From Micromonospora echinaurantiaca (GTDB lineage Bacteria; Actinomycetota; Actinomycetes; Mycobacteriales; Micromonosporaceae), in NCBI RefSeq assembly GCF_900090235.1, contig NZ_LT607750.1, positions 4,207,001 to 4,271,000 on the forward strand: a stretch of DNA of 64,000 bases. The letters are read 5' to 3'. Below the pieces are notes generated by a model. That model did no database searches and had not been told where the DNA came from. It worked only from the letters and a program-made list of their open reading frames with translations. Below, in pieces: positions 1-64,000 of the stretch. How positions within the stretch are numbered: the first letter of the stretch is position 1; the number at the start of each line of letters is the position of its first letter. Position numbers and translations under genes: made by a program.

Positions 1-764
1 AGGGTGACCCGCTTGTGCTCGCGGCCACTGCGGAACCACCGGTCGGCCGTCGGGCCCCAGTCGGTGAGCAGCAGCGGCCCGGCCGGGTAGAGGTGCCGGG
101 ACAGGAACCGGGTCAGCGTCGGCGCGACGTTCCACGCGCCGGTGGAGAGGTAGAAGACCGGCGCTCCCGGGTGCGCGGTGACCAGCCGCTCGTAGAGCAC
201 CGCCATGCCGGGCACCGCGGTGCGGGCGTGTTCGTCCAGGACGAACGTGTTCCACGCGGCGAGCAGCGGGCGGGGCAGCGCGGTGACCATGACCGTGTCG
301 TCGATGTCGGAGATGACACCGAACCGGACGTCCGGGTCGAGGATGCGTACCGGCGCCTCCACCGGCTCGGCGTCCGGCATGCTCAGCCGCACCGACCCCC
401 AGCCGGGCGGCAGGTCGGCCGACACCACGGTGTCGATGAAGCCGCTGCGGTCGGCCTGCGCCTCGTGCCGCACCCCACCCGCCTCGATGGTCACCGTCAC
501 GTGCTTGGCCGGCAGGGTGGTGAAGCTGCGCCAGCCGCGCACCTTCTCCAGCCGGGCCCGCTGGCGGGTGTCCGGCCGGCCCAGCAGCACCCGGCACATC
601 ACCCGCACCCAACCCGGCGCGCCGTAGCCGGTGTACGCGATGATGTTGATCCGCCAGCCGGTGCGCCGCAGCCGGCGCTCGACCAGCTGGTGGATGGCGT
701 CCTCGATCCGCGCGGCCCGGTGCAGGTGCGGTACGGCCAGCTGGCCGGCGGGAGTGGGTGGCAC
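1..764 (-). CDS. App1-like phosphatase (DUF2183), C-terminus cut by window edge
   Basis: The protein reads off the left end of the window, so its C-terminus is missing. It has the DUF2183/App1 signature: a HAD-like catalytic segment with ISDIDDTVM, followed by the YLSTGAWN region and a downstream TDWGP motif. App1 in yeast is a phosphatidate phosphatase; bacterial members are assumed to be phosphatases of unknown substrate. The N-terminal part (HRAARIEDAIHQLVERR, then a beta-rich segment) matches the extension usual in actinobacterial members. I chose the GTG at 764 because an AGGG lies 8 nt upstream; another in-frame GTG is at 773. It is divergent from the next gene. The family call is firm, the substrate unknown. 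Confidence 0.82.
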   Translation of the reverse strand, partial: MPPTPAGQLAVPHLHRAARIEDAIHQLVERRLRRTGWRINIIAYTGYGAPGWVRVMCRVLLGRPDTRQRARLEKVRGWRSFTTLPAKHVTVTIEAGGVRHEAQADRSGFIDTVVSADLPPGWGSVRLSMPDAEPVEAPVRILDPDVRFGVISDIDDTVMVTALPRPLLAAWNTFVLDEHARTAVPGMAVLYERLVTAHPGAPVFYLSTGAWNVAPTLTRFLSRHLYPAGPLLLTDWGPTADRWFRSGREHKRVT

Positions 765-902
765 GTTTGCCACCCTGCCACACCCCGGCCAGGCCGGCCA
801 CGCGAGACGACCGCACCGCCCGGCGCCGGCTCCGCCGATCCGCCGCGCCCGTCCGGCCGTACGTGAAACACTCCGGTCGGGACGACGACGGGGGCGTTGG
901 TC

Positions 903-2516
903 GTGTCGCAACCAGTGCGCAACCGGGAGCGTCGGCGCCCGCAGCTCGACCGGCCGGCGCTCGTCGCGCTGCTGTTCGGCCTGGTCGGGGTCGGCTACCG
1001 GCTCGTCCTGACGCTGCAGACCGTGCCCGTCTCCAACAGCGACGAGGCGACCTTCGGGCTGGCCGCGCTGCACATCGCCGAAGGCCGGCACCGCCCGGTC
1101 TTCCTGTACGGGCAGCGCTACATGGGGATGCTGGAGTCCTACCTGGCCGCGCCGCTGGTGGCGCTGGCCGGCCCGAGCTGGCCGGTGCTGCGGCTGCCGC
1201 TGCTGGCGCTCTACGCGCTCTTCCTCTGGCTGATCCACCGGCTCACCCGGCGGATCGCCTCGCCGTGGTTTGCCACCTTCGTCGTCGGCCTGCTGGCGCT
1301 CGGCTCGGAGCGGGTGATCCGCGACCAGGTCACCGTGGTCGGCGGCCGGCCCGAGGTGAAGGCGGCGGTGCTGCTGATGCTGCTGATCGTGGTGGGGCTC
1401 GCGCAGCGTACGCTCCGCCACCGGCGGCTGGCCGTCGGGCTGTTCGGCCTGCTCGCCGGGATGGCCGTCTGGTCGGACTGGCTGATCGTGCCGTACCTGG
1501 TGGTCGCCGGGCTGGCCCTGCTCTGGGTGCTCCGGCGGGAGCTGCTCGGCTGGGCCGGCGGACTGCTGCTGGTCGGCTTCGGGCTCGGCGTGGCGCCGAT
1601 GGTCCGGGACAACCTGGTCGCCCCGCCCGGCGAGGACTCGGTGTCGGTGTTCCGCGAGATCAGCGCCGGAACCGGGGCCGTACCGCCGTGGTCCGAGCGG
1701 CTGCGCGGCGGGCTGCTGGAGGGGGTGCCGCTGGCCGGCGGGCTCTGCCCGGTCGACGGCTGCGCCCGCTGGCAGGAGTGGTTCGGGCTGCTCTACCCGG
1801 TGCTGCTGGTGGCCGCCGCGGCGGTGGCGGTGGTCGCGTACCGCCGCGGCGGCCCGCGCGGCCGGCGGGTCGGCCCGGTGGTGCAGCTCGCGCTGGTCGT
1901 CGGCGCCGCCGCCACCCTGGCGTCGTACCTGCGCAGCCCGCAGGCCGCCACCGACCCGCTGGGCAACGCGCGCTACCTGTCGGTGCTCCAGCTGTCGCTG
2001 CCGGCGGTGCTCTGGCCGCTCTGGCTGGCGGCGGTCGCCTGCTGGCGGGGCACGGTCGGGGTGGCCGGCCGGCTGACCGGCGCGCTCGCCACCGCCGCGC
2101 TGGCCGCGCTGGCCGCCACCACGCTCGTGGTCACCGTGCTCTTCGCCGCCGTCGGCACGGCGGCGTCGCGGACCGAGGAGCGGCAGGCCCGCGACCTGGC
2201 CGCCGCGGTGCGCGGCAGCGGCCTGCGCGAGGTGTACGCCGACTACTGGACCTGCAACCGGCTGGTCTTCAACACCGCCGAGGAGGTGGTCTGCGGGGTG
2301 CTCGACGGCCACCTCACCCCGGGGCAGAACCGGGTGCCGGCGTACTGGGACCGGGTGGGGCGGGCCGACCGGCCCGGCTACGTGGTCGAGGCCGGCTCGA
2401 CCCTGGAATGGCGGCTGCGCCGGCTGCTCGGCGACCGGGCCGACGCCGCGCTGGTCACCGAGGCGGGCGGGTATCGCGTGTACCACCCGGCGGAGCCGGT
2501 GCGGCCGTGGCAGTAG
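903..2516 (+). CDS. Polytopic membrane protein, GT-C/GT39-like
   Basis: About 537 aa with roughly ten hydrophobic segments spread over the first 430 residues and a soluble C-terminal domain of about 110 residues. An acidic pair sits in the first extracytoplasmic loop (SNSDEATFG), the place where GT-C glycosyltransferases such as ArnT and the mannosyltransferases carry their catalytic Asp/Glu. This suggests, but does not prove, a lipid-phosphate-sugar-dependent glycosyltransferase. The start could be TTG 897 or GTG 903; I prefer GTG 903 because a GGGGG run lies 8 nt upstream. It is followed by yaaA on the same strand after 58 nt. The donor and acceptor cannot be read from sequence. Confidence 0.75.
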   Translation: MSQPVRNRERRRPQLDRPALVALLFGLVGVGYRLVLTLQTVPVSNSDEATFGLAALHIAEGRHRPVFLYGQRYMGMLESYLAAPLVALAGPSWPVLRLPLLALYALFLWLIHRLTRRIASPWFATFVVGLLALGSERVIRDQVTVVGGRPEVKAAVLLMLLIVVGLAQRTLRHRRLAVGLFGLLAGMAVWSDWLIVPYLVVAGLALLWVLRRELLGWAGGLLLVGFGLGVAPMVRDNLVAPPGEDSVSVFREISAGTGAVPPWSERLRGGLLEGVPLAGGLCPVDGCARWQEWFGLLYPVLLVAAAAVAVVAYRRGGPRGRRVGPVVQLALVVGAAATLASYLRSPQAATDPLGNARYLSVLQLSLPAVLWPLWLAAVACWRGTVGVAGRLTGALATAALAALAATTLVVTVLFAAVGTAASRTEERQARDLAAAVRGSGLREVYADYWTCNRLVFNTAEEVVCGVLDGHLTPGQNRVPAYWDRVGRADRPGYVVEAGSTLEWRLRRLLGDRADAALVTEAGGYRVYHPAEPVRPWQ

Positions 2517-2574
2517 GCCCGCCCCGTACGCTGACCGGGCCGGCCCGATCGCCGGCACGATCGAGGAGTCACCG

Positions 2575-3369
2575 ATGCTCGTCCTGCTGCCACCCTCGGA
2601 GGGGAAGGCCGACGCCGGCACCGGCCGCCGGCTGGACCTGACCCGGCTCTCCCTGCCGGAGCTGACCCCGGCCCGGGAGGAGGTGCTGGCGGCCCTGGTC
2701 ACTCTCGCCACCGGCGACCCGGAGACGGCGCGGGCCACGCTCGGGCTCAGCCCCGGGCAGGCCGGCGAGCTGCGGCGCAACGCCCGGCTGCGGGAGGCCG
2801 CCACGGCGCCCGCCGGCCGGATCTACACCGGGGTGCTCTACGAGGCGCTCGACCTGGCGTCGCTGCCCCCAGCGGCGCTGCGCGCGGCCCGCCGGTCGGT
2901 GCTGGTCAGCTCGGGTCTGTGGGGCGCGGTCCGGCTCACCGACCGGATCCCGCCGTACCGCTGCCCGATCGGGGTGAAGCTGCCGGGCGTCGGCGCGCTG
3001 GCGACGTGGTGGCGGCGGGCGCTGGCGCCGGCGATGATCGAGGCGGCCGGCGACGGGCCGGTGCTCGACCTGCGTTCCGGCGCGTACGCGGCGACCTGGA
3101 CGCCCCGCGGCAAGCTGGCCGAACGCACGGTGACCGTCCGGGTGCTGCACGAACGCGACGTCAACGGGGTGCCCGTCCGGTCCGTGGTGAGCCACTTCAA
3201 CAAGGCGACCAAGGGTCGGCTGGTCCGTGACCTGCTGCTCGCCGGCGCCCGGCCGCGGACCGCCGACGGGTTGGTGACGGCGCTGCGCGACCTGAAGTAC
3301 CCGGTGCTGGAGCAGCCCACGGCAACCGGACGGCCACGGGTGGTCGACGTGGTGGTCACCGAGCTGTAG
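2575..3369 (+). CDS. yaaA: YaaA family peroxide-stress protein
   Basis: 264 aa, the usual length for YaaA (DUF328/UPF0246). The N-terminus has LLPPSEGK, and the C-terminal half has the conserved basic VSHFNKATKGRLVRDLL stretch. In E. coli YaaA lowers intracellular free iron during hydrogen peroxide stress and binds DNA; its biochemical activity is not settled. A GAGGAG ribosome binding site lies just upstream of the ATG. Nothing nearby is obviously oxidative, so the role is taken from the family only. Confidence 0.9.
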   Translation: MLVLLPPSEGKADAGTGRRLDLTRLSLPELTPAREEVLAALVTLATGDPETARATLGLSPGQAGELRRNARLREAATAPAGRIYTGVLYEALDLASLPPAALRAARRSVLVSSGLWGAVRLTDRIPPYRCPIGVKLPGVGALATWWRRALAPAMIEAAGDGPVLDLRSGAYAATWTPRGKLAERTVTVRVLHERDVNGVPVRSVVSHFNKATKGRLVRDLLLAGARPRTADGLVTALRDLKYPVLEQPTATGRPRVVDVVVTEL

Positions 3370-3470
3370 GGCAGCCGCAAGATTTCCTCAAGGCTGGCGC
3401 GGATCGGTACCGCGGGGGCGGCGCACGGGTAACGGTAAGGGGACCCGACGCCCCACGAGGAGCGCCCCTG

Positions 3471-4133
3471 TTGGAACCGACCCTGCTCGACCGCCCCCGG
3501 CTGCCGGCGACGCCGCCGCCGCTGGACTGGCTGACCCTGGCCGACGCGTTCGAGGCCGCCTGCCTGCTGCGCTGCATGCCCCCACCGGCCGGGGTCGGGC
3601 ACCGGCAGCCGCCCCCGCCGCACCGCAACGGCACGGTGGAGTTCAACCGGGAGGAGGCGGCCCAGCGGATGCGGCAGCTGCTCGCCCGCCTCGACGTCCC
3701 GGTGGAGCACGAGCTGGCCGTCGGCGGGCTGCGCCGCCGCTACGAACTGCACCGGCTCTCGGTGCCCCGGGAACACCGGCCGGCGTACGCCCGGCTACTG
3801 GAGGCCGGCTGGCGGCAGGGGCGGCGGGAACTGCTCGGCGGGCCGTTCCCCGGCGCCTCGATGCCGCGCCGGGTGTGGCGGCCGCGGCTGGCCGCGGCGG
3901 CCTGGCGGGCCGCCCTGCTGGCCGGCGGACGGCACGTCCGCCGGCACATCCTCGGCGTACGGCTGACCGACCGGGAACTCGCCGCCGTGCTGATCCGCGG
4001 CGCCGCCCTGCTGGACGTCCCGGCGCTGCTCCGCCCGGGCACCGGCTGCTTCCTGGTCAGCGTCGCCGACGGCCCCGACCGTCAGCGCATCCTGCACAGC
4101 ACCGCCCTCGGGCCGGCCAACCGGGCCAGCTGA
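3471..4133 (+). CDS. Hypothetical protein, 220 aa
   Basis: Not recognised. The protein is soluble, Arg-, Leu- and Ala-rich, and has an N-terminal Pro-rich segment (residues about 11-55, including a PPPPH run) followed by what looks like a helical domain (EEAAQRMRQLLARLDVP). The TTG start at 3471 is supported by GAGGAG ending 8 nt upstream. Codon usage is typical of the window and no overlapping frame is better, so I believe it is a real gene. It sits alone between yaaA and the TAXI lipoprotein, on the same strand. Confidence 0.6.
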   Translation: MEPTLLDRPRLPATPPPLDWLTLADAFEAACLLRCMPPPAGVGHRQPPPPHRNGTVEFNREEAAQRMRQLLARLDVPVEHELAVGGLRRRYELHRLSVPREHRPAYARLLEAGWRQGRRELLGGPFPGASMPRRVWRPRLAAAAWRAALLAGGRHVRRHILGVRLTDRELAAVLIRGAALLDVPALLRPGTGCFLVSVADGPDRQRILHSTALGPANRAS

Positions 4134-4300
4134 GCCCACCGGCCTCCCGGCGGTGGTGCTGCACGGCGGCCCCCGCTCCGGCGCCCCGGCCCGACCGGGG
4201 CCGCCGGCCCCGGCCCGCGCAGGACGAACCGCTCGACCGCCTCGGCCGGCCCGGGCTCCGGGCTTGCGTGCCGTCGCCCGCAGGGCGCAGAGTGCAGCGC

Positions 4301-5266
4301 GTGAGTCGATTCCGGTCCCGTCGCGCCCGCCCGCGCCCCGCCCGCCCGCGGGCGCTGCTGGCGCTGCTGCTGGTCGCGGCGCTGACCGGCGTCGCCGGCT
4401 GCCGCGACGCCCCCGCCGCGTCGGTGCCGATCCGGATCGCCACCGGCAGCCCGACCGCCGTCTACCACGCCTTCGGGCAGTCGCTGGCCGCCATCCTCAA
4501 CCGGGAGCTGCCCGGGGTGCGCGCCAGCGTGGTGGTCACCGCCGCCTCCGCGGAGAACGTCCGGCTGGTCGGCGCCGGCGACGCCGAGCTGGGCTTCACC
4601 CAGGCCGACGTGCTGCCGGCCGCGCCCGCCACGCACCCGTCGGTGCTCGCGGTGGCCCGGGTCTACGACGACCTGCTGCACCTGGTCACCACCGCCGGCG
4701 GCCCGGTGCGCACGCTGGCCGACCTGCGCGGCCGGCGGGTGTCGGTGGGCGCGGCCGGCTCCGGCACCGAGATCACCGCGAGCCGGCTGCTGGCGGTGGC
4801 CCAGTTGGGCGACAACGCGGTCCACCGCGAGCGGCTGGGCCTGGACGACTCGGTCGCTGCGCTGCGGTCCGGGCGGATCGACGCGTTCTTCTTCTCCGGC
4901 GGGCTGCCGGTACGGGCCGTCGAGGAGCTGTCCGGCGCCACCGCCATCCGGATCGTCGACCTGGGCGACTGGACCGATCCGCTGCGCCACGGCAACCCCG
5001 AGGTGTACGTCTCCCGGGACATCCCCCGCTCCGTGTACGGCGTGGACCCGGTCACCACGGTGGCCAACCCGAACTTCCTGGTCGTCCGGGCCAACCTGCC
5101 GGAGTCACTGGTCCGGGAGGTGACCCGGCTGCTGATGGAGCGCCGGGCGGAGCTGGCCGCCGCGCATCCGGCGGCCGGGCGGATGAGCCCCCGCGCGGCG
5201 ATCGCCACCGCCCCGCTGCCGCTGCACCCCGGCGCCGCCGCCTGGTACCGCGCCACCAAACCCTGA
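4301..5266 (+). CDS. TAXI family TRAP-type solute-binding lipoprotein
   Basis: 321 aa. A basic N-terminus and a hydrophobic stretch end in a lipobox (GVAGC), so it is probably a lipid-anchored extracellular protein. The mature part is a TAXI-type periplasmic-binding fold: IRIATGSPTAVYHAFGQ at the start, then the GAAGSGTEITA and FFFSGG segments typical of the family. TAXI proteins usually deliver solutes (for example glutamate) to TRAP permeases, but no TRAP permease gene is next to it. In actinobacteria such proteins often sit beside a sensor kinase, as here: the histidine kinase/response regulator pair lies convergently downstream, so a sensory role is possible. The GTG start was chosen to give a complete signal peptide. 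Confidence 0.85.
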   Translation: MSRFRSRRARPRPARPRALLALLLVAALTGVAGCRDAPAASVPIRIATGSPTAVYHAFGQSLAAILNRELPGVRASVVVTAASAENVRLVGAGDAELGFTQADVLPAAPATHPSVLAVARVYDDLLHLVTTAGGPVRTLADLRGRRVSVGAAGSGTEITASRLLAVAQLGDNAVHRERLGLDDSVAALRSGRIDAFFFSGGLPVRAVEELSGATAIRIVDLGDWTDPLRHGNPEVYVSRDIPRSVYGVDPVTTVANPNFLVVRANLPESLVREVTRLLMERRAELAAAHPAAGRMSPRAAIATAPLPLHPGAAAWYRATKP

Positions 5267-5274
5267 TCCCAACG

Positions 5275-5339
5275 GTGATCGTCTGACGGTGGGCAGGTCC
5301 ACGGTCGCCCTCCCGGCCTGCTCACGATCAGACGATCAC
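5275..5339. terminator. Inverted repeat between convergent genes, likely bidirectional terminator
   Basis: A perfect 12-bp inverted repeat (arms 5275-5286 and 5328-5339, GTGATCGTCTGA and its complement) separates the TAXI gene from the convergent histidine kinase gene. The right arm contains the kinase stop codon. The 41-nt loop is long, so either it folds further or the arms act as a protein site. Termination is inferred from its convergent position. Confidence 0.5.
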
Positions 5340-6761
5340 GGCGCCCCGGGGTGTGGGGGCGGTGGGTGTGGAGTCGGGGGGTGGGGGGTGGTCGGTGGGG
5401 GTGGGGAACCAGAGGCCGGCGACGAGGCCGCGGGGCTGCCCGGGGCGCATGGTGAGCCGCCCGTCCGAGGCGTCCGCCAGCACCGCGGCGATGGTCAGGC
5501 CCAGCCCGGCGCCGTCGACGTTCTGCACCTCCGGCGCCCGCCAGAAGCGTTCCGTCGCCTGGCCCAGCTGGCTGGCGGTCATCCCCGGGCCGGTGTCCCG
5601 CACCTCCAGCGCGATCCCGCCGTCCTGCCGCCGGACGGTCACCGTCACCTCCCCGCCGGCGCCGCTGAACTTCACCGCGTTGTCGATCAGCGCGTCCAGG
5701 GCCTGGTCGATGGCGGTCGGCACGGTCCGCGCGTACGCGGGCGCGTCGGTGGCCACCAGCCGGAGGGTGACCGACCGGTGCCGGGCCAGCGGCTCCCAGG
5801 CGGACATCCGGGCGGCGGCCACCTCCGCCGCGTCCACGGTCACCCGCTGGTTCTCCCGCCGCTCGGCGCGGGCCAGGGTGAGCAGCGCGTCCAGCACCAG
5901 GGCCAGCCGGTCGGTCTCCTCCAGGGCGAGCCGGTGCTCCGCGCGCCCCTGCGGATCGGTCAGGCTCGGCCCCAGTTCCTCCACCCGCAGCCGCAGCGCG
6001 GTGAGCGGATTGCGTAGCTGATGACTGGCGTGCGCGACGAAGGCGCGTTGCCGGTCCATCACGTCCGACACCACGTCGGCCATGTGGTTGAAGCTGGTCG
6101 CCAGCCGGCGCAGCTCGGGCGGACCCAGCCGGTGCTGCACCCGGGCGCCCCGGTCCCCCTCGGCGATCTCGTGGGTGACCGCGTCCAGTTCGGTGACCGG
6201 GCGAAGCACCCAGCCGGCCAGGCCGAACGCGGTGAGCACGCAGGCCAGCACCGCGAGCAAACCCAGCCCGGCAAGCAGCAGCCACCAGGTGGTGACGGTA
6301 CGGCGGACCGCGTCGGCCGGGGTGGCGGTGACCACCGCGCCGAGCACCTCGCCGCCGTCGTTGATCGGCACCGCCACCACGATCGGCCCGTCCACCCACG
6401 GCCAGACCGACTCCGGTCCGCTGGCCTGCTGGCCGGAGAGGGCGGTGTCCAGCGCCGCGCCGGTGCCCGGGGCGGCCCGCCAGCTCGCCGAGGCGACCAC
6501 GGTACGGCGGTCCCGGTCGACCACCGCCGCGCCGATCCCGTACAGCTCGTCGTAGCTGCGCAACTCGTTGTCGATCGGGCCGGGCGTTCCGCCGCGCAGC
6601 GCCGGCCCCGCCAGCGAGGCGAACCGGGTCGCGTCGGCGAGCCGGTCGGCGCGGACCCGGTCGGTCTCCCGGGTGGCCAGGGTGGCCGCCAGCGGGGTCT
6701 CCAGCGCCATCAGGACCAGCACCATCAGCAGCAGATAGCTGATCACCAGGCGGCGGCGCAC
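5328..6761 (-). CDS. Two-component sensor histidine kinase
   Basis: 477 aa. One transmembrane helix at the N-terminus (ISYLLLMVLVLMAL), an extracytoplasmic sensor of about 130 residues, a second helix, then HAMP, the H-box HASHQLRNPL with the phospho-accepting His near residue 245, the N-box (ALIDNAVKFSG), DTGPGM and GAGLGLTIA. It is an OmpR-class orthodox kinase. The GTG start follows the response-regulator stop after 10 nt, so the pair is one operon. The last 25 residues are a Pro/Thr-rich tail (PTPTDHPPPPDSTPTAPTP) encoded by a strongly strand-skewed tract next to the inverted repeat at 5275-5339. The signal is unknown; the convergent TAXI lipoprotein is a candidate partner. Confidence 0.92.
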   Translation of the reverse strand: MRRRLVISYLLLMVLVLMALETPLAATLATRETDRVRADRLADATRFASLAGPALRGGTPGPIDNELRSYDELYGIGAAVVDRDRRTVVASASWRAAPGTGAALDTALSGQQASGPESVWPWVDGPIVVAVPINDGGEVLGAVVTATPADAVRRTVTTWWLLLAGLGLLAVLACVLTAFGLAGWVLRPVTELDAVTHEIAEGDRGARVQHRLGPPELRRLATSFNHMADVVSDVMDRQRAFVAHASHQLRNPLTALRLRVEELGPSLTDPQGRAEHRLALEETDRLALVLDALLTLARAERRENQRVTVDAAEVAAARMSAWEPLARHRSVTLRLVATDAPAYARTVPTAIDQALDALIDNAVKFSGAGGEVTVTVRRQDGGIALEVRDTGPGMTASQLGQATERFWRAPEVQNVDGAGLGLTIAAVLADASDGRLTMRPGQPRGLVAGLWFPTPTDHPPPPDSTPTAPTPRGAVIV

Positions 6762-6771
6762 CAGTGCCCCC

Positions 6772-7428
6772 TCACTCGCCGCGCAGCCGGTAGCCGACCC
6801 CGCGCACCGTCTCCACCAGGCGCGGGTCGCCCAACTTGCCGCGCAGCGAGCCGACGTGCACCTCAACGGTGTGCCGGTCGGCCCAGGTGGTGCCCCAGGC
6901 GTCGAGCAGGATCCGGTCGCGGGGCACCGCCACCCCCGGCTGCCGGGCCAGCGAGAGCAGGATGTCGAACTCCTTGCGGGTGAGCGCCACCGCCCGGCCG
7001 GCCACGGTCACCGTACGGGCCGCCACGTCGATCCGGACCGGCCCGGACTCGATCAGGTTGCGCTCGGGCACGGTGTGCGCGGCCCGGCGCAGCACCGCCT
7101 CGATCCGGGCCTGCAGCTCCACCATCGAGAACGGCTTGACCACGTAGTCGTCCGCGCCGAGCCGCAGCCCGAGCACCCGGTCCCGCTCCTCGCCCCGGGC
7201 GGTCACCGCGATGATGCCGAGTTGCGAGCTGCGCCGGCGCAGCTCCCGGCACAGGTCGGTGCCGTCGCCGTCGGGCAGGGTCAGGTCGAGCAGGACCAGG
7301 TCGCAGGGGGCGGCGGAGAGCGCGGCGGCGACGGTGGCGGCGTGCTCGACCTCGTAGCCCCGCCGGGTGAGGGCGGACGAGAGCGCGGCGGCCACCCGGC
7401 GGTCGTCCTCGACCAGCAGGATGCGCAA
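6772..7428 (-). CDS. OmpR/PhoB family response regulator
   Basis: 218 aa. The receiver domain begins RILLVEDD; the phosphorylated Asp is D48 in LLLDLTLPDGDG, with the conserved Thr (VTARG) and Lys (VVKPFSM). The C-terminal winged-helix DNA-binding domain has LTRKEFDILLSLA and VEVHVGSLRGKLGD, ending VRGVGYRLRGE. TTG at 7428 is the only start that gives a normal receiver N-terminus; a GGGGGA motif lies 4-5 nt upstream. It is the first gene of the operon with the kinase at 5328. Confidence 0.92.
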   Translation of the reverse strand: MRILLVEDDRRVAAALSSALTRRGYEVEHAATVAAALSAAPCDLVLLDLTLPDGDGTDLCRELRRRSSQLGIIAVTARGEERDRVLGLRLGADDYVVKPFSMVELQARIEAVLRRAAHTVPERNLIESGPVRIDVAARTVTVAGRAVALTRKEFDILLSLARQPGVAVPRDRILLDAWGTTWADRHTVEVHVGSLRGKLGDPRLVETVRGVGYRLRGE

Positions 7429-7526
7429 GCGGGTCCCCCATTCGTCGGTCCGTCGACCCGAATGGTGGCAGAAGCCGGACCGGGGCGGGAGGGCCGGCCC
7501 CGGTGGTACGGCGTCGGTCGGACGCG

Positions 7527-7844
7527 CTAGAGGCCGAAAGTGTCGTCGGCGACGGCGTCCCGGACTCCGTCCACGAAGCCCCGGAAGCCGGGATCGTCGT
7601 GGCTGGCCGGCACGCTGGTCACGTTCTCCCCGGTGGCCTGGGTGACCGCGTCGACCAGCGGCGGGAAGTCGATCTCGGCGTCGGCCAGGGTGTCGTCGTC
7701 GGCCTCGCCGAGGTTGATCACGTGCTGCACGTCCTCGCTCGGCGTGTCCGGGTCCTCGGCCCACTCCCCGCCGGCCTGGTAGCACTCGTCGTACAGCGCG
7801 CGCTGGCTGTCGGTCCAGTCGTCGTCGTAGCTCTGCATCGCCAT
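7527..7844 (-). CDS. Small acidic hypothetical protein
   Basis: 105 aa, very acidic (QSYDDDW, EADDDTLADAE), with no signal peptide or membrane segment. I do not recognise it. A GGAGAGGG run directly precedes the ATG; the second in-frame ATG at 7838 has better ribosome-binding-site spacing and could be the true start. The gene is on the same strand as the two-component genes, 98 nt upstream of the regulator, but probably separately transcribed. Confidence 0.6.
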   Translation of the reverse strand: MAMQSYDDDWTDSQRALYDECYQAGGEWAEDPDTPSEDVQHVINLGEADDDTLADAEIDFPPLVDAVTQATGENVTSVPASHDDPGFRGFVDGVRDAVADDTFGL

Positions 7845-7954
7845 CCCTCTCCGAACCGCTCCACCTGAGCATGCCGGGCCGGAGGCGACGGACGGGCCGG
7901 TACCGGCGAAACCGGCCGCGCCGGGACGAGCCGCCCGCCGCCCTCCCGGGCGCG

Positions 7955-7966
7955 TAGGCTCCCGAT
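7955..7966 (+). promoter_or_regulatory. Leaderless promoter -10 (TAGGCT) for DUF952 gene
   Basis: TAGGCT lies six nucleotides before the GTG start codon and no ribosome binding site is visible. This is the spacing of a -10 element for a transcript beginning at the start codon, which is common in actinobacteria. Inference from sequence only. Confidence 0.45.
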
Positions 7967-8305
7967 GTGATCTACAAGCTGCTGCCGACCACCGAGTGGG
8001 ACGAGGCGCTGGCCGCCGGGCGCCTGGCGGGCACGGCCGTGGACCGGCAGGACGGCTTCGTCCACCTCTCGGCCGCCGACCAGGTGGTGGAGACGGCCCG
8101 CCGGCACTTCGCCGGCGTCACCGGGCTGACCCTGCTGACCGTCGACCCGGCCCGGCTGGGCGACGCGCTGCGTTGGGAGCCGTCCCGCGGTGGGCAGCTC
8201 TTCCCGCACCTGTACGGCCCACTGCCGGTGGCCGCCGTGGTGGCCGCGCAGGCGCTGCCGGCGGACACCCCGGCCGCCGACGCGGTGGCCGCCCTGCTCG
8301 ACTGA
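7967..8305 (+). CDS. DUF952 family protein
   Basis: 112 aa, the full length of DUF952 proteins, starting MIYKLL and containing DGFVHLSAADQV and the LFPHLYGPLP segment that define the family. DUF952 resembles glutathione-S-transferase-like or ADP-ribosyl-type folds, but no activity is established. The GTG start is probably leaderless (TAGGCT six bases upstream). It is convergent with the CDP-glycerol transferase gene, with a strong hairpin between. Confidence 0.85.
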   Translation: MIYKLLPTTEWDEALAAGRLAGTAVDRQDGFVHLSAADQVVETARRHFAGVTGLTLLTVDPARLGDALRWEPSRGGQLFPHLYGPLPVAAVVAAQALPADTPAADAVAALLD

Positions 8306-8331
8306 GCGGTTCCCGGCGTACGCCGGACAGG

Positions 8332-8368
8332 GCCGCGCCCGGGACGACGTGGTCGTCCCGGGCGCGGC
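8332..8368. terminator. 17-bp perfect hairpin between convergent genes
   Basis: Arms 8332-8348 and 8352-8368 are perfectly complementary over 17 bp around a GTG loop. It lies between the DUF952 gene (+) and the TagF-like gene (-), so it can terminate both. There is no T-tract, as is usual in high-GC actinobacteria. Confidence 0.8.
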
Positions 8369-8387
8369 GAGGTCGGTGCGCGCGCGC

Positions 8388-10148
8388 TCAGCGGTGGCAG
8401 AGCCGGGCGATCTCCTCCTGGAACCGGTCCATCGGGTTGGCCTCCGCCGGGCCGAGCAGGTAGGTCTTCAGCTCCCGGCGGGCCTCGGTCAGCGGGTCGT
8501 CGCCGGCCCGGGTCAGCGAGACGATCTTCTCCAGCTCGCCGCAGTCGGCGGAGAGCAGGTACGCCGCGCGGGCGGTCGGGTACTCCCGGCGGAACTCGTC
8601 CTCCGGCAGCCCGCCCGGGTTGGCCACCACGTACGGCCGCTGGCTCTGCACGAAGTCGGAGACCACACTGGACACGTCGCTGATCAGCAGGTCGGTCTGG
8701 TTGAAGCAGTCGAACAGCGCCGGCGTGCGGCCGGTGACCACCAGGTGCCGGGTGCCGTCCAGCGAGGTCGCGTCGGTGTCGCCGCCGGCGGCCCGGATCC
8801 GCCCCACGATCCGGTCGTGCACCGCCTTGGCCTCCTTGGCCCGCGAGCCGGTCAGCGGGTGCGGCTTGTAGACCAGCCGGATCCGGGGCGAGACGGCGAG
8901 CAGCCCCTTGACGATCCGCTCGCCCATCAGCACCAGCGAGGTGTGGTAGGGGTCGTCGTCGAGCCAACCCTCCCAGGTGGGTGCGTAGAGGACGGTGAAC
9001 GGCCGGTCCACCGCCTCGGCGCCGAAGGTGTGCACGCCGGCCAGCTGCGGGCGTCCGATCTCGACGATGTCGGAGTCCAGCACGCCCACTCCGGCCCGGG
9101 CGTACCGCTCGCGGCCGGCGAGCCCGGCCACCCAGACCTCGTCGTACACCTTGCTGTAGGGGTTGACGCTGGCCGCCTTGTCGCTGTCGCCGTGCCCGAC
9201 GAAGACGTGCTTCATGCCCGGCTCGCGGAGCATGTGGATGTTCGCGCCCACGTTGGCGGCGTAGAGCGCCGCGCGCACGCTGCCCAGTTCGAGGTTCATG
9301 AAGTCCACCCCGGCCGGTACGCAGATCACCGGCAGCCGGGTGTCGGCGAGTTCGAGGAACGCCTCCTTGTTGCGCAGCAGCACCACCGCGCGCTGCTGCA
9401 GCGCCTCGGTCGGGGCCAGCCACATGTTGGCCTGGTAGACGTCCTTGGCCGGGCCGGCGAAGTAGAGCGCCACCTCGGGGCGGTAGGTGTCCAGCCAGCG
9501 CTGCACGGCGGGCAGCAACGGGCTCTGCCCGCTGCCCCGGCCGCGCAGCCAGGTCAGCGCGACGATCGCGCCGACCACCCCGGTCACCGCGACCGCCACC
9601 GCCGCGGTCACCAGGAACGGGGCCGCGTCGTCCGACACCGCGGCCACCACCGCGGCCGGCACCAGCAGCACGTTGACCACCGGCATCCGGTCACCGGCGA
9701 TGGCGGACGCCCAGGCCGGCGGCTCGGGAGCCGAGCGGAGCCGACCCAGCTCGATGTTGCGCACCAGCGCCGACTGCGGATTGCGCCGCTCGATCATGGT
9801 GACCAGCGCGCCGGAGAAGACCGCGACCACCCACACCGCGGCGGGCAGCACCAGCAGCAGGCTGAGCTCGACTCCGCTCAGCGCCACCTCGGCGGCCACC
9901 AGCAGCACGCTCGCCAGGTCGCGGGTCAGCTGCCGGTACCCGCGGTTCAGGCCGACCTTCTCCAGCAGCACGTCGGAGGCGGGCGACCAGCGCATCAGGG
10001 CGAATTCGCCGAGCACGGCGACCAGCCCGGCGACGGCGAACAAGCCGATCCAGCCGAGTGCGCCCGCGGCGAGCATGACCAGGTAGGACAACACCAGCAG
10101 CGCGCCGCGGGCGGCAACTCCGATGCGTCCTGTCAACGTGCCGAACAA
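8388..10148 (-). CDS. CDP-glycerol glycerophosphotransferase family protein (TagF/TarL-like)
   Basis: 586 aa. The N-terminal 200 residues hold about five or six hydrophobic helices; residues about 220-580 form the glycerophosphotransferase domain with HGDSDK at 319-324, GRPQ at 365-368, APTW at 389-392, YKPHPLT, and SDVSSVVSDF. These are the conserved positions of TagB/TagF/TarL enzymes, which polymerise CDP-glycerol or CDP-ribitol into wall teichoic acid. The TTG start has AGGGAG about 7 nt upstream. A second paralogue is at 16803. Because a CDP-ribitol-type synthase (15266) is nearby, ribitol phosphate is a likely substrate for one of the two. Confidence 0.88.
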   Translation of the reverse strand: MFGTLTGRIGVAARGALLVLSYLVMLAAGALGWIGLFAVAGLVAVLGEFALMRWSPASDVLLEKVGLNRGYRQLTRDLASVLLVAAEVALSGVELSLLLVLPAAVWVVAVFSGALVTMIERRNPQSALVRNIELGRLRSAPEPPAWASAIAGDRMPVVNVLLVPAAVVAAVSDDAAPFLVTAAVAVAVTGVVGAIVALTWLRGRGSGQSPLLPAVQRWLDTYRPEVALYFAGPAKDVYQANMWLAPTEALQQRAVVLLRNKEAFLELADTRLPVICVPAGVDFMNLELGSVRAALYAANVGANIHMLREPGMKHVFVGHGDSDKAASVNPYSKVYDEVWVAGLAGRERYARAGVGVLDSDIVEIGRPQLAGVHTFGAEAVDRPFTVLYAPTWEGWLDDDPYHTSLVLMGERIVKGLLAVSPRIRLVYKPHPLTGSRAKEAKAVHDRIVGRIRAAGGDTDATSLDGTRHLVVTGRTPALFDCFNQTDLLISDVSSVVSDFVQSQRPYVVANPGGLPEDEFRREYPTARAAYLLSADCGELEKIVSLTRAGDDPLTEARRELKTYLLGPAEANPMDRFQEEIARLCHR

Positions 10149-10364
10149 CGAGTACGCTCCCTACGAAGATCGATGACGGGCCGGGCCCATGTCGTGCTCT
10201 TCCCCCCGCGGCGGGCCGTCAGCGCGTGCTGCGACCTTAACGCGAAGGGACAGCCGGGCGTCGCTCGGGTATCCGGCACCTTTCGGTCAAACCCCGCACC
10301 CGGCCGTCCACGCCGCACCGCGGGCACACTCCCACGGCGTCGTCGCGGACGGCCGGCGTGCCGC

Positions 10365-12455
10365 TCAGCCGCGCCGGAAGCAGGTCACCGCGCCGGGCGC
10401 GGGACGCTCGGCGAACTGCTCGAAGCCGAGCCGCGGCGCCATCTCCCGGGCGTAGCTGTTGCCGTTGTAGACACAGATGGTGCCGACGCCGAGCCGGTCG
10501 ATCGCCGCGGCCACCTCCGCCTCGGACGGGGTGATGGTCCCGTCGGCGAACTTGGCGAGCAGCAGCCGGTCCTTGGCGAAGTCGGAGTTCAGGTCGTACT
10601 CCACCAGGTAGAAGTCGCGGGGCAGGACCACCCGCACCCGGCTGGTGACAATCAGCGAGGTCCGCATGATCACCGACGGGGCGAGGACGAGCCCGTCCGG
10701 CCGGTCCAGGTCCTTGATCCAGAACGCGATCCCCTGTCGCTGCTGCGGCAGCTTCCAGGTCGGCCGGTCGTGCACGGTCACCCAGCTCTCCTTCGACCAC
10801 ATCGGGGTGGCGAAGACCGCGAACGAGGCGACCATGGCCGCCGCGACGCCGACGCCGACCACTCGGCGCAGCGCCGGCATCCGGGCGGGGATGTCCACCG
10901 TGCAGAGCAGCCCGACCAGCGTGGGCAGCGCCAGCAGCCAGGGCACCCGCCAGAGCACCACCGAGATGCCACTGAGGTCGCTCAGCAGCTCCAGCACCCC
11001 GGGGATGAGCAGCACGCTGAGCGTCAGGGTGCCGCCGGCGGCGAGCAGCGCCGGGGTGCGCCGGCGGGCCAGCAGCGGGCCGCACCACAGCGCCAGCCCG
11101 CAGATCACCCCGACCACGCCGATCATCAGCGTCCGCCGGTAGGTGTACTCGGCGTCGAAGAACGCGTCGTCCGCGCCGGTGGCGGCCGCCATGTCGAGGA
11201 CCAGCTGGGAGACCACCACCGAGCCGACCGGGTACGTGACAGCGGCCGCGCCGGCCAGCAGCGCGTCCTTCCAGCGGCCGACCAGCAGCATGGCGAACGC
11301 CGCGGCGCCGACCAGCATCGGCAGGATGATCGCGGCGGTGGTGGTGAGCCCGGTCGCGGTCACCGAGAGCGCGACGATGAGCAGCAGGCCCCACCGGGAG
11401 CGGTTGTCGAACCAGTTGGTCAGGTAGAGCCACATCAGCGGGATGACCGCCGAGACGAACATGCCCTTGCCCTCGTAGAGCCGGGGCAGGTGGAAGGTGC
11501 CGAGCGCGGCGTCGCTGCCGGCCACCAGGTAGAGGAAGGCGACGGCCACGCTGAACGCGAGCAGCGGCCGGCGCGGGGCCCAGCGCTGCACCAGCCGCCA
11601 GAGGGCGAGGATGGCGAGCACCGCGAGCACCGGCAGCAGCACGTACCAGGTGGCCGAGGCGCCGTGGATGCCGAAGACCCGGCCCAGCGCCCCGGCGAAC
11701 ACCTCGATGGACGCGATCGGCGGCTGGGAACCCATCGGCGGCGCGACGTTCTCGGTGAACAGGAAGTCGTTCATCGGGATGATGTCCCGCTCGGCGATCC
11801 ACACCGACTTGCCGACGTAGTAGACGTCGTCGGGGGTGTTGCGGGCGATGAAGAACGAGGAGATGGCGACCAGCAGCGAGACGACCAGCGCGTACCCGGA
11901 CTGGAACGCGGTCGGCGCCGGCGCGACCGACGCGGTCACCGGCGAGCTCAGCCACATCCGGCGGATCAGCAGCATCCCGCCGACCGCCGCGACCGCCCCG
12001 GCGCTGGCCGGGACCCACCAGGACATCCCGTCGCCGGCCGTGGTGTTCGCCAGACCGGCGGTGACCGCGGCCACGGTCGCCGCGGCCAGCACCACGACCA
12101 GCCAGCGGCGGGGGTACCCGGCCGCCTCCCCGGTGGTGGCCGCCGGCGCGGCGGCCGTGGCCGGGTCGACCGGGGACGCCGCCGGGCGCCGTCGCACGGC
12201 CCGCAGCACCGCCACCCCGGCCAGCACCAGGCAACCGGCCAGCCAGATCGTGAAGGTCACCGACGGGGCCAGGCTGAACAGGAATGCCGCGTGGTAGAGC
12301 ACCGTCCAGAGCGCGAACGCCAGCACGCCGGCGTCGGTGAGGACGGCGGGCGCGGCGGCGATCAGGGACCGGAGCCGGCCGGGTTCCGCCGGAGCCGGGG
12401 TCGCGGCCGCGGCGGAGCGCGGCGGGACGACGGCGACGTGGTCGACTTTCGACAC
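10365..12455 (-). CDS. Large polytopic membrane protein (DUF6077-like)
   Basis: 696 aa with about 14 hydrophobic segments between residues 35 and 560, then a soluble C-terminal region of about 120 residues ending GAVTCFRRG. The extracytoplasmic loop after the first helices carries NTPDDVYYVGKS, so the layout resembles GT-C-type transferases. I believe it belongs to the DUF6077 group of actinobacterial membrane proteins, without certainty. GTG at 12455 has AAGGA 6 nt upstream; longer readings from upstream starts would run antisense into the TetR gene. Between two polymer-synthesis blocks, a role in decorating or assembling the surface polymer is plausible. Confidence 0.72.
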   Translation of the reverse strand: MSKVDHVAVVPPRSAAAATPAPAEPGRLRSLIAAAPAVLTDAGVLAFALWTVLYHAAFLFSLAPSVTFTIWLAGCLVLAGVAVLRAVRRRPAASPVDPATAAAPAATTGEAAGYPRRWLVVVLAAATVAAVTAGLANTTAGDGMSWWVPASAGAVAAVGGMLLIRRMWLSSPVTASVAPAPTAFQSGYALVVSLLVAISSFFIARNTPDDVYYVGKSVWIAERDIIPMNDFLFTENVAPPMGSQPPIASIEVFAGALGRVFGIHGASATWYVLLPVLAVLAILALWRLVQRWAPRRPLLAFSVAVAFLYLVAGSDAALGTFHLPRLYEGKGMFVSAVIPLMWLYLTNWFDNRSRWGLLLIVALSVTATGLTTTAAIILPMLVGAAAFAMLLVGRWKDALLAGAAAVTYPVGSVVVSQLVLDMAAATGADDAFFDAEYTYRRTLMIGVVGVICGLALWCGPLLARRRTPALLAAGGTLTLSVLLIPGVLELLSDLSGISVVLWRVPWLLALPTLVGLLCTVDIPARMPALRRVVGVGVAAAMVASFAVFATPMWSKESWVTVHDRPTWKLPQQRQGIAFWIKDLDRPDGLVLAPSVIMRTSLIVTSRVRVVLPRDFYLVEYDLNSDFAKDRLLLAKFADGTITPSEAEVAAAIDRLGVGTICVYNGNSYAREMAPRLGFEQFAERPAPGAVTCFRRG

Positions 12456-12607
12456 GGGGGGTCCTTGTCGGTTGTACGGGCACGGTGTGGGCGATGAAAC
12501 GGGACGACGGTGCCGGCGGGGCCCGTCGGCGACCCGACTGGCAAGCAGACTAGCCGGACCGTTCGGGCGCCGGTGTCCGGCGCGGGCGGCGCCGGCGGGT
12601 CGGCAGG

Positions 12608-13246
12608 TCAGCCGGTGACCGGGGCCTCCCGCTGTCGGGGCAGCGCCCCGTCCGCGCCCAGCCCGATCGCGACCGACTCGACCAGGGTGTCGAGGTAGCC
12701 GGTGGTGAGCGGGGTGCGGGCGATGGCGAGCCGCCAGTAGAGCGGGCCGACGATGAGGTCGACCGCCGCGTCCGGGTCGGTGTCGGCGGGCAGTTCGCCG
12801 CGCTGCACCGCGCGGCTGATCAGCCGGCCGCCGATCTCCTGCTGCCGGGCGCGCAGCACCCGCTGCAGGGTCTCGTCGATGGTCGGGTTGCGGGCCGCCT
12901 CGGCCAGCAGGTCGGGAATGATCTGCGAGGCCAGCGGGTGCCGCAACGCGTGCGCCACCACCTGGAAGAGCAGTTCGAGGTCGCCGCGCAGGGTCCCGGT
13001 GTCCAGCGCCGGCAGCTTGCCGCCGGCGGCGGCGGCGACGATGTCCAGCACGAGTTCCAGCTTCGAGCTCCACCGCCGGTAGATGGCGGTCTTGCTCACC
13101 CCGGCGCGGCGGGCCACCGCCTCGATGGAGAGCCGGCCGTAGCCGACGGCCGCGAGCTCCTGCATCAGGGCCCGGCGGATGGCCGTGGTGATGTCGTCAC
13201 GGAGCACGGCCGCGCCGGCCGGCGTGCGCCGTTTCTCGGTCGTCAC
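12608..13246 (-). CDS. TetR family transcriptional regulator
   Basis: 212 aa. The N-terminal helix-turn-helix is clear (YGRLSIEAVARRAGVSKTAIYRRW, residues about 35-58), followed by an alpha-helical ligand-binding domain. GTG at 13246 begins close to the HTH, as in most TetR proteins; an in-frame TTG at 13288 would add 14 residues. It is divergent from the ABC exporter genes at 13425, so local repression of these is likely. A dyad at 13284-13304 is a candidate operator. Confidence 0.9.
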   Translation of the reverse strand: MTTEKRRTPAGAAVLRDDITTAIRRALMQELAAVGYGRLSIEAVARRAGVSKTAIYRRWSSKLELVLDIVAAAAGGKLPALDTGTLRGDLELLFQVVAHALRHPLASQIIPDLLAEAARNPTIDETLQRVLRARQQEIGGRLISRAVQRGELPADTDPDAAVDLIVGPLYWRLAIARTPLTTGYLDTLVESVAIGLGADGALPRQREAPVTG

Positions 13247-13283
13247 CTGGGACTCTTCTCGGCTGTCACGTGGAACAATGTAG

Positions 13284-13304
13284 CGCAACGACGGTACGGT
13301 TGCG
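13284..13304. promoter_or_regulatory. Candidate TetR operator dyad
   Basis: A perfect 6-bp inverted repeat, CGCAAC (13284-13289) and GTTGCG (13299-13304), with a 9-nt spacer. It lies in the 178-bp region between the divergent TetR gene and the ABC exporter operon. Position and symmetry suit TetR autoregulation; there is no direct evidence. Confidence 0.35.
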
Positions 13305-13424
13305 TCCCGACGTGTTTTGAACTACGGTCCACGCAGCGACGGGGGCGGCGCTCCACGCACTGGCCACGCTAGATTCCATCGTCGCGCGCATCCCCGTCGA
13401 ACCGAAAGATCGGAGCGCCCATCC

Positions 13425-14321
13425 ATGGCCGACACGGCGCTGGCCGACCCCGACGCCGGCCTCACCCAGGCGCAGCTCGCCGCCCGGTACGGGCTGCGGG
13501 TCGCCGGCGAACGTCCCTCGCTGGCCGAGTACAGCCGGCGGCTCTGGCACTACCGGCACTTCATCTCCGCGTACGCGAACGCCAAGCTGGTCGCGTCGTT
13601 CAGCAATGCCAAGCTGGGGCAGCTGTGGCAGGTGCTCACCCCGCTGACCAACGCGGCGGTCTACTACCTGATCTTCGGCCTGGTGCTGGAGCAGCGGGAG
13701 ATCCCGAACTTCATCGCGTACCTCTGCACCGGCCTGTTCATTTTCAACTTCACCCAGACGGCGGTGCAGAACGGCACCCAGTCGATCACCGGCAACCTGG
13801 GCCTGATCCGGGCGCTGCACTTCCCCCGGGCCTGCCTGCCGCTCGCGGTCACGGTCACCCAGTTCCAGCAGCTGCTCGGGGCGATGGTGGTGCTGATCGC
13901 GATCGTGCTGATCACCGGCGAGCCGCTCACCCTCGGCTGGCTGGTGCTGGTGCCGGCGATCCTGCTCCAGACGATCTTCAACGCCGGGCTCACCATGGCG
14001 GTGGCCCGCCTGGGCGCGAAGGTGGCCGACCTGAAGCAGGTCATGCCGTTCCTGCTGCGCGCCTGGATGTACGGCTCCGGGGTGCTCTACAGCGTCACGC
14101 TCTTCGCGGAGAACCTGCCCGGCTGGGCCACCCGGCTGGTCGAGCTGAACCCGATGCTGGTCTACATCGAGCTGGGCCGGGTCGCCCTGCTGGAGGACGC
14201 CCCGCTGCTCAACTCCTCCCTGCCGCAGCTCTGGCTGGTGGCGGTGGGCTGGGCGATCGTGATGGGCGCCGGCGGTTTCCTCTACTTCTGGCGCGGCGAA
14301 CAGGAGTACGGCCGTGGTTGA
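13425..14321 (+). CDS. Polysaccharide/teichoic acid ABC exporter, permease (TagG/Wzm-like)
   Basis: 298 aa. An ABC-2-type permease with six hydrophobic segments after a cytoplasmic N-terminus of about 65 residues (the amphipathic SRRLWHYRHFISAYANAKL region is typical of Wzm/TagG). Exports a lipid-linked polymer across the membrane. The ATPase gene overlaps its 3' end by 8 bp, so the two are translationally coupled. The ATG has GGAG about 10 nt upstream. Located beside CDP-alditol enzymes, so the cargo is probably a teichoic-acid-like polymer. Confidence 0.9.
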   Translation: MADTALADPDAGLTQAQLAARYGLRVAGERPSLAEYSRRLWHYRHFISAYANAKLVASFSNAKLGQLWQVLTPLTNAAVYYLIFGLVLEQREIPNFIAYLCTGLFIFNFTQTAVQNGTQSITGNLGLIRALHFPRACLPLAVTVTQFQQLLGAMVVLIAIVLITGEPLTLGWLVLVPAILLQTIFNAGLTMAVARLGAKVADLKQVMPFLLRAWMYGSGVLYSVTLFAENLPGWATRLVELNPMLVYIELGRVALLEDAPLLNSSLPQLWLVAVGWAIVMGAGGFLYFWRGEQEYGRG

Positions 14322-15132
14322 GCACTTCGAGACGTCCAACGACGTGACGGTCACCCTGCCCCGGGTCCGGGAGCGGATCCCGACAGTGGTGGTCGACGAC
14401 GCGCACGTGATCTACCGGGTGCACAAGGGCGCCGGCGGCGGTGGCGGGCCGGTGGGCGCGCTCAAGCGGATCGTGACCCGCACCTCCGCGCCGAACATCC
14501 GGGAGGTGCACGCGGTCAAGGGGGTCAGCTTCACCGCGTACCGGGGTGAGGCGATCGGGCTGATCGGCAGCAATGGCTCGGGCAAGTCGACCATCCTGCG
14601 GGCGATCGCCGGCCTGCTGCCGGTGAACCGCGGCGCGATCTACACCCAGGGCCAGCCCTCGCTGCTGGGCGTGAACGCCGCCCTCTTCAACGACCTCGCC
14701 GGCGAGCGCAACGTCGTACTGGGCTGCCTGGCGATGGGGATGCACCCGACGGAGGTGCAGCGGCAGACCCCGGAGATCATCGAGTTCTCCGGGATCAACC
14801 AGCGCGGCGACTTCGCCTCGCTGCCGATGCGTACCTACTCCTCCGGCATGGCCGCCCGGCTGCGCTTCTCGATCGCCGCGGCGAAGAAGCACGACGTGCT
14901 GCTCATCGACGAGGCGCTGGCCACCGGCGACAAGGGCTTCCGCAAGCGCAGCGAGCAGCGGGTGCGGGAGTTGCGGGAGAGCGCCGGCACGGTGTTCCTG
15001 GTCAGCCACCAGCTCTCCTCCGTCCGCGACACGTGCGAACGGACGATCTGGCTGGAATCGGGCGTCATCCGGATGGACGGCCCGACCGACGAGGTGGTCC
15101 GGGCCTACGAGGCGTTCGCCAACGGCAAGTAG
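14314..15132 (+). CDS. Polysaccharide/teichoic acid ABC exporter, ATPase (TagH/Wzt-like)
   Basis: 272 aa. Walker A is GSNGSGKST, the Q-loop region follows, the signature is YSSGMAARL, Walker B is VLLIDEALATGD, and the H-loop is LVSHQ. The N-terminal YRVHKGAGGGGGPVGALKRI insert before the first beta strands is typical of TagH/Wzt-type ATPases. There is no long C-terminal carbohydrate-binding domain, so it resembles TagH or short Wzt proteins. GTG start, overlapping the permease gene by 8 bp. Confidence 0.92.
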   Translation: MVEHFETSNDVTVTLPRVRERIPTVVVDDAHVIYRVHKGAGGGGGPVGALKRIVTRTSAPNIREVHAVKGVSFTAYRGEAIGLIGSNGSGKSTILRAIAGLLPVNRGAIYTQGQPSLLGVNAALFNDLAGERNVVLGCLAMGMHPTEVQRQTPEIIEFSGINQRGDFASLPMRTYSSGMAARLRFSIAAAKKHDVLLIDEALATGDKGFRKRSEQRVRELRESAGTVFLVSHQLSSVRDTCERTIWLESGVIRMDGPTDEVVRAYEAFANGK

Positions 15133-15265
15133 GCCCAGCCATCGACCCGCGTGCGCGCGGGCCGCGTCGTCGCGTTGGGGCGGCGCGGCCGGCGCGTTAA
15201 GGTTCATCCCGTCGCCGCGCCGGCGGAACCTTCTGTTCACGTACCCCTGAGAGTGAGGATCGGCA

Positions 15266-16768
15266 ATGACGCAGGACCACACCACTGGCCCGGACGCCGC
15301 GCCGCAGACCGCGGCGCCGTGGCGGCCCTCGCGGACGGTGGCGGTGGTCCTGGCGGGCGGCACCGGGACCCGGCTGGGCCTCGGCATCCCGAAGCAGCTG
15401 CTGAAGATCGCCGGCAAGCCGATCATCGAGCACACCCTGGCGGTCTTCGAGGCGGCCCCGGAGATCGACGAGATCATCGTGCTGATGGCCGCCGGCCACG
15501 TCGCCGACGCCCAGCGGATCGTCGAGAAGGCCGGCTTCCGCAAGGTCACCAAGGTCATCGAGGGTGGTGACACGCGCAACGCCACCACCCGGATCGCGCT
15601 GGAGGCGGTCGGCGCGGGCGACTGCAACATCCTCTTCCATGACGCGGTGCGGCCCCTGGTCAGCGGCCGGATCGTGCGGGAGTGCGTGAACGCGCTCTGG
15701 ACGTACTCGGCGGTCGACGTGGCCATCCCGTCGGCCGACACGATCATTCAGGTCGATGAGGACGACTGCATCACCGACATCCCGGTGCGCTCGTCGCTGC
15801 GCCGCGGGCAGACCCCCCAGGCGTTCCGCTCCGGCACCATCCGCGAGGCGTACCGGCGCGCCGAGAGCGACCCGGACTTCGCCGCCACCGACGACTGCGG
15901 CGTGGTGCTGCGCTACCTGCCGGGCACGCCGATCAAGGTGATCGACGGCTCGGACGAGAACATCAAGGTCACCCACCCGGTCGACGTGCACCTGGCGGAC
16001 AAGCTCTTCCAGCTCGCCGCCGCCCAGGCGCCCCGGCTGACCGACCACCGCAGCTACACCGAGGAGCTGACCGGCCGGACGATCGTGATCTTCGGCGGCA
16101 GCTACGGCATCGGGCACGACCTGGCCGAGCTGGCCCGCGGCTACGGCGCCCAGGTCTTCCCGTTCAGCCGCTCCAGCACCGGCACCCACGTCGAGCGCGC
16201 CGCGGACGTCGAGGCCGCGCTGAAGACCGCTTTCGAGGCCACCGGCCGGATCGACCACGTGGTGGTCACCGCCGGCATCCTGGAGAAGGGCGCCCTCGTC
16301 GAGATGGACGAGGAGACCATGGACCGGGTACTCCAGGTCAACTTCGTCGGGCCGGTCATCGCCGCCCGGCAGGCGCTGCCCTACCTCCAGCAGACCAAGG
16401 GTCAGCTGCTGCTCTACACCTCCAGCTCCTACACCCGGGGCCGGGCCCAGTACGCGCTCTACTCCTCCACCAAGGCCGCCCTGGTCAACCTCACCCAGGC
16501 GCTGGCCGACGAGTGGGCCGAGTTCGGCGTACGGGTCAACTGCGTCAACCCGGAGCGGACCGCCACCCCGATGCGCACCAAGGCGTTCGGTGAGGAGCCG
16601 GAGCACACCCTGCTCGCCGCCGAGACCGTCGCCCGGGCGTCGCTGGACGTGCTGATCTCCGACCTCACCGGGCAGGTCATCGACGTACGCCGGGCGCCGG
16701 GCGAGGTGCCCGCCCAGCCGACGCCGGCGCAGGCCGACCAGGCGGCGGGCGCCGCCGTCGGCGGCTGA
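15266..16768 (+). CDS. Bifunctional ribitol-5-P cytidylyltransferase/SDR reductase (TarI-TarJ-like fusion)
   Basis: 500 aa, two domains. Residues about 24-255 are an IspD/TarI-type cytidylyltransferase: GGTGTRLG at 31-38, PKQLL, FHDAVRPL, GQTPQAFR and KVTHPVD. Residues about 268-485 are a short-chain dehydrogenase: GGSYGIG at 277-283, Ser near 386 and YxxxK at 399-403. Such fusions, known from Haemophilus influenzae Bcs1/Acs1, reduce ribulose 5-phosphate to ribitol 5-phosphate and load it with CTP to CDP-ribitol. In Gram-positives the two steps are usually separate TarI and TarJ proteins, and TarJ is a zinc alcohol dehydrogenase, so the SDR fusion is notable. The ATG start is 133 nt after the exporter. 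The following transferase gene starts 35 nt downstream. Confidence 0.88.
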   Translation: MTQDHTTGPDAAPQTAAPWRPSRTVAVVLAGGTGTRLGLGIPKQLLKIAGKPIIEHTLAVFEAAPEIDEIIVLMAAGHVADAQRIVEKAGFRKVTKVIEGGDTRNATTRIALEAVGAGDCNILFHDAVRPLVSGRIVRECVNALWTYSAVDVAIPSADTIIQVDEDDCITDIPVRSSLRRGQTPQAFRSGTIREAYRRAESDPDFAATDDCGVVLRYLPGTPIKVIDGSDENIKVTHPVDVHLADKLFQLAAAQAPRLTDHRSYTEELTGRTIVIFGGSYGIGHDLAELARGYGAQVFPFSRSSTGTHVERAADVEAALKTAFEATGRIDHVVVTAGILEKGALVEMDEETMDRVLQVNFVGPVIAARQALPYLQQTKGQLLLYTSSSYTRGRAQYALYSSTKAALVNLTQALADEWAEFGVRVNCVNPERTATPMRTKAFGEEPEHTLLAAETVARASLDVLISDLTGQVIDVRRAPGEVPAQPTPAQADQAAGAAVGG

Positions 16769-16802
16769 CCCGGGCGCGGCGACGGCGGGAGGCGCAGCCG
16801 AG

Positions 16803-18512
16803 ATGCGTGGTGACCTGGTCCGGAAGCTGATCGCCCGGGGCCTGACCACCGGGCTGGCCGTGCTGGCGTTCCTGGTGGTGGCGCTGACCGGCGCCACCGG
16901 CTGGGGGCTCGGCCTGGCGGTGGCCGCGCTCGCCGCGGCGGCGTGGGAGCGGCGGGTCCGGCCCGGCGCCGACAGCGTGCCGGAGACCGTGCTGGTCGCG
17001 GCCAGCATCCTGGTCGGCTACGCCCGGCGGCTCGACGCCGGGTTCGATCCCGTGCTGGCCGTCACCGCGCTGGTGCTGCTGGGCCTGGTGCTGCTCGTCG
17101 GGCCGCTGCGCGACGCCGGCAACCTGGAGATCCGGGCCGCCAACCTGCCGGTGCGCGGCTGGACGCCGCTGGTCGCCGCCCGGCTGGGCAGCGCCCTGCT
17201 CGGGCTGCTCGCGGTGGTCGCGCTGGCGGCCGCGTTCGCGCTGCCCGCCGCCGTCGCGCTGGTCGCCAGCCTGCTGGTCGGCGCGAGCGCCGGCGCGGTC
17301 GGCCTCGACCTGGCCCGGCGGCGGTTCCGGCCGCCGGCCGGCGGGTCGGCGGTGACCCGGGCGCTGCGCCGGCACCAGCCCGAGTTCCTGCTGCACTTCT
17401 CCGCGCCGCCCGGCTCCGAGTACCAGGTCACCATGTGGCTGCCGTACCTGGAGCGGATCGGCCGGCCGTTCCTGGTCATGGTGCGCGAGCCGGAGTTCCT
17501 GCGCAGCATCGCGGCGGCCACCACCGCCCCGGTGGTCTACTGCCCCACGCTGAAGGCGATGGACGAGGCGCTGGTGCCGAGCCTGCGGGTGGCCTTCTAC
17601 GTCAACCACGGCGCCAAGAACAGCCACTGCATCCGGTTCACCCAGCTCACCCACGTGCAGCTGCACCACGGCGACAGCGACAAGGCGCCCAGCGCCAACC
17701 CGGTCTCGGCGATCTTCGACCGGATCTTCGTGGCCGGCGAGGCCGCCATCGACCGGTACGCCCGGGCCGGGGTGGAGATCCCGGCGGAGAAGTTCGAGGT
17801 GGTCGGCCGCCCGCAGGTGGAGGCGATCAAGGTCCGCCCGGAGCCGGCGCGCGGCCTGGCGCAGCCGACGGTGCTCTACACGCCGACCTGGACGGGGCAC
17901 CACGCGGACGCCAACTACTGCTCGCTGCCGGTGGCGGAGACGCTGCTGCGACGGCTGCTGGCACGCGGGGCCACGGTGATCCTGCGGGCGCACCCGTACA
18001 CCGCGCAGAACCCGGCCTCGGCCCGGCAGCTGGGCCGGCTCACCGAACTGCTGGCCGCCGACCGGGCGCGCACCGGCCGGCAGCACGTCTTCGGCGCCGC
18101 CGCCCGCGAGCTGACCCTGACCGAGTGCGTGAACCGCTCGGACGCGCTGGTCTCCGACGTGTCCGGGGTGATCTCCGACTACCTCTACTCGGGCAAGCCG
18201 TACGCGGTGACCGACATGGGCGGCGACGGTGACCGGTTCACCGAGCGGTTCCCGCTGGCCGGCTCCGGCTACGTGCTGAGCCGGGACATGGCCAACGTGG
18301 ACGAGGTGCTCACCGCGCTGCTCGACACCGACCCGCTGGCACCGGACCGGTGGGCGACCCGGCGGCGCTACCTGGGCGACTTCCCCGCCGAGTCGTACGC
18401 GGAGGCGTTCCTGGCCGCCGCCCGCCGGGAACTCGACCGGGGCGGCCGGCCGCCGGCGCCGCGTACGGGCGGGCTGCCGGTCGAACCGGAGGCCGTCTCC
18501 CCCGCCACCTGA
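16803..18512 (+). CDS. CDP-alditol phosphotransferase (TagF/TarL-like), second paralogue
   Basis: 569 aa. Two or three groups of hydrophobic helices in the first 170 residues, then a CDP-glycerol glycerophosphotransferase domain with HGDSDK at 289-294, GRPQVE near 336, TPTW at 360-363, RAHPYT and SDVSGVISDY. Because it directly follows the CDP-ribitol-type synthase gene, polymerisation of ribitol phosphate is the most likely role. Organisation resembles the paralogue at 8388, but the sequences are clearly divergent. Confidence 0.88.
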   Translation: MRGDLVRKLIARGLTTGLAVLAFLVVALTGATGWGLGLAVAALAAAAWERRVRPGADSVPETVLVAASILVGYARRLDAGFDPVLAVTALVLLGLVLLVGPLRDAGNLEIRAANLPVRGWTPLVAARLGSALLGLLAVVALAAAFALPAAVALVASLLVGASAGAVGLDLARRRFRPPAGGSAVTRALRRHQPEFLLHFSAPPGSEYQVTMWLPYLERIGRPFLVMVREPEFLRSIAAATTAPVVYCPTLKAMDEALVPSLRVAFYVNHGAKNSHCIRFTQLTHVQLHHGDSDKAPSANPVSAIFDRIFVAGEAAIDRYARAGVEIPAEKFEVVGRPQVEAIKVRPEPARGLAQPTVLYTPTWTGHHADANYCSLPVAETLLRRLLARGATVILRAHPYTAQNPASARQLGRLTELLAADRARTGRQHVFGAAARELTLTECVNRSDALVSDVSGVISDYLYSGKPYAVTDMGGDGDRFTERFPLAGSGYVLSRDMANVDEVLTALLDTDPLAPDRWATRRRYLGDFPAESYAEAFLAAARRELDRGGRPPAPRTGGLPVEPEAVSPAT

Positions 18513-18604
18513 CTCCGCCCGAACATCCGGCGCGGTGCCGGTGAAATCGGTCAAGAGGGACTTATCCTACGTCGAGTCCCGATACCCGAGTCCTGCGAGT
18601 CGAC

Positions 18605-19150
18605 ATGGCTGACACCGCGCTCTCCCCCGCCTTCGTCCACCCCACGGCCGACGTCGAGGAGGGCGCGTACGTCGGGGACGGCACGAAGGTCTGGCACCTG
18701 GCGCACATCCGGTCCTCCGCCCGGGTGGGCGCCGGCTGCGTCATCGGCCGCAACGTGTACGTCGACGCCGGCGTGACGGTCGGCGACCTCGTGAAGATCC
18801 AGAACAACGTCTCCGTCTACCAGGGCGTCACCCTTGAGGACGAGGTCTTCGTCGGCCCGTGCGTGGTCTTCACCAACGACCTGCGCCCCCGCGCGCAGAA
18901 CCCGGACTGGACGGTCACGCCGACCCTGGTCCGCCGGGGCGCCTCGATCGGCGCCAACGCCACCCTGGTCTGCGGCATCGAGGTGGGCGCGTACGCGATG
19001 GTCGCGGCCGGTTCGGTGGTGACTCGGGACGTGCCGCCGTACCAGCTCGTGGCCGGGAACCCGGCCCGCCCGCTGGGCTGGGTGGACGCCCGGGGCGAGG
19101 TGATCTCCCGCGACCCGGGCACCCGCCCCGCCGGCCTCGACCTGGCCTGA
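18605..19150 (+). CDS. wbpD: UDP-3-amino-sugar uronate N-acetyltransferase (WbpD/WlbB-like)
   Basis: 181 aa left-handed beta-helix acetyltransferase: repeated hexapeptides (VHPTADVEEGAYVGDGTKVW), IQNNVSVYQGVTLEDEVFVGP and VFTNDLRPRAQN, the last typical of WbpD/WlbB. It acetylates the 3-amino group of UDP-GlcNAc(3NH2)A using acetyl-CoA. The other three pathway enzymes lie convergently at 19237-22804. The symbol follows the Pseudomonas aeruginosa pathway; substrate is inferred from the context. Confidence 0.85.
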   Translation: MADTALSPAFVHPTADVEEGAYVGDGTKVWHLAHIRSSARVGAGCVIGRNVYVDAGVTVGDLVKIQNNVSVYQGVTLEDEVFVGPCVVFTNDLRPRAQNPDWTVTPTLVRRGASIGANATLVCGIEVGAYAMVAAGSVVTRDVPPYQLVAGNPARPLGWVDARGEVISRDPGTRPAGLDLA

Positions 19151-19236
19151 TCGGCCGACCTCAGAGCTGACCGGCGGCCTCGGGGCTGACCGGCCTCGCC
19201 TCGGCCTGGGCTGACCGGAGGGGCCCGGCCGGGTGG

Positions 19237-20520
19237 TCAGCCGCCGATCACGATCCGGCGGACGCCGGTCCAGCGCGCCGGGTCGGTGATCCGGCGACCG
19301 TCCACCAGCACCCGTACCGAGGGCAGGTCGGCGGGGGTCAGCGACCGGTACTCCGGGTGGTCGGCCTGGATCACCGCGGCGGTGACGGCCTGGTCGTCGT
19401 ACGCCGGCAGCCCCAGCGCGGTCAGCTCGGCGGCCGTGTACATCGGGTCGCAGACGTACGGCCGGGCACCCCGGGCGCGCAGCGCGTCGACGGTCGGGAA
19501 GACGCCGGAGAAGGCGGTCTCCTTCACCCCGCCCCGGTAGGCGGCGCCGAGGACCAGCACCTCCACTCCGGTCAGGTCGCCGTACGCGGTGGCCAGCAGA
19601 TCGACGGCGTACTGCGGCATCTGGGCGTTCGCCTCCCGGGCGGCGCGGACCACGCTGGCGGCCGGGTCGTTCCACAGGTACATCCGCGGGTAGACCGGGA
19701 TGCAGTGCCCGCCCACCGCGATGCCGGGCTGGTGGATGTGGCTGTACGGCTGGGTGTTGCAGGCCTCGATCACGGTGGTGACGTCCACCCCGACGGTGGC
19801 GGCGAACCGGGCGAACTGGTTGGCGAGGCCGATGTTCACGTCCCGGTAGGTGGTCTCGGCCAGCTTCGCCAGCTCCGCCGCCTCGGCCGAGCCGAGGTCC
19901 CACACGCCGTTGGCGCGGGGCAGGTCCGGCCGGGGGTCGAACTGGAGCACCGACTCGTAGAACGCCACGCCCCGCGCTGTCGACGCCCGGTCCACGCCGC
20001 CGACCAGCTTCGGGTAGCGGCGCAGGTCGGCGAAGACCCGGCCGGTGAGCACCCGCTCGGGGCTGAACACCAGGTGGAAGTCCTCGCCCACGGTCAGCCC
20101 ACTGCCCTGCGCCAGCATCGGGCCGAACCGGTGCCGGGTGGTGCCGACCGGCAGCGTGGTCTCGTAACTGACCAGGGTGCCCGGCCGGAGCCCGGCCGCC
20201 ACCGCCCGGGTGGCGTCGTCCATCCAGCCGAAGTCCGGCAGCCCCCGGTCGTCCACGACGAGCGGCACCACCAGGACCACCGCCTCGGACCGGGCGACGG
20301 CCGCCGCGGTGTCGGTGGTGGCCGACAGCAGGCCGGCCGCCACCGCCTCCTTCAGCCGGACGTCCAGGTCGGCCTCGCCCGGGAACGGGACCGCCCCGTC
20401 GTTGACCAGCCCGACGACCCGCTCGGAGACGTCGGCGCCGACCACCCGGTGCCCGCTCGTCGCGAACTGCACGGCGAGCGGCAGCCCGATCTTCCCGAGG
20501 GCGACGACACAGATGTTCAT
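19237..20520 (-). CDS. wbpA: Nucleotide-sugar 6-dehydrogenase (WbpA-like)
   Basis: 427 aa UDP-glucose/GDP-mannose dehydrogenase family: Rossmann N-terminus ICVVALGKIGLPLA, FSPERVLTGR, LAKLAETTYRDVNIGLANQF, the catalytic Cys in GGHCIPVYP, and a C-terminal UDP-binding domain. It oxidises C6 of UDP-GlcNAc to the uronate in two NAD+-dependent steps. The ATG has an AAGGAAGAG ribosome binding site. It is 140 nt downstream of the wbpB-like gene on the same strand. ManNAc versus GlcNAc specificity cannot be read from sequence, but the wbpB/E/D neighbours favour UDP-GlcNAc. Confidence 0.88.
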   Translation of the reverse strand: MNICVVALGKIGLPLAVQFATSGHRVVGADVSERVVGLVNDGAVPFPGEADLDVRLKEAVAAGLLSATTDTAAAVARSEAVVLVVPLVVDDRGLPDFGWMDDATRAVAAGLRPGTLVSYETTLPVGTTRHRFGPMLAQGSGLTVGEDFHLVFSPERVLTGRVFADLRRYPKLVGGVDRASTARGVAFYESVLQFDPRPDLPRANGVWDLGSAEAAELAKLAETTYRDVNIGLANQFARFAATVGVDVTTVIEACNTQPYSHIHQPGIAVGGHCIPVYPRMYLWNDPAASVVRAAREANAQMPQYAVDLLATAYGDLTGVEVLVLGAAYRGGVKETAFSGVFPTVDALRARGARPYVCDPMYTAAELTALGLPAYDDQAVTAAVIQADHPEYRSLTPADLPSVRVLVDGRRITDPARWTGVRRIVIGG

Positions 20521-20660
20521 GGCTCTTCCTTCTTCGTCTTGGAAACGGCGGCCGGCCGACCCGGTGGCGCGGGCACTACGGCGACAACGAGCCGGCCGGG
20601 CGGTTGGTGCGGAGTGGCCCGGATCCGGGCCCGGTCAGAACCGCGGGATGGATGAGGCGC

Positions 20661-21695
20661 TCAGGACAGCGCGACGGTCGCCGCGGCTACGGGTGCGAGG
20701 TCGGTGTCGATCGCCACCGTGCTGCCCTCGGCCGCGGACTGGAGCAGCGCGGCGGCGACCCGCACCGTGCGCAGCCCCTGCCGCAGGGTGACGATGTCGC
20801 TCTGCTTGCCGTCGACCGCGTCGCGGAACCGTTCGTGCTCCACCAGGAGCGGTTCGCGCTTCGGGATCGCGTACCGGACCATGTCGCCCTCGGCCACGCC
20901 ACGGAAGGCGCGCAGCGCCTCCCATTCGGTGTCGATCGCCCCGTTGGCGTACCAGGTCAGGTCGGCGGTGAGGGTGTCGGCGACGAAGCAGCCCCGCTCG
21001 CCGGTGACCACGGTGGACCGTTCCTTCAGCGGGCTCAGCCAGTTGACCAGGTGGTTGACCATCGCGCCGCCGGCCAGCTGGCCGACCGCGGCGACCATGT
21101 CCTCGTGCAGCCGGCCGCTGCGCGAGACGGTCCGCGCCGACACCGTCCGGTACTCCCGGCCGACCACCCAGCTGGTCAGGTCGATGTCGTGGGTCGCCAG
21201 GTCCATCACCACGCCCACGTCGGCGATCCGGTGCGGGAACGGCCCCTGCCGCCGGGTGACCACCTGGAACACCTCGCCCAGCTCGCCGGCCTCCAGCCGC
21301 AGGCGCAGGCTCTGCAGGGCCGGGTTGTACCGCTCGATGTGGCCGACCCCGGCCACCAGGCCGGCGGCCTCGAACGCCTCGACCAGGCGGCTCGCGGCGG
21401 CCACCGACTGGGCGAGCGGCTTCTCGATGAGCGCGGGCACGCCGCTGGCGGCCAGCGCCAGCCCGACCTGCTCGTGCAGCGCCGTCGGGCAGGCGACCAC
21501 GGCGTAGTCGACGCCGATCGCCAGCAGGCCGTCCAGGTCGGGCACCACCGGCACCCGCAGCGCGCTGGTCGGGTCGCCCGCCGGGTCGACGATGCCGACC
21601 AGCTCCACCCCGTCCAGGGCGGCGAGGACCCGGGCGTGGTTACGCCCCATGGCGCCGAGACCGATCAGGCCGGCGCGCAGCCGGGCCCGCGTCAT
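20661..21695 (-). CDS. wbpB: Gfo/Idh/MocA oxidoreductase (WbpB-like)
   Basis: 344 aa. NAD-binding GLIGLGAMGRNHA at the N-terminus, the EKPLAQS motif near residue 95, and GHIERYNPA followed by the substrate-binding domain. In the WbpB/E pair it oxidises C3 of UDP-GlcNAcA to the 3-keto sugar, recycling NAD+ with 2-oxoglutarate. The ATG start overlaps the stop of the aminotransferase gene by 4 bp (ATGA), so the two are co-translated. Confidence 0.87.
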   Translation of the reverse strand: MTRARLRAGLIGLGAMGRNHARVLAALDGVELVGIVDPAGDPTSALRVPVVPDLDGLLAIGVDYAVVACPTALHEQVGLALAASGVPALIEKPLAQSVAAASRLVEAFEAAGLVAGVGHIERYNPALQSLRLRLEAGELGEVFQVVTRRQGPFPHRIADVGVVMDLATHDIDLTSWVVGREYRTVSARTVSRSGRLHEDMVAAVGQLAGGAMVNHLVNWLSPLKERSTVVTGERGCFVADTLTADLTWYANGAIDTEWEALRAFRGVAEGDMVRYAIPKREPLLVEHERFRDAVDGKQSDIVTLRQGLRTVRVAAALLQSAAEGSTVAIDTDLAPVAAATVALS

Positions 21696-22804
21696 CGGGC
21701 ACCCCCGGCGAGGTTGGCGGCCTCGGCGATCCGCTCCAGGTCCTGCTGGGACACCGCCGGGTGCACCGGCAACGAGATCACCTCGGCGGCGGCCCGGTCG
21801 GTCTCCGGCAGCTCCCACGGGCCCGGTCGGCCGTCCTCGGCGAGGTAGGGCCGCAGGCGGTGGATCGGCGTGGGGTAGTGAACGGCGTTGCCGACGCCCA
21901 GCTCGGTGAGGCGCCGGCGGGCCGCGTCGCGGCGACCACCCGGCACCCGCACCGTGTACTGGTGGTAGACGTGCCGGGCGGCGTCGGCGACCGGCGGGGT
22001 GACCATGCCGGTGATCCGGGCGTCGAGCAGCTTCGCGTTGGCCCGCCGCTGCTCCGTCCACTCCGGCAGCTGGCGCAACTGCACCCGGCCGATCGCCGCG
22101 GCCACGTCGGTCATCCGCATGTTGGCGCCGACGATCTCGTTGGCGTACCGCTGCTCCATGCCCTGGTTGCGCAGCAGCCGCAGGGTACGGGCCAGCTCGC
22201 CGTCGGCGGTGCTGACCATGCCGCCCTCCAGCGAGTGCATGTTCTTCGTGGGGTAGAAGCTGAAGCAGCCGGCCGTGCCGAACGCGCCGACCGGCCTTCC
22301 CGCCAGGGCGGCGCCGTGCGCCTGGGCGGCGTCCTCGACCACGGCGAGCCCGTGCCGGTCGGCGACCGCCATGATCCGGTCCATCGCGGCGGGGTGCCCG
22401 TAGAGGTGCACCGGCAGGATCGCCACCGTGCGGTGGGTGACCGCCGCGGCAACCGCCGCCGGGTCCAGGCAGAAGCTGCCGGGTTCGATGTCGACGAAGA
22501 CCGGCCGGGCGCCGACCAGCCGGATCGCGTTGGCGCTGGCGGCGAAGGAGAACGACGGGACGATCACCTCGTCGCCCGGGCCGAATCCGAGCGCCATCAG
22601 GGTCAGCTGCAGGGCGGAGGTGCCCGAGTTCACCGCGACACAGTGCCGGCCGGCGACCAGCTCGCCGAACTCCTCCTCGAACGCGGCGACCTCCGGCCCC
22701 TGCGCGACGCGGCCGCTGCGCAGCACCCGTACCGCCGCCGCGATCTCGGCCTCGCCGATGACCGGCCTCGCCGGTGGAATCTCTTCTGTGGTCAGCCCGA
22801 CCAT
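21692..22804 (-). CDS. wbpE: DegT/DnrJ/EryC1 aminotransferase (WbpE-like)
   Basis: 370 aa PLP-dependent sugar aminotransferase. Conserved segments: NSGTSALQLTLMALG, DEVIVPSFSFAASANAI, VEDAAQAHGA, and the PLP-binding Lys in SFYPTKNMHSLEGGM. It transaminates the 3-keto group made by the WbpB partner. GGAGG lies 7 nt before the ATG at 22804; longer upstream starts lack a ribosome binding site. It is the first gene of the wbpE-wbpB pair, with its promoter probably in 22805-23044. Confidence 0.9.
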   Translation of the reverse strand: MVGLTTEEIPPARPVIGEAEIAAAVRVLRSGRVAQGPEVAAFEEEFGELVAGRHCVAVNSGTSALQLTLMALGFGPGDEVIVPSFSFAASANAIRLVGARPVFVDIEPGSFCLDPAAVAAAVTHRTVAILPVHLYGHPAAMDRIMAVADRHGLAVVEDAAQAHGAALAGRPVGAFGTAGCFSFYPTKNMHSLEGGMVSTADGELARTLRLLRNQGMEQRYANEIVGANMRMTDVAAAIGRVQLRQLPEWTEQRRANAKLLDARITGMVTPPVADAARHVYHQYTVRVPGGRRDAARRRLTELGVGNAVHYPTPIHRLRPYLAEDGRPGPWELPETDRAAAEVISLPVHPAVSQQDLERIAEAANLAGGAR

Positions 22805-23044
22805 GGGGCTTCCTCCCGTCGAACAGCGACCGCGTCCGGGTCCGGACGCGGCGCCATGTCGTTCAGATGTGGACAGGAGGGGTGGTGGGGTTACCGCCGG
22901 ACGATCCGCTGGGGTTGGTGCGGAAGGATCACCCGGACAAACAGGACGCCCGGCGCACTCCGGGACGTACGGGCATGTTATCCCGAGTGCTCCGGGCATG
23001 GCGGCACAACACCCTCATCCCGCCGGGAACCGCAGCGGCGGGGA

Positions 23045-23791
23045 TCAGCGGTACGGGTCGACCAGGGCGAGCACCGCCTCCGGGTCCTCCACGTGCGCGT
23101 TGTGCCCGAGTCCGGGCAGCGTCACCACCGGCACGCCGAACTCCTTGAGCTGCTCGTCGGAGACCATCGGGTCGCGCTCGCCCCGGGCCAGCACCACCGG
23201 CGCGTCGGTCGCCGCCAGCAGGGCCGGCAGGCGCGGCTCCCCCACCGCGAACGCGGCCGGGTCCATCGCCAGCCGCCAGCGGCCGTCGACCTGCCGCAGT
23301 CCGGCCTCCACGGCCGGATGCTCGGGGGCGAACAGTCCGGTCAGCCCGGCCACCTTCAGGTAGCGGCGGGCCGCCTCGTCGCGGGTCGCGAACCAGGTGA
23401 CCGGGCGGGCGGCCAGCTCCGCGGCCCGGTCCAGTTCGGCCGGTGACCAGACGGCCTTGATGCCGAGCCCGACCACCGCGTCCACCGTCAGCCCGGCGGT
23501 ACGCGCGGCCAGCGCCAGCCCCACCACGCCGCCGAGGGAGTGCCCCAGCACGACCAGCCGGTCACCCGGCTTGAGCCCGCCGGCGACCTGCCCGGCCAGC
23601 CCGGCGAAGGAGTACCGCGGCAGCGGCGGGGACCAGCCGTGCCCGGCCAGGTCCGGGGCCAGCCACCGGCCGGCCCACCGGCGCTCCAGCAGCGGCGCCC
23701 AGGGCAGCCACACCTCGCCGGTGGCGCCCATGCCGTGCAGCAGCAGCAGGAGCGGCCGCCGGCCGTCCCGGGTACCCGATTCGTCGACCAT
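23045..23791 (-). CDS. Alpha/beta hydrolase
   Basis: 248 aa, single-domain alpha/beta hydrolase: LLLLHGMGATGEVW (oxyanion region), nucleophile S85 in GHSLGG, acid Asp in ARGERDPMVSD, and the catalytic His in GLGHNAHVEDP. No signal peptide, so cytoplasmic. The substrate is unknown; actinobacterial relatives are annotated only as hydrolases or esterases. It is downstream of the C39 peptidase gene, but a strong terminator lies between them. Confidence 0.85.
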   Translation of the reverse strand: MVDESGTRDGRRPLLLLLHGMGATGEVWLPWAPLLERRWAGRWLAPDLAGHGWSPPLPRYSFAGLAGQVAGGLKPGDRLVVLGHSLGGVVGLALAARTAGLTVDAVVGLGIKAVWSPAELDRAAELAARPVTWFATRDEAARRYLKVAGLTGLFAPEHPAVEAGLRQVDGRWRLAMDPAAFAVGEPRLPALLAATDAPVVLARGERDPMVSDEQLKEFGVPVVTLPGLGHNAHVEDPEAVLALVDPYR

Positions 23792-23847
23792 AGGGCGCAG
23801 TGTGCCACCGGTCGGACGGCCGGGGCGAGAGCCGGCCGCCGCTACAC

Positions 23848-23887
23848 GTCGGGCGCCGGCCCCCCGGATGGGGAGCCGGCGCCCGAC
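23848..23887. terminator. Strong hairpin downstream of the C39 peptidase gene
   Basis: Perfect 13-bp arms at 23848-23860 and 23875-23887; the 14-nt loop contains C and G runs that extend the pairing. It sits 22 nt past the peptidase stop codon and upstream of the hydrolase gene, so it should end the peptidase transcript. Confidence 0.8.
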
Positions 23888-23909
23888 GGCAGTGGCGCGG
23901 AGGTGCGGA

Positions 23910-24737
23910 TCAGGCGGAGTAGCCGCGGGTAGCCGCCCAGTTCGCCAGGTCGATGGTGGTCATCCAGTACGAGGCGGTCGCCGGGTTCGCCGAGTCGGCG
24001 ATCTTCACCAGCCGGCCGTCGTCGTCGTAGCCCACCACCGCGATGTAGTGCCCACCGGGGAAGGAGTGCCAGCCGCCGTTGGTGTCGGTCGCGCTGCCGG
24101 CGACGTTCACCACGACACCCCGCTTGTCGGTGATGGCCCGGACCACGTCGGCCTGGAGCTGGTCCATCTGGGCCGGGGTGGCCGCCCCGCCGGAGATCAT
24201 CCGGGTCCGGTACGGGTCGCCCTTCACCATGGCGTTGAGCACGCGGGTGGTGTCGTTGGCGGAGTTGGTGCCCATCTCGGTGGTGCCCAGCTGGGCGCCG
24301 AGGGCGTCCTGGGTACGGTCGATGCCGGCGGCGCTGAGCGCGTTCCGCACGGCGGCCGGGCCGCAGTTGTAGAAGGTCGTCTGGGCCTGGTAGTCGTAGT
24401 TGAGGATCTTGCGCGACGGCGGCTTCGGCGCCGCCTTGCGGGTCAGGTCCGGGTTCGGCGCGGCCGACGAGGCGGCGGCCGAGGGGGCGGCGCTGGACGG
24501 CGCGGCGCCGGACGGGGCGGTGCCCAGCCGGGCCTCGCCACGCGAGGCGGCGGCTGGCGCGTCACGCAGTTCGGCCACCGTGGCCTGGGCCGGCGCCGAG
24601 GTCGGGGCCTCCTCGGTGCCGGCGGCGAGCGCGCCGGCGCCGGAGGCGAGGACCAGGGCCGCGGCGGAGGCGGCGGCCACCTGGTAGGGGCGTTCGGTGG
24701 CGATGCGCCGCAACTGGCGCTTCAGGTGGTGCTTCAC
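23910..24737 (-). CDS. Secreted C39-type papain-like peptidase
   Basis: 275 aa. Signal-peptide-like N-terminus (basic KRQLRR, then an Ala-rich hydrophobic stretch to about residue 40), an Ala/Ser/Pro-rich linker to residue 108, and a C39-like cysteine peptidase domain: C125 in YNCGPAA, H230 in GGHYIAVVGYDD, and D248 in IADSANP. These form the papain-type triad. It probably cleaves peptides outside the cell or trims cell-wall or protein substrates; C39 domains also process bacteriocin leaders, but no ABC transporter is attached here. The GTG start has GGAGG 4 nt upstream. Expression is likely controlled by the c-di-AMP riboswitch about 240 nt upstream, a link to cell-wall homeostasis. Confidence 0.85.
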   Translation of the reverse strand: MKHHLKRQLRRIATERPYQVAAASAAALVLASGAGALAAGTEEAPTSAPAQATVAELRDAPAAASRGEARLGTAPSGAAPSSAAPSAAASSAAPNPDLTRKAAPKPPSRKILNYDYQAQTTFYNCGPAAVRNALSAAGIDRTQDALGAQLGTTEMGTNSANDTTRVLNAMVKGDPYRTRMISGGAATPAQMDQLQADVVRAITDKRGVVVNVAGSATDTNGGWHSFPGGHYIAVVGYDDDGRLVKIADSANPATASYWMTTIDLANWAATRGYSA

Positions 24738-24806
24738 GGTTCCTCCACGGGGACTCGGGGGGCGAGCGGCGCACGGGCGGTGCCGGCGGGCAGGCCGGCT
24801 CGACCA

Positions 24807-24825
24807 CGCGGACCCCTGGTCCGCG
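24807..24825 (-). terminator. Hairpin in riboswitch leader, possible expression platform
   Basis: An 8-bp perfect stem (24807-24814 with 24818-24825) and a 3-nt loop lie between the riboswitch aptamer and the peptidase start. It could be the terminator or attenuator that the aptamer controls. There is no T-run, so the mechanism is a guess. Confidence 0.4.
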
Positions 24826-24972
24826 GGTGGGTGGGCCGCTCAGGAAGACGCCCGGATGTCGGGCGGGGCGGTTGCCGGTCGGTCAGCTCGCGATCGGGGC
24901 GAGCGGTACGGACACCGCGGGGCCGTGGAGGCGGGGGGACAACCGAAGGGTGGGATCGTGCTGCACGAGGAT

Positions 24973-25098
24973 GGAACTCCTTCCGACGCCGCCGACCGGG
25001 TTAGCTGACGGATTCGGGCGGGAAGTACGCCCTACCACGGGCCGCAGCCCGCAGATTCACCCCAAAGGAGCATTGGTTCCCCGGTTCGTATGATCACG
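24973..25098 (-). ncRNA. c-di-AMP riboswitch (ydaO-yuaA type)
   Basis: Read on the minus strand, the leader carries the conserved blocks of the actinobacterial ydaO class in the right order: an opening ACCGGGGAACC, then GGGGTGAATC, a variable arm with TAGGGCGTACTTCC, then CCGAATCCGTCAGCTAACCC and finally GTCGGCGGCGTCGGAAGGAG. This class binds cyclic di-AMP and usually turns off genes for cell-wall hydrolases and resuscitation factors in actinobacteria. Boundaries are approximate. The gene downstream is a secreted C39-type peptidase. Confidence 0.88.
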
Positions 25099-25403
25099 AT
25101 TAGGCGGGTCGGCGCGGCGTCGCCTCTTGCGATCGGTAACCGCACCAGACGGGCCGACATTACTGGTCGGTCAGAAGCCTGCCAACCCCTGTCCACCTGC
25201 GTAAACCTGTCTCCGCCCGACAATTTTGCGGTCAGTTACGCACTGGCGTGACTCGATGGGACAGGCCTCTCCGACGCCGTTACCGGGCGACAACCGGACA
25301 ATGGTGCGGTGCGGTCCAGGAATTGTCGACCCGCCTCGACCCGTCCGTGCCGAATGACCGATTTCTCGCCGGCTGTGACCGGCGTCACCGGAATATTTCC
25401 CGA

Positions 25404-26168
25404 TCAACCAACCCGAGCGGGACGCCAGCGGGCCGGGGCGACCGGACGGGCCGGCACCGACACGCGGCCCGGCTCCGGCCGGCCCGGCCGGAGCCGGGCC
25501 GCGGCGGCGTACGCCTCGGCGGCCAGGGCTCGGGCCGCCTCGGCGGCCAGCTCGGCGTCCCGCCACGCCGACCGCTCCCGCTCGGCGGCCAGCCGGTAGC
25601 CGGCCCGGCGCTGCTCGCGTACCGCCCGGGCGAGCACGATCTCCTGCTGCACCGGGTGCCGCCGCGGGTCCCAGCCAGCCCGGTGGCAGAACACGTCGGA
25701 CAACTGCCGAGCCGACAGCTCCCCCCGCCAATGGGCGGCCATCGCCGCGTGGTGCAGCCACCGCTCCCGGGCGGCGTACTCGGCCGGCGTGCGCGGGGTG
25801 CGCGGGGCGGGCAGGGCAGCGGCCCCGACGAACCGGCGAGCGGCGGTCTCCGCCTCGTCGTACGCCTGCCAGGCGCGCTCCACCTCCGCCTGCGCGGCGA
25901 GCCAGTCGGCGCGCCGCCGCCGGGCGGTCTGCGCCGCCCGGGTCGCGGCGACGGCCACCTCCTCGGCGTACCGGCGCAGGTCGGCGAGGTCGGGTTCGGC
26001 CGGCTCGGCGGCCGCCGGGGCGGGCTCCTCGTCGGTGGCGCGCTCGGGGCGGGCGACCAGCACGGTGAGCACGGTCAGCGCCAGCACGAGCAGGCCGGAC
26101 CAGATGGCCGCGGCGCGCGGCACGTCGATCAGAAACTGGTGGTAGAGGACGGTCTCCAAGGTCGGCAC
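25404..26168 (-). CDS. Ala/Arg-rich single-pass membrane protein with coiled coil
   Basis: 254 aa, not recognised. One transmembrane helix near the N-terminus (AAAIWSGLLVLALTVLTVL) is followed by a long charged helical region (DLRRYAEEVAVAATRAAQ and an Arg-rich AERERSAWRDAELAAEAAR segment) that should form coiled coils. Start candidates are GTG 26168 and TTG 26159; the TTG has GAGGTG 6 nt upstream and is nearly as likely. Its neighbours are unrelated. Function unknown. Confidence 0.6.
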   Translation of the reverse strand: MPTLETVLYHQFLIDVPRAAAIWSGLLVLALTVLTVLVARPERATDEEPAPAAAEPAEPDLADLRRYAEEVAVAATRAAQTARRRRADWLAAQAEVERAWQAYDEAETAARRFVGAAALPAPRTPRTPAEYAARERWLHHAAMAAHWRGELSARQLSDVFCHRAGWDPRRHPVQQEIVLARAVREQRRAGYRLAAERERSAWRDAELAAEAARALAAEAYAAAARLRPGRPEPGRVSVPARPVAPARWRPARVG

Positions 26169-26286
26169 CTCACGGGGGAAGCGGATGCGGAAGCGGGAGC
26201 CGCGTCCGGGCGTCGTGGGGACACGCCGAGGCCGGACGGGTGCGGAACCGGGGATCGCGGGCGGGGGCGTCAGCCGCCGCGGCGGA

Positions 26287-26634
26287 TCAGACGCGCGGCG
26301 GGGCGCGCGGGGCCCGGACGGCCGGGACCGACCCGGCCGGCGCCGGCGCGGCGTCGTGGCGCGGTGCTGGCGAGGCATCGACCGGTGTCGGCTCGGTGAC
26401 CGGACCAGCCGGCTCGGCGCGCTGCTCGGCGCCGACGGCCGTCGACGCGGACCCGGCGCGCGCGTCGGCGTGCACGGACGCGGCGGAGCACGCCGCCGGC
26501 TCCGGCTCGGCCGGGGCGGCAACCGCGCCGGGTGTGCCGAGGGCGATCGCGACGGCGACGGCGAGGCCGGCCGTCAGCCGCGCGGCCCAGCGCGCCACCC
26601 ACCACAGCGGACAGGCGAGCGCGACCGGAAGCAC
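26287..26634 (-). CDS. Possible small secreted Ala/Pro-rich protein
   Basis: 115 aa from the GTG at 26634. The N-terminus looks like a signal peptide (hydrophobic LPVALACPLWW, then AGLAVAVAIALGTPGAVA) with a plausible AVA/AP cleavage site; the rest is low-complexity Ala, Pro and Glu. There is no clear ribosome binding site and the family is unknown, so it may be a spurious frame in high-GC DNA. In-frame GTG 26670 would add 12 residues. Confidence 0.38.
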   Translation of the reverse strand: MLPVALACPLWWVARWAARLTAGLAVAVAIALGTPGAVAAPAEPEPAACSAASVHADARAGSASTAVGAEQRAEPAGPVTEPTPVDASPAPRHDAAPAPAGSVPAVRAPRAPPRV

Positions 26635-26727
26635 GACGACAACGCTACCGTCCGGTCCGGTCCCCCGCACCGCCGCCGGGCGTGTCGCGGCTTCGCCGCG
26701 CCGAGGGCGCCGACCAGGGTGGACGGC

Positions 26728-27939
26728 TCAGCGCGAGTCGACGTACGCCGATGGCCGGTCGAGCGTGCGCGGACCCGGCACGGCAACCTGCGCGACCGTC
26801 GGGCCGGCCGGGGCCGGCAGCGGGTCCGGCGCCGCGACCGCCGCCGGGCCGCCGATCGTCCGCTTCGGACGGCGCGGAGCCAGCCGGCGCATCATCGGCG
26901 TCTCGACGTACCGATGCAGCAACGCGGCCAGACCCAGGTTCAGCAGCAGGAAGCCGAGCACCACGGCCACTCCCCACCAGCCGGTGAAGCCGGTCCCCCA
27001 GTCCCCGGTGAGCCGGAGCACGGTGATCATCACGAAGACGTGCACCAGGTAGAAGGCGAACGAGACCTCACCGAGCCAGACCATCGGCCGGGACCGCCAC
27101 GGTGAGCGCCGGCCCCGCACGTCGGCGTCCGCCGCCGCGGTGATGACCAGGATGTACGCCACCGAGAGCAGCGCCGCCCACAGCTCGGCCCGGACCCACT
27201 GAGCGGCGACCACCCAGGTGACCGCGAAGATCAGGCTGGCCAGCGGCAGGCCCGGCCCCCGCCAACGGCCACGACGCATCAGCTCGGCCGCGGCCACTCC
27301 CATCCAGAACTCGAGCGACCGCACCGGCGGGAAGACCTGGGTGAACCACCAGCGGTCGGCCTCGGGCACCAGGGCCTGACCGGGCCAGAGCGCGAGGATG
27401 AGCAGCGGCACCCCGACCACCACCGCCCACAGTGCCCACGGCCGGGCCCGGCGCACCAGCGGCAGCACCAGCGGCAGGCAGAAGTAGAAGAAGAACTCGC
27501 AGGACAGCGACCAGCTGACCGTGTTGACGCTGTAGAAGTGGCCGGGTCGAGGGTCCCAGGCCTGCAGAAGGAAGAGGTTCTCCAGCGCGGCGCCGACGTT
27601 GACCGGGTCGGCGAACCAGAGCCCCACCAGCAGCACCAGCGCCCAGAGCAACAGGTGGTTGGGGTAGATCTTGGCGAACCGGCGCCGCCAGAAGGCCCGC
27701 CGGGAGTCGCCCGGCCGGGCCGACCAGACCAGCACGAACCCGCTCAGGATGAAGAAGAACTGCACGCCGGACAGACCCAGGGTGAAGAACCAGTTCACCA
27801 CGGCCTGGTGGTCGGGCTCGGCGATGATCCGCATCGTGCCGGCGTGGAAACCGAAGACCAGCAGCGCGGCGATCCAGCGCAGCCCGGTCAGCGACGGCAG
27901 CCGGCTTGCGGACGGCGCGGCGGGGGCGGCGGCCGTCAT
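26728..27939 (-). CDS. Acyltransferase 3 family protein (OafA-like)
   Basis: 403 aa integral membrane O-acyltransferase with about ten helices: LTGLRWIAALLVFGFHAG at the start carries the catalytic-type His of the family, followed by GVQFFFILSGFVLVW and the RRFAKIYP motif. Such enzymes transfer acetyl or other acyl groups from the cytoplasm to extracytoplasmic glycans or lipids. The C-terminus is a 60-residue Pro/Ala-rich tail. ATG 27939 follows a GGGAGTGGGG stretch. Divergent from the pyruvyltransferase gene; it may acylate the same surface polymer. Confidence 0.88.
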   Translation of the reverse strand: MTAAAPAAPSASRLPSLTGLRWIAALLVFGFHAGTMRIIAEPDHQAVVNWFFTLGLSGVQFFFILSGFVLVWSARPGDSRRAFWRRRFAKIYPNHLLLWALVLLVGLWFADPVNVGAALENLFLLQAWDPRPGHFYSVNTVSWSLSCEFFFYFCLPLVLPLVRRARPWALWAVVVGVPLLILALWPGQALVPEADRWWFTQVFPPVRSLEFWMGVAAAELMRRGRWRGPGLPLASLIFAVTWVVAAQWVRAELWAALLSVAYILVITAAADADVRGRRSPWRSRPMVWLGEVSFAFYLVHVFVMITVLRLTGDWGTGFTGWWGVAVVLGFLLLNLGLAALLHRYVETPMMRRLAPRRPKRTIGGPAAVAAPDPLPAPAGPTVAQVAVPGPRTLDRPSAYVDSR

Positions 27940-28257
27940 GCCCCACTCCCGGCCGTCGGCGAGGTGACCAGCACGTACGTCTCCTTCTCGGCGGCGGCGC
28001 GGGCGACCCGCGGCCGGAGCGCCGCAGGTGGCGCCCGGGGCGGAGTCCCGCCCGGGCACCCTACCCGGCGGCGCCGACCGGCTGACCGGGCCGGGGCACG
28101 GCGGTGACGGGCGTCTGTGCACAGGGCGGCCGGTGGCCTAATATTCCCCGAACCCTCAGGTGCGAGCCGCCCGGCCTTGGTGGCCGGCCGGAGTCGAGCG
28201 GTGACGCGGTGTGCGCCCGGAACGCTCCCGAGGGCGGACGAGAGGCGGAGCGGCGAG
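27940..28257. other. Divergent intergenic promoter region
   Basis: 318 bp between the acyltransferase (-) and pyruvyltransferase (+) genes. A good -10-like TAATAT is at 28139-28144 on the plus strand, without a clear -35. A GCCCGGG/CCCGGGC dyad lies at 28033-28057. No gene is visible. Confidence 0.4.
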
Positions 28258-29583
28258 ATGCACCAGCGGATCCTGATGCGGGCCAAGAAGGGCCCGTTCG
28301 ACGTCTACTCCGCGGAGGAGGCGTTCGAGGGCAACTGGATCGGCGAGAACAACGGCAACCTCGTCTTCAGCCACGCCGCCCACAAGCTGCTCAAGACCCG
28401 CAGCACCGAGATCACCTCGAACCAGTTCAAGATCGACCTGCGCGAGGCCGACCTGGTCAACGAGCGGTACGACGTGTTCGTCATCCCGCTCGCGAACGCC
28501 TTCCGGCGCAGCTACGCGCACCGGCTCGTCACGATGACCAAGTTCATCGAGCGGCTGAAGATCCCGGTGGTGGTGCTCGGCGTCGGCGTGCAGACCGACG
28601 TCAACGGCGACCGGGAGTACCTGCGGCCGATCGACGACGTGGTCACCCGGTTCGTCCGGGCGGTGCTCGACCGGTCGCACAGCATCGGCGTACGGGGCGA
28701 GATCACCGAGGGCTACCTGCGCACCCTGGGCTTCTCCGCGGTCGACGTGATCGGCTGTCCGTCGATGTTCCTGCACGGCGACAGCCTGCGGGTGGAGAAG
28801 AAGAAGGCCGCCCTCGACCGGGACGACCGGGTGGCGCTGACCATCTCCCCGTACGTCAAGTCGATGGCGAAGATCATCGCCGCGCACCACGAGCGTTACC
28901 CCAACCTGCGCTACCTGCCGCAGGACCTGAAGACCCTGGGCACCCTGCTCTACGGCGACGCGCCGGAGGACCGGGGCAAGACCGCGGCGATCCCGATCCA
29001 CACCTCGCACCCGCTGTTCGTCGAGGACAAGGTGCGGATGTTCCTCGACCCGTGGACCTGGATGGACTACCTCTCCGGGTTCGAGTTCGCCTTCGGCACC
29101 CGGATCCACGGCACCATCACCGCGCTGGTCTCCGGCACCCCCGGCTACCTGTTCGCGCACGACTCGCGCACCCTGGAACTCGCCCGCTACTTCGACATCC
29201 CGCACCGGGTGATGAAGGACGTGCCGGCCGACGTCGACGCCGCGCAGCTCTACGACGAGGCCGACTACACGGCGCTGAACGACGGCCACAAGGCGCGGTA
29301 CGAGACCATGCTGTCCTTCCTGGCCAAGCACGACCTGGGCAACTCGTTCGCCGACGGCGACAGCGCCGCCCGCTTCGACGCCGAGGTGCGGGCGACCACC
29401 TTCCCGCCCGCCGTGCGGCCGGCCGCCGCCACCGACCGGGACGCCCTGCTGGCCCGGGTGCAGTGGCTGCGCGACCGCAACGCCGGGCTCCAGCAGGAGG
29501 TGGAGACGCTGCGGGAGCAGCAGTTGCGGGCCCGGGTCCGGCGGGCGGTCGGCGGCCCGGTGCGGCGCATCCTGAACCGTTAA
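28258..29583 (+). CDS. Polysaccharide pyruvyltransferase family protein
   Basis: 441 aa. The GWxGxxNxGxxL-like beginning (GNWIGENNGNLVFSHA), the nucleotide-binding-like middle (VVVLGVGVQTD, HSIGVRGEITEGYL), and FGTRIHGTITALVSGTP with the conserved His place it in the CsaB/WcaK family. These add a pyruvate ketal from phosphoenolpyruvate to surface sugars. The C-terminus has a coiled-coil (QWLRDRNAGLQQEVETLREQ) and an Arg-rich tail typical of actinobacterial glycan enzymes. ATG 28258 has GGAG about 7 nt upstream. First gene of the plus-strand run to pseI. Confidence 0.85.
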   Translation: MHQRILMRAKKGPFDVYSAEEAFEGNWIGENNGNLVFSHAAHKLLKTRSTEITSNQFKIDLREADLVNERYDVFVIPLANAFRRSYAHRLVTMTKFIERLKIPVVVLGVGVQTDVNGDREYLRPIDDVVTRFVRAVLDRSHSIGVRGEITEGYLRTLGFSAVDVIGCPSMFLHGDSLRVEKKKAALDRDDRVALTISPYVKSMAKIIAAHHERYPNLRYLPQDLKTLGTLLYGDAPEDRGKTAAIPIHTSHPLFVEDKVRMFLDPWTWMDYLSGFEFAFGTRIHGTITALVSGTPGYLFAHDSRTLELARYFDIPHRVMKDVPADVDAAQLYDEADYTALNDGHKARYETMLSFLAKHDLGNSFADGDSAARFDAEVRATTFPPAVRPAAATDRDALLARVQWLRDRNAGLQQEVETLREQQLRARVRRAVGGPVRRILNR

Positions 29584-29672
29584 CCCGCCGCTCGGCGGAC
29601 GTTCGATGACTCCACCTCCGCCGGCCACGTGAGGTTCCGGCGCCGGCCACCCTCGGGGTCGAGGGTGGCGGC

Positions 29673-30794
29673 GTGGTCACTGAGCCGACGCAACCGCCGC
29701 TGCTGAGCATCGTCGTCCCGGTGTACGGCGTCGAGGCGTATCTGTACCAGTGCCTCGAGTCGGTCCGGGCCGACATCCCGGCCGGCGAGGCGGGCACGGT
29801 GGAGATCGTCGCCGTGGACGACGCCTCGCCGGACCGTTGCGGGGAGATGCTGCGTTCGTACGCCGCCGGCCGCGCCGGCGTCCGTACCGTGCACCTGACC
29901 AGCAACGTCGGGCTGGGGCTCGCCCGCAACGCCGGGCTCGACGTGGCCACCGGCCGGTACGTCTGGTTCGTCGACAGCGACGACTGGCTGCCGCCGGGGA
30001 CGATCCCGGCGGTGCTGGACCGGTTGCGGGCGCACCAGCCCGACGTGCTGATGCTGGACCACCTGCGGGTGCACGAGAACGGCCGGCGGGAGGTCGACGC
30101 GAGCAGCCACCTGCTGCGCGGCATACCGGGCGTGGTGCGCCTGGCCGACCAGCCGCGGCTGCTGCGGGTGCAGCACACCGCGTGGAACAAGGTGGTCCGC
30201 CGGGACTTCCTGACCGATCTGGAGCTGCGCTTCCACCCCGGCTGGTACGAGGACATCCCGTTCAGCCACCCGCTGCTGATCGGCGCGGAGAAGATCTCGG
30301 TGCTGGACCGGGTCTGCTACCTGTACCGGCAGGGCCGGCTCGGCGCGATCACCTCCACCCGCAGCGGCCGGCACTTCGACGCGTTCGACCAGTACGAGCG
30401 GCTGCTGGACTGGGTGCGCCGGCGCCACCCGGACGAGCGACTGCACGCCGAGCTGTTCCAGCTGATGGTCAACCACTACCTGGTGGTGGCCGGCAACGAC
30501 GACCGGCTGCACCCGCACCTGCGGCGCGCCTTCTTCCGCCGGGTCGCCGAGCACTACCGCCGCTACCTGCCCGCCGCTGGCTACCCCCGGCCGGGCGGGG
30601 TGGCCGGGCTCAAGCACCGGCTGGTGGGCCGGAACAACTACCTCGCGTACGCGGCGCTGCGCCGGGCCCACCGGCTGACCGGCCGGCTGCGCCGCGCTCC
30701 CGAGCCCGCGCGGCCTGACCCGGCCGCCGCGGCCGACCCGACGGCGCCGGAGACCGCGCGGGCGGAGGCGCTGATCGGGCGCGGGCAGCCGTGA
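29673..30794 (+). CDS. Glycosyltransferase family 2
   Basis: 373 aa, GT-A fold: LSIVVPVYGVEAYLYQCLESV, VDDASPD, LGLARNAGLDVATGRYVWFVDSDDW (the DxD motif), and the acceptor-side ED in GWYEDIPFSH. An N-terminal domain of about 250 residues is followed by a helical C-terminal part and a Pro/Ala-rich tail. It should transfer a sugar from a nucleotide donor in the cytoplasm. GTG start, 89 nt after the pyruvyltransferase and 130 nt before the pseI gene, so probably part of the nonulosonate polymer system. Confidence 0.88.
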   Translation: MVTEPTQPPLLSIVVPVYGVEAYLYQCLESVRADIPAGEAGTVEIVAVDDASPDRCGEMLRSYAAGRAGVRTVHLTSNVGLGLARNAGLDVATGRYVWFVDSDDWLPPGTIPAVLDRLRAHQPDVLMLDHLRVHENGRREVDASSHLLRGIPGVVRLADQPRLLRVQHTAWNKVVRRDFLTDLELRFHPGWYEDIPFSHPLLIGAEKISVLDRVCYLYRQGRLGAITSTRSGRHFDAFDQYERLLDWVRRRHPDERLHAELFQLMVNHYLVVAGNDDRLHPHLRRAFFRRVAEHYRRYLPAAGYPRPGGVAGLKHRLVGRNNYLAYAALRRAHRLTGRLRRAPEPARPDPAAAADPTAPETARAEALIGRGQP

Positions 30795-30924
30795 GGGGCG
30801 CCGCGCCCGGCGGCCCGTCGGGAGCCGGGCGGCACCCGGCGTCCGCGTTTCCAGGTCGGCCGCGCGAGCAGCGGCCGGCGACGCCAGGACCGCACCCGGT
30901 GCGGACGGACGGACAGAGGTCGGC

Positions 30925-31977
30925 ATGACGACGACAGTGAAGATCGGACCGCACGTGGTCGGGGCCGGGGAGCGACCCTTCGTGGTCGCCGAGATGTCCG
31001 GGAACCACAACGGTGACCTGGATCGGGCGCTGGCCATCGTGGACGCGGTCGCGGCCAGCGGGGCGCACGCGCTCAAGCTCCAGACGTACCGGCCGGACAC
31101 CATCACCATCGACGTCGACACGCCCGACTTCCGCATCTCCGGCGAGCACGAGCTGTGGGGCGGGGAGAACCTCTACCGGCTCTACGAGCGGGCGCACACC
31201 CCGTACGAGTGGCACGAGCCGATCTTCGCGCGGGCCCGGCGGCACGGGCTGACCGTCTTCTCCTCGCCGTTCGACGCCTCCGCCGTGCGGCTGCTGGAGG
31301 AGCTGGACGCCCCGGCGTACAAGATCGCGTCGTCGGAGCTGGTGGACCTGCCGCTGATCCAGCTGGTCGCGAGCACCGGCAAGCCCCTGGTCATCTCCAC
31401 CGGGATGGCCACCGTCGCGGAGATCGACGCCGCCGTGCGCACCGCCCGGGATGGCGGCGCCGCCGGCATCGTGCTGCTGGCCTGCACCGCGTCCTACCCG
31501 GCGCCGCCCGCCGACAGCAACCTGCGCCGGCTGCCGGTGCTGGCGGACGCGTTCGGCGCGCCGGTCGGGCTCTCCGACCACACCCCGGGGATCGGCGTGG
31601 CGGTGGCCTCGGTGGCGCTGGGCGCCTGCTTCATCGAGAAGCACGTGACCCTCGACCGGGCCGACGGCGGGGTCGACGCGGACTTCTCGCTCGACCCGGG
31701 CGAGCTGGCGGCCCTGGTGGTCGAGTCCGAGCGGGCGTACGCCGCCCTCGGCGGCACCGCGATCGGCCCGACCCCGGCCGAGCGGGAGGGGCTGCGCTTC
31801 CGCCGCTCGCTCTTCGTGGTCGAGGACGTCCGCGCCGGCGACCCGGTGACGGCGGCCAACGTCCGCTCCATCCGGCCCGCGGGCGGCCTGCCGCCGGTGG
31901 AGATCGACCGGGTGCTCGGCCGCACCTTCACCGTCGACGTCCCGCGCGGCACTCCGCTGAGCTGGGACCTGATCTGA
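30925..31977 (+). CDS. pseI: Pseudaminic acid synthase (PseI/NeuB family)
   Basis: 350 aa. NeuB-type TIM barrel with AEMSGNHNGDLDRAL, LKLQTYRPDTITID, SSPFDASAVRLLEEL, KIASSEL and GLSDHTPG, then a C-terminal SAF (antifreeze-like) domain (about residues 285-350, FVVEDVRAGDPVTAANVRSIRPAGGLPP). The SGNHNG, QTY.PDT and LYERAHTPYEWH segments are PseI-type rather than NeuB-type. It condenses phosphoenolpyruvate with 2,4-diacetamido-2,4,6-trideoxy-altrose to give pseudaminic acid. Genes pseB, pseC and pseG are about 7-14 kb away on the same strand. Confidence 0.88.
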   Translation: MTTTVKIGPHVVGAGERPFVVAEMSGNHNGDLDRALAIVDAVAASGAHALKLQTYRPDTITIDVDTPDFRISGEHELWGGENLYRLYERAHTPYEWHEPIFARARRHGLTVFSSPFDASAVRLLEELDAPAYKIASSELVDLPLIQLVASTGKPLVISTGMATVAEIDAAVRTARDGGAAGIVLLACTASYPAPPADSNLRRLPVLADAFGAPVGLSDHTPGIGVAVASVALGACFIEKHVTLDRADGGVDADFSLDPGELAALVVESERAYAALGGTAIGPTPAEREGLRFRRSLFVVEDVRAGDPVTAANVRSIRPAGGLPPVEIDRVLGRTFTVDVPRGTPLSWDLI

Positions 31978-32006
31978 CCCACCCGGCCACCCGGCCACCC
32001 GGTCCC

Positions 32007-32044
32007 GCTGCCCCGGCACGGCGCCACGCGCCGGCTGGGGCAGC
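32007..32044. terminator. Hairpin after pseI
   Basis: Arms 32007-32014 (GCTGCCCC) and 32037-32044 (GGGGCAGC) pair over 8 bp, with further pairing inside. It lies 29 nt past the pseI stop and before the convergent PPTase-like gene. The spacer upstream contains a short direct repeat of CACCCGGC. Confidence 0.6.
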
Positions 32045-32102
32045 TCGACAGTTCCCGCGCCGGTGGTCGAAACCCGGCGCGTTCATCAAGGTAAGCGCCG
32101 GT

Positions 32103-32579
32103 TCAGCCGGCGGTCGGTGGCGGGGCGAAGGCGACGGTGACCACCAGGTCGCCCAGGCGCAGGGTGCGCCAGAGCGCACCGGTACCCGGCGGGACGACCA
32201 GGCCGTGCCGGCGCCACCAGGCGGCCATCGGCACGTCGGCGAGCTTGCAGAGGCACTCCGCGCGGGTCCACCGGGCCCAGAAGTCGGCCGTGCCGAAGCG
32301 GCCAGCCAGCGCCGGCGGGACGGCCGCCGCGACCCGCTCCGCGTCGACGGCCACCCGCCAGCCGGCGGTCGGGCCGTACCAGCCGACGCACCGGCCGTCG
32401 TCGAGGTGGCTACGGGTGACCGCCGTGGCCAGCTCGGCGGGGGTACCGACCCGCAGGTGCCGGTCAGCGGCGCCGAGCAGCGCCGGCACCGGGCGCGGCC
32501 CGGCCGCCGACGCCAACCGAGTCACCGGCGCGGGCGGCGCGGGCCGGACGACCCCGGCCGGCTCAGACGGACGCGGCAC
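32103..32579 (-). CDS. Phosphopantetheinyl-transferase-like protein, shortened
   Basis: 158 aa. The core of the 4'-phosphopantetheinyl transferase fold is visible: VAVDAERV (metal-binding Asp/Glu), then FWARWTRAECLCKL, which matches the WxxKExxxK motif with Glu and the final Lys kept. The usual family is about 210-240 aa, and the normal N-terminal half is weak or absent. It overlaps the SDR gene by 17 nt and is the last gene of the ACP/ligase/SDR operon, so a role in loading that ACP is attractive. It could also be a degenerate relative. Start GTG 32579. Confidence 0.6.
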   Translation of the reverse strand: MPRPSEPAGVVRPAPPAPVTRLASAAGPRPVPALLGAADRHLRVGTPAELATAVTRSHLDDGRCVGWYGPTAGWRVAVDAERVAAAVPPALAGRFGTADFWARWTRAECLCKLADVPMAAWWRRHGLVVPPGTGALWRTLRLGDLVVTVAFAPPPTAG

Positions 32580-33318
32580 CGTCGACCACGATGACCTGGC
32601 CGTTGATGTTGGTCTGCTCGCGGAGCAGCATCCGCACCACCGGCACCACCTCCGCCGGCTCGGTGAGGTGACCGGTCGGGGTACGGCGCACGATCTGGTC
32701 GAGCTGGGTGGGCCCGAGCACGGCGGACATCTCCGAGGCGAAGAAACCCGGGGCGACCGCGTTGACCAGCATCCGGCCGCCGAGTTCCCGGGCCAGCGAC
32801 CGGGTGGCGGCGTCCATCCCGCCCTTGGTGGCCGAGTACGCGACCAGGCCGGGGAAGCCGCGCTGCGCGCAGATCGAGGTGACGTTGACGATCCGCCCGC
32901 GCCGCCCCCGGGCCAGCAGCCGGCGGACCACCAGCCGGGTGAGCCGCAACGGTGCGGTCAGGTTGGTCTCGACGATCCGGCCGATGTCCTCGGCGGCGGT
33001 GTGGGCGTGCAGCGAGTCCTGCCCCACCGCCGCGTTGTTCACCAGGCCGTCGACCGGGCCGAGTCGCTGCTCCGCCGCCCGCAGGAAGGCACTCGTGGCG
33101 GCGTGGTCGGTGACGTCCACCGCGTCGACGTGCGTCCGGTCCGAGTGCTCGGCGGCGAGCTTCGCCAGCTCCGGGGTGACGGTACGGGCGAAGGCGGCCA
33201 CCCGTACCCCCCGCTCGACCAGGTCGGTGACGATGGCCAGGCCCAGTCCGCGGGAGCCGCCCGAGACGAGCACCACCGAGGCGGGCGGGACGGGTTGGGG
33301 GTCGGCGTGCTCAGACAT
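32563..33318 (-). CDS. SDR family oxidoreductase (FabG-like)
   Basis: 251 aa short-chain dehydrogenase: VVLVSGGSRGLGLAI (cofactor), NNAAV, the catalytic Ser in VNVTSI and YSATKGG 13 residues later, and the C-terminal TNINGQVIVVDGA. The pattern is that of 3-ketoacyl-ACP reductases (FabG). ATG 33318 overlaps the ligase gene by 8 bp. In an operon with an ACP and an acyl ligase it probably reduces a 3-ketoacyl-ACP to 3-hydroxyacyl-ACP, by inference. Confidence 0.85.
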   Translation of the reverse strand: MSEHADPQPVPPASVVLVSGGSRGLGLAIVTDLVERGVRVAAFARTVTPELAKLAAEHSDRTHVDAVDVTDHAATSAFLRAAEQRLGPVDGLVNNAAVGQDSLHAHTAAEDIGRIVETNLTAPLRLTRLVVRRLLARGRRGRIVNVTSICAQRGFPGLVAYSATKGGMDAATRSLARELGGRMLVNAVAPGFFASEMSAVLGPTQLDQIVRRTPTGHLTEPAEVVPVVRMLLREQTNINGQVIVVDGAASV

Positions 33319-34741
33319 CGCTCTTCAGGGTCTCCTTGACGGGGATCTCGGTCAGCACCCGGATCCGGCGGGGCACGGCGTGGTCGGGCAGTCGGTCCGC
33401 GCACCAGCGGACCAGGGCGGCCTCGTCGGGCGGCTCGGGGGCGTCCGGCGCCGGGACCACCTCGGCGACCACCATCCGGCCGAGCAGCGGCGCCCGGCGA
33501 CCGGTGACCCGGGCCCACGCCAGCCCCGGGTGCGCGGTGAGCACGTCGCGGACCAGGCCGGCCGACACCTTGCTGCCCCCGACGTTGATCTCGTCGGAGT
33601 CGAGCCGCCCGGTGATCAGCACCCGGCCGTCCGCCACCCGCACCCGGTCGCCGGTGCGGACCGGGCCGGCCAGCCCGACCCCGTGGTACGGCGAGGTGAT
33701 CACCAGCTCGTCGCCACGTACGGAGAGGGTGGGCCGGCCGGGGACGTCCCGGTCCAGCCAGTCGACCGGGAAGCCGGCCCGGCCGTCGTGCACCACGATC
33801 GAGGCGCCGACCTCCGACGAGGCGTAGATCCAGGAGATCCGGGCAGCCGGGAACAGCTCCCGCAGCTGGTCCAGGATCGCCTGGTCGACCGGCTCCCCGC
33901 CGAGGGTGAGCTGGCGCAGCGGCACCCGGGCCAGCGCGGCGGCGTCCCGGTACAGGGTGCGCCGCCAGAAGGTCGGGGTGCCGGACACCGCGTCGACGCC
34001 GTGCGCCGCGGCGAGCACCGGCCACTCGTCCAGCTCGTCCGGCTCGACCACCACCAGGTGCTGCCCGGGCTGGGTCAGGGACAGCGTCACCACCTGCCAC
34101 CAGGCGTAGCTGCCCGGCGCGTACGGGCAGAGCCAGGTGCGCTCCGGCTGGGGGCCGCGGACGGTGGTCAGCGAGTCGAGGGTGTGCCCGACCCGCTTGG
34201 GCCGGCCGGTGGACCCGGAGGTCAACAGCCAGAGCCGCCCCGGCTCGGGCGGGCGCGACCGGCCGGAGCCGTCGCCGGCGGCCCGGACCCCGGCGTCGCC
34301 GCCGTCCTGACCACCCCCGTCGCCCGGGGCGCCCCCGCCGGCCGGGCCCCGGTCGGCCCGGGCGCCGTCGTCGGTCGGGACGCCGCCGTCGGTCCGGGCG
34401 CCCTCGCCGATCCGGGCGCCACCATCGAACCCGGCGCCGTCGTCGGGCCGGGTGCCGTTGTCGCCGAGGGTGGTGACGGTGAAGCCGGCGGCGCGCAGCT
34501 CGGCCCGCATCGCCTGGTCGACCCGGCCGGGCGTGCCGAGCAGCAGCTCGGTGCCGTACACCGCGTGGTGGCGGGCCGCGGCGAGGGCGGCCCGGGCCGA
34601 CCGGGCGAGCACCGCGGCCGGGTCGGGCAGGGCCAGCTCGGGCAGCGCCCGCCAGTCGATCGCGACGCCACCGACGACCAGCCGGTTGTCGGCGCCCGCC
34701 GGCTCTCCGGTCGCGGGCGGGCGGGCGGCGGAGACGGTCAC
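33311..34741 (-). CDS. AMP-forming acyl-ACP/CoA ligase-like protein
   Basis: 476 aa adenylate-forming enzyme: LLTSGSTGRPK (P-loop, A3), YASSEVG (A5), RTGDRVRV and LITGRLDSDEINVGG (A7-A8), and the C-terminal ETLKSD with the catalytic-type Lys. It should activate a carboxylic acid as an adenylate for transfer to the adjacent ACP. A Gly/Asp-rich segment of about 60 residues (roughly 97-160) with repeated GARTDGG-like units separates the N-terminal lobe from the P-loop and is unusual. Start GTG 34741 overlaps the ACP stop (GTGA). Confidence 0.85.
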   Translation of the reverse strand: MTVSAARPPATGEPAGADNRLVVGGVAIDWRALPELALPDPAAVLARSARAALAAARHHAVYGTELLLGTPGRVDQAMRAELRAAGFTVTTLGDNGTRPDDGAGFDGGARIGEGARTDGGVPTDDGARADRGPAGGGAPGDGGGQDGGDAGVRAAGDGSGRSRPPEPGRLWLLTSGSTGRPKRVGHTLDSLTTVRGPQPERTWLCPYAPGSYAWWQVVTLSLTQPGQHLVVVEPDELDEWPVLAAAHGVDAVSGTPTFWRRTLYRDAAALARVPLRQLTLGGEPVDQAILDQLRELFPAARISWIYASSEVGASIVVHDGRAGFPVDWLDRDVPGRPTLSVRGDELVITSPYHGVGLAGPVRTGDRVRVADGRVLITGRLDSDEINVGGSKVSAGLVRDVLTAHPGLAWARVTGRRAPLLGRMVVAEVVPAPDAPEPPDEAALVRWCADRLPDHAVPRRIRVLTEIPVKETLKSDV

Positions 34742-34989
34742 TGCCGCTGCAGCTCGACGAGGAAGTCGAGCACGTCGCCGACGGTGGCGATGCGGCGCAG
34801 GCCGGGCGCGTCGAAGTTCAGCTCCTCGCCCGTCTCGTCCTCCACCCGCAGGGCCAGTTCGGAGAAGTCCAGCGACCGGAAGCCGATCTCCCGCAGCTGC
34901 GCGGCGTCGTCGTCGGGCAGCGCCCGGCCCTGGTTCCGCAACACCTGCGCCATGAGGTCGCGAATCTGCGCGCGACTCAATTCTTCCAT
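34738..34989 (-). CDS. Acyl carrier protein
   Basis: 83 aa: MEELSRAQIRDLMAQVL, GFRSLDFSELALRVE, and TVGDVLDFL, the four-helix ACP pattern. The phosphopantetheine Ser is in GFRSL where most ACPs have GxDSL, so the Asp is replaced by Arg. ATG 34989 gives the normal length; an upstream start would add 26 non-ACP residues. It is the first gene of the acyl cassette and divergent from the GNAT gene at 35090. It carries the acyl group that the neighbours make or modify, by inference. Confidence 0.88.
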   Translation of the reverse strand: MEELSRAQIRDLMAQVLRNQGRALPDDDAAQLREIGFRSLDFSELALRVEDETGEELNFDAPGLRRIATVGDVLDFLVELQRQ

Positions 34990-35089
34990 GCGCCGGAGTG
35001 TACCGCCCGAAGAATGGATATCTGATTTACCGGGGGTTGCCGGTAGGGTGCGACGCGACCCGAACAATGGTGCGGAAAGCGAGAGTCAC

Positions 35090-35599
35090 GTGCTGCGCGA
35101 AGCGACCGGGGACGACGTTAACCTGATGTTGTCCTGGCGTAATCAGGAAATCAACCGGCAGGTCAGCCGGAACAGCCACGAGATCACCCCGGCCGAGCAC
35201 GCCCGGTGGTGGTCGGGGGTGCGGGCCGATGAGTCGCGGCGGGTGCTGGTGTACGTCCGCGACGGCCGGCCGTGCGGCGTGGTGACCTTCTTCGACCTGC
35301 GCCTGACCGGCCCCAGGACCGCTTCCTGGGGCTTCTACCTGGACGCTGAAGGGCTGGCGGAGCGCGGTGAGACGCTGCCGGCCTGGTTGGAGATCATGCG
35401 GGAGGCGGTCGACCACGCCTTCGACGAACTCGGGCTGGACCGGCTCGACGGCGAGGTGCTCGCCCACAACACCGTGGTGCGGCAGATGAACCGCCGGTTC
35501 CGGTTCGTCGAGGGCACCCCCCGCGACGAGTTTTCCGACGGCCGGGAAATCACCGTCATCCCGATCGCCCTGGACCGGGCGGACCGCCGTCGCCGCTGA
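35090..35599 (+). CDS. pseH: GNAT N-acetyltransferase, PseH-like
   Basis: 169 aa. GNAT fold: LREATGDDVNLMLSWRNQEINRQVSR, ARWWSGV, GVVTFFDL, SWGFYLD, and LDRLDGEVLAHN, which match the N-acetyltransferases of pseudaminic acid clusters (PseH, acetylation of UDP-4-amino-4,6-dideoxy-N-acetyl-altrosamine). GTG 35090 gives a normal N-terminus; GTG 35048 is an alternative. Divergent from the acyl cassette. PseH uses acetyl-CoA; whether this one prefers an acyl-ACP is open. Confidence 0.8.
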   Translation: MLREATGDDVNLMLSWRNQEINRQVSRNSHEITPAEHARWWSGVRADESRRVLVYVRDGRPCGVVTFFDLRLTGPRTASWGFYLDAEGLAERGETLPAWLEIMREAVDHAFDELGLDRLDGEVLAHNTVVRQMNRRFRFVEGTPRDEFSDGREITVIPIALDRADRRRR

Positions 35600-35723
35600 C
35601 ATTCCAGCCGCCGCACGACAATTATGCGCTCCGTTTTCACCACCCGGCTCCCGGCCCGCCATCCGCCGTTAACCCGGCCGGAGAAGTAGCGCCGGAAATT
35701 GCCGGAACGCAACCGGACCGGGG

Positions 35724-37496
35724 TCAGCCGCGCCGCCAGGCGGCCCAGTGCTGCGCCGGGTTGCCGCCGAGCCGGACGAACCCGTGGCGGGCGCCGTCCC
35801 AGTCGTCCGGCTGGCCCGGTGCCCAGCGGGCGAGGACGACGTCGGCGGCCGCCGGCGGCCGGTCGTCGAACCACCGCACGTCGGTCCAGGTGACCTGGTG
35901 ACTGAGGTTGAACCGCAGGATGTAGTGCACCCCGACGGAGGCGTAGACCCGCTCCCCCGGGCGCACGCCGAGGTCGGCCACCCGGGGGGTCGGTTCGGTC
36001 GCCGCCACCATCGGCCGGACCAGCCGCTGCGTGATCACCTGCATGGTGCCGACATTGACCACGACGAGCGCGACCAGCACCGGCACCCGCAGCCGGGGCG
36101 CCCGCAGCGCCGTGACCAGCAGCAGACAGCCGGCCACGCCCACCAGCGCCCCGGCGACCGGGCGCAGTTCCCGCCAGCCGCCGGTGAGCGCCATCAGGTC
36201 CGGGGCGCTGAACCCGCCGTAGCGCAGGGAGTGGCCCCGACTGTCCACGTACGCCAGCCGGGCGGCGATCAGCGCGGCGCCCACCACCAGCAGGCCCACC
36301 GCGACGGCGGCCCGGCGCGCCGCCGCCCGGCGCCCGGCGGCGAGCAGCACGCCCACCCCGACCAGCAGCCAGAACGGGGCGAGCATCTGCACGTACCGGC
36401 CGTAGATCGCGTCGAGCGGCTTGCCGGTGATGCCGGCCAGGATCACCGACGCGCCGCCGGCCACCCCGACGGTGGTGACCAGCGCGACGCCCAGGGTCCA
36501 CCGGTACGCGTCGTCGCGGCCCGGGCGGCGCAGTTCCCGTACGGCGGCGGCCCAGGCCACCCCGGCCAGCCCGAACGTGATCACCACCAGGTACCACAGC
36601 TGGGTGCCGATCGCGGCGCCGAGCCGCAGCAGCCCGTGGCCGGAGGCGACCGCCCGGAGCGTGCCGCCGCCGGGCGGGTCGCCGAGCAGGTAGACCCGGT
36701 CGCCGAGCAACCGGATGCCGGCCTCGTTGACCAGCGCCAGGGCCAGCACCGGCAGCACCGCGGCCAGCACCGCGCCGGGCCAGATCCGGCGGCGGGCCAG
36801 CAGCAGCAGGACCAACCCGGCGTGCACGGCCACGATGACCAGCCCGCGCGAGTGCAGCAGGTGGAACGCGCCGGCCAGCGCCCCCACGGTGGCGGCGGCG
36901 AGCGGGCCGGGCCGGCGTACCCAGTGGTGCACGGCGAGCAGCCAGGCGACCAGCAGCGGAGCCAGCACCGCGTCGATCATCGCGACGCCGGCGTAGAAGG
37001 CCGCCGCCGGCAGGGTGGCCGCGGCAGCGGCAGCGGCCAGGGCGTACCGCCGGCGCAGCCCGAGCAGCCGCCGGCCCAGCAGGTACGACAGCGGGAGGAG
37101 GGTGGCGTTGACCAGCGCGTTGACCAGCTGCACCAGCCGGTAGCTGGCGGTGAAGTCGCGGTCGCCGAGGAACGCCGGGCTGATCAGCATCGGGTAGCCG
37201 ACCCGACGCAGCGGCCCGTTCTCGCTGCTGAACCCGCCGGGACCGCCGGCCAGCGCGCGGGCGGTGTTGAGGTAGCTGTCCTCGTCGGTGTGCGCGATCG
37301 GCAGCTCGATGTGCCGGGCGAGCCACATCCGCCAGCCGACGCCGAGCAGCCATCCGACGACCAGCAGCACCGGCACCACCCAGCGCCGGCCGGCTGACGC
37401 TCCGCCCGCGACCGCACCGGCCGCGGCCGGCGTACGGTCCGCGGTCGACCCCGCGGCGGGCGCGGGCCGCCGGGTCAGCTCGCTGCCGGTCGCCAT
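35724..37496 (-). CDS. GT39-like polytopic glycosyltransferase
   Basis: 590 aa with about 12 hydrophobic segments. The first extracytoplasmic loop has HIELPIAHTDEDSYLNTARALAGG: the acidic DED is in the position of GT-C catalytic residues. The C-terminal 90 residues are a soluble extracytoplasmic domain (VGVHYILRFNL). Probably transfers a sugar from a polyprenyl-phosphate donor outside the membrane. ATG 37496 has AGGAGG 5-8 nt upstream. It is divergent from pseB, so may act on the same polymer. Confidence 0.75.
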   Translation of the reverse strand: MATGSELTRRPAPAAGSTADRTPAAAGAVAGGASAGRRWVVPVLLVVGWLLGVGWRMWLARHIELPIAHTDEDSYLNTARALAGGPGGFSSENGPLRRVGYPMLISPAFLGDRDFTASYRLVQLVNALVNATLLPLSYLLGRRLLGLRRRYALAAAAAAATLPAAAFYAGVAMIDAVLAPLLVAWLLAVHHWVRRPGPLAAATVGALAGAFHLLHSRGLVIVAVHAGLVLLLLARRRIWPGAVLAAVLPVLALALVNEAGIRLLGDRVYLLGDPPGGGTLRAVASGHGLLRLGAAIGTQLWYLVVITFGLAGVAWAAAVRELRRPGRDDAYRWTLGVALVTTVGVAGGASVILAGITGKPLDAIYGRYVQMLAPFWLLVGVGVLLAAGRRAAARRAAVAVGLLVVGAALIAARLAYVDSRGHSLRYGGFSAPDLMALTGGWRELRPVAGALVGVAGCLLLVTALRAPRLRVPVLVALVVVNVGTMQVITQRLVRPMVAATEPTPRVADLGVRPGERVYASVGVHYILRFNLSHQVTWTDVRWFDDRPPAAADVVLARWAPGQPDDWDGARHGFVRLGGNPAQHWAAWRRG

Positions 37497-37863
37497 CGCC
37501 GCCTCCTGCTCTGTTCGCCGACGGCCGCGTGGTGCCCACGGCGGTCCCGCCGGACGACGTGTGGATGGGGGCCGCGAGCACCGGGCGACCCGGCACAGCG
37601 GCGTGGAAGGCGCGTGCGACCCGGCCGGTACGGCCGTCGCATCGCCCCGCGCGCCGCCACTGTAACGGCCGCACCAGCCCCGGTCAGCCCGCCGCTGAGC
37701 TGGGCGGAAGTGTTCGCCTGCCCGCTGTCCGGCATTCACGACGGCAGCCCGAGCGGTTCATCCGCGGGCGTCGGTGCGTTAACCCGCCGGGTCTAGCGTT
37801 CCGATCCGGTCGGCCGCCCGAGGGGAGCCGCCGGATCATCCACGGACACGGGAGCACACCACT
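37497..37863. other. Divergent intergenic region upstream of pseB
   Basis: 367 bp with no gene that I can support. It should hold the promoters of the GT39-like gene (-) and of pseB (+). A TAGCGT near 37794-37799 is a possible -10 for pseB with no good -35. No repeat or operator was recognised. Confidence 0.4.
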
Positions 37864-38847
37864 GTGAGCGAGTTGAATGGTTCGTCCATTCTGGTCACCG
37901 GAGGCACGGGATCCTTCGGCCGGACCTTCCTCCGGCACGTCCTGGCCGAGGCCGACCCGGCCCGGGTGGTGGTCTTCTCCCGCGACGAGCTCAAACAGTA
38001 CGAGCTGCGCCAGCAACTCGGTGACGACCCGCGGCTGCGCTGGTTCATCGGCGACGTGCGGGACCGACACCGGCTGACCCGGGCGATGCACGGGGTGGAC
38101 CACGTGGTGCACGCCGCCGCCCTGAAGCAGGTGGACACCGCCGAGTACAACCCGTCGGAGTTCATCGCCACCAACATCACCGGCTCGCAGCACGTGGTGG
38201 ACGCCGCGATCGAGGCCGGCGTCAAGAAGGTCATCGCGCTCTCCACCGACAAGGCGTCCAGCCCGATCAACCTGTACGGGGCCACCAAGCTGGTCGGCGA
38301 CAAGCTCTTCGTCTCCGCCAACCACTACGCCGCGCACCACCCCACCCGGTTCGCGGTGGTCCGCTACGGCAACGTGGTGGGCAGCCGCGGCTCGGTGGTG
38401 CCGCTGTTCCGCCGGCTGGCCGCCGAGGGCAAGAGCCTGCCGATCACCGACAAGCGGATGACCCGCTTCTGGATCACCCTCGACCAGGCGGTCCGGTTCG
38501 TCCTGGACTCGTTCGACCAGATGCAGGGCGGCGAGCTGTTCGTGCCGCGGATCCCCAGCATGCGGATCCTCGACCTGGTCGAGGCGGTCGCCCCGGACGC
38601 CACCACGCACGAGATCGGCATCCGGCCGGGCGAGAAGCTGCACGAGGAGATGATCGCGCCGGACGACAGCCGGCGGACGCTGCGCGCCAGGGACCGGTTC
38701 ATCGTGCAGCCGACCATCGCGACCTGGGGCTACCAGCCGCCGGTCGACTGCGAGCCGGTGCCGGACGGGTTCGCGTACCAGTCGGACGGCAACGACGAGT
38801 GGCTCAGCGTGGCACAGCTGCGCGCCATGCTCGGCGTCGCGGCGTGA
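37864..38847 (+). CDS. pseB: UDP-GlcNAc 4,6-dehydratase (inverting), PseB
   Basis: 327 aa extended SDR. GGTGSFG near residue 13, VVFSRDELKQYELRQ, GDVRDRHRL, HAAALKQVDTAEYNP, then STDKASSPINLYGATK with the catalytic Lys and Tyr region, and RPGEKLHEEMI. This is the PseB/FlaA1 pattern: C6 dehydration and C5 inversion of UDP-GlcNAc to UDP-2-acetamido-2,6-dideoxy-arabino-hexos-4-ulose. GTG start; its stop overlaps the start of pseC (GTGA). First gene of the six-gene operon to 44592. Confidence 0.93.
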   Translation: MSELNGSSILVTGGTGSFGRTFLRHVLAEADPARVVVFSRDELKQYELRQQLGDDPRLRWFIGDVRDRHRLTRAMHGVDHVVHAAALKQVDTAEYNPSEFIATNITGSQHVVDAAIEAGVKKVIALSTDKASSPINLYGATKLVGDKLFVSANHYAAHHPTRFAVVRYGNVVGSRGSVVPLFRRLAAEGKSLPITDKRMTRFWITLDQAVRFVLDSFDQMQGGELFVPRIPSMRILDLVEAVAPDATTHEIGIRPGEKLHEEMIAPDDSRRTLRARDRFIVQPTIATWGYQPPVDCEPVPDGFAYQSDGNDEWLSVAQLRAMLGVAA

Positions 38848-40001
38848 CCGGGATGCTCCCGTACGGCCGGCAGTCGATCACCGACGACGACGTCGCCGCG
38901 GTGGTCGCCGCCCTGCGCAGCGACTGGCTGACCACCGGCCCGCAGGTCGAGGCGTTAGAGACCGACCTGGCGACGTGGACCGGCGGCGCCGGCTGCGCCG
39001 CCGTGGCCAACGGCACCGCGGCGCTGCACGTCGCCTACGCGGCGGCCGGCGTCGGCCCCGGCGACGAGGTGGTGGTGCCGCCGATGACCTTCGTGGCGAC
39101 CGCCAGCAGCGCCGCTCTGCTCGGCGCGAAGATCGTGTTCGCGGACGTCGAGGAGGAGACGTACACCCTCGACCCGGCCGCGGTGGCGGCCGCGACGACG
39201 GCGCGCACCCGGGTGGTGTCCGCGGTCGACTACGCCGGTCACCCCGCCGACTACGACGCGCTGCGCGCCGCGCTGGCCGGCTCGGACGCGCTGCTGCTGG
39301 CCGACGCCGCGCACTCGATCGGGGCCAGCTACCGGGACCGGCCGGTCGGATCGCTGGCCGACCTGACCACCTTCTCCTTCTTCCCCACCAAGAACCTGAC
39401 CACCGCCGAGGGCGGCGCGGTCGCCAGCACCAACCCGGAACTGCTCAAGCGGGCCCGCCGGTTCCGCAACATCGGACTGGTCCGCGAGCGCGCCGAGCAG
39501 CGCTGGCCGGACGAGGGCGGCTGGCACCAGGAGGTGCACGAGTTCGGGCTGAACCACCGGTTGCCGGACGTGCTCTGCGCGCTCGGCCGCAGCCAGCTGC
39601 GCCGGCTCGACGCGTTCCTCGCCCGCCGGGCCCGGCTGGTCGCCCGCTACGACGCGGCGCTGGCCGAGCTGCCCGGGGTGCGTACCCCCGGCCGGCGGCC
39701 GTGGGCCCGGCCGGCCTGGCACCTCTACCCGATCCGGGTGCTCGACGGTCGCCGCCGCGAGGTGTACGAGCGGATGCGCGCCGCCGGCATCGGCGTGCAG
39801 GTCAACTACATCCCGGTGCACTGGCACCCGGTCTTCGCCGACCTCGGCTACCGGCGCGGTTCCTGCCCGGTGGCCGAGTCGTTCTACGCCGAGCAGCTGT
39901 CCCTGCCGCTCTTCCCCGACCTCACCGACAGCGACCAGGACCGGGTCATCGACGCGCTGGACGCGGCCCTGCGCGGCGTCCCGGCGCGGACCGCCGCCTG
40001 A
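38844..40001 (+). CDS. pseC: UDP-4-amino-4,6-dideoxy-N-acetyl-altrosamine transaminase, PseC
   Basis: 385 aa DegT-family PLP aminotransferase. LPYGRQSITDDDVAAVVAAL is the PseC start; NGTAALHVAYAA, PMTFVATAS, DAAHSIGASYR, and the PLP Lys in SFFPTKNLTTAEGG follow; VQVNYIPVHWHP is typical. It aminates C4 of the PseB product. GTG start overlapping the pseB stop; the next gene begins 10 nt after its stop. Confidence 0.93.
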   Translation: MTGMLPYGRQSITDDDVAAVVAALRSDWLTTGPQVEALETDLATWTGGAGCAAVANGTAALHVAYAAAGVGPGDEVVVPPMTFVATASSAALLGAKIVFADVEEETYTLDPAAVAAATTARTRVVSAVDYAGHPADYDALRAALAGSDALLLADAAHSIGASYRDRPVGSLADLTTFSFFPTKNLTTAEGGAVASTNPELLKRARRFRNIGLVRERAEQRWPDEGGWHQEVHEFGLNHRLPDVLCALGRSQLRRLDAFLARRARLVARYDAALAELPGVRTPGRRPWARPAWHLYPIRVLDGRRREVYERMRAAGIGVQVNYIPVHWHPVFADLGYRRGSCPVAESFYAEQLSLPLFPDLTDSDQDRVIDALDAALRGVPARTAA

Positions 40002-40011
40002 GGGACGACCG

Positions 40012-40848
40012 ATGCACCACGCCAACCATTTCTACGGCCACGCCCACGTGCTGGCCCGCTACGCCGGCCTGGCCGACGGGCACCCACCGCGGATCAACGG
40101 GTACGTCCAGCACGGCTGGAACATCGGCGACGGCCTCGCCCCCGGCCACCCGTACGCCGAGCGCACCCCGAGCCTGCTCTGGTCCGAGCAGACCCGGCGC
40201 CGGGCCTGGTCGGTGGGGCGGCGCAACGTCACCGTGATCGGGGCACCGTTCGCGTACCTGCTGGCGCTGCGGCCGGAGGACCCGCCGGAGCAGGAGCGGG
40301 AGGGGACGATCTGGTACCCGTTCCACGGCTGGGAGGGCCAGCACGTCAAGGGCGACCACCGGGAACTCATCGCGCTGATCCGGGCCACCGAACCCGGCCC
40401 GGTCACCGTCTGCCTGTACTGGCACGAGCACCGGATGCGGCGGGTACGGCGGCTGTACGAGAACGCCGGCTTCCGGGTCATCTGCCACGGCTACCGCGGC
40501 CACTGGTGGCGCGACACCGACCCGCTCTTCCTGGACAAGCAGCTCACCGAGCTGCGCCGGCACCGCCGGGTGGCGTCGAACCGGCTGACCAGCGCCATCT
40601 TCTACGGCATCGCGGCCGGCTGCGAACCGGCGGTCTACGGCGACCCGATGGTGCTGGCCGACGAGGATCCCACCTTCGGCGGGACCGCCCGGATCCGCCG
40701 CCAGTGGCCGGAGCTGCACGGCGCGTCGGTGCACCTGCCGACCGCCGTCGAGATCGCCCGCGCCGAACTGGGCACCGACCACCGCTTGCCGCCGGCCGCG
40801 CTGCGCGAACTGCTCGGCTGGGCGCACCCGCAGGAGGAGACGAGTTGA
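40012..40848 (+). CDS. Unknown protein in Pse operon, possible glycosyltransferase
   Basis: 278 aa, family not recognised. No signal peptide or membrane helices. Features: QHGWNIGDG near the N-terminus, GAPFAYLLAL, YPFHGWEGQHVKGDHRELI, CLYWHEHRMRRVRRLYENAG, and SAIFYGIAAGCEPAVYGDPM near residue 200. The alternation of two Rossmann-like halves and the GIAAGCEPAVYGDP segment resembles the donor-binding part of GT-B glycosyltransferases. It is embedded in the pse operon between pseC and a methyltransferase-like gene, and no standard nonulosonate transferase is otherwise present, so it is my candidate for that step. Low certainty on function, high on being a gene. Confidence 0.7.
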   Translation: MHHANHFYGHAHVLARYAGLADGHPPRINGYVQHGWNIGDGLAPGHPYAERTPSLLWSEQTRRRAWSVGRRNVTVIGAPFAYLLALRPEDPPEQEREGTIWYPFHGWEGQHVKGDHRELIALIRATEPGPVTVCLYWHEHRMRRVRRLYENAGFRVICHGYRGHWWRDTDPLFLDKQLTELRRHRRVASNRLTSAIFYGIAAGCEPAVYGDPMVLADEDPTFGGTARIRRQWPELHGASVHLPTAVEIARAELGTDHRLPPAALRELLGWAHPQEETS

Positions 40849-42659
40849 CCATCGAGACCGCACCCCCGGTCGCGCTGCCCGGCGGGGAGATGCTGGCCTG
40901 GTCCGACCTGCCGGCGGTCCGCCTCGCCGCCGGCGGTCCGCTGGCCGCGCTGGCCGCCCGGGTGGTGCCCGCCGGGGCCCGGGTGCTGCTCGCCGGCCCG
41001 CACGACCCCGCGCTGCTGGACCGGCTGGCCCACGCCGAGGTGACCTGCCTGCTGCGCGGTTATCCGGACGGGGTGGCGCTGGCCGACCGGGCGGCCCGGG
41101 TGGTGGTGGGCGGGCCGGCCGGGCTGCCCGACGACGGCCGGTACGACGTCATCGTCGCGGCGGCCGGGCTGGACGCGGTGGAGTCGGTCGAGGGCGACCG
41201 GCTGGGCTGGACCGGGGTGCTGGCGCGCCTGGTGGCCGCGCTGCGCCCCGGGGGCGACCTGCTGCTGCGGCTGGACAACCCGCTCGGCCTGCACCGGCTG
41301 GTCGCCGCCGCCCCCTGGTACGCCGCCCGGGAGGACTCCGCCTGGACGGTGGACGGGGTGCTCGACGCCGCGTACCCGGCCAACCTCGACCGGCTCCGCG
41401 AGCGGCTGGCCGGGGCCGGGCTGCACGCCGACGCCTGCTTCGCCGCGTACCCGCGCCCGGACGCGGCCACTGCGCTGGTGGACGCCGCCGCGCTGGCCCG
41501 GCGCACCGACTCGGGACTGTTCGACGCGATGCTGCACGGCGCCTGCGCCGGCGGTTTCGCCGGCCGCGAGGTGCTGCGGGATCCGGCCCGGCTGGCGGTC
41601 GACGCGCTGCACGCCGGCCGGGCCACCGACCTGGCGCCGGGCTGGCTGGTGCTCGCCCGCAAGGCCACCGGCCCCGAGCGGCCGGCCGCCGGGGACCGGG
41701 CCGGCCTGCCGGTGGCGCTGGTGCAGACCGGCCCGCCCGGGGTGGGCGTGGTCGAGGTGGTGGACGCGCCCGAGGGATGGCGCTGGCGGGCCGACCGGCC
41801 GACCGAGCGCGGTGGGCCGGCGGCGCCGTACGCCACCCGGGAGGCCGCGTACCGGGACCCGGCGGCGCTGACCGGGCCGGTTCCGGACGGCCGCCTGCTG
41901 CGTACCCTGCTGCTCGACGGCTGCCTGCGCCGTGACCTGGACGGGCTGCGCCGGCTGCTGCGCGGGTACGCGACCTGGCTCGCCGGCCAGGCCGGACCCG
42001 ACGGTCGGCTCGCCGGCGCGGTGGCGTTGGCCGGGGTGGACAACGTCGTGGTCGCTGGCGACCGGTACGCCGTGCTCGACCCGAGCTGGCGGGCCGCCGA
42101 GCCGCTGCCCGGCCAGGTGGTGCTGGCCCGGGCCCTGTGGCGGTTCGCCGCCGAGCTGCTCACCGGCGGGTACGCCCACCCGTGGCCGTCCACCCTGGAC
42201 GTGCCGGGGCTGACCATCGTGCTCGGTGGGCTGGCCGGGCACGACCTGAGCCGGGCTACCGTCGACGCGGCGGTGGAGACGGAGGCGGCGGTCACCGCCG
42301 CGTTGCACGGGCTGGACACCGACCGGCGGGTGGCCCTCGCCGGCGAACTGCGTGCCGTCGAGCCCACCGACCCGCCGCCGGGGCCGCGCAGCTACCAGCA
42401 GCTTCGCGAGGCGTGGCTGCGCCAGCGCGAGGAGCTGACCCGGCTCGGCGCGCTGCTGAAGTGGACCGAGGAGCTGCTCACCTCACGGGAGCGGGCGCTA
42501 CGCCGGGCCGACGCGACGATCCAGCTGCTCAGCGGCTCGCTCAGCTACCGGGTGGGCCGGCTGGCCATCACCCCGGCCCGGTTGGCCAAGCGGGGCGCCC
42601 GGGCCGCGAAACGCCGGGCCCGCGCGGCGCTGGGCACCCGGCGGGAGGAGCAGCAGTGA
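40845..42659 (+). CDS. Two-domain SAM-methyltransferase-like protein
   Basis: 604 aa. Residues about 20-230 look like a class I Rossmann methyltransferase (VPAGARVLLAG, DVIVAAAGLDAVE, LRPGGDLLLRL), but the glycine motif is altered and may not bind SAM. Residues about 260-480 form a second domain with GVDNVVVAGDRYAVLDPSW, reminiscent of kinase-like or APH-type C-terminal domains of such proteins. The end is a coiled coil plus a basic tail (SLSYRVGRLAITPARLAKRG) like many actinobacterial glycosyltransferases. TTG 40845 follows AGGAGGAG and overlaps the preceding stop (TTGA). Possibly O-methylates the glycan. Confidence 0.65.
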   Translation: MTIETAPPVALPGGEMLAWSDLPAVRLAAGGPLAALAARVVPAGARVLLAGPHDPALLDRLAHAEVTCLLRGYPDGVALADRAARVVVGGPAGLPDDGRYDVIVAAAGLDAVESVEGDRLGWTGVLARLVAALRPGGDLLLRLDNPLGLHRLVAAAPWYAAREDSAWTVDGVLDAAYPANLDRLRERLAGAGLHADACFAAYPRPDAATALVDAAALARRTDSGLFDAMLHGACAGGFAGREVLRDPARLAVDALHAGRATDLAPGWLVLARKATGPERPAAGDRAGLPVALVQTGPPGVGVVEVVDAPEGWRWRADRPTERGGPAAPYATREAAYRDPAALTGPVPDGRLLRTLLLDGCLRRDLDGLRRLLRGYATWLAGQAGPDGRLAGAVALAGVDNVVVAGDRYAVLDPSWRAAEPLPGQVVLARALWRFAAELLTGGYAHPWPSTLDVPGLTIVLGGLAGHDLSRATVDAAVETEAAVTAALHGLDTDRRVALAGELRAVEPTDPPPGPRSYQQLREAWLRQREELTRLGALLKWTEELLTSRERALRRADATIQLLSGSLSYRVGRLAITPARLAKRGARAAKRRARAALGTRREEQQ

Positions 42660-43534
42660 CCGGCCCGGAGCGGACATCACCGCCAGCCGCCACGGGGGCG
42701 CCGGCCGGCGGCTCGGCAGCCCGGGCCGGCACGGCACCCCCGCACGCAGCGGCGGCGCGGGCCGGGGCGGCGGCGCAGGCCGACGCGGCGCGGGCCGGGG
42801 CGGGGCCGCGGATCGTCGGCGTCGTGCAGGCCCGGATGGGCTCCTCCCGGCTGCCCGGCAAGGTGCTCCGGCCGCTCGCCGGGCGCAGCGTGCTCGGCCG
42901 CGTGGTCCGGGCCGCCACGGACAGCGGCGTCCTCGCCGACCTGGTGGTTGCCACCAGCACCGACCCGGCCGACGACGCCGTGGTCGCCGAGTGCGACCGG
43001 CTCGGCGTGCCCTGGCACCGGGGGCCGGTCGACGACGTGCTGACCCGGTTCGTCGGCGCGCTCCGGGCGCACCCGGCGGACGCGGTCATGCGGTTCACCG
43101 CCGACTGCCCGCTGCTCGACCCGGAGATCGTCGCGCTGGTGGCCGGGGTCTACCGGGCGGTGCCCGGGCTGGACTACGCCAGCACCGCGATCGCCCGTAC
43201 GCTCCCCCGCGGGCTGGACGTCGAGATCATCCGGGCCGGCGCGCTGGACGCCCTGGACCGGCTCGCCACCGGCCACCACCGCGTGCACGTCACCTCCTAC
43301 GCGTACACCCACCCGGAGCTGTTCCGGGTGCTCGGGGTGACCCTCACACCGGATCGCTCGGGGCTGCGGCTCACCCTCGACACCGAGCAGGACTGGCGGC
43401 TGGTGCGGGCGGTGATCGACCATTTCGGTGACGTCAGCGTGCCGCTGGCGAAGCTCGCCGACTGGCTCGACGGGCAGCCGGCGCTGCGCGTGCTCAACGC
43501 CGCAGTGCGGCAGAAGCGGCTGGAGGAGTCCTGA
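42656..43534 (+). CDS. Cytidylyltransferase-like protein (SpsF/PseF type)
   Basis: 292 aa. After an Ala/Gly-rich N-terminal extension of about 50 residues (encoded by direct DNA repeats at 42751-42803), the core begins IVGVVQARMGSSRLPGKVLRPL, with DCPLLDPEIV, the family nucleotidyl-binding and metal motifs. This is the SpsF/PseF-type family; PseF makes CMP-pseudaminic acid from CTP. In pse operons SpsF-like proteins are the usual stand-in for PseF. GTG 42656 overlaps the previous stop. A later start would remove the low-complexity extension, but none has a ribosome binding site as good as the GGGAGGAG here. Confidence 0.8.
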   Translation: MTGPERTSPPAATGAPAGGSAARAGTAPPHAAAARAGAAAQADAARAGAGPRIVGVVQARMGSSRLPGKVLRPLAGRSVLGRVVRAATDSGVLADLVVATSTDPADDAVVAECDRLGVPWHRGPVDDVLTRFVGALRAHPADAVMRFTADCPLLDPEIVALVAGVYRAVPGLDYASTAIARTLPRGLDVEIIRAGALDALDRLATGHHRVHVTSYAYTHPELFRVLGVTLTPDRSGLRLTLDTEQDWRLVRAVIDHFGDVSVPLAKLADWLDGQPALRVLNAAVRQKRLEES

Positions 43535-44592
43535 GCACGCTACGAGTCGGGTTGCGCTGCGACGCCGGGCCGAGCCGCGGCGTCGGTCACCTGGTGCGCT
43601 GCCTGGCGCTCGGCGAGGAGTTCCTGGCCCGGGGCGCCACCGTGGAGCTGTTCGGGTCGGTCGAGCGGGTCGGCTGGGCGGCCGCCCAGCTCGCCGCCCG
43701 GGGCATCCCGCTGCGTCCCGGCCCGGAGACGCCCGCCGACCTGGTCGCCGCCGCGCGCCGGCACCGGCTGGACGTGATGGTGCTCGACTCCTACGAGCTG
43801 GACCCGGCCGGGACGGGCGCGCTGCGCGCGGCGGGCGTGCTGACCGTGGCCGTCGTCGACGGCGACACCCGGGGGCAGGACGCCGACCTCTACCTCGACC
43901 AGAACTTCGGCGCGTCGACCAGCGCGCCGGCCGGGCGGCTGCTCGCCGGCAGCGCGTACGCCCTGCTGCGGGACTCGGTGCTGGCCGCGCGGCCGGCGAC
44001 GCCCCGGCCGGCCACGGCGGTGGGCCGGGCCCGGGTGCTGGCCTTCTTCGGCGGCACCGACGCGGTCGGCGCCGCCCCGGTGCTGACCCGGGTGCTCGTC
44101 GCCACCGGGCATCCGATGGACCTCACCGTCGTGGTCGGTCGCCCCGAGGTGGCGGCGGACCTCGCGGCGGTGACGCCGGGACGCGGGCAGGCGCTGCACC
44201 CGGTGCCGCCCACCGACGAGCTGCCCGCCCTGATCGGCGCGGCCGACCTGGTGGTCAGCGCCGCCGGCACCTCCACCTGGGAGCTGTGCTGCCTGGGCGC
44301 GCCGGCCGCGCTGGTGTGCGTCGTGGACAACCAGCGCGAGTCGTACCGCCGGGTGGTGGCCCACCGGCTCGCCGCCGGCCTCGGCGAGCTGCCGGCGCTG
44401 ACCGGCCCCGGGGTGGCCGGCCGCGCGGCCCGCACCGCGGCGGCCCGGATCCTGCGCGGGCTGCTCACCTCGCCGGCGCACCGCGCCGCGCTCTCCGCCC
44501 GGGCCTGGGCCGCCGTCGACGGGCGCGGCCGCGCCCGGGTCGCCGACGCGGTGCTCGCCGCGGTCGCCGCCGCCCCGGCCACCCCTCGGTAG
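43531..44592 (+). CDS. pseG: UDP-2,4-diacetamido-2,4,6-trideoxy-altropyranose hydrolase, PseG
   Basis: 353 aa GT-B-like hydrolase. LRVGLRCDAGPSRGVGHLVRCLAL carries the catalytic-type GxGH His; AFFGGTDAVGAA, HPVPPTDELPALIGAADLVVSAAGTSTWELCCLGAPA follow. It removes UDP so that PseI can condense the free sugar. The family N-terminus fits only if translation starts at CTG 43531, overlapping the SpsF stop (CTGA) just after GGAGGAG; the next start, TTG 43552, would lose the first beta strand. Last gene of the pse operon. Confidence 0.85.
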   Translation: MSTLRVGLRCDAGPSRGVGHLVRCLALGEEFLARGATVELFGSVERVGWAAAQLAARGIPLRPGPETPADLVAAARRHRLDVMVLDSYELDPAGTGALRAAGVLTVAVVDGDTRGQDADLYLDQNFGASTSAPAGRLLAGSAYALLRDSVLAARPATPRPATAVGRARVLAFFGGTDAVGAAPVLTRVLVATGHPMDLTVVVGRPEVAADLAAVTPGRGQALHPVPPTDELPALIGAADLVVSAAGTSTWELCCLGAPAALVCVVDNQRESYRRVVAHRLAAGLGELPALTGPGVAGRAARTAAARILRGLLTSPAHRAALSARAWAAVDGRGRARVADAVLAAVAAAPATPR

Positions 44593-44623
44593 TCGTACGC
44601 CTGTACGAAGAGGCTGGTAGGGT
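44593..44623 (+). promoter_or_regulatory. SOS-box-like palindrome and leaderless promoter of alkB
   Basis: TCGTAC (44593-44598) and GTACGA (44603-44608) form a dyad with a 4-nt spacer, the layout of the actinobacterial LexA box TCGAAC-N4-GTTCGA with one symmetrical base change. A TAGGGT -10 at 44618-44623 ends 6 nt before the alkB ATG, suggesting a leaderless, damage-inducible transcript. Inference only. Confidence 0.45.
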
Positions 44624-44629
44624 GCGGAC

Positions 44630-45265
44630 ATGACGCAGGCCGCCTACCAGCCGTCGATGCTCGACCTCACCGACGCCGGGCCGGCGCTCGGGCCGCTCGC
44701 CGGCGAGCTGCGCCGGCACGTGCTCAGCCGGGGCGTCTGGGTCGACCACCTGCCCGGCTGGGTGCGCGGCTCCGACCAGGTGCTCGAGACGCTGCTGCGG
44801 GACGTGCCGTGGCGGGCCGAGCGGCGCACCATGTACGACGCCGAGGTGGACGTGCCCCGCCTGCTCTGCTGGTACGCGGGCGGCCGGGAGCTGCCCCACC
44901 CGGTGCTCACCGAGGCGCGCGAGACGCTGACCCGGCACTACGCGCCGGAGCTGGGCGAGCCGTTCGTCACGGCCGGCATGTGCCTCTACCGCAGCGGCCG
45001 CGACAGCGTGGCCTGGCACGGCGACACGCTGGGCCGGTCGGCGCACAGCGACACGATGGTCGCCATCGTGTCGTTCGGCTCGCCCCGGCCGCTGCTGCTC
45101 CGCCCGCGCGGCGGCGGCGGCAGCCTGCGGTTCCCGCTCGGGCACGGCGACCTCATCGTGATGGGTGGCTCCTGCCAGCGCACCTGGGAACACGCCATCC
45201 CGAAGACCGCCCGGCCGGTCGGCCCCCGGGTCAGTGTGCAGTTCCGCCCCGCCGGCGTCGCCTGA
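44630..45265 (+). CDS. alkB: AlkB-like 2-oxoglutarate/Fe(II) dioxygenase
   Basis: 211 aa. AlkB superfamily: H130-x-D132 in WHGDTLG and H188 in WEHAIPK bind iron, and R200/R206 in GPRVSVQFR bind 2-oxoglutarate. MYDAEVDVPRLLCWYA is the nucleotide-recognition region typical of DNA-repair members. It should demethylate N1-methyladenine/N3-methylcytosine in DNA or RNA. It lies downstream of the pse operon but with its own promoter. The symbol is by family. Confidence 0.88.
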   Translation: MTQAAYQPSMLDLTDAGPALGPLAGELRRHVLSRGVWVDHLPGWVRGSDQVLETLLRDVPWRAERRTMYDAEVDVPRLLCWYAGGRELPHPVLTEARETLTRHYAPELGEPFVTAGMCLYRSGRDSVAWHGDTLGRSAHSDTMVAIVSFGSPRPLLLRPRGGGGSLRFPLGHGDLIVMGGSCQRTWEHAIPKTARPVGPRVSVQFRPAGVA

Positions 45266-45301
45266 GCCCGCCGGCTCCGCTCACCAGCAGGCCGGCTCCG
45301 C

Positions 45302-45820
45302 TCAGAGCAGGCCGGCCAGCTTGTAGAGCACCAGGGAGCCGGCGACCGCGACGTTCAGACACTGCCCGCCGCCGACCATCGGGATCTCCACCGCCGCGTC
45401 CAGGGCATCGAGCGCCTCCGGCGGGATGCCGGTGGCCTCGTGGCCCAGCACCACGACGGTACGGCCGCGCGCGGCGGGCAGGTCGCCGAGGCGGATCGCC
45501 TCGTCGGCCAGCTCCACCCCGAGGATCCGGCTGCCGGCGGCCCGCTCGGCGGCCAGCCAGCGCAGCGGGCTGCCGACCCGGTGCACGCAGCCCGGCCGGC
45601 GCAGCGTGTTGCCCCGGGCGATCGCCTCGTCCACCCAGCGGAACGGCGGCACCGCCAGGCAGGCGCCGACGGCGTCACAGGTGCGCAACAGGGTGCCCAG
45701 GTTGGCGCCGTGCATCGGCCAGAGCGGGGCGGCGACCAGGTGCCCCCAGCAGCGGTGCGGACGGGGACGGCGGGCGGCCCGCAGCTCGCGGCGCGGCCGG
45801 ACCCGGATGGCGGCGCTCAC
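45302..45820 (-). CDS. TrmH/SpoU family RNA 2'-O-methyltransferase
   Basis: 172 aa SPOUT methyltransferase: GANLGTLLRTCDAVGA (motif 1), VVLGHEATGIPPEAL (motif 2) and IPMVGGGQCLNVAVAGSLVLYK (motif 3, knotted SAM site). Short like TrmL/TrmH-like single-domain proteins that methylate tRNA ribose. GTG 45820 is chosen because the region upstream is not conserved in such proteins; the ribosome binding site is weak. Converges with alkB; short direct repeats of GCCGGCTCCGCTCA lie in the 36-bp gap between. Confidence 0.82.
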   Translation of the reverse strand: MSAAIRVRPRRELRAARRPRPHRCWGHLVAAPLWPMHGANLGTLLRTCDAVGACLAVPPFRWVDEAIARGNTLRRPGCVHRVGSPLRWLAAERAAGSRILGVELADEAIRLGDLPAARGRTVVVLGHEATGIPPEALDALDAAVEIPMVGGGQCLNVAVAGSLVLYKLAGLL

Positions 45821-46064
45821 GCCGCTACGGCGACTCCGCCGTGGTGCAGATCGAGCATCGGAAGGTGTGCTTCGCGGCGCACACGAGCCATCGACGGTGA
45901 CAGGCCGCTCGATTGTAGACCCCGCCGTCGCCGGCGGACCCGCCCCGTTGCGCGCCCGCCGCCGGACGGCGGACACCCTTGCCGGGTGTCGCCGCGGTCG
46001 TGCCAGAATCAACGCCCAGGGTCCCTCACGCCCCCGCCGCCACTGCCGACGCGAAGGGCGCTCC

Positions 46065-47411
46065 ATGACCCAGTCCCCCACCGAACCGCGATCCCGCTGG
46101 TCCCCCTGGTCCCTGCACGGCGACGGGCGGTCCATCCGCCCCGGCGACGTGGTCCACCCCGACGAACGACTCTCCTGGCCACGCACCCTCGGCGTCGGCG
46201 TGCAGCACGTGGTGGCGATGTTCGGCGCCACCTTCACCGTGCCGCTGATCACCGGCTTCCCGCCGGCCACCACGCTCTTCTTCTCCGGGCTGGGCACGCT
46301 GCTGTTCCTGCTGATCACCGGCAACCGGCTGCCCTCGTACCTCGGCTCGTCGTTCGCCTTCATCGCGCCGGTGCTCGCCGCCAAGGCCGGCGGGGACATC
46401 GGGCCGGCGCTCGGCGGCATCCTGGTGGCCGGCGCCGCGCTGGCCGTGGTCGGGCTGGTGGTGCAACTGGCCGGCTCACGCTGGATCGACGCGCTGATGC
46501 CGCCCGTGGTCACCGGCGCGATCGTCGCGCTGATCGGCCTGAACCTCGCCCCGGTCGCCTGGGACGGCGGCGGCAGCGGCACCGGCGTCAAGGCCCAGCC
46601 GCTGATCGCGGTGGTCACCCTGGTCGCGATCCTGCTCGCCACGGTGGCCTTCCGGGGTTTCCTGGCCCGACTGTCCATCCTGCTCGGTGTGGTGGTCGGC
46701 TGGGTGCTCGCGGCCGCCCTCGGCGACCTCGACCCGAAGGCGGTCGACGGGCTGCGCGACGCCGCCTGGGTCGGCCTGCCCGATTTCCACGCGCCGAGCT
46801 TCAGCCTGCGCGCCGTCGTCCTGGTGATCCCGGTGATCCTGGTGCTGATCGCGGAGAACGCCGGCCACGTCAAGGCGGTCGCCGCGATGACCGGCCGCAA
46901 CCTGGACAAGGACATGGGCCGGGCGTTCCTGGGTGACGGGCTGGCCACCGTGCTGGCCGGCTCCGGCGGCGGCTCCGGCACCACCACGTACGCGGAAAAC
47001 ATCGGCGTGATGGCGGCGACCCGGGTCTACTCGACCGCCGCGTACTGGGTGGCCGGGGTGGCGGCGGTGCTGCTCGGACTGAGCCCGAAATTCGGCGCGC
47101 TGATCCTCACCGTGCCGGCCGGAGTGCTGGGCGGCGCCACCACCGCGCTGTACGGCCTGATCGCCATCCTCGGCGCGCGGATCTGGATCGAGAACCGGGT
47201 GGACTTCCACGACCCGGTGAACCTGCTGACCGCGGCGGTCGCGGTGATCGTCGGCGCGGCGAACTACACGCTGACCGCCGGCGACCTGTCGTTCAACGGC
47301 ATCGCCCTCGGCACCGCCGCCGCCCTGGTCAGCTACCACGGCATGCGCCTGATCGCCCGCCTCCGCGGCACCACCCCCGAAACCCGCCCCGCCCCCGCCC
47401 CCGAACTCTAA
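46065..47411 (+). CDS. Uracil/xanthine permease (NCS2 family)
   Basis: 448 aa, about 12-14 membrane segments. NCS2 family signs: GVQHVVAMFGATFTVPLITG, ENAGHVKAVAAMTG with the substrate-contact Glu, and GSGGGSGTTTYAENIGVMAATRVYS. It is a uracil/nucleobase:proton symporter. ATG 46065 has AAGGG 8 nt upstream. The short C-terminal Pro-rich tail is encoded by a C-rich tract running into the palindrome at 47429. Confidence 0.9.
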   Translation: MTQSPTEPRSRWSPWSLHGDGRSIRPGDVVHPDERLSWPRTLGVGVQHVVAMFGATFTVPLITGFPPATTLFFSGLGTLLFLLITGNRLPSYLGSSFAFIAPVLAAKAGGDIGPALGGILVAGAALAVVGLVVQLAGSRWIDALMPPVVTGAIVALIGLNLAPVAWDGGGSGTGVKAQPLIAVVTLVAILLATVAFRGFLARLSILLGVVVGWVLAAALGDLDPKAVDGLRDAAWVGLPDFHAPSFSLRAVVLVIPVILVLIAENAGHVKAVAAMTGRNLDKDMGRAFLGDGLATVLAGSGGGSGTTTYAENIGVMAATRVYSTAAYWVAGVAAVLLGLSPKFGALILTVPAGVLGGATTALYGLIAILGARIWIENRVDFHDPVNLLTAAVAVIVGAANYTLTAGDLSFNGIALGTAAALVSYHGMRLIARLRGTTPETRPAPAPEL

Positions 47412-47428
47412 CCGCCCCCGACCCTCCC

Positions 47429-47488
47429 GTTGATCATGAGGTTGGCGGCGGGAATCCGGCATTTCGCACCGCTAACCTCATGATCAAC
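47429..47488. terminator. Long palindrome between convergent uracil permease and parC
   Basis: Perfect 15-bp arms (47429-47443 GTTGATCATGAGGTT and 47474-47488) extend by one G.T pair and four more pairs to about 20 bp around a 20-nt loop. Only 17 bp after the permease stop and 50 bp after the parC stop, it can terminate both. The sequence is a full dyad with an unusually low-GC core for this genome. Confidence 0.7.
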
Positions 47489-47538
47489 GCGACAAGGTGG
47501 GGGTGGGGGCGGTGTGGGTGGGCCCACCCCCGGCGGGG

Positions 47539-50028
47539 TCAGTCGCGCTCGATCTGGTGGCCGATGACGGTGGGGCCGAGCATGACGGCGAAGCCGGAGC
47601 CGTCACGGCGCGGGTCGGCCGCCGGCAACTCGACCGGCTCGCCGTTGACGGTGGCGCCCACCGGGCGCGGGCCGACCCAGGCGACCACCACGTCGGTCTC
47701 GCCCTTGAGGAACCGCTGGGCGCGCACCCCGCCGGTCGCCCGCCCCTTCGCCGGGTACGCCTTGAACGGCGTCACCTTCACCGTGGCGCCGGTGGAGGTG
47801 ACCACCATCGGCTCACCGTGCTTCGGGTCGTCGGTGCGGACCGCGCCGAAGAACACCACCCGAGCGCCGGCCGGCAGGTTGATGCCGGCCATGCCGCCAC
47901 CCTTGAGGCCCTGCGGGCGCACCAGCCCGGCGGAGAAGCGCAGCAGCGACGCCTCCGAGGTGACGAAGGTGAGCGTCTCGGCCCCGTCGGTGAGCCAGGT
48001 CGCGCCCACCACCTCGTCGCCCTCGCGCAGCCCGATCACCTCGAACTCGTCCGAGCGGACCGGCCAGTCCGGCGCGCAGACCTTCACCACGCCCTGCCGG
48101 GTGCCCAGTGCCAGCCCCGGCGAGCCCTCGGCGGTCGGGCCGAGCGGCGCCAGGCCGACCACCGTCTCGCCGGCCGCCAGCGGCACCAGCTCGGCGGCCG
48201 ACATGCCGCCGCGCAGCGACACCGTGCCGGCCTGCTCGGGCAGCACCGGCAGCGGCAGCACATCGATCTTGAACGCCCGGCCGGCGCTGGTCACCAGCAG
48301 CACCCGGCCTCGGGCCGTGGTATGCACGACGGCGCGTACCGCGTCGTGCTTGACCCGGCCGTGCCGCCGCCGCCCCTCGGCGGCCTCCTCCGACTCGGCA
48401 GCGGTCCGGGCGACCAGCCCGGTCGCGGAGAGGATCACCTGGCACGGATCGTCGGCCACCTCCAGCGGACCCGCCGGCGCGGACGCGGCCAGCACCTCCT
48501 TGAGGTCGCCGTCGACCAGGGTGGTACGCCGGGCGGTGCCGAACTGTTTCACCACCGCGGCCAACTCGTCGGAGACGAGCTTCCTGAGCACCTTCGGGTC
48601 GTCGAGGATCCGGGACAGCTCGGCGATCTCGGCGCGCAGCTTCTCCTGCTCGGCCTCCAGCTCGATCCGGTCGTACTTGGTCAGCCGGCGCAGCGGAGTG
48701 TCCAGGATGTAGGTCGCCTGGATCTCGGAGAGCTTGAACTTCTGCATCAGCCCGTCCTTGGCCGCCTGCGCGTCCTCGCTGGCCCGGATCAGCTTGACCA
48801 CCTTGTCGATGTCGAGCAGCGCGATCAGCAGCCCGTCGACCAGGTGCAGCCGCTCCTCGCGCTTGCGCCGCCGGTACGAGCTGCGCCGGGTCACCACCTC
48901 GTAGCGGTGCGCCAGGAAGACCTCCAGCAGCGCCTTCAGCCCGAGGGTCCGCGGCTGCCCGTCGACCAGCACCAGGTTGTTGACGCCGAAGGACTGCTCC
49001 AACGGGGTGAGCCGGTAGAGGTCGGCGAGCAGGGCCTGCGGGTTCACGCCGACCTTGCACTCGATGACCAGCCGGGTGCCGCTCTCCCGGTCGGTGAGGT
49101 CCTTGACGTCGGCGATGCCGGTGAGCCGCTTGGTCTTGGTGACCTCGTTGGTGATCGCCGCGATGACCTTCTCGGCGCCCACGCCGTACGGCAGCTCGAC
49201 CACGGTGATCGCCTGCCGGCCCCGGCTGCCCTCCAGCGGGCCGATCTCCACCTTGCCGCGCATCCGCACCACGCCGCGCCCGGTCTCGTACGCCCGGCGC
49301 ACCTCGTCCAGGCCGAGCAGCAGGCCGCCGGTGGGCAGGTCGGGGCCGGGCACGAACTCCATCAGCTTGTCGAGCGTGGCGTCCGGGTGGTTGATCAGCC
49401 AGCGGGCGGCCTGGACCACCTCGCCGAGGTTGTGCGGGATCATGTTCGTCGCCATCCCGACCGCGATCCCGGACGCGCCGTTGACCAGCAGGTTGGGGAA
49501 GGCGGCGGGCAGCACGGTGGGCTGGGTCAGCGAGCCGTCGTAGTTCGGCTCGACGTCGACGGTGTCCTCGCCCAGCTCGCCGACGAGCAGCATCGCCTCG
49601 CGGGACAACCGACACTCGGTGTAACGCGCCGCGGCCGGTCCGTCGTCTGGAGATCCAAAGTTGCCGTGCCCGTCGATGAGCGGCACGTTCAGGGAGAAGT
49701 CCTGGGCCAGCCGGACCATCGCGTCGTAGATTGCCGTATCCCCGTGCGGGTGGTAGCGACCCATCACGTCGCCGACCACCCGAGCGGACTTGACATGCGC
49801 CCGGTCCGGGCGGAACCCGGAGTCGTACATCGACCAGAGGATGCGCCGGTGCACCGGCTTGAGGCCGTCGCGGGCGTCCGGCAGGGCGCGGGAGTGGATC
49901 ACCGAGAAGGCGTACTCCAGGTAGGAGTCGGAGACCTCGGCGACCAGCGAGTTGTCGATGACCCGAGCGCCGGCCTGGTCGAAGGCGGACAGGTCCACCT
50001 TGGCGCGGTCTTCCTTGCGGCGTGCCAT
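47539..50028 (-). CDS. parC: DNA topoisomerase IV subunit A (ParC/GyrA type)
   Basis: 829 aa. Type IIA A-subunit: HSRALPDARDGLKPVHRRI, HPHGDTAIYDAMVRLAQ, the catalytic Tyr Y136 in AARYTECRLS, a coiled-coil tower, and a C-terminal beta-pinwheel. In the quinolone-determining region, Thr98 stands where E. coli GyrA has Ser83, and Asp102 where it has Asp87. The C-terminal domain lacks an obvious GyrA box, and the gene pairs with a B subunit located at 50061 rather than with gyrB next to recF, so ParC is more likely than GyrA. It decatenates or relaxes DNA with ParE. Confidence 0.9.
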   Translation of the reverse strand: MARRKEDRAKVDLSAFDQAGARVIDNSLVAEVSDSYLEYAFSVIHSRALPDARDGLKPVHRRILWSMYDSGFRPDRAHVKSARVVGDVMGRYHPHGDTAIYDAMVRLAQDFSLNVPLIDGHGNFGSPDDGPAAARYTECRLSREAMLLVGELGEDTVDVEPNYDGSLTQPTVLPAAFPNLLVNGASGIAVGMATNMIPHNLGEVVQAARWLINHPDATLDKLMEFVPGPDLPTGGLLLGLDEVRRAYETGRGVVRMRGKVEIGPLEGSRGRQAITVVELPYGVGAEKVIAAITNEVTKTKRLTGIADVKDLTDRESGTRLVIECKVGVNPQALLADLYRLTPLEQSFGVNNLVLVDGQPRTLGLKALLEVFLAHRYEVVTRRSSYRRRKREERLHLVDGLLIALLDIDKVVKLIRASEDAQAAKDGLMQKFKLSEIQATYILDTPLRRLTKYDRIELEAEQEKLRAEIAELSRILDDPKVLRKLVSDELAAVVKQFGTARRTTLVDGDLKEVLAASAPAGPLEVADDPCQVILSATGLVARTAAESEEAAEGRRRHGRVKHDAVRAVVHTTARGRVLLVTSAGRAFKIDVLPLPVLPEQAGTVSLRGGMSAAELVPLAAGETVVGLAPLGPTAEGSPGLALGTRQGVVKVCAPDWPVRSDEFEVIGLREGDEVVGATWLTDGAETLTFVTSEASLLRFSAGLVRPQGLKGGGMAGINLPAGARVVFFGAVRTDDPKHGEPMVVTSTGATVKVTPFKAYPAKGRATGGVRAQRFLKGETDVVVAWVGPRPVGATVNGEPVELPAADPRRDGSGFAVMLGPTVIGHQIERD

Positions 50029-50060
50029 GAGTCAGCTTTCCCCTCGAACGAACCCGGTGC

Positions 50061-52118
50061 TCATGCGTCGATCGCCTCTCGGTCGACCAGGTCGGCCGAG
50101 TCGATCAGCCAGTTGCGGCGCGGCTCGACCTTCTCCCCCATCAGCAGCTCAAGGATCCGCTCGGCGGCGTCCACGTCGTCGAGGGTGATCCGGCGGACCG
50201 ACCGGGTGGCCGGGTTCATGGTGGTCTCCCACAACTCGTCGGCGTCCATCTCGCCGAGACCCTTGAACCGCGGGATCGGGGTGACGATCTGCTTGCCGGC
50301 CTTCTCCAGCCGGCGGACCGTCGCCGCCATCTCGGCCTGGGTGTAGGTGTAGAACGTCTCCGGGTTGCGCCCCTTGGTGGTGATCTTGTGCAGGGGCGGC
50401 ATCGCGGCGTAGAGCCGGCCGGCCTCGATCAGCGGCCGCATGTAGCGGGCGAAGAGCGTGATCAGCAGCGTCCGGATGTGCGCGCCGTCCACGTCGGCGT
50501 CCGCCATGATCAGCACGCGGCCGTAGCGCATGGCGGGCAGGTCGAAGGTACGCCCGGAGCCGGCGCCGAGCACCTGCACGATGGCAGCGCACTCGGCGTT
50601 GTCGAGCACCTGCTGGAGGTTGGCCTTCTGCACGTTGAGGATCTTGCCCCGGATGGGCAGCAGGGCCTGGTACTCGGCGGACCGGGCGAGGCGGCCGGTG
50701 CCCAGCGCGCTGTCACCCTCCACGATGAACAGCTCGCTGCGCTCGATCCCCGCGGCGCGGCAGTCGACCAGCTTGGCCGGCATCGACGCGCCCTCCAGGG
50801 CGGTCTTGCGCCGCGCGGCGTCCTTCTGCTGCTTCTGGGTCAGCCGCACCCGGGCCGCGTCGACGATCTTCTGCAGGACCGTACGCGCCTCGGTCTTCGT
50901 CTTCCGGTCTTCCAGCCAGGCCTTCAGGTGCTGCTCGACCAGCGACTGGATCACCTTGGTGATGCCGGCGGTGGAGAGTTCGTCCTTGGTCTGCGAGGTG
51001 AACTGCGGCTCGGGGATCCGCACGTGCACCACCGCGGTCATCCCCTCCAGGACGTCGTCCAGGGTGGGCGGATCCTCCTTGGCCTTGAGCAGGCCCCGGG
51101 CGTTGCGGACGGCGTCGGCGAGGGTACGCGCCAGGGCGCGCTCGAAGCCCTTGCGGTGGGTGCCGCCGTGCGCGTTGCGGATGGTGTTGGTGAAGCACTC
51201 GACGGTGCGCTCGTAGCCGGTGCCCCAGCGGAAGGCCACCTCGATCTCGGCCCGGCGCTGGACGTTGGACTGCATCACGCCGTTGGCGTCGGCGGCGTTC
51301 TCCCGGTAGCTGCCCTCGCCGGTGACCAGCAGGGTGCCGGAGACCGGGCGGTCGCCGGCCGGGGCGAGGAACTCCACCATGTCGGTCAGCCCGTTGGGGA
51401 AGTGGAAGCGCTCCTCGGTCGACTCCGCGCCGGTGTGGTCGCGCAGCAGGTAGCTCACCCCGGGGACCAGGAAGGCGGTGTTGCGCAGCTTCATCCGCAC
51501 GGCCTCGGCGTCCAGGGCCGCGCCGGTCTCGAAGTAGCGGGGGTCGTGCCAGTAGCGGATGGAGGTGCCGGTGCGCTGGCCGCGCTTCATCGCGCCGACG
51601 ACCTGGAGCCCCGGGCCGGCGGTGAACGGCGCGTCCGGCCCATCGCCGTCGAAGATCCCCGGCACGCCGTGCCGGAACGACATCGCGTGGACCTTGCCGC
51701 CCCGGCGGACCGTGACGTCGAACCGGCGGGAGAGCGCGTTGACCGCCGAGGCGCCCACGCCGTGCAGGCCGCCGGAGGTCTTGTAGCCGGAGCCGCCGAA
51801 CTTGCCGCCGGCGTGCAGTCGGGTGAGTACCAGCTCGACGCCGGAGAGGCCGGAGCGGGCGTGCACGTCGGTGGGGATGCCCCGGCCGTCGTCGTCGACC
51901 TGCACCGAGCCGTCGGCGTGCAGCGTCACCTCGACCTTGCGGGCGTGACCGGCGACACCCTCGTCGGTGGCGTTGTCGAGAATCTCGTTGACGAGGTGAC
52001 CCACGCCACGGCTGTCGGTGGAGCCGATGTACATGCCGGGCCGCTTGCGGACGGCGTCCAGCCCCTCGAGGTGCGTGAGGTCGTCGGCCCCGTACAGGGT
52101 CTCAGGCTCTGCGGTCAA
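50061..52118 (-). CDS. parE: DNA topoisomerase IV subunit B (ParE/GyrB type)
   Basis: 685 aa. GHKL ATPase: E45 and N49 in NEILDNATDEG, DGRGIP, GGLHGVGASAVNALS; TOPRIM: EGDSALGTGR, PIRGKILNV, DADVDGAHI. Length and the parC neighbour 32 bp downstream indicate ParE. TTG 52118 has GGAG 9 nt upstream; it is the start that suits the usual N-terminus. Promoter: a TAGGCT -10 candidate lies upstream in 52190-52200. Confidence 0.9.
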   Translation of the reverse strand: MTAEPETLYGADDLTHLEGLDAVRKRPGMYIGSTDSRGVGHLVNEILDNATDEGVAGHARKVEVTLHADGSVQVDDDGRGIPTDVHARSGLSGVELVLTRLHAGGKFGGSGYKTSGGLHGVGASAVNALSRRFDVTVRRGGKVHAMSFRHGVPGIFDGDGPDAPFTAGPGLQVVGAMKRGQRTGTSIRYWHDPRYFETGAALDAEAVRMKLRNTAFLVPGVSYLLRDHTGAESTEERFHFPNGLTDMVEFLAPAGDRPVSGTLLVTGEGSYRENAADANGVMQSNVQRRAEIEVAFRWGTGYERTVECFTNTIRNAHGGTHRKGFERALARTLADAVRNARGLLKAKEDPPTLDDVLEGMTAVVHVRIPEPQFTSQTKDELSTAGITKVIQSLVEQHLKAWLEDRKTKTEARTVLQKIVDAARVRLTQKQQKDAARRKTALEGASMPAKLVDCRAAGIERSELFIVEGDSALGTGRLARSAEYQALLPIRGKILNVQKANLQQVLDNAECAAIVQVLGAGSGRTFDLPAMRYGRVLIMADADVDGAHIRTLLITLFARYMRPLIEAGRLYAAMPPLHKITTKGRNPETFYTYTQAEMAATVRRLEKAGKQIVTPIPRFKGLGEMDADELWETTMNPATRSVRRITLDDVDAAERILELLMGEKVEPRRNWLIDSADLVDREAIDA

Positions 52119-52585
52119 CTGGTCGTACTCCCAGGTCTCGGCGGTGTGGTGCCGCTCACCGGCGAACGTCGCCCCCGTCGCGTCGCGCCGGAGCGAGCCT
52201 AGCCCGCTGCTCCGACAACGCCGTGGCACCCCGCGCGACCCGCCGGCAGGCGGGGGCGCGGTCCGGCCGGAACGCCCGGAAACGTCGTCCGGGGCGGGGC
52301 CGCAACGCATCGGTGCTCCGGCGGGTGCAACACCGGCGGCCCCGACCGGATTCCGCCCCGGCCGGCGGCCAGCCGCGAAACGCCCCGGACCGGACGCACC
52401 GGATGGCCGGGACGGCCGGCACAGGTCGACCGCGACGCCCGACGGGCGGCCCAGGCGGCACGGACCGGCCGCGGCACCCGGCCGGGGACGCCGGAGACAG
52501 GCGGCACCCGACCGACCACCGGGCGCGTGCCGCGCCGCGTTCCACCCGATGCCCCGGTGCCACCCCCGATCGGCTGGGGCGGCGG
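52119..52585. other. Intergenic region upstream of parE
   Basis: 467 bp of very high G+C. The upstream part of the parE promoter (TAGGCT near 52196-52201 on the minus strand) is here. Open frames in it have no ribosome binding site or recognisable protein. Nothing else seen. Confidence 0.5.
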
Positions 52586-53314
52586 TCAGCCGCGCCGCAG
52601 CCGGGGGCGGTCGACGTCGGCGTTGTCGACGATCACGTCCACCCGGGGCAACGGGTCCGCATCGGCCAGGTAGTGCCGGTGCGCGGCGAGGTAGCGGTCG
52701 CGGTGCAGCGCCTCCGCCTCCGCCGCGCCGGTCCGCCCGGCGTCCCGGTCCACCCCCCGTCGCACCGACAGCTCGGCCGGCACGTCCAGCCAGATCCGGT
52801 GCTCCCACAGGTCGTCCAGCTCGGGCCGGAACGCGAACACGCCGTCGACGATCGTCACCGCGTCCGGCCCGGCGGTGGTGACCAGCGAGGAGTGGTCGAG
52901 CTGGGTGAGCGGGTCGATCAGGCACAGCACGCAGCGACCCGAGCCGGACGCCCCGGCCGGTTCCAGCAGCAGCCGGCGGATCGCCGCGCAGTCGAAGGCG
53001 TTGCGGTAGTACCCCGGCCCCGACTCGCGGTCGTAGCGGTGCCGCTCCCGCCAGGGGCGCTTGAAGTCGTCCAGGCTGGCCCGGAGCACCGGCCGGCCGG
53101 CCGCGCTGATCCGTACCGCCAGCTCGTGGGCGAAGGTCGTCTTCCCGGCGGCGGTCAGGCCGTCCACGCCGACCCGCAGCCGCCCGGGCCCGAGGGCGAG
53201 GATCCGGCCGGCGATCCGGTCGAGCAGGGCGGCCCGCTCGGCGGTGGTCGACGCCGGTACGGGCTGCTGCCAGGTCGAGACCGAACGGTGCACCGGGGCT
53301 GACGGAACGCTCAT
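52586..53314 (-). CDS. Uridine kinase-like P-loop protein
   Basis: 242 aa. P-loop GVDGLTAAGKTT at 49-60, LDDFKRPWRERHRYDRESGPGYY, the family nucleoside-site region, and Walker-B-like IVDGVFAF. Similar to uridine kinase/phosphoribulokinase-like proteins, so it probably phosphorylates a nucleoside or related small molecule; substrate uncertain. ATG 53314. Divergent from the SGNH hydrolase. Confidence 0.82.
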   Translation of the reverse strand: MSVPSAPVHRSVSTWQQPVPASTTAERAALLDRIAGRILALGPGRLRVGVDGLTAAGKTTFAHELAVRISAAGRPVLRASLDDFKRPWRERHRYDRESGPGYYRNAFDCAAIRRLLLEPAGASGSGRCVLCLIDPLTQLDHSSLVTTAGPDAVTIVDGVFAFRPELDDLWEHRIWLDVPAELSVRRGVDRDAGRTGAAEAEALHRDRYLAAHRHYLADADPLPRVDVIVDNADVDRPRLRRG

Positions 53315-53413
53315 CGAATGATCATGCTACCGCCATTGACGGCTGTCACACCGAGGTGATCTGATCGCGCCCTCGGAGAATCTTTCATATTTCGATCGTT
53401 GGATGGGGGACCC

Positions 53414-54673
53414 ATGTCCAGGTTCCGTCGTACCGTCGTCGCGGTCGCGCTGGCCGCCGCCACGGCGGCGCTCGCCACCGCCGTGGCGCCGCCCGCGCCC
53501 GCCTCGGCGGCCCTGCCCACCGCGGCCGTCGCGCTCGGCGACAGCTTCATCAGCGGCGAGGGCGCCGGCGCGTACGCCCCCGTGGTCGACGTCAACGGCG
53601 TCGCGCAGGGCTTCCCCGGCTGGACCGCGCCGAACAGCAACGCGTTCTTCTGCCACCGCTCGGCGAACGCCTCGCTGCACCGGGCCACCCTGCCGGGCAT
53701 CCAGGACCGGTTCAACCTCGCCTGCTCCGGCGGCCAGCCGCACGACATCGCCACCACCTCCTCGGCCCGGGCGAACGGCCGGCAGGTGGCCGCGCAGCTC
53801 GACCAGCTCCGCGCGGTCGGGCGTACCCACGACATCGACCTGGTGCTGCTCGGGCTCGGTTCCAACAACAGCTCGTTCACCTTCGGTGACGTCGCCGAGA
53901 AGTGCGCCAACCGGTTCATCGCGGACGCCTGGACCGGCTGGTGGGAGTTCTGGGCGTACCTGGGCGGGCCGGTCGAGCAGGAGCCGTGCACGGACGCCGA
54001 CCTGGCCACCGCCGCGCAGTGGAGCGCCGCGACCGCGGAGACCACCACGGCCGTACGCCAGCTGCTGGCCACCCTGCGCGAGATCGACGCCGACGGGCAG
54101 CACCGGGTGGTGTTCCAGGACTACACCAACCCGTTGCCGTTCGACCTCGACCCGACGTTCCACTCGGAGGACAGCCGGGACGACACCCGGGACAAGTTCC
54201 GCGCCCTCGGCGCCGAGCGGTACGCGGCCGGCTGCCCGATCCACCGGGCCAGCCTGCTGCCCGGCCACCGCTTCTCGCAGGGCCTCGGCACCCTGGTGCG
54301 GTCCACCCGGGACACCCTGGCCGCCGAGTTCCCCGGCGCCGACCTGGTCTACCTCAACGTGCAGCGGGCCTTCGACGGCGCCCGGCTCTGCGAGTCGGCG
54401 GCCAGCCCGACCGGCGCGCTGGCCACCCCGATCCGGCTCCAGGACTCCCCGCCGAACGGCGTCTTCGTCACCAGCCTGGCCGGCAAGGACAAGATCGCCA
54501 TCCAGCGGATCGCCAACACCTGCGTGTCGTACTTCCAGACCTGTCAGGAGTCGTGGCACCCGAACGCGGCCGGGCACCAGGTGCTCGGGCAGTGCCTGGG
54601 CGGCGCCGCCGCCACCAGCGCCCGCGCGGTGGCCTGCGTCCGCGCGAGCAACGGGTCGATCACCGTCTCCTGA
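53414..54673 (+). CDS. Secreted SGNH/GDSL hydrolase
   Basis: 419 aa. Signal peptide with cleavage after about residue 32 (APASA/AL). GDSF with catalytic S44, GLGSNNSSF (block III) and the SWHPNAAGH Asp/His-type end motif (here Trp-His-Pro). An extracellular esterase or lipase type; it may deacylate cell-surface polymers. ATG 53414 has GGGGGA upstream. Followed by two hairpins at 54680-54703 and 54708-54739. Confidence 0.88.
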   Translation: MSRFRRTVVAVALAAATAALATAVAPPAPASAALPTAAVALGDSFISGEGAGAYAPVVDVNGVAQGFPGWTAPNSNAFFCHRSANASLHRATLPGIQDRFNLACSGGQPHDIATTSSARANGRQVAAQLDQLRAVGRTHDIDLVLLGLGSNNSSFTFGDVAEKCANRFIADAWTGWWEFWAYLGGPVEQEPCTDADLATAAQWSAATAETTTAVRQLLATLREIDADGQHRVVFQDYTNPLPFDLDPTFHSEDSRDDTRDKFRALGAERYAAGCPIHRASLLPGHRFSQGLGTLVRSTRDTLAAEFPGADLVYLNVQRAFDGARLCESAASPTGALATPIRLQDSPPNGVFVTSLAGKDKIAIQRIANTCVSYFQTCQESWHPNAAGHQVLGQCLGGAAATSARAVACVRASNGSITVS

Positions 54674-54679
54674 CCCCCG

Positions 54680-54739
54680 CCGCGCCTGGGCCCGCAGGCG
54701 CGGCAACGACGAGGCCCCGCCGCTCGGCGGGGCCTCGTC
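54680..54739. terminator. Double hairpin after SGNH hydrolase
   Basis: A 9-bp stem (54680-54688/54695-54703) is followed by a perfect 15-bp stem with a 2-nt gap (54708-54722/54725-54739). It lies after the hydrolase stop and before the convergent NsrR-like gene, so terminates one or both. Confidence 0.82.
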
Positions 54740-54888
54740 CGTGCGGGCGTCCGCCGGGTGGAGCGGCGGACCGCGCGCGGTTGGCGGCTCGACCGGGCGC
54801 CCGGCCGAGGGGCGGCGCCACCTGTGCGGTCCGCCGGGACGCCGGCCCCGCCGGCGCTGCCGGTCGGGAGATCGCTTGCCGGGACGAC

Positions 54889-55422
54889 CTACCGCTCGGC
54901 TGCCTCGGCCGCGGCGCACGCCGCCGGGACGGTGCCGGCCGACCGCGGGGCGACCGGCGCGACCGGCGCGGCCGGTGCCGGGTCGACGGGCGCGGCCGGT
55001 GGCGCGCCGAGGGCGAGCAGGATCGGGCCGGCCGGCCCGGTGACGAGGTCGTCGAGGCGTACGCCGTCGAGCACGGCGAGGAAGGCCTGCTGGGCGCGGC
55101 GCAGCTCGGCGCGCAGCTGGCAGGCCGCCCGCAGCGGGCAGGGCGGCGCGTCGCAGCCGACCACCTCGTCCTCGCCCTCGAACGCCCGGACGACCTGCCC
55201 CACGGTGAGCTGCCCGCCGCCCTCGGCGAACGCCACCCCGCCGGACCGGCCCCGGATGGTGACCAGCACGCCGAGCCGCTGCAACCGCTGGACCAGCTTC
55301 GCCACGTGGTTGCGCGGCAGCGCCAACTGCCCGGCCAGCTCGTCCACCGTCGTTCGGCGCCCCGCCGCGGCGGCGGCCATGGCGATCCGCAGCGCCATGT
55401 CGGTCGACCGGTTGAGCCTCAC
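54889..55422 (-). CDS. nsrR: Rrf2 family regulator, NsrR-like
   Basis: 177 aa. Rrf2 winged helix (TDMALRIAMAAAA, VDELAGQLALPRNHVAKLVQRLQRLG, RGRSGG) and three Cys C90, C95 and C101 in CDAPPCPLRAAC, the iron-sulphur ligand set of NsrR. C-terminal Ala/Pro tail. NsrR senses nitric oxide and represses hmp. It is divergent from the hmp gene, and an NsrR-like operator lies in between (55518-55540). GTG start. Confidence 0.85.
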   Translation of the reverse strand: MRLNRSTDMALRIAMAAAAAGRRTTVDELAGQLALPRNHVAKLVQRLQRLGVLVTIRGRSGGVAFAEGGGQLTVGQVVRAFEGEDEVVGCDAPPCPLRAACQLRAELRRAQQAFLAVLDGVRLDDLVTGPAGPILLALGAPPAAPVDPAPAAPVAPVAPRSAGTVPAACAAAEAAER

Positions 55423-55517
55423 CCACCCGACCCTAGCCAGCGCCGCCGACGCCGGCCACGGCCGGCCGGGCCGGGAGTGTGATCCGGGCGACCAGCGACC
55501 CGGGACCTTCGGCCCTG

Positions 55518-55540
55518 AAGAGGTATCTCAACTGCTTGTT
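55518..55540 (+). promoter_or_regulatory. NsrR-like operator upstream of hmp
   Basis: The 23-bp segment beginning AAGAGGTATCTCAAC aligns with the E. coli NsrR consensus (AAGATGCATTT then AAAATACATCTT) at about 15 of 23 positions, including the outer AAGA and TT arms and the spacing. It is 45 bp upstream of the hmp start, next to the divergent NsrR-like gene. Confidence 0.6.
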
Positions 55541-55584
55541 TAGCTGGCCGGGCCCGAACGGCTCATCGGAGAAGGAGACAACTC

Positions 55585-56805
55585 GTGCTCACCGAGTCCT
55601 CAGCAGCAGTGGTGACGGCGACCCTGCCCGCCGTCCAGGCGCACGGGGAGGCGATCACCCACCGGTTCTACCGGCGGATGTTCGACGCGCACCCGGAACT
55701 GCTGGACCTGTTCAACCGGGGCAACCAGGCCACCGGGGCGCAGCAGGCGGCGCTGGCCGGCGCGGTGGTGGCGTACGCCGGGCACCTGACCGGCGGTTCC
55801 AAGGTGCCGTGGGGGCCGATCCTGGACCGGATCGCGCACAAGCACGCCTCGCTGGGCATCACCGCCACCCAGTACACGATCGTCGGTCGGCACCTGCTCG
55901 CCGCCGTCGGCGAGGTGCTGGGCGACGCGGTCACCCCGGCGGTCGCGGCGGCCTGGGACGAGGTCTACTGGCTGCTGGCCTGCGAGCTGATCGCCCGGGA
56001 GGCGCGTCTCTACACCCTCGCCGGCCTGGCCGAGGGTGAGTCGGTGTGGCGCGACTGGCGGGTGGCCGACAAGGTCCGGGAGACCCCCGACGTCGTCTCG
56101 TTCGCCGTGGTGCCGGTCGACGGCGGCGCGGTGCCCACCTTCACCCCCGGCCAGTACACGTCGGTCGCGGTCGACCTGGACGGTGGGCGTGGCCAGCAGA
56201 TCCGGCAGTACAGCCTCTCCGGCCGTCCTGGCGCCGACCACTGGCGGATCACCGTCAAGCGGGTACGCGGCACCGACGGCGTCCCCGACGGCATGGTCTC
56301 CACCTTCCTGCACCAGCAGGTGACCGTCGGCGACACCCTCCGGCTCAGCCCGCCGTTCGGCGAGGTCAGCGCGGTCGCCGGGTCCGGACCGCTGCTGCTG
56401 GTCAGCGCGGGCATCGGGCTCACCCCGGCGATGGCCGCGCTGGAGCACCTGGCGGCCACCGAGCCGCAGCGCCCAGTGACGCTGGTGCACGCCGACCGGG
56501 CCGGCACCGCGCACGCCTTCCGCGGCGAGCTGCCGCGGCTGCACGCCGCGCTGCCCAACCTGCGCACCACCCTGTGGTACGAGGAGGTCAGCGACGCCGA
56601 CCTGGCCGGGCCGACCGCCGAGGTGGCCGGTGGCCTGGTCGACCCGGAGCTGATCCCGGTCTCCCCCGACGCGCACGTGCACCTGTGTGGGCCGCTGCCG
56701 TTCATGAACGTGGTCCGCGGTGGCCTGCTGCGCCGCGGCGTCCCGGTCGAGCGGATCGCCTACGAGGTGTTCGGCCCGGGCATGCTCCGCGACGAGCGGG
56801 CCTGA
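55585..56805 (+). CDS. hmp: Flavohaemoprotein (nitric oxide dioxygenase)
   Basis: 406 aa, full-length Hmp: globin domain (1-140) with B10 Tyr29, E7 Gln53 and proximal His85 (E. coli numbering coincides), FAD domain with RQYSLSG, and NAD domain with SAGIGLTPAMAALEHL and CGPLPFM. It detoxifies nitric oxide to nitrate. GTG 55585 follows GGAGAAGGAG. Regulated by the adjacent NsrR-like protein by inference from the operator. Confidence 0.92.
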   Translation: MLTESSAAVVTATLPAVQAHGEAITHRFYRRMFDAHPELLDLFNRGNQATGAQQAALAGAVVAYAGHLTGGSKVPWGPILDRIAHKHASLGITATQYTIVGRHLLAAVGEVLGDAVTPAVAAAWDEVYWLLACELIAREARLYTLAGLAEGESVWRDWRVADKVRETPDVVSFAVVPVDGGAVPTFTPGQYTSVAVDLDGGRGQQIRQYSLSGRPGADHWRITVKRVRGTDGVPDGMVSTFLHQQVTVGDTLRLSPPFGEVSAVAGSGPLLLVSAGIGLTPAMAALEHLAATEPQRPVTLVHADRAGTAHAFRGELPRLHAALPNLRTTLWYEEVSDADLAGPTAEVAGGLVDPELIPVSPDAHVHLCGPLPFMNVVRGGLLRRGVPVERIAYEVFGPGMLRDERA

Positions 56806-56840
56806 CCACCCGATCCGTCCACGAGGGACGGAGCGGCCCA

Positions 56841-56874
56841 GGGGTGCCGGGGCGACGCACCGCCCCGGCGCCCC
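56841..56874. terminator. Hairpin after hmp
   Basis: 14-bp stem (56841-56854 with 56861-56874) with a single G.T pair and a 6-nt loop, 35 nt past the hmp stop. Likely ends the hmp transcript before the carbamoyltransferase operon. Confidence 0.78.
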
Positions 56875-56965
56875 GCCCGGCCTCCGCCTCCGAACTGAGC
56901 GGCGCGTCAGGAGAAGTCGATGATCTAGAGGTTAGGGGGAGAAGCCGAGGGTAGGGACCTTCTCC

Positions 56966-58618
56966 ATGCGGGTCCTTGGCATCAACGCGATCTTCCACGA
57001 TCCGGCGGCCGCCCTGGTGGTCGACGGCAGGGTGGTGGCTGCCGCCGAAGAGGAACGGTTCAGCCGCCGCAAGCACGGCAAGCGTCCGGTCGCCTTCTCG
57101 GCGTGGGAGCTGCCGGAACTCGCCGCCGCCTGGTGCCTGGCCAGCGCCGGTCTGGCCGTCGACGACCTCGACGCCGTGGCCTACTCGTTCGACCCCGGGC
57201 TGTGCCGCCCGGCCGAGAGCCTGGGACGGGCCGACCCGTGGGACTGGCTGCGCGTCGAGTACGCCCAGCGCGCACCGCAGTTCCTGGCCGCCGCCCTGCC
57301 CGGTCTCGACCCGGCCAGGGTGCGGTTCGTCCCGCACCACGTGGCGCACGCCGCCTCGGCCGGGTTGGCCGCCCCGGCGGCCGGCGACGACACCGCCGTG
57401 CTCGTCCTCGACGGGCGCGGCGAGGTGGCCAGCCACCTCGCCGGCGTCTACACCGACGGGCTGCTGCGCCCGCTGTACGCCCAGCAGCTGCCGCACTCCC
57501 TCGGCCTGCTCTACGAGGACCTCACCCGGCACCTGGGCTTCCTGCACTCCAGCGACGAGTACAAGGTGATGGCGCTGGCCTCGTACGGCGAGCCGCGACA
57601 CCTCGGCGCGCTGCGCGAGCTGGTGCGGGCCACCCCGGAGGGCGGCTTCACCATCGAGCCGATCGACTGGGGCAGCCTGGCCAAGGCCCGCACCGCCGAC
57701 GGGGAGATGACCGGCGACCACGCCGACCTGGCCGCCAGCGTGCAGGCCCGGCTGGAGGAGGTGATCCTCGACCTGGTCCGCTGGCTGCACGACGCCTCGG
57801 GCGGGGCGTCCACCCTGGCCATGGCCGGCGGGGTGGCGCTGAACTGCGTGGCCAACGCCCGGATCGCCGCCGAGGGGCCGTACCGGGACGTGTGGGTGCA
57901 GCCGGCCGCCGGCGACGCGGGCACCGCGTTGGGCGCCGCCCTGCACGTCGCCCGCGACCTCGGCGACCGGACCACCCCGATGGCTGGCGCCGGCCTCGGT
58001 CGGGGCTGGTCGGACGGCGAACTGGAGGCGGAGCTGCGGCGCGCCGCGCTGCCGTACACCCGGCCGGACTCGATCGCCGCCGAGGCGGCCCGGGTGCTGG
58101 CCGGCAACGGGGTGGTCGCCTGGTTCCAGGGGCGCAGCGAGTACGGCCCCCGCGCCCTCGGGCACCGGTCGCTGCTGGCCCACCCCGGTGACCCGGCCAC
58201 CACCGCCCGGCTCAACGACGTCAAGGGCCGCGAGCAGTTCCGCCCGGTCGCCCCGATGGTCCGCGCGGAACGCTTCGCGGAGATCTTCGAGGGCGTCTAC
58301 CCCAGCCCGTACATGCTCTTCGTGCATCGGGTGCGGCCCGACTGGCGGGACCGCATCCCGGCGGTCACCCACGTCGACGGCACCGCCCGGGTGCAGACCG
58401 TGCACGCCGACACCGAACCGCTGGTCGCCGAGCTGCTCGCCGAGTTCGACCGGCTGACCGGCCTGCCGGTGGTGGTGAACACCTCGCTGAACACCGCCGG
58501 CCGCCCGATGGTCGACACTCCCCGCGAGGCGATGGAGCTGTTCGGTTCCGCACCGGTGGAGCTGCTGGCCATCGGCCCGTTCGCGGTCCGCCGCGGCAGC
58601 CTCGGCGGTGGCCGGTGA
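56966..58618 (+). CDS. Carbamoyltransferase (NodU/CmcH family)
   Basis: 550 aa. MRVLGINAIFHDPAAALVVDG, EEERFSRRKHGK, SDEYKVMALASYG, the GGVALNCVANARI ASKHA-type region, and the C-terminal GRSEYGPRALGHRS are the NodU pattern. Uses carbamoyl phosphate and ATP to carbamoylate a sugar hydroxyl. No clear Shine-Dalgarno precedes the ATG 56966 (a purine-rich GAGGG stretch is 12-15 nt upstream). GTGA overlap with the next GT2 gene. First gene of the heptose-type operon. Confidence 0.92.
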   Translation: MRVLGINAIFHDPAAALVVDGRVVAAAEEERFSRRKHGKRPVAFSAWELPELAAAWCLASAGLAVDDLDAVAYSFDPGLCRPAESLGRADPWDWLRVEYAQRAPQFLAAALPGLDPARVRFVPHHVAHAASAGLAAPAAGDDTAVLVLDGRGEVASHLAGVYTDGLLRPLYAQQLPHSLGLLYEDLTRHLGFLHSSDEYKVMALASYGEPRHLGALRELVRATPEGGFTIEPIDWGSLAKARTADGEMTGDHADLAASVQARLEEVILDLVRWLHDASGGASTLAMAGGVALNCVANARIAAEGPYRDVWVQPAAGDAGTALGAALHVARDLGDRTTPMAGAGLGRGWSDGELEAELRRAALPYTRPDSIAAEAARVLAGNGVVAWFQGRSEYGPRALGHRSLLAHPGDPATTARLNDVKGREQFRPVAPMVRAERFAEIFEGVYPSPYMLFVHRVRPDWRDRIPAVTHVDGTARVQTVHADTEPLVAELLAEFDRLTGLPVVVNTSLNTAGRPMVDTPREAMELFGSAPVELLAIGPFAVRRGSLGGGR

Positions 58619-59616
58619 TCAGCATCGTGGTGCCGACGCTCGGCCGGCCCAGCCTCGCCGTGCTGCTCGACACGCTCGCCGGCCAGGTGGGCGAGCTGCC
58701 CGACCCGGAGATCCTGCTGGTCGACGACCGCCGCGAGAGCACCGGCGAGCTGTCGGTGCCGGGGGCGCTGGCCACGTACACCAAGGTGCTGACCGGGCCC
58801 GGCACCGGGCCGGCGGCGGCCCGCAACCTCGGCTGGCGCGCCGCCCGCTCCCCCTGGATCGTCTTCCTCGACGACGACGTCGTGCCGGCCGCCGACTGGT
58901 GCCGGCGGCTGCTCGCCGACCTGGTCGTCGGTGACCTGGTCGGTGGGGTGCAGGGCGGGGTCCGGGTGCCGCTGCCGGCGCACCGCCGGCCGACCGACTG
59001 GGAACGGGTCACCGCCGGCCTGGCCGAGGGGGACTGGATCACCGCCGACATGGCGTACCGCCGGGCGGCGCTGGCCGACGCCGGCGGGTTCGACGAACGG
59101 TTCCCGCGCGCCTACCGGGAGGACGCCGAGCTGGCCCACCGGGTGCGCCGCGCCGGCTGGGAGCTGGTCCGCGGTGGGCGGTCGGTGACCCATCCGGTAC
59201 GCCCGGAGAGCCGCTGGGTGAGCCTGCGGACCCAGCGGGGCAACGCCGACGACGCCCTGCTGCGCCGGCTCTACGGCCCCTACTGGCGTACCGACCTGCG
59301 ACTGCCGCCCGGGCGGCGGCACCGGCACGTGACGGTCACCGCGTCGGGCGCGCTCGCCCTGGTGGCGACCGGACTGCGTGTCGCGACCGGCGGAGCACCC
59401 CGGACCGCGCTCGGTGCGCTCGCCACCGCCGGCGCCCTCGGCTGGCTGGCCGGCACCGCCGAGTTCGCCCGGGCCCGGATCGCCCCCGGACCGCGTACCC
59501 CCGGCGAGGTCGCCACCATGCTGGCGACCAGTGCGGTGATCCCGCCACTGGCCGTGATCCACTGGCTACGCGGGTGGTGGCACAGCCGTGGTGAGTGTCC
59601 CGGAGCGGGCAGTTGA
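58615..59616 (+). CDS. Glycosyltransferase family 2 with C-terminal membrane segments
   Basis: 333 aa. GT-A: ISIVVPTLGRPSLAVLLDTLAGQ, LVDDR, AAARNLGWRAARSPWIVFLDDDV (DxD type), and GGFDERFPRAYREDAELAHRVRRAGW (acceptor ED). The last 90 residues have two hydrophobic helices (SGALALVATGLRVATGG; ALGALATAGALGWLAG) so it is likely membrane-anchored. GTG overlaps the carbamoyltransferase stop; the next gene begins TGATG. Confidence 0.88.
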   Translation: MISIVVPTLGRPSLAVLLDTLAGQVGELPDPEILLVDDRRESTGELSVPGALATYTKVLTGPGTGPAAARNLGWRAARSPWIVFLDDDVVPAADWCRRLLADLVVGDLVGGVQGGVRVPLPAHRRPTDWERVTAGLAEGDWITADMAYRRAALADAGGFDERFPRAYREDAELAHRVRRAGWELVRGGRSVTHPVRPESRWVSLRTQRGNADDALLRRLYGPYWRTDLRLPPGRRHRHVTVTASGALALVATGLRVATGGAPRTALGALATAGALGWLAGTAEFARARIAPGPRTPGEVATMLATSAVIPPLAVIHWLRGWWHSRGECPGAGS

Positions 59617-61307
59617 TGTTTACCTCTCCCGCCCCGGGCAACTGCTCCGACATGGACACCGCGATCAGTGCAGGTCACCGCCTCTTCGACGCGGTGTTGC
59701 TGGATCGGGACGGCACGTTGGTGGAGGACGTGCCGTTCAACGGTGATCCGGAGAAGGTGCGGCCGGTGCCGGGGGCGCGGGTGGCGTTGGATCGGTTGCG
59801 GGCGGCGGGTTTGCGGTTGGCGGTGGTGACGAACCAGTCGGGGTTGGCGCGGGGGTTCTTCACCGAGGCGCAGATGCGGGCGGTGCATGCGCGGGTCGAG
59901 GCGTTGGTGGGGTCGTTCGACGCGTGGTTGGTGTGTCCGCATGATGATGGTGACGGGTGTGGGTGTCGCAAGCCGTTGCCGGGGTTGGTGTGGGCGGCGG
60001 CGCGGGAGTTGGGGACGACGCCGGCGCGGTGTGTGGTGGTCGGGGACATCGGGCGGGACATCTCGGCGGCGTTGGCGGCGGGGGCGTCGGGCATTCTCGT
60101 GCCGACGCCGGTGACGCGGCCGGAGGAGGTGGCGGCGGCGCCGCAGGTGGCGGTGGATCTGCCGGCGGCGGTGGAGTTGATCCTGTCCCGGCAGGCCGCG
60201 GTCGACCCGGCCGGGTATCGGGAGTCGTCCTCCGTGGTGAGCGTGGGTGGGGCGGGTCGGTCGGGGCGTGGGCGGACGGTGCTGGTGGTGCGGTCGGATT
60301 CCGCTGGTGATGTGCTGGTCACCGGGCCGGGGATCCGGGCGGTCGCGGCCGGCGCGGACCGGGTGGTGCTGCTGTGCGGGCCCCGCGGACGCGCGGCGGC
60401 GGACCTGCTGCCCGGGGTCGACGAGATCATCGAGCATCCGCTGCCCTGGATCGAGGCCACTCCCGACCCGGTCGACCCCACCGCCATGCGGGAGTTGGTC
60501 GGTCGGCTGGCGGCCGTCGGCGCGGACGAGGCGGTGATCTTCACCAGTTTCCATCAGTCCCCGCTGCCCCTGGCCCTGCTGCTACGCATGGCCGGCGTGC
60601 CACGGATCGCCGCGATCAGCGACGACTACCCCGGCAGCCTCCTCGACATCCGACACCGGGTCCCGGTCGGGATACCCGAACCGGAACGCGCGCTCTCCCT
60701 CGCCGCCGCCGCGGGTTACGCCCTCACCGACGACGAACCCACCCTCCGCCTCCGCCCGGAGGTCCTCGCCGCCGCCGCGGACCCGGTGCCCGCCGGGCAC
60801 CCGGCGCTGGCCGAACCGGGCTACGTGGTGGTGCATCCCGGCGCGTCGGTGCCGGCCCGCGCCGCCGACCCGGAGCGCCACACCGAGATCGTGGCCGCGC
60901 TGCTCGCGGCGGGTCACCGGGTGGTGGTCACCGGCGGGCCGGACGAGAGCGACCTGACCGCCCGGGTCGCCGCCGCCGGCGCCGTGGACCTCGGCGGGCG
61001 GTTCGACCTCGCCGGCCTGGCCCGGGTGCTCGCCGGGGCCCGCTGCCTGGTGGTCGGCAACACCGGGCCGGCCCACCTCGCGGCAGCCGTCGGCACGCCG
61101 GTGGTGAGCCTCTTCGCACCGACCGTCCCGTTCGGACAGTGGGGCCCGTGGCGGGTGCCCACCGTCCGGCTCGGCGACGCCACCGCCGCCTGCCGGGACA
61201 CCCGGGCCGCCCGCTGCCCGGTCCCCGGCCACCCCTGCCTCGGCGACGTCGACCCGACCGAGGTGGTCGCCGCCGTCCGCGTCCTCGGTCCCCCGGTTCC
61301 CACCTGA
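59616..61307 (+). CDS. HAD phosphatase (GmhB type)-GT9 glycosyltransferase fusion
   Basis: 563 aa in two enzymes. Residues about 30-200 form a HAD-IIIA phosphatase: LLDRDGTLVEDV, VVTNQSGLARG, and the Cys/His zinc site CPHDDGDGCGCRKP, all diagnostic for GmhB (D-glycero-manno-heptose-1,7-bisphosphate 7-phosphatase). Residues about 220-560 form a GT9 (heptosyltransferase-type) glycosyltransferase, VRSDSAGDVLVTGP to GNTGPAHLAAAVGTPVVSLFAPT. ATG 59616 overlaps the previous stop (TGATG) with GGAG 10 nt upstream; ATG 59652 is possible. The HAD half uses TTG for Leu and G in third positions, unlike the rest of the window; the GT9 half is C-rich. Confidence 0.88.
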   Translation: MFTSPAPGNCSDMDTAISAGHRLFDAVLLDRDGTLVEDVPFNGDPEKVRPVPGARVALDRLRAAGLRLAVVTNQSGLARGFFTEAQMRAVHARVEALVGSFDAWLVCPHDDGDGCGCRKPLPGLVWAAARELGTTPARCVVVGDIGRDISAALAAGASGILVPTPVTRPEEVAAAPQVAVDLPAAVELILSRQAAVDPAGYRESSSVVSVGGAGRSGRGRTVLVVRSDSAGDVLVTGPGIRAVAAGADRVVLLCGPRGRAAADLLPGVDEIIEHPLPWIEATPDPVDPTAMRELVGRLAAVGADEAVIFTSFHQSPLPLALLLRMAGVPRIAAISDDYPGSLLDIRHRVPVGIPEPERALSLAAAAGYALTDDEPTLRLRPEVLAAAADPVPAGHPALAEPGYVVVHPGASVPARAADPERHTEIVAALLAAGHRVVVTGGPDESDLTARVAAAGAVDLGGRFDLAGLARVLAGARCLVVGNTGPAHLAAAVGTPVVSLFAPTVPFGQWGPWRVPTVRLGDATAACRDTRAARCPVPGHPCLGDVDPTEVVAAVRVLGPPVPT

Positions 61308-61363
61308 GCGCCGCCGCACGGTCCCCGTCCGCCCACCGCCGCGACGCCCGTTTGAGGAGTGGC

Positions 61364-62350
61364 ATGAACGTCCTGCTCTGGCACGTGCACGGCTCCTGGA
61401 CCACCTCCTTCGTGCACGGCAAGCACCACTACCTGATCCCGGTCACCCCCGACCGCGGCCCCTACGGCCTCGGCCGCGCCCGCACCTACCCCTGGCCCGA
61501 CACCGCCGTCGAGGTCACCCCCGACCACCTCGCCACCACCGACGTCGACCTGGTCATCCTGCAACGCCCCGAGGAACTCGACCTCGCCACCCAATGGCTC
61601 GGCCGCCGCCCCGGCCACGACCTGCCCGCCATCTACGTCGAACACAACACCCCCAAGGGGGACGTGCCGAACACCCGCCATCCCATGGCCGGCCGGGACG
61701 ACCTGCTCATCGCCCACGTCACGCACTTCAACGAGCTGTTCTGGGACACCGCTGGGACGCGCACCGCGGTGGTGGAGCACGGCATCCTGCCGCCCCGGTA
61801 CGAGTGGAGCGGCGAGTTGGACCGGCTGGCGGTGGTGACCAACGAGCCGGTGCGCCGCTGGCGGGTCACCGGCACCGACCTGATGCCCCGGTTCGCGCGG
61901 GTGGCGCCGTTGGACGTCTTCGGGATGGGGGTCGCCGGCCTGCCCGAGGCGCTGGCCCGCGCCGGCGCGCCGGACGGGCTGCCGGTGACCGGGCACGACG
62001 ACCTGCCGCAGGACCGGATGCACGCCGAGGTCGCCCGGCGGCGCGCGTACCTGCACCTGTGCCGGTGGACCTCGCTCGGGCTGAGCCTGATCGAGGCGAT
62101 GGCGATCGGCATGCCGGTCGTCGCGCTGGCCACCACCGAGGCGGTGGACGCCGTTCCAACCGACGCGGGGGTGCTCTCCACCCGGGTGGACACGCTCGTC
62201 GAGGCGGCCCGGTGGCTGACGACGGACCGCGACGCGGCCGCCCGGTTGGGCGCACGGGGTCGCGAGGTGGCGAAGGAACGCTTCGGGCTGGATCGGTTCC
62301 TGGCTGACTGGGACCGGCTGATGGAGGAGGAAACATGCGGATCGCGATGA
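61364..62350 (+). CDS. Glycosyltransferase, GT4-like
   Basis: 328 aa. MNVLLWHVHGSWTTSFVHGKH, a Rossmann-type N-half, VEHNTPKGDVPNTRHP, and a C-terminal half with CRWTSLGLSLIEAMAIGMPVVALATTEAVD, which matches GT-B donor-binding motif of GT4-like enzymes. The early part is C-rich in third positions to about 61660, then returns to normal. ATG 61364 has GAGGAG 6 nt upstream. Ends 16 bp inside the next gene. Confidence 0.82.
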   Translation: MNVLLWHVHGSWTTSFVHGKHHYLIPVTPDRGPYGLGRARTYPWPDTAVEVTPDHLATTDVDLVILQRPEELDLATQWLGRRPGHDLPAIYVEHNTPKGDVPNTRHPMAGRDDLLIAHVTHFNELFWDTAGTRTAVVEHGILPPRYEWSGELDRLAVVTNEPVRRWRVTGTDLMPRFARVAPLDVFGMGVAGLPEALARAGAPDGLPVTGHDDLPQDRMHAEVARRRAYLHLCRWTSLGLSLIEAMAIGMPVVALATTEAVDAVPTDAGVLSTRVDTLVEAARWLTTDRDAAARLGARGREVAKERFGLDRFLADWDRLMEEETCGSR

Positions 62351-63552
62351 TCTCGGAGCACGCCAGCCCACTCGCCGTTCTCGGGGAGGAGGACGCCGGT
62401 GGCCAGAACACGCACGTCGCGGAGCTGGCCGCCGCGCTGGTCGGCGAGGGCCATGACGTCCGCGTGTACACCCGCCGGGACTCCCCCAGCCTGCCGGACA
62501 CCGTCTCCACGTTGGACGGGTACCGGGTCTGCCACGTGCCGGCCGGCCCGGCCCTGAGGGTGCCGAAGGACGAGCTGCTGCCGCACATGGGCGAGTTCGG
62601 CCGCTGGCTGGCCGGGCAGTGGCGGGACGGGGACTGGAGCCCCGACGTCGCGCACGCGCACTTCTGGATGAGTGGCCTGGCCACCCTGCACGCCGCCCGG
62701 CGGACCGGGGTGCCGGTGGTGCTGACGTACCACGCGCTCGGCACGGTGAAGCGGCGGCACCAGGGCGCGCGGGACACCAGCCCACCAGGGCGGATCGGCT
62801 TCGAGCGGGCGCTCGGCCGGGCCGCTGACCGGGTGATCGTGCAGTGCCAGGACGAGGTCGGCGAGCTGGTCCGGCTGGGAGTGCCGCGGTCCCGGATGGC
62901 CCTGGTGCCGTCCGGGGTCAACCAGGAGGTGTTCCGCCCCGACGGGCCGGTGGCCCCGCGCGACCCGGCCCGGCCGCGGATCCTCACCGTCGGCCGGATG
63001 GTGGAGCGCAAGGGCTTCCAGGAGGTGGTCCGGGCGCTGCCCGCGGCGCCCGACGCGGAGTGCGTGGTGGTCGGCGGTCCGCCCGCCGACCTGCTGCCCG
63101 CCGACGCGTTCGCCCGCCGGCTGGGCGCGTTGGCCGAGTCCTGCGGGGTGGCCGACCGGGTCCGCCTGGTCGGCGCGGTGCCCCGGGAGGAGATGGGCCG
63201 CTGGTACCGGTCGGCCGACGTGCTGGTGGCCGCCCCCTGGTACGAGCCGTTCGGGCTCACCCCGCTGGAGGGAATGGCCTGCGGGGTGCCGGTGATCGGC
63301 ACCCGGGTGGGCGGCATCGCCGACACGGTGGTCGACGGGCTCACCGGCGACCTGGTGCCACCCCGCGACCCACGGGCGCTGGGCGCCGCGATCCGCCGGC
63401 TCCTCGCCGACCAGGTCCGCCGCTTCGCGTACACCACGGCGGCGCTGGACCGGATCCGCAGCCGCTACTCCTGGAAGCGCTGCGCCGAGCAGTTGAGCGC
63501 GGTCTACGCCGCGGTCAGCTCGGTCGGCCGGGCCACTCCGGCGGTGGCCTGA
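62335..63552 (+). CDS. Glycosyltransferase family 4
   Basis: 405 aa GT4 retaining transferase: RIAMISEHASPLAVLGEEDAGGQNTHV, the PDVAHAHFWMSGL region, PSGVNQEVFRPDG, GRMVERKGFQEVV and the EPFGLTPLEGMACGVPVIGTRVGGI donor motif. Similar to the glycogen synthase/sucrose synthase-like group. ATG 62335 with GGAGGA just upstream inside the preceding gene; TGATG overlap with the GmhA gene. Confidence 0.88.
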   Translation: MRIAMISEHASPLAVLGEEDAGGQNTHVAELAAALVGEGHDVRVYTRRDSPSLPDTVSTLDGYRVCHVPAGPALRVPKDELLPHMGEFGRWLAGQWRDGDWSPDVAHAHFWMSGLATLHAARRTGVPVVLTYHALGTVKRRHQGARDTSPPGRIGFERALGRAADRVIVQCQDEVGELVRLGVPRSRMALVPSGVNQEVFRPDGPVAPRDPARPRILTVGRMVERKGFQEVVRALPAAPDAECVVVGGPPADLLPADAFARRLGALAESCGVADRVRLVGAVPREEMGRWYRSADVLVAAPWYEPFGLTPLEGMACGVPVIGTRVGGIADTVVDGLTGDLVPPRDPRALGAAIRRLLADQVRRFAYTTAALDRIRSRYSWKRCAEQLSAVYAAVSSVGRATPAVA

Positions 63553-64000
63553 TGACGCGGCCGCTCTCCACCCTGGACAGTCACCTGGCCCACCTGGCGG
63601 CCGCCCTGCTGCCGTACCGGCAGGCGGCCGAGCGGCTCGCCGGCTGGGGCACCGAGCTGGCCTGGACGCTCGGGCGCGGCGGTCGGCTGCTGGTGGCCGG
63701 CAACGGCGGCAGCGCCGCCGAAGCCCAACACCTCACCGCCGAACTCGTCGGCAAACTCCACGACGACCGCCAACCCCTGTCCGCCATCGCCCTGCACGCC
63801 GAAACCAGCGCCCTCACCGCCATCGGCAACGACTACGGCTACGACGAAATCTTCGCCCGCCAAGTCCGCGCCCACGGCCGACCCGACGACATCCTCCTCC
63901 TGCTGACCACCAGCGGCACCAGCACCAACCTCCTCACCGCCGCCCACGCCGCCCACGACACCGGCCTACGCTGCTGGGCCTTCACCGGCCCCACCCCCAA
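63552..64000 (+). CDS. gmhA: Sedoheptulose-7-phosphate isomerase, GmhA type (3' end cut by window)
   Basis: 149 residues present, truncated by the right edge. SIS domain: LLVAGNGGSAAEAQHLTAELVG (the GmhA substrate-binding signature) and LLTTSGTSTNLLTAA. GmhA converts sedoheptulose 7-phosphate to D-glycero-D-manno-heptose 7-phosphate, the first step of heptose biosynthesis; its partner GmhB-type phosphatase is fused at 59616. ATG overlaps the previous stop (TGATG). The sequence from about 63715 onward is C-rich at third positions, unlike the first part. Confidence 0.85.
   Translation, partial: MTRPLSTLDSHLAHLAAALLPYRQAAERLAGWGTELAWTLGRGGRLLVAGNGGSAAEAQHLTAELVGKLHDDRQPLSAIALHAETSALTAIGNDYGYDEIFARQVRAHGRPDDILLLLTTSGTSTNLLTAAHAAHDTGLRCWAFTGPTP

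Follow-up and report, generated by a model that had tools for sequence, protein, structure and literature searches.

The flagellin viosamine island of Pseudomonas syringae combines an ACP with fatty-acid-type genes and yields a sugar N-acylated with 3-hydroxybutyryl, and the teichulosonic acids of actinomycetes contain di-N-acyl pseudaminic acid (Pse). In the Group II flagellin islands of Aeromonas (98 strains), genes for an ACP, a 3-oxoacyl-ACP reductase and an AMP-dependent synthetase are described directly downstream of pseH, and the authors put forward, as a proposal, a fatty acid or 'liposugar' role for them (PMC7874193). For Aeromonas AH-3, a Pse derivative of 376.14 Da is reported as the linking sugar. 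Similarly, Acp, a CaiC-type ligase, FabG and LuxC/LuxE are described in enterobacterial flagellin glycosylation islands (PMC4875605). 4-Hydroxybutyric acid has been reported in amide linkage to Pse in polysaccharide backbones (Chem Rev, PMC9912281), and teichulosonic acids are reported from Kribbella (PMC6113628), a genus that is among the carriers of the cassette described here.

In the 64,000-nucleotide stretch of DNA analysed here (the window), which comes from a soil-dwelling actinobacterium related to Micromonospora, an ACP, an adenylate-forming ligase, a FabG-like SDR and a compact PPTase-like protein are encoded within a Pse locus (Table 1). Their minus-strand open reading frames overlap by 4, 8 and 17 bp, which confirms the overlapping operon of the first-pass annotation, and its placement of the cassette, divergent from a PseH-like GNAT and inside the Pse gene set, is borne out by the open reading frames together with the NCBIfam matches of PseI and PseB. 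These two proteins score over their NCBIfam cut-offs; PseC, PseF and PseG score under theirs and are hence named '-like', although all three, and the GNAT as PseH, are best or near-best NCBIfam matches. The conserved Pse-locus protein is not tied to the cassette (55 of 80 cassette loci, these being the best 80 of 154 ligase relatives, and 16 of 27 cassette-less loci). The genes from the ABC-2 permease to the glycerophosphotransferase are of the wall-teichoic-acid export and assembly type and probably mark the polymer setting. Flagellin modification in this host was rejected, as the genome has no PF00669 match at E 0.01.

Table 1. Features of the cassette and its surroundings (positions in the window; scores with NCBIfam cut-offs where given).
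Feature	Position	Strand	Basis
ABC-2 permease, ABC ATPase, IspD-SDR fusion, glycerophosphotransferase	13317-18512	+	PF01061, PF00005, PF01128 with PF00106, PF04464
Membrane O-acyltransferase	26728-28122		PF01757; 4-8 kb from cassette
PseI, pseudaminic acid synthase	30925-31977	+	TIGR03586 449.8 bits, cut-off 340.25 (over)
Compact PPTase-like protein, 158 aa	32103-32579	-	Motif-based
FabG-like SDR, 251 aa	32563-33318	-	PF00106
Adenylate-forming (AMP-binding) ligase, 476 aa	33311-34741	-	PF00501 and PF13193
ACP, 83 aa	34738-34989	-	PF00550; carrier Ser in GFRSLD
PseH-like GNAT, 169 aa	35090-35599	+	NCBIfam PseH best match, below cut-off
PseB, UDP-GlcNAc 4,6-dehydratase (inverting)	37864-38847	+	TIGR03589 490.2 bits, cut-off 407.75 (over)
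PseC-like aminotransferase	38799-40001	+	TIGR03588 400.4 bits, cut-off 423.5 (below); PF01041
Conserved Pse-locus protein	40012-40848	+	No Pfam match; weakly GT-B-like predicted model
ORF with PseF-like cytidylyltransferase in C-terminal part	42137-43534	+	PF02348 78.9 bits; TIGR03584 27.2 bits, cut-off 205.7 (below)
PseG-like hydrolase	43552-44592	+	TIGR03590 128.3 bits, cut-off 153.55 (below)

The cassette is not a chance reading, because its genes are found again in other genomes, where their catalytic residues are conserved. Cassette loci were taken from the best 80 of 154 ligase relatives (the best-80 loci below), and GFRSLD with its carrier serine is present in 79/79 ACPs from them; the ACP itself scores 24.3 bits against PF00550 (Pfam cut-off 20.8), and an ACP search in plasmids gave no match. 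The ligase, which contains a 57-aa low-complexity insert, belongs to the class I adenylate-forming enzymes, exceeding the Pfam cut-offs of both PF00501 (57.8 bits, cut-off 29.9) and PF13193 (43.4 bits, cut-off 24.5). Its TSGSTGRPK, YASSE, TGD and C-terminal Lys columns, which we take to be adenylate-forming enzyme motifs, are invariant in 10 sequences save for one S/T column. Likewise, N119, S148, Y161 and K165 of the SDR are invariant in 10 sequences; this protein scores 157 bits against PF00106 (Pfam cut-off 26.6), its best solved relative is MupS (4yxf, E 1.1e-58) and its best NCBIfam match, below cut-off, is 3-oxoacyl-ACP reductase.

The PPTase-like protein has no match in Pfam or NCBIfam, and the four places in the genome that PF01648 reaches at E <= 10 all lie outside the window. 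With the solved-structure sequence search also empty, assignment as a PPTase by sequence was dropped, leaving a motif and a weak fold match. The motif, D-x-E ... W-x-x-x-E-x-x-x-K, is present in 58/58 relatives extracted from the best-80 loci, and an alignment of 48 has 12 invariant columns, including D79, E81, W104, E108 and K112; we presume that the motif holds the metal and catalytic residues of phosphopantetheinyl transferases. The gene was counted in 60/80 of the best-80 loci before an overlap filter and in 59/80 after it, and is unmatched in 20/80 (18 Kribbella and two others). Activation of the ACP is proposed as its role.

Among close relatives, the cassette keeps company with Pse genes. 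PseI lies in 70 of the best-80 loci and elsewhere in the genome in the other 10/10, PseB lies in 52 of the 80 and was found in 25/25 tested of the 28 genomes that lack it at the locus, and the SDR is present in 80/80. Across 150 genomes of the family, PseI occurs in 33, and the 10 genomes with the ligase are all among these (hypergeometric 7.9e-8, over genomes that are not independent). ACP, ligase, SDR and GNAT are complete in 9/9 family loci, with PseI in 8/9 and the PPTase-like gene in 6/9; the one locus without PseI is cut by a contig end, and PseI sits on another contig. ACP, ligase and PPTase-like genes are absent from 27/27 cassette-less PseI loci. The outcome that the first-pass annotation named as refuting, a unit found mostly without pse genes, is not what the close relatives show, and for them the suggested tie to Pse stands. 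It does not extend to distant ligase-SDR pairs: in a class sample, PseI is absent from 10/10 genomes with weaker, more distant relatives, so the pair as a family is not Pse-specific. The SDR also adjoins the ligase in alphaproteobacterial and non-Pse relatives. When 5.8 billion proteins were searched with the ligase, the named ones among 120 of 961 matches listed were actinobacterial, and the search therefore did not reach Aeromonas; the same search with an Azospirillum ligase returned, among 120 of 508 matches listed, named proteins nearly all from Azospirillum.

A new observation here is that the gene co-inherited with the cassette is the GNAT and not PseI. In a GNAT tree with 76 rows from cassette loci and 22 from cassette-less loci, presence of the cassette needs a single change (SH-aLRT 99), and a GNAT tree on the 90 rows of the PseI tree likewise needs one. 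The PseI tree (68 and 22 rows) needs four, each of them imposed by supported branches, and rejects a single clade (AU p 5.4e-72). Five of the best-80 loci gave no GNAT row, namely L056 and L090 (contig-end cuts), L086 and L093 (contigs beginning about 2.6 kb upstream of the ACP) and L104, where the cassette is present with no GNAT in 9.5 kb upstream; five of 27 cassette-less loci yielded none, and the PseI tree took 68 of 71 possible cassette rows. Wherever both genes were found (75/75, from the best-80 loci), the GNAT lies upstream of the ACP on the opposite strand, within 300 bp in 56 loci and at 4.3-6.6 kb in 19. A natural experiment is offered by congeners with and without the cassette at one Pse locus: L182, of the same genus, keeps the locus (PseI 86%, PseB 93% and PseC 87% identical) and has no ACP, ligase, SDR or PPTase-like gene there, and its GNAT is 50% identical. 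The GNAT contrast could be taxonomically narrow, as the cassette-less GNATs of the tree all belong to a single family; cassette GNATs from the same family and genus nevertheless group on the cassette side. The co-inheritance of GNAT and cassette suggests that an N-acyl group is added at the PseH step, which upholds the N-acyl modification link suggested earlier.

Both NCBIfam and the solved structures give PseH, the UDP-4-amino-4,6-dideoxy-beta-L-AltNAc N-acetyltransferase (4xpk, E 2.1e-8), as the best match for the GNAT, although the latter scores 69.4 bits against TIGR03585, under the curated cut-off of 93.1, and is not placed in that family by score; against PF13302 it scores 30.2 bits (Pfam cut-off 25.4). 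The NCBIfam score was tried and rejected as a separator from ordinary PseH, since the ranges overlap (69.4-78.7 bits for four cassette GNATs, 68.0-87.1 for five cassette-less ones, all below 93.1). A single position does separate them: Asn134 is found in 76/76 cassette GNATs from the best-80 loci and His in 22/22 cassette-less ones. The GNAT thus carries Asn rather than Tyr at the position of Tyr138, the proposed general acid of H. pylori PseH, an equivalence counted seven residues from an aligned Asn and not by superposition, and it differs from PseH further in sitting with an acyl-ACP cassette.

On balance, we favour the explanation that the four genes supply a single Pse step with its own acyl-ACP, with the N-acyl group swapped at PseH and the product destined for a wall polymer. 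Gene order, catalytic residues, Pse co-occurrence and GNAT-cassette co-inheritance are the observations behind it; from them we infer all the reactions, the role of the ACP as donor of the acyl group and the nature of the cargo. Probably, an unusual acid is assembled on the carrier protein and then joined to cell-surface Pse. The small PPTase-like protein would arm the ACP, the ligase would activate a short acid as acyl-AMP and then load the ACP, and the SDR would reduce the bound acyl group. With this group, in place of acetyl from acetyl-CoA, the divergent GNAT would then acylate the 4-amino nitrogen of UDP-4-amino-4,6-dideoxy-beta-L-AltNAc, and PseG, PseI and PseF would lead to a CMP-Pse that is acetylated at N5 and bears the new acyl group at N7, to be placed in a wall glycopolymer and not in flagellin. 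The cargo is probably hydroxylated, a C3-C4 hydroxylated acyl group being most likely; predicted Pse residue masses are 316.127 (acetyl, Pse5Ac7Ac), 360.153 (hydroxybutyryl) and 376.148 (dihydroxybutyryl). A broader proposal, which we judge evenly balanced, is an ACP-dependent branch of nonulosonate synthesis, in which Asn replaced the thiol-CoA general acid (Tyr/His) in a PseH-derived or sister GNAT sublineage that uses a private ACP as acyl source, with a private miniature PPTase family that has no Pfam model; GNAT and cassette would be exchanged as one unit at the Pse locus, making the N7 acyl group a swappable wall-polymer trait in several actinobacterial families.

Several other explanations were weighed. 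The ligase might just as well charge CoA, with acyl-CoA as the substrate of the GNAT. By profile search, the solved structure nearest to the ligase is a malonyl-CoA ligase (E 2.9e-15), and PseH-type GNATs of solved structure bind acetyl-CoA (PMC4363471). Under a full acyl-CoA scheme, the cassette would make an acyl-CoA or hand its acyl group over to CoA, the GNAT would work with acyl-CoA in the usual way but prefer a different acyl group, and the ACP would serve reduction only; the strictly conserved carrier and the co-located PPTase-like gene would then be superfluous, and we give this scheme a modest chance. That the carrier takes up an amino acid, or some other acid that is not reduced, as in DltA/DltC, with the SDR acting elsewhere, e.g. 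on a sugar, draws on a weak ligase match to the amino acid adenylation model TIGR01733 (57.5 bits, far below the cut-off of 317.4). It is made unlikely by the constancy of the SDR in the best-80 loci and beside the ligase in alphaproteobacterial and non-Pse relatives, as well as by its 3-oxoacyl-ACP reductase match.

A lipid-bearing sugar, for which the cassette would make a longer fatty acyl chain, would agree with the liposugar proposed for Aeromonas, where the same three gene types lie beside pseH. However, Pfam scans of 17 window ORFs (26.7-45.3 kb) gave no LuxC, LuxE or ketosynthase match, and the AH-3 linking sugar, at about 376 Da, is too light for a long acyl chain, which leaves this reading very improbable. 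O-acylation of the polymer by the PF01757 membrane protein, fed by the acyl-ACP, has the proximity of that gene in its favour; it was rejected, and we give it slightly less credence still, because the protein is unmatched in 45 of the best-80 loci and is kept (80%) in cassette-less L182. An accidental neighbourhood, with the unit serving an unrelated natural product, would suit the weaker ligase-SDR relatives that lack PseI, but Pse co-occurrence and GNAT co-inheritance across several actinobacterial families make it the least credible of all. The acyl-ACP explanation offers a concrete, self-contained candidate route to the unusual N-acyl groups that are known chemically from Pse and its related sugars, and if true it would add a compact PPTase family.

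The first-pass annotation knew of no described system with this exact set. That claim holds in part: ACP, reductase and ligase sets are published for Aeromonas and enterobacteria; the portions of those sources at hand mention neither a PPTase-like gene nor an actinobacterial wall setting. Within open-licence PMC literature, we found no publication on the cassette in actinobacteria. The P. syringae island differs in its sugar (Qui4N) and its ketosynthase-based route. Azospirillum plasmid islands (L131, L134-L136) carry PseI, PseF-like, ACP, ligase (39-42%) and SDR (43-46%) genes in the same order, but a ketosynthase III is annotated after the SDR (in two annotated records), flagellin comes next, a GNAT match of only 24-25% is present in 2/4 and no PPTase-like match was obtained. 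The enterobacterial islands resemble our locus in having an ACP, a ligase and a reductase among surface-sugar genes, although sialic-acid-type genes are described in three Plesiomonas strains and, in the portions at hand, a link between acyl genes and Pse is not stated (PMC4875605). The Aeromonas Group II islands are similar in gene types and position, the basis of comparison, with an ACP, a 3-oxoacyl-ACP-reductase-like SDR and an AMP-ligase beside pseH; they differ in their flagellin target, Gram-negative host and luxC/luxE, and name no PPTase in the portions at hand (PMC7874193). The mass of Pse5Ac7(dihydroxybutyryl), shared by hydroxybutyryl plus glycolyl, two lactoyl, or propionyl plus glyceroyl, is close to that of the AH-3 sugar, and the acyl-ACP explanation, if true, would also explain the ACP, reductase and ligase genes of the Aeromonas and enterobacterial flagellin islands.

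The first-pass annotation had read the acyl carrier protein (ACP), adenylate-forming ligase, SDR and PPTase-like (PPT) genes as one overlapping cassette, divergent from a PseH-like N-acyltransferase (GNAT) and inside the pseudaminic acid (Pse) gene set. Reanalysis reproduced this arrangement at the same position, with overlaps of 4, 8 and 17 bp and the GNAT divergent. PseI and PseB flank the cassette, both over curated cut-offs, and the PseC-, PseF- and PseG-like genes score below theirs. The window (4207001-4271000; GC content 74.6%) belongs to a 7.2 Mb genome in one contig. Among the ligase matches listed, the most similar named ones come from Micromonospora, one of them (96%) from M. echinaurantiaca, which points to that genus. 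The PPTase-like gene matched no Pfam or NCBIfam family; with its relatives it forms a compact family of about 110-200 residues without a Pfam model. The ligase carries a repeat-encoded insert that is missing in nine other aligned ligase sequences; another insert, Ser/Pro-rich and near residue 430, occurs in the ligase of L023, a locus from another genome. The closest ligase relatives among the matches listed may, from their lengths of 445-470 aa, have shorter versions.

Features of the Pse region and its neighbourhood (window coordinates)
Feature	Position	Strand	Remarks
ABC-2 permease, its ATPase, IspD-SDR fusion, glycerophosphotransferase-family protein	13317-18512		
Polysaccharide pyruvyl transferase	28117-29583		PF04230; beside Pse locus
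PseI	30925-31977		
PPT	32103-32579	minus	
SDR	32563-33318	minus	
Ligase	33311-34741	minus	
Ligase repeat insert	34327-34463		18-bp unit x7.8, giving a 57-residue Gly/Asp/Ala-rich stretch (ligase residues ~102-158)
ACP	34738-34989	minus	
GNAT	35090-35599	plus	
PseB	37864-38847		
Protein without Pfam/NCBIfam match	40012-40848		278 aa; conserved
Long conserved ORF	40506-42659		Between 278-aa protein and PseF

Among close relatives of the ligase, co-occurrence of the cassette families with Pse genes was borne out. A ligase alignment run against named genomes picked up 154 relatives. The top 80, all Actinobacteria by title, were retained; tblastn matched the ligase and SDR in all 80 of these loci, the ACP in 79, the GNAT in 75, PseI in 70, PPT in 59, PseB in 52 and PseC in 50. 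PseI was found elsewhere, over cut-off, in 10/10 genomes without a locus PseI, and PseB was present in 25/25 tested genomes of the 28 loci without it (L056, L066 and L082 lay outside the test). When the family was sampled evenly (150 genomes), all 10 ligase-bearing genomes were within the 33 with PseI (hypergeometric 7.9e-8, for genomes that are related and so not independent). At phylum level, three of 396 genomes had the ligase, each with PseI, which was over cut-off in 13/396. The class sample (394 genomes) gave ligase matches in 17, seven strong (555-777 bits) and ten weak (139-185 bits). PseI accompanied six of the seven strong matches, relative to 20/394 overall (p 5.3e-8), and the seventh lies on a contig of 5.9 kb in a genome split into 380 contigs.

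The ten weak matches (L269-L278, from ten genomes of the class) had PseI in 0/10 genomes, yet an SDR relative near the ligase in 10/10 (41-47% identity). A hexapeptide-acyltransferase match was nearby in 4/10, gene order being read in four loci; in the ten genomes the same module may supply acyl groups to other amino sugars. So the close form, the one with PPT, belongs to Pse, and ligase plus SDR make up an older module that is employed alongside other transferases. The module is also present in Alphaproteobacteria: a plasmid tblastn search returned 32 records, the best 14 (37-42% identity) being 12 Azospirillum and two Rhodobacterales, and six regions were inspected. All four from Azospirillum have PseI and a PseF-like gene near the ligase (39-42%) and SDR (43-46%), the annotated ones in the order ACP, ligase, SDR, ketosynthase III, flagellin; both Rhodobacterales regions have an acyltransferase, ACP, ligase and SDR without PseI.

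For comparison, 27 PseI loci were taken from genomes of the family that lack a ligase match, plus second PseI copies; ACP, ligase and PPT matches were found in 0/27 of these cassette-less loci. A quick GNAT tree of 98 rows (76 cassette, 22 cassette-less) requires a single change of cassette presence (SH-aLRT 99), and again one when restricted to the 90 rows shared with a PseI tree, which requires four, all forced by supported branches. A single cassette-less clade on the PseI tree was rejected (AU p 5.4e-72). The clearest case of linkage is L182, a locus of the same genus, in which PyrT, GT2, PseI, PseB, PseC, PseF and PseG keep their position at 77-93% identity, the cassette is absent and the GNAT, directly before PseI, is only 50% identical. 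Hamadaea (L076) is the opposite case, with PseI nearest cassette-less genera and its GNAT in the cassette clade. Such co-travel would be expected if the GNAT used the cassette's product. Residues also separate the two groups: Arg131 and Val123 occur in 76/76 cassette GNATs, versus Leu/Val/Ile and Thr/Ala, respectively, in cassette-less ones. A further site corresponds to Tyr138 of Helicobacter pylori PseH, for which a general-acid role is proposed (PMC4363471); it is Asn in 76/76 cassette GNATs and His in 22/22 cassette-less ones. This equivalence is drawn from the aligned Asn127 and a count of seven residues and is provisional.

As for the acyl group, SDR kinship points to a probable hydroxyacyl product, since MupS is its closest relative of known structure and its top NCBIfam model, scoring below cut-off, is 3-oxoacyl-ACP reductase. 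In Aeromonas piscicola AH-3, ACP, reductase and ligase genes lie downstream of pseH in the island, and the strain is reported to carry a Pse derivative of 376.14 Da (PMC7874193); the calculated mass of Pse bearing acetyl plus dihydroxybutyryl is 376.148, which three other acyl pairs share.

The genome gave no flagellin match. From their neighbourhood, the permease-to-glycerophosphotransferase genes fit a teichoic-acid-type wall polymer, which would be where the sugar ends up, and teichulosonic acids have been reported for Kribbella (PMC6113628). VKM strains of Kribbella are among the carriers of the cassette (L073-L075, L078-L081, L083, L089 and others). Polymer pyruvylation may vary, because the pyruvyl transferase was matched in 8/80 cassette loci (best 80 of 154) and in L182. 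The 278-aa protein, present in 55/80 of the same best loci and 16/27 cassette-less ones, could be the Pse transferase, judging from an AlphaFold2 model (pLDDT 86.6) with weak likeness to GT-B enzymes, among them UDP-GlcNAc 2-epimerases and the CalG type of glycosyltransferase (best match E 1.6e-4). The long ORF beside it, without Pfam or NCBIfam match, recurs in 57 of those 80.

The earlier statement that no described system has this gene set stands, within the open-licence literature searched, for the actinobacterial unit with its PPTase-like member, but not for ACP, reductase and ligase beside pseH. Searches of open-licence literature found neither the actinobacterial cassette, its PPTase-like member nor its co-inheritance with the GNAT, and within that literature these three are what is new here; the gene types themselves are known. 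Similar sets are described in enterobacteria (PMC4875605), and a lipid role was guessed for the Aeromonas and enterobacterial sets (PMC7874193, PMC4875605). The printed Aeromonas arrangement, with ACP, reductase and ligase beside pseH (PMC7874193), resembles this cassette in gene type and position.
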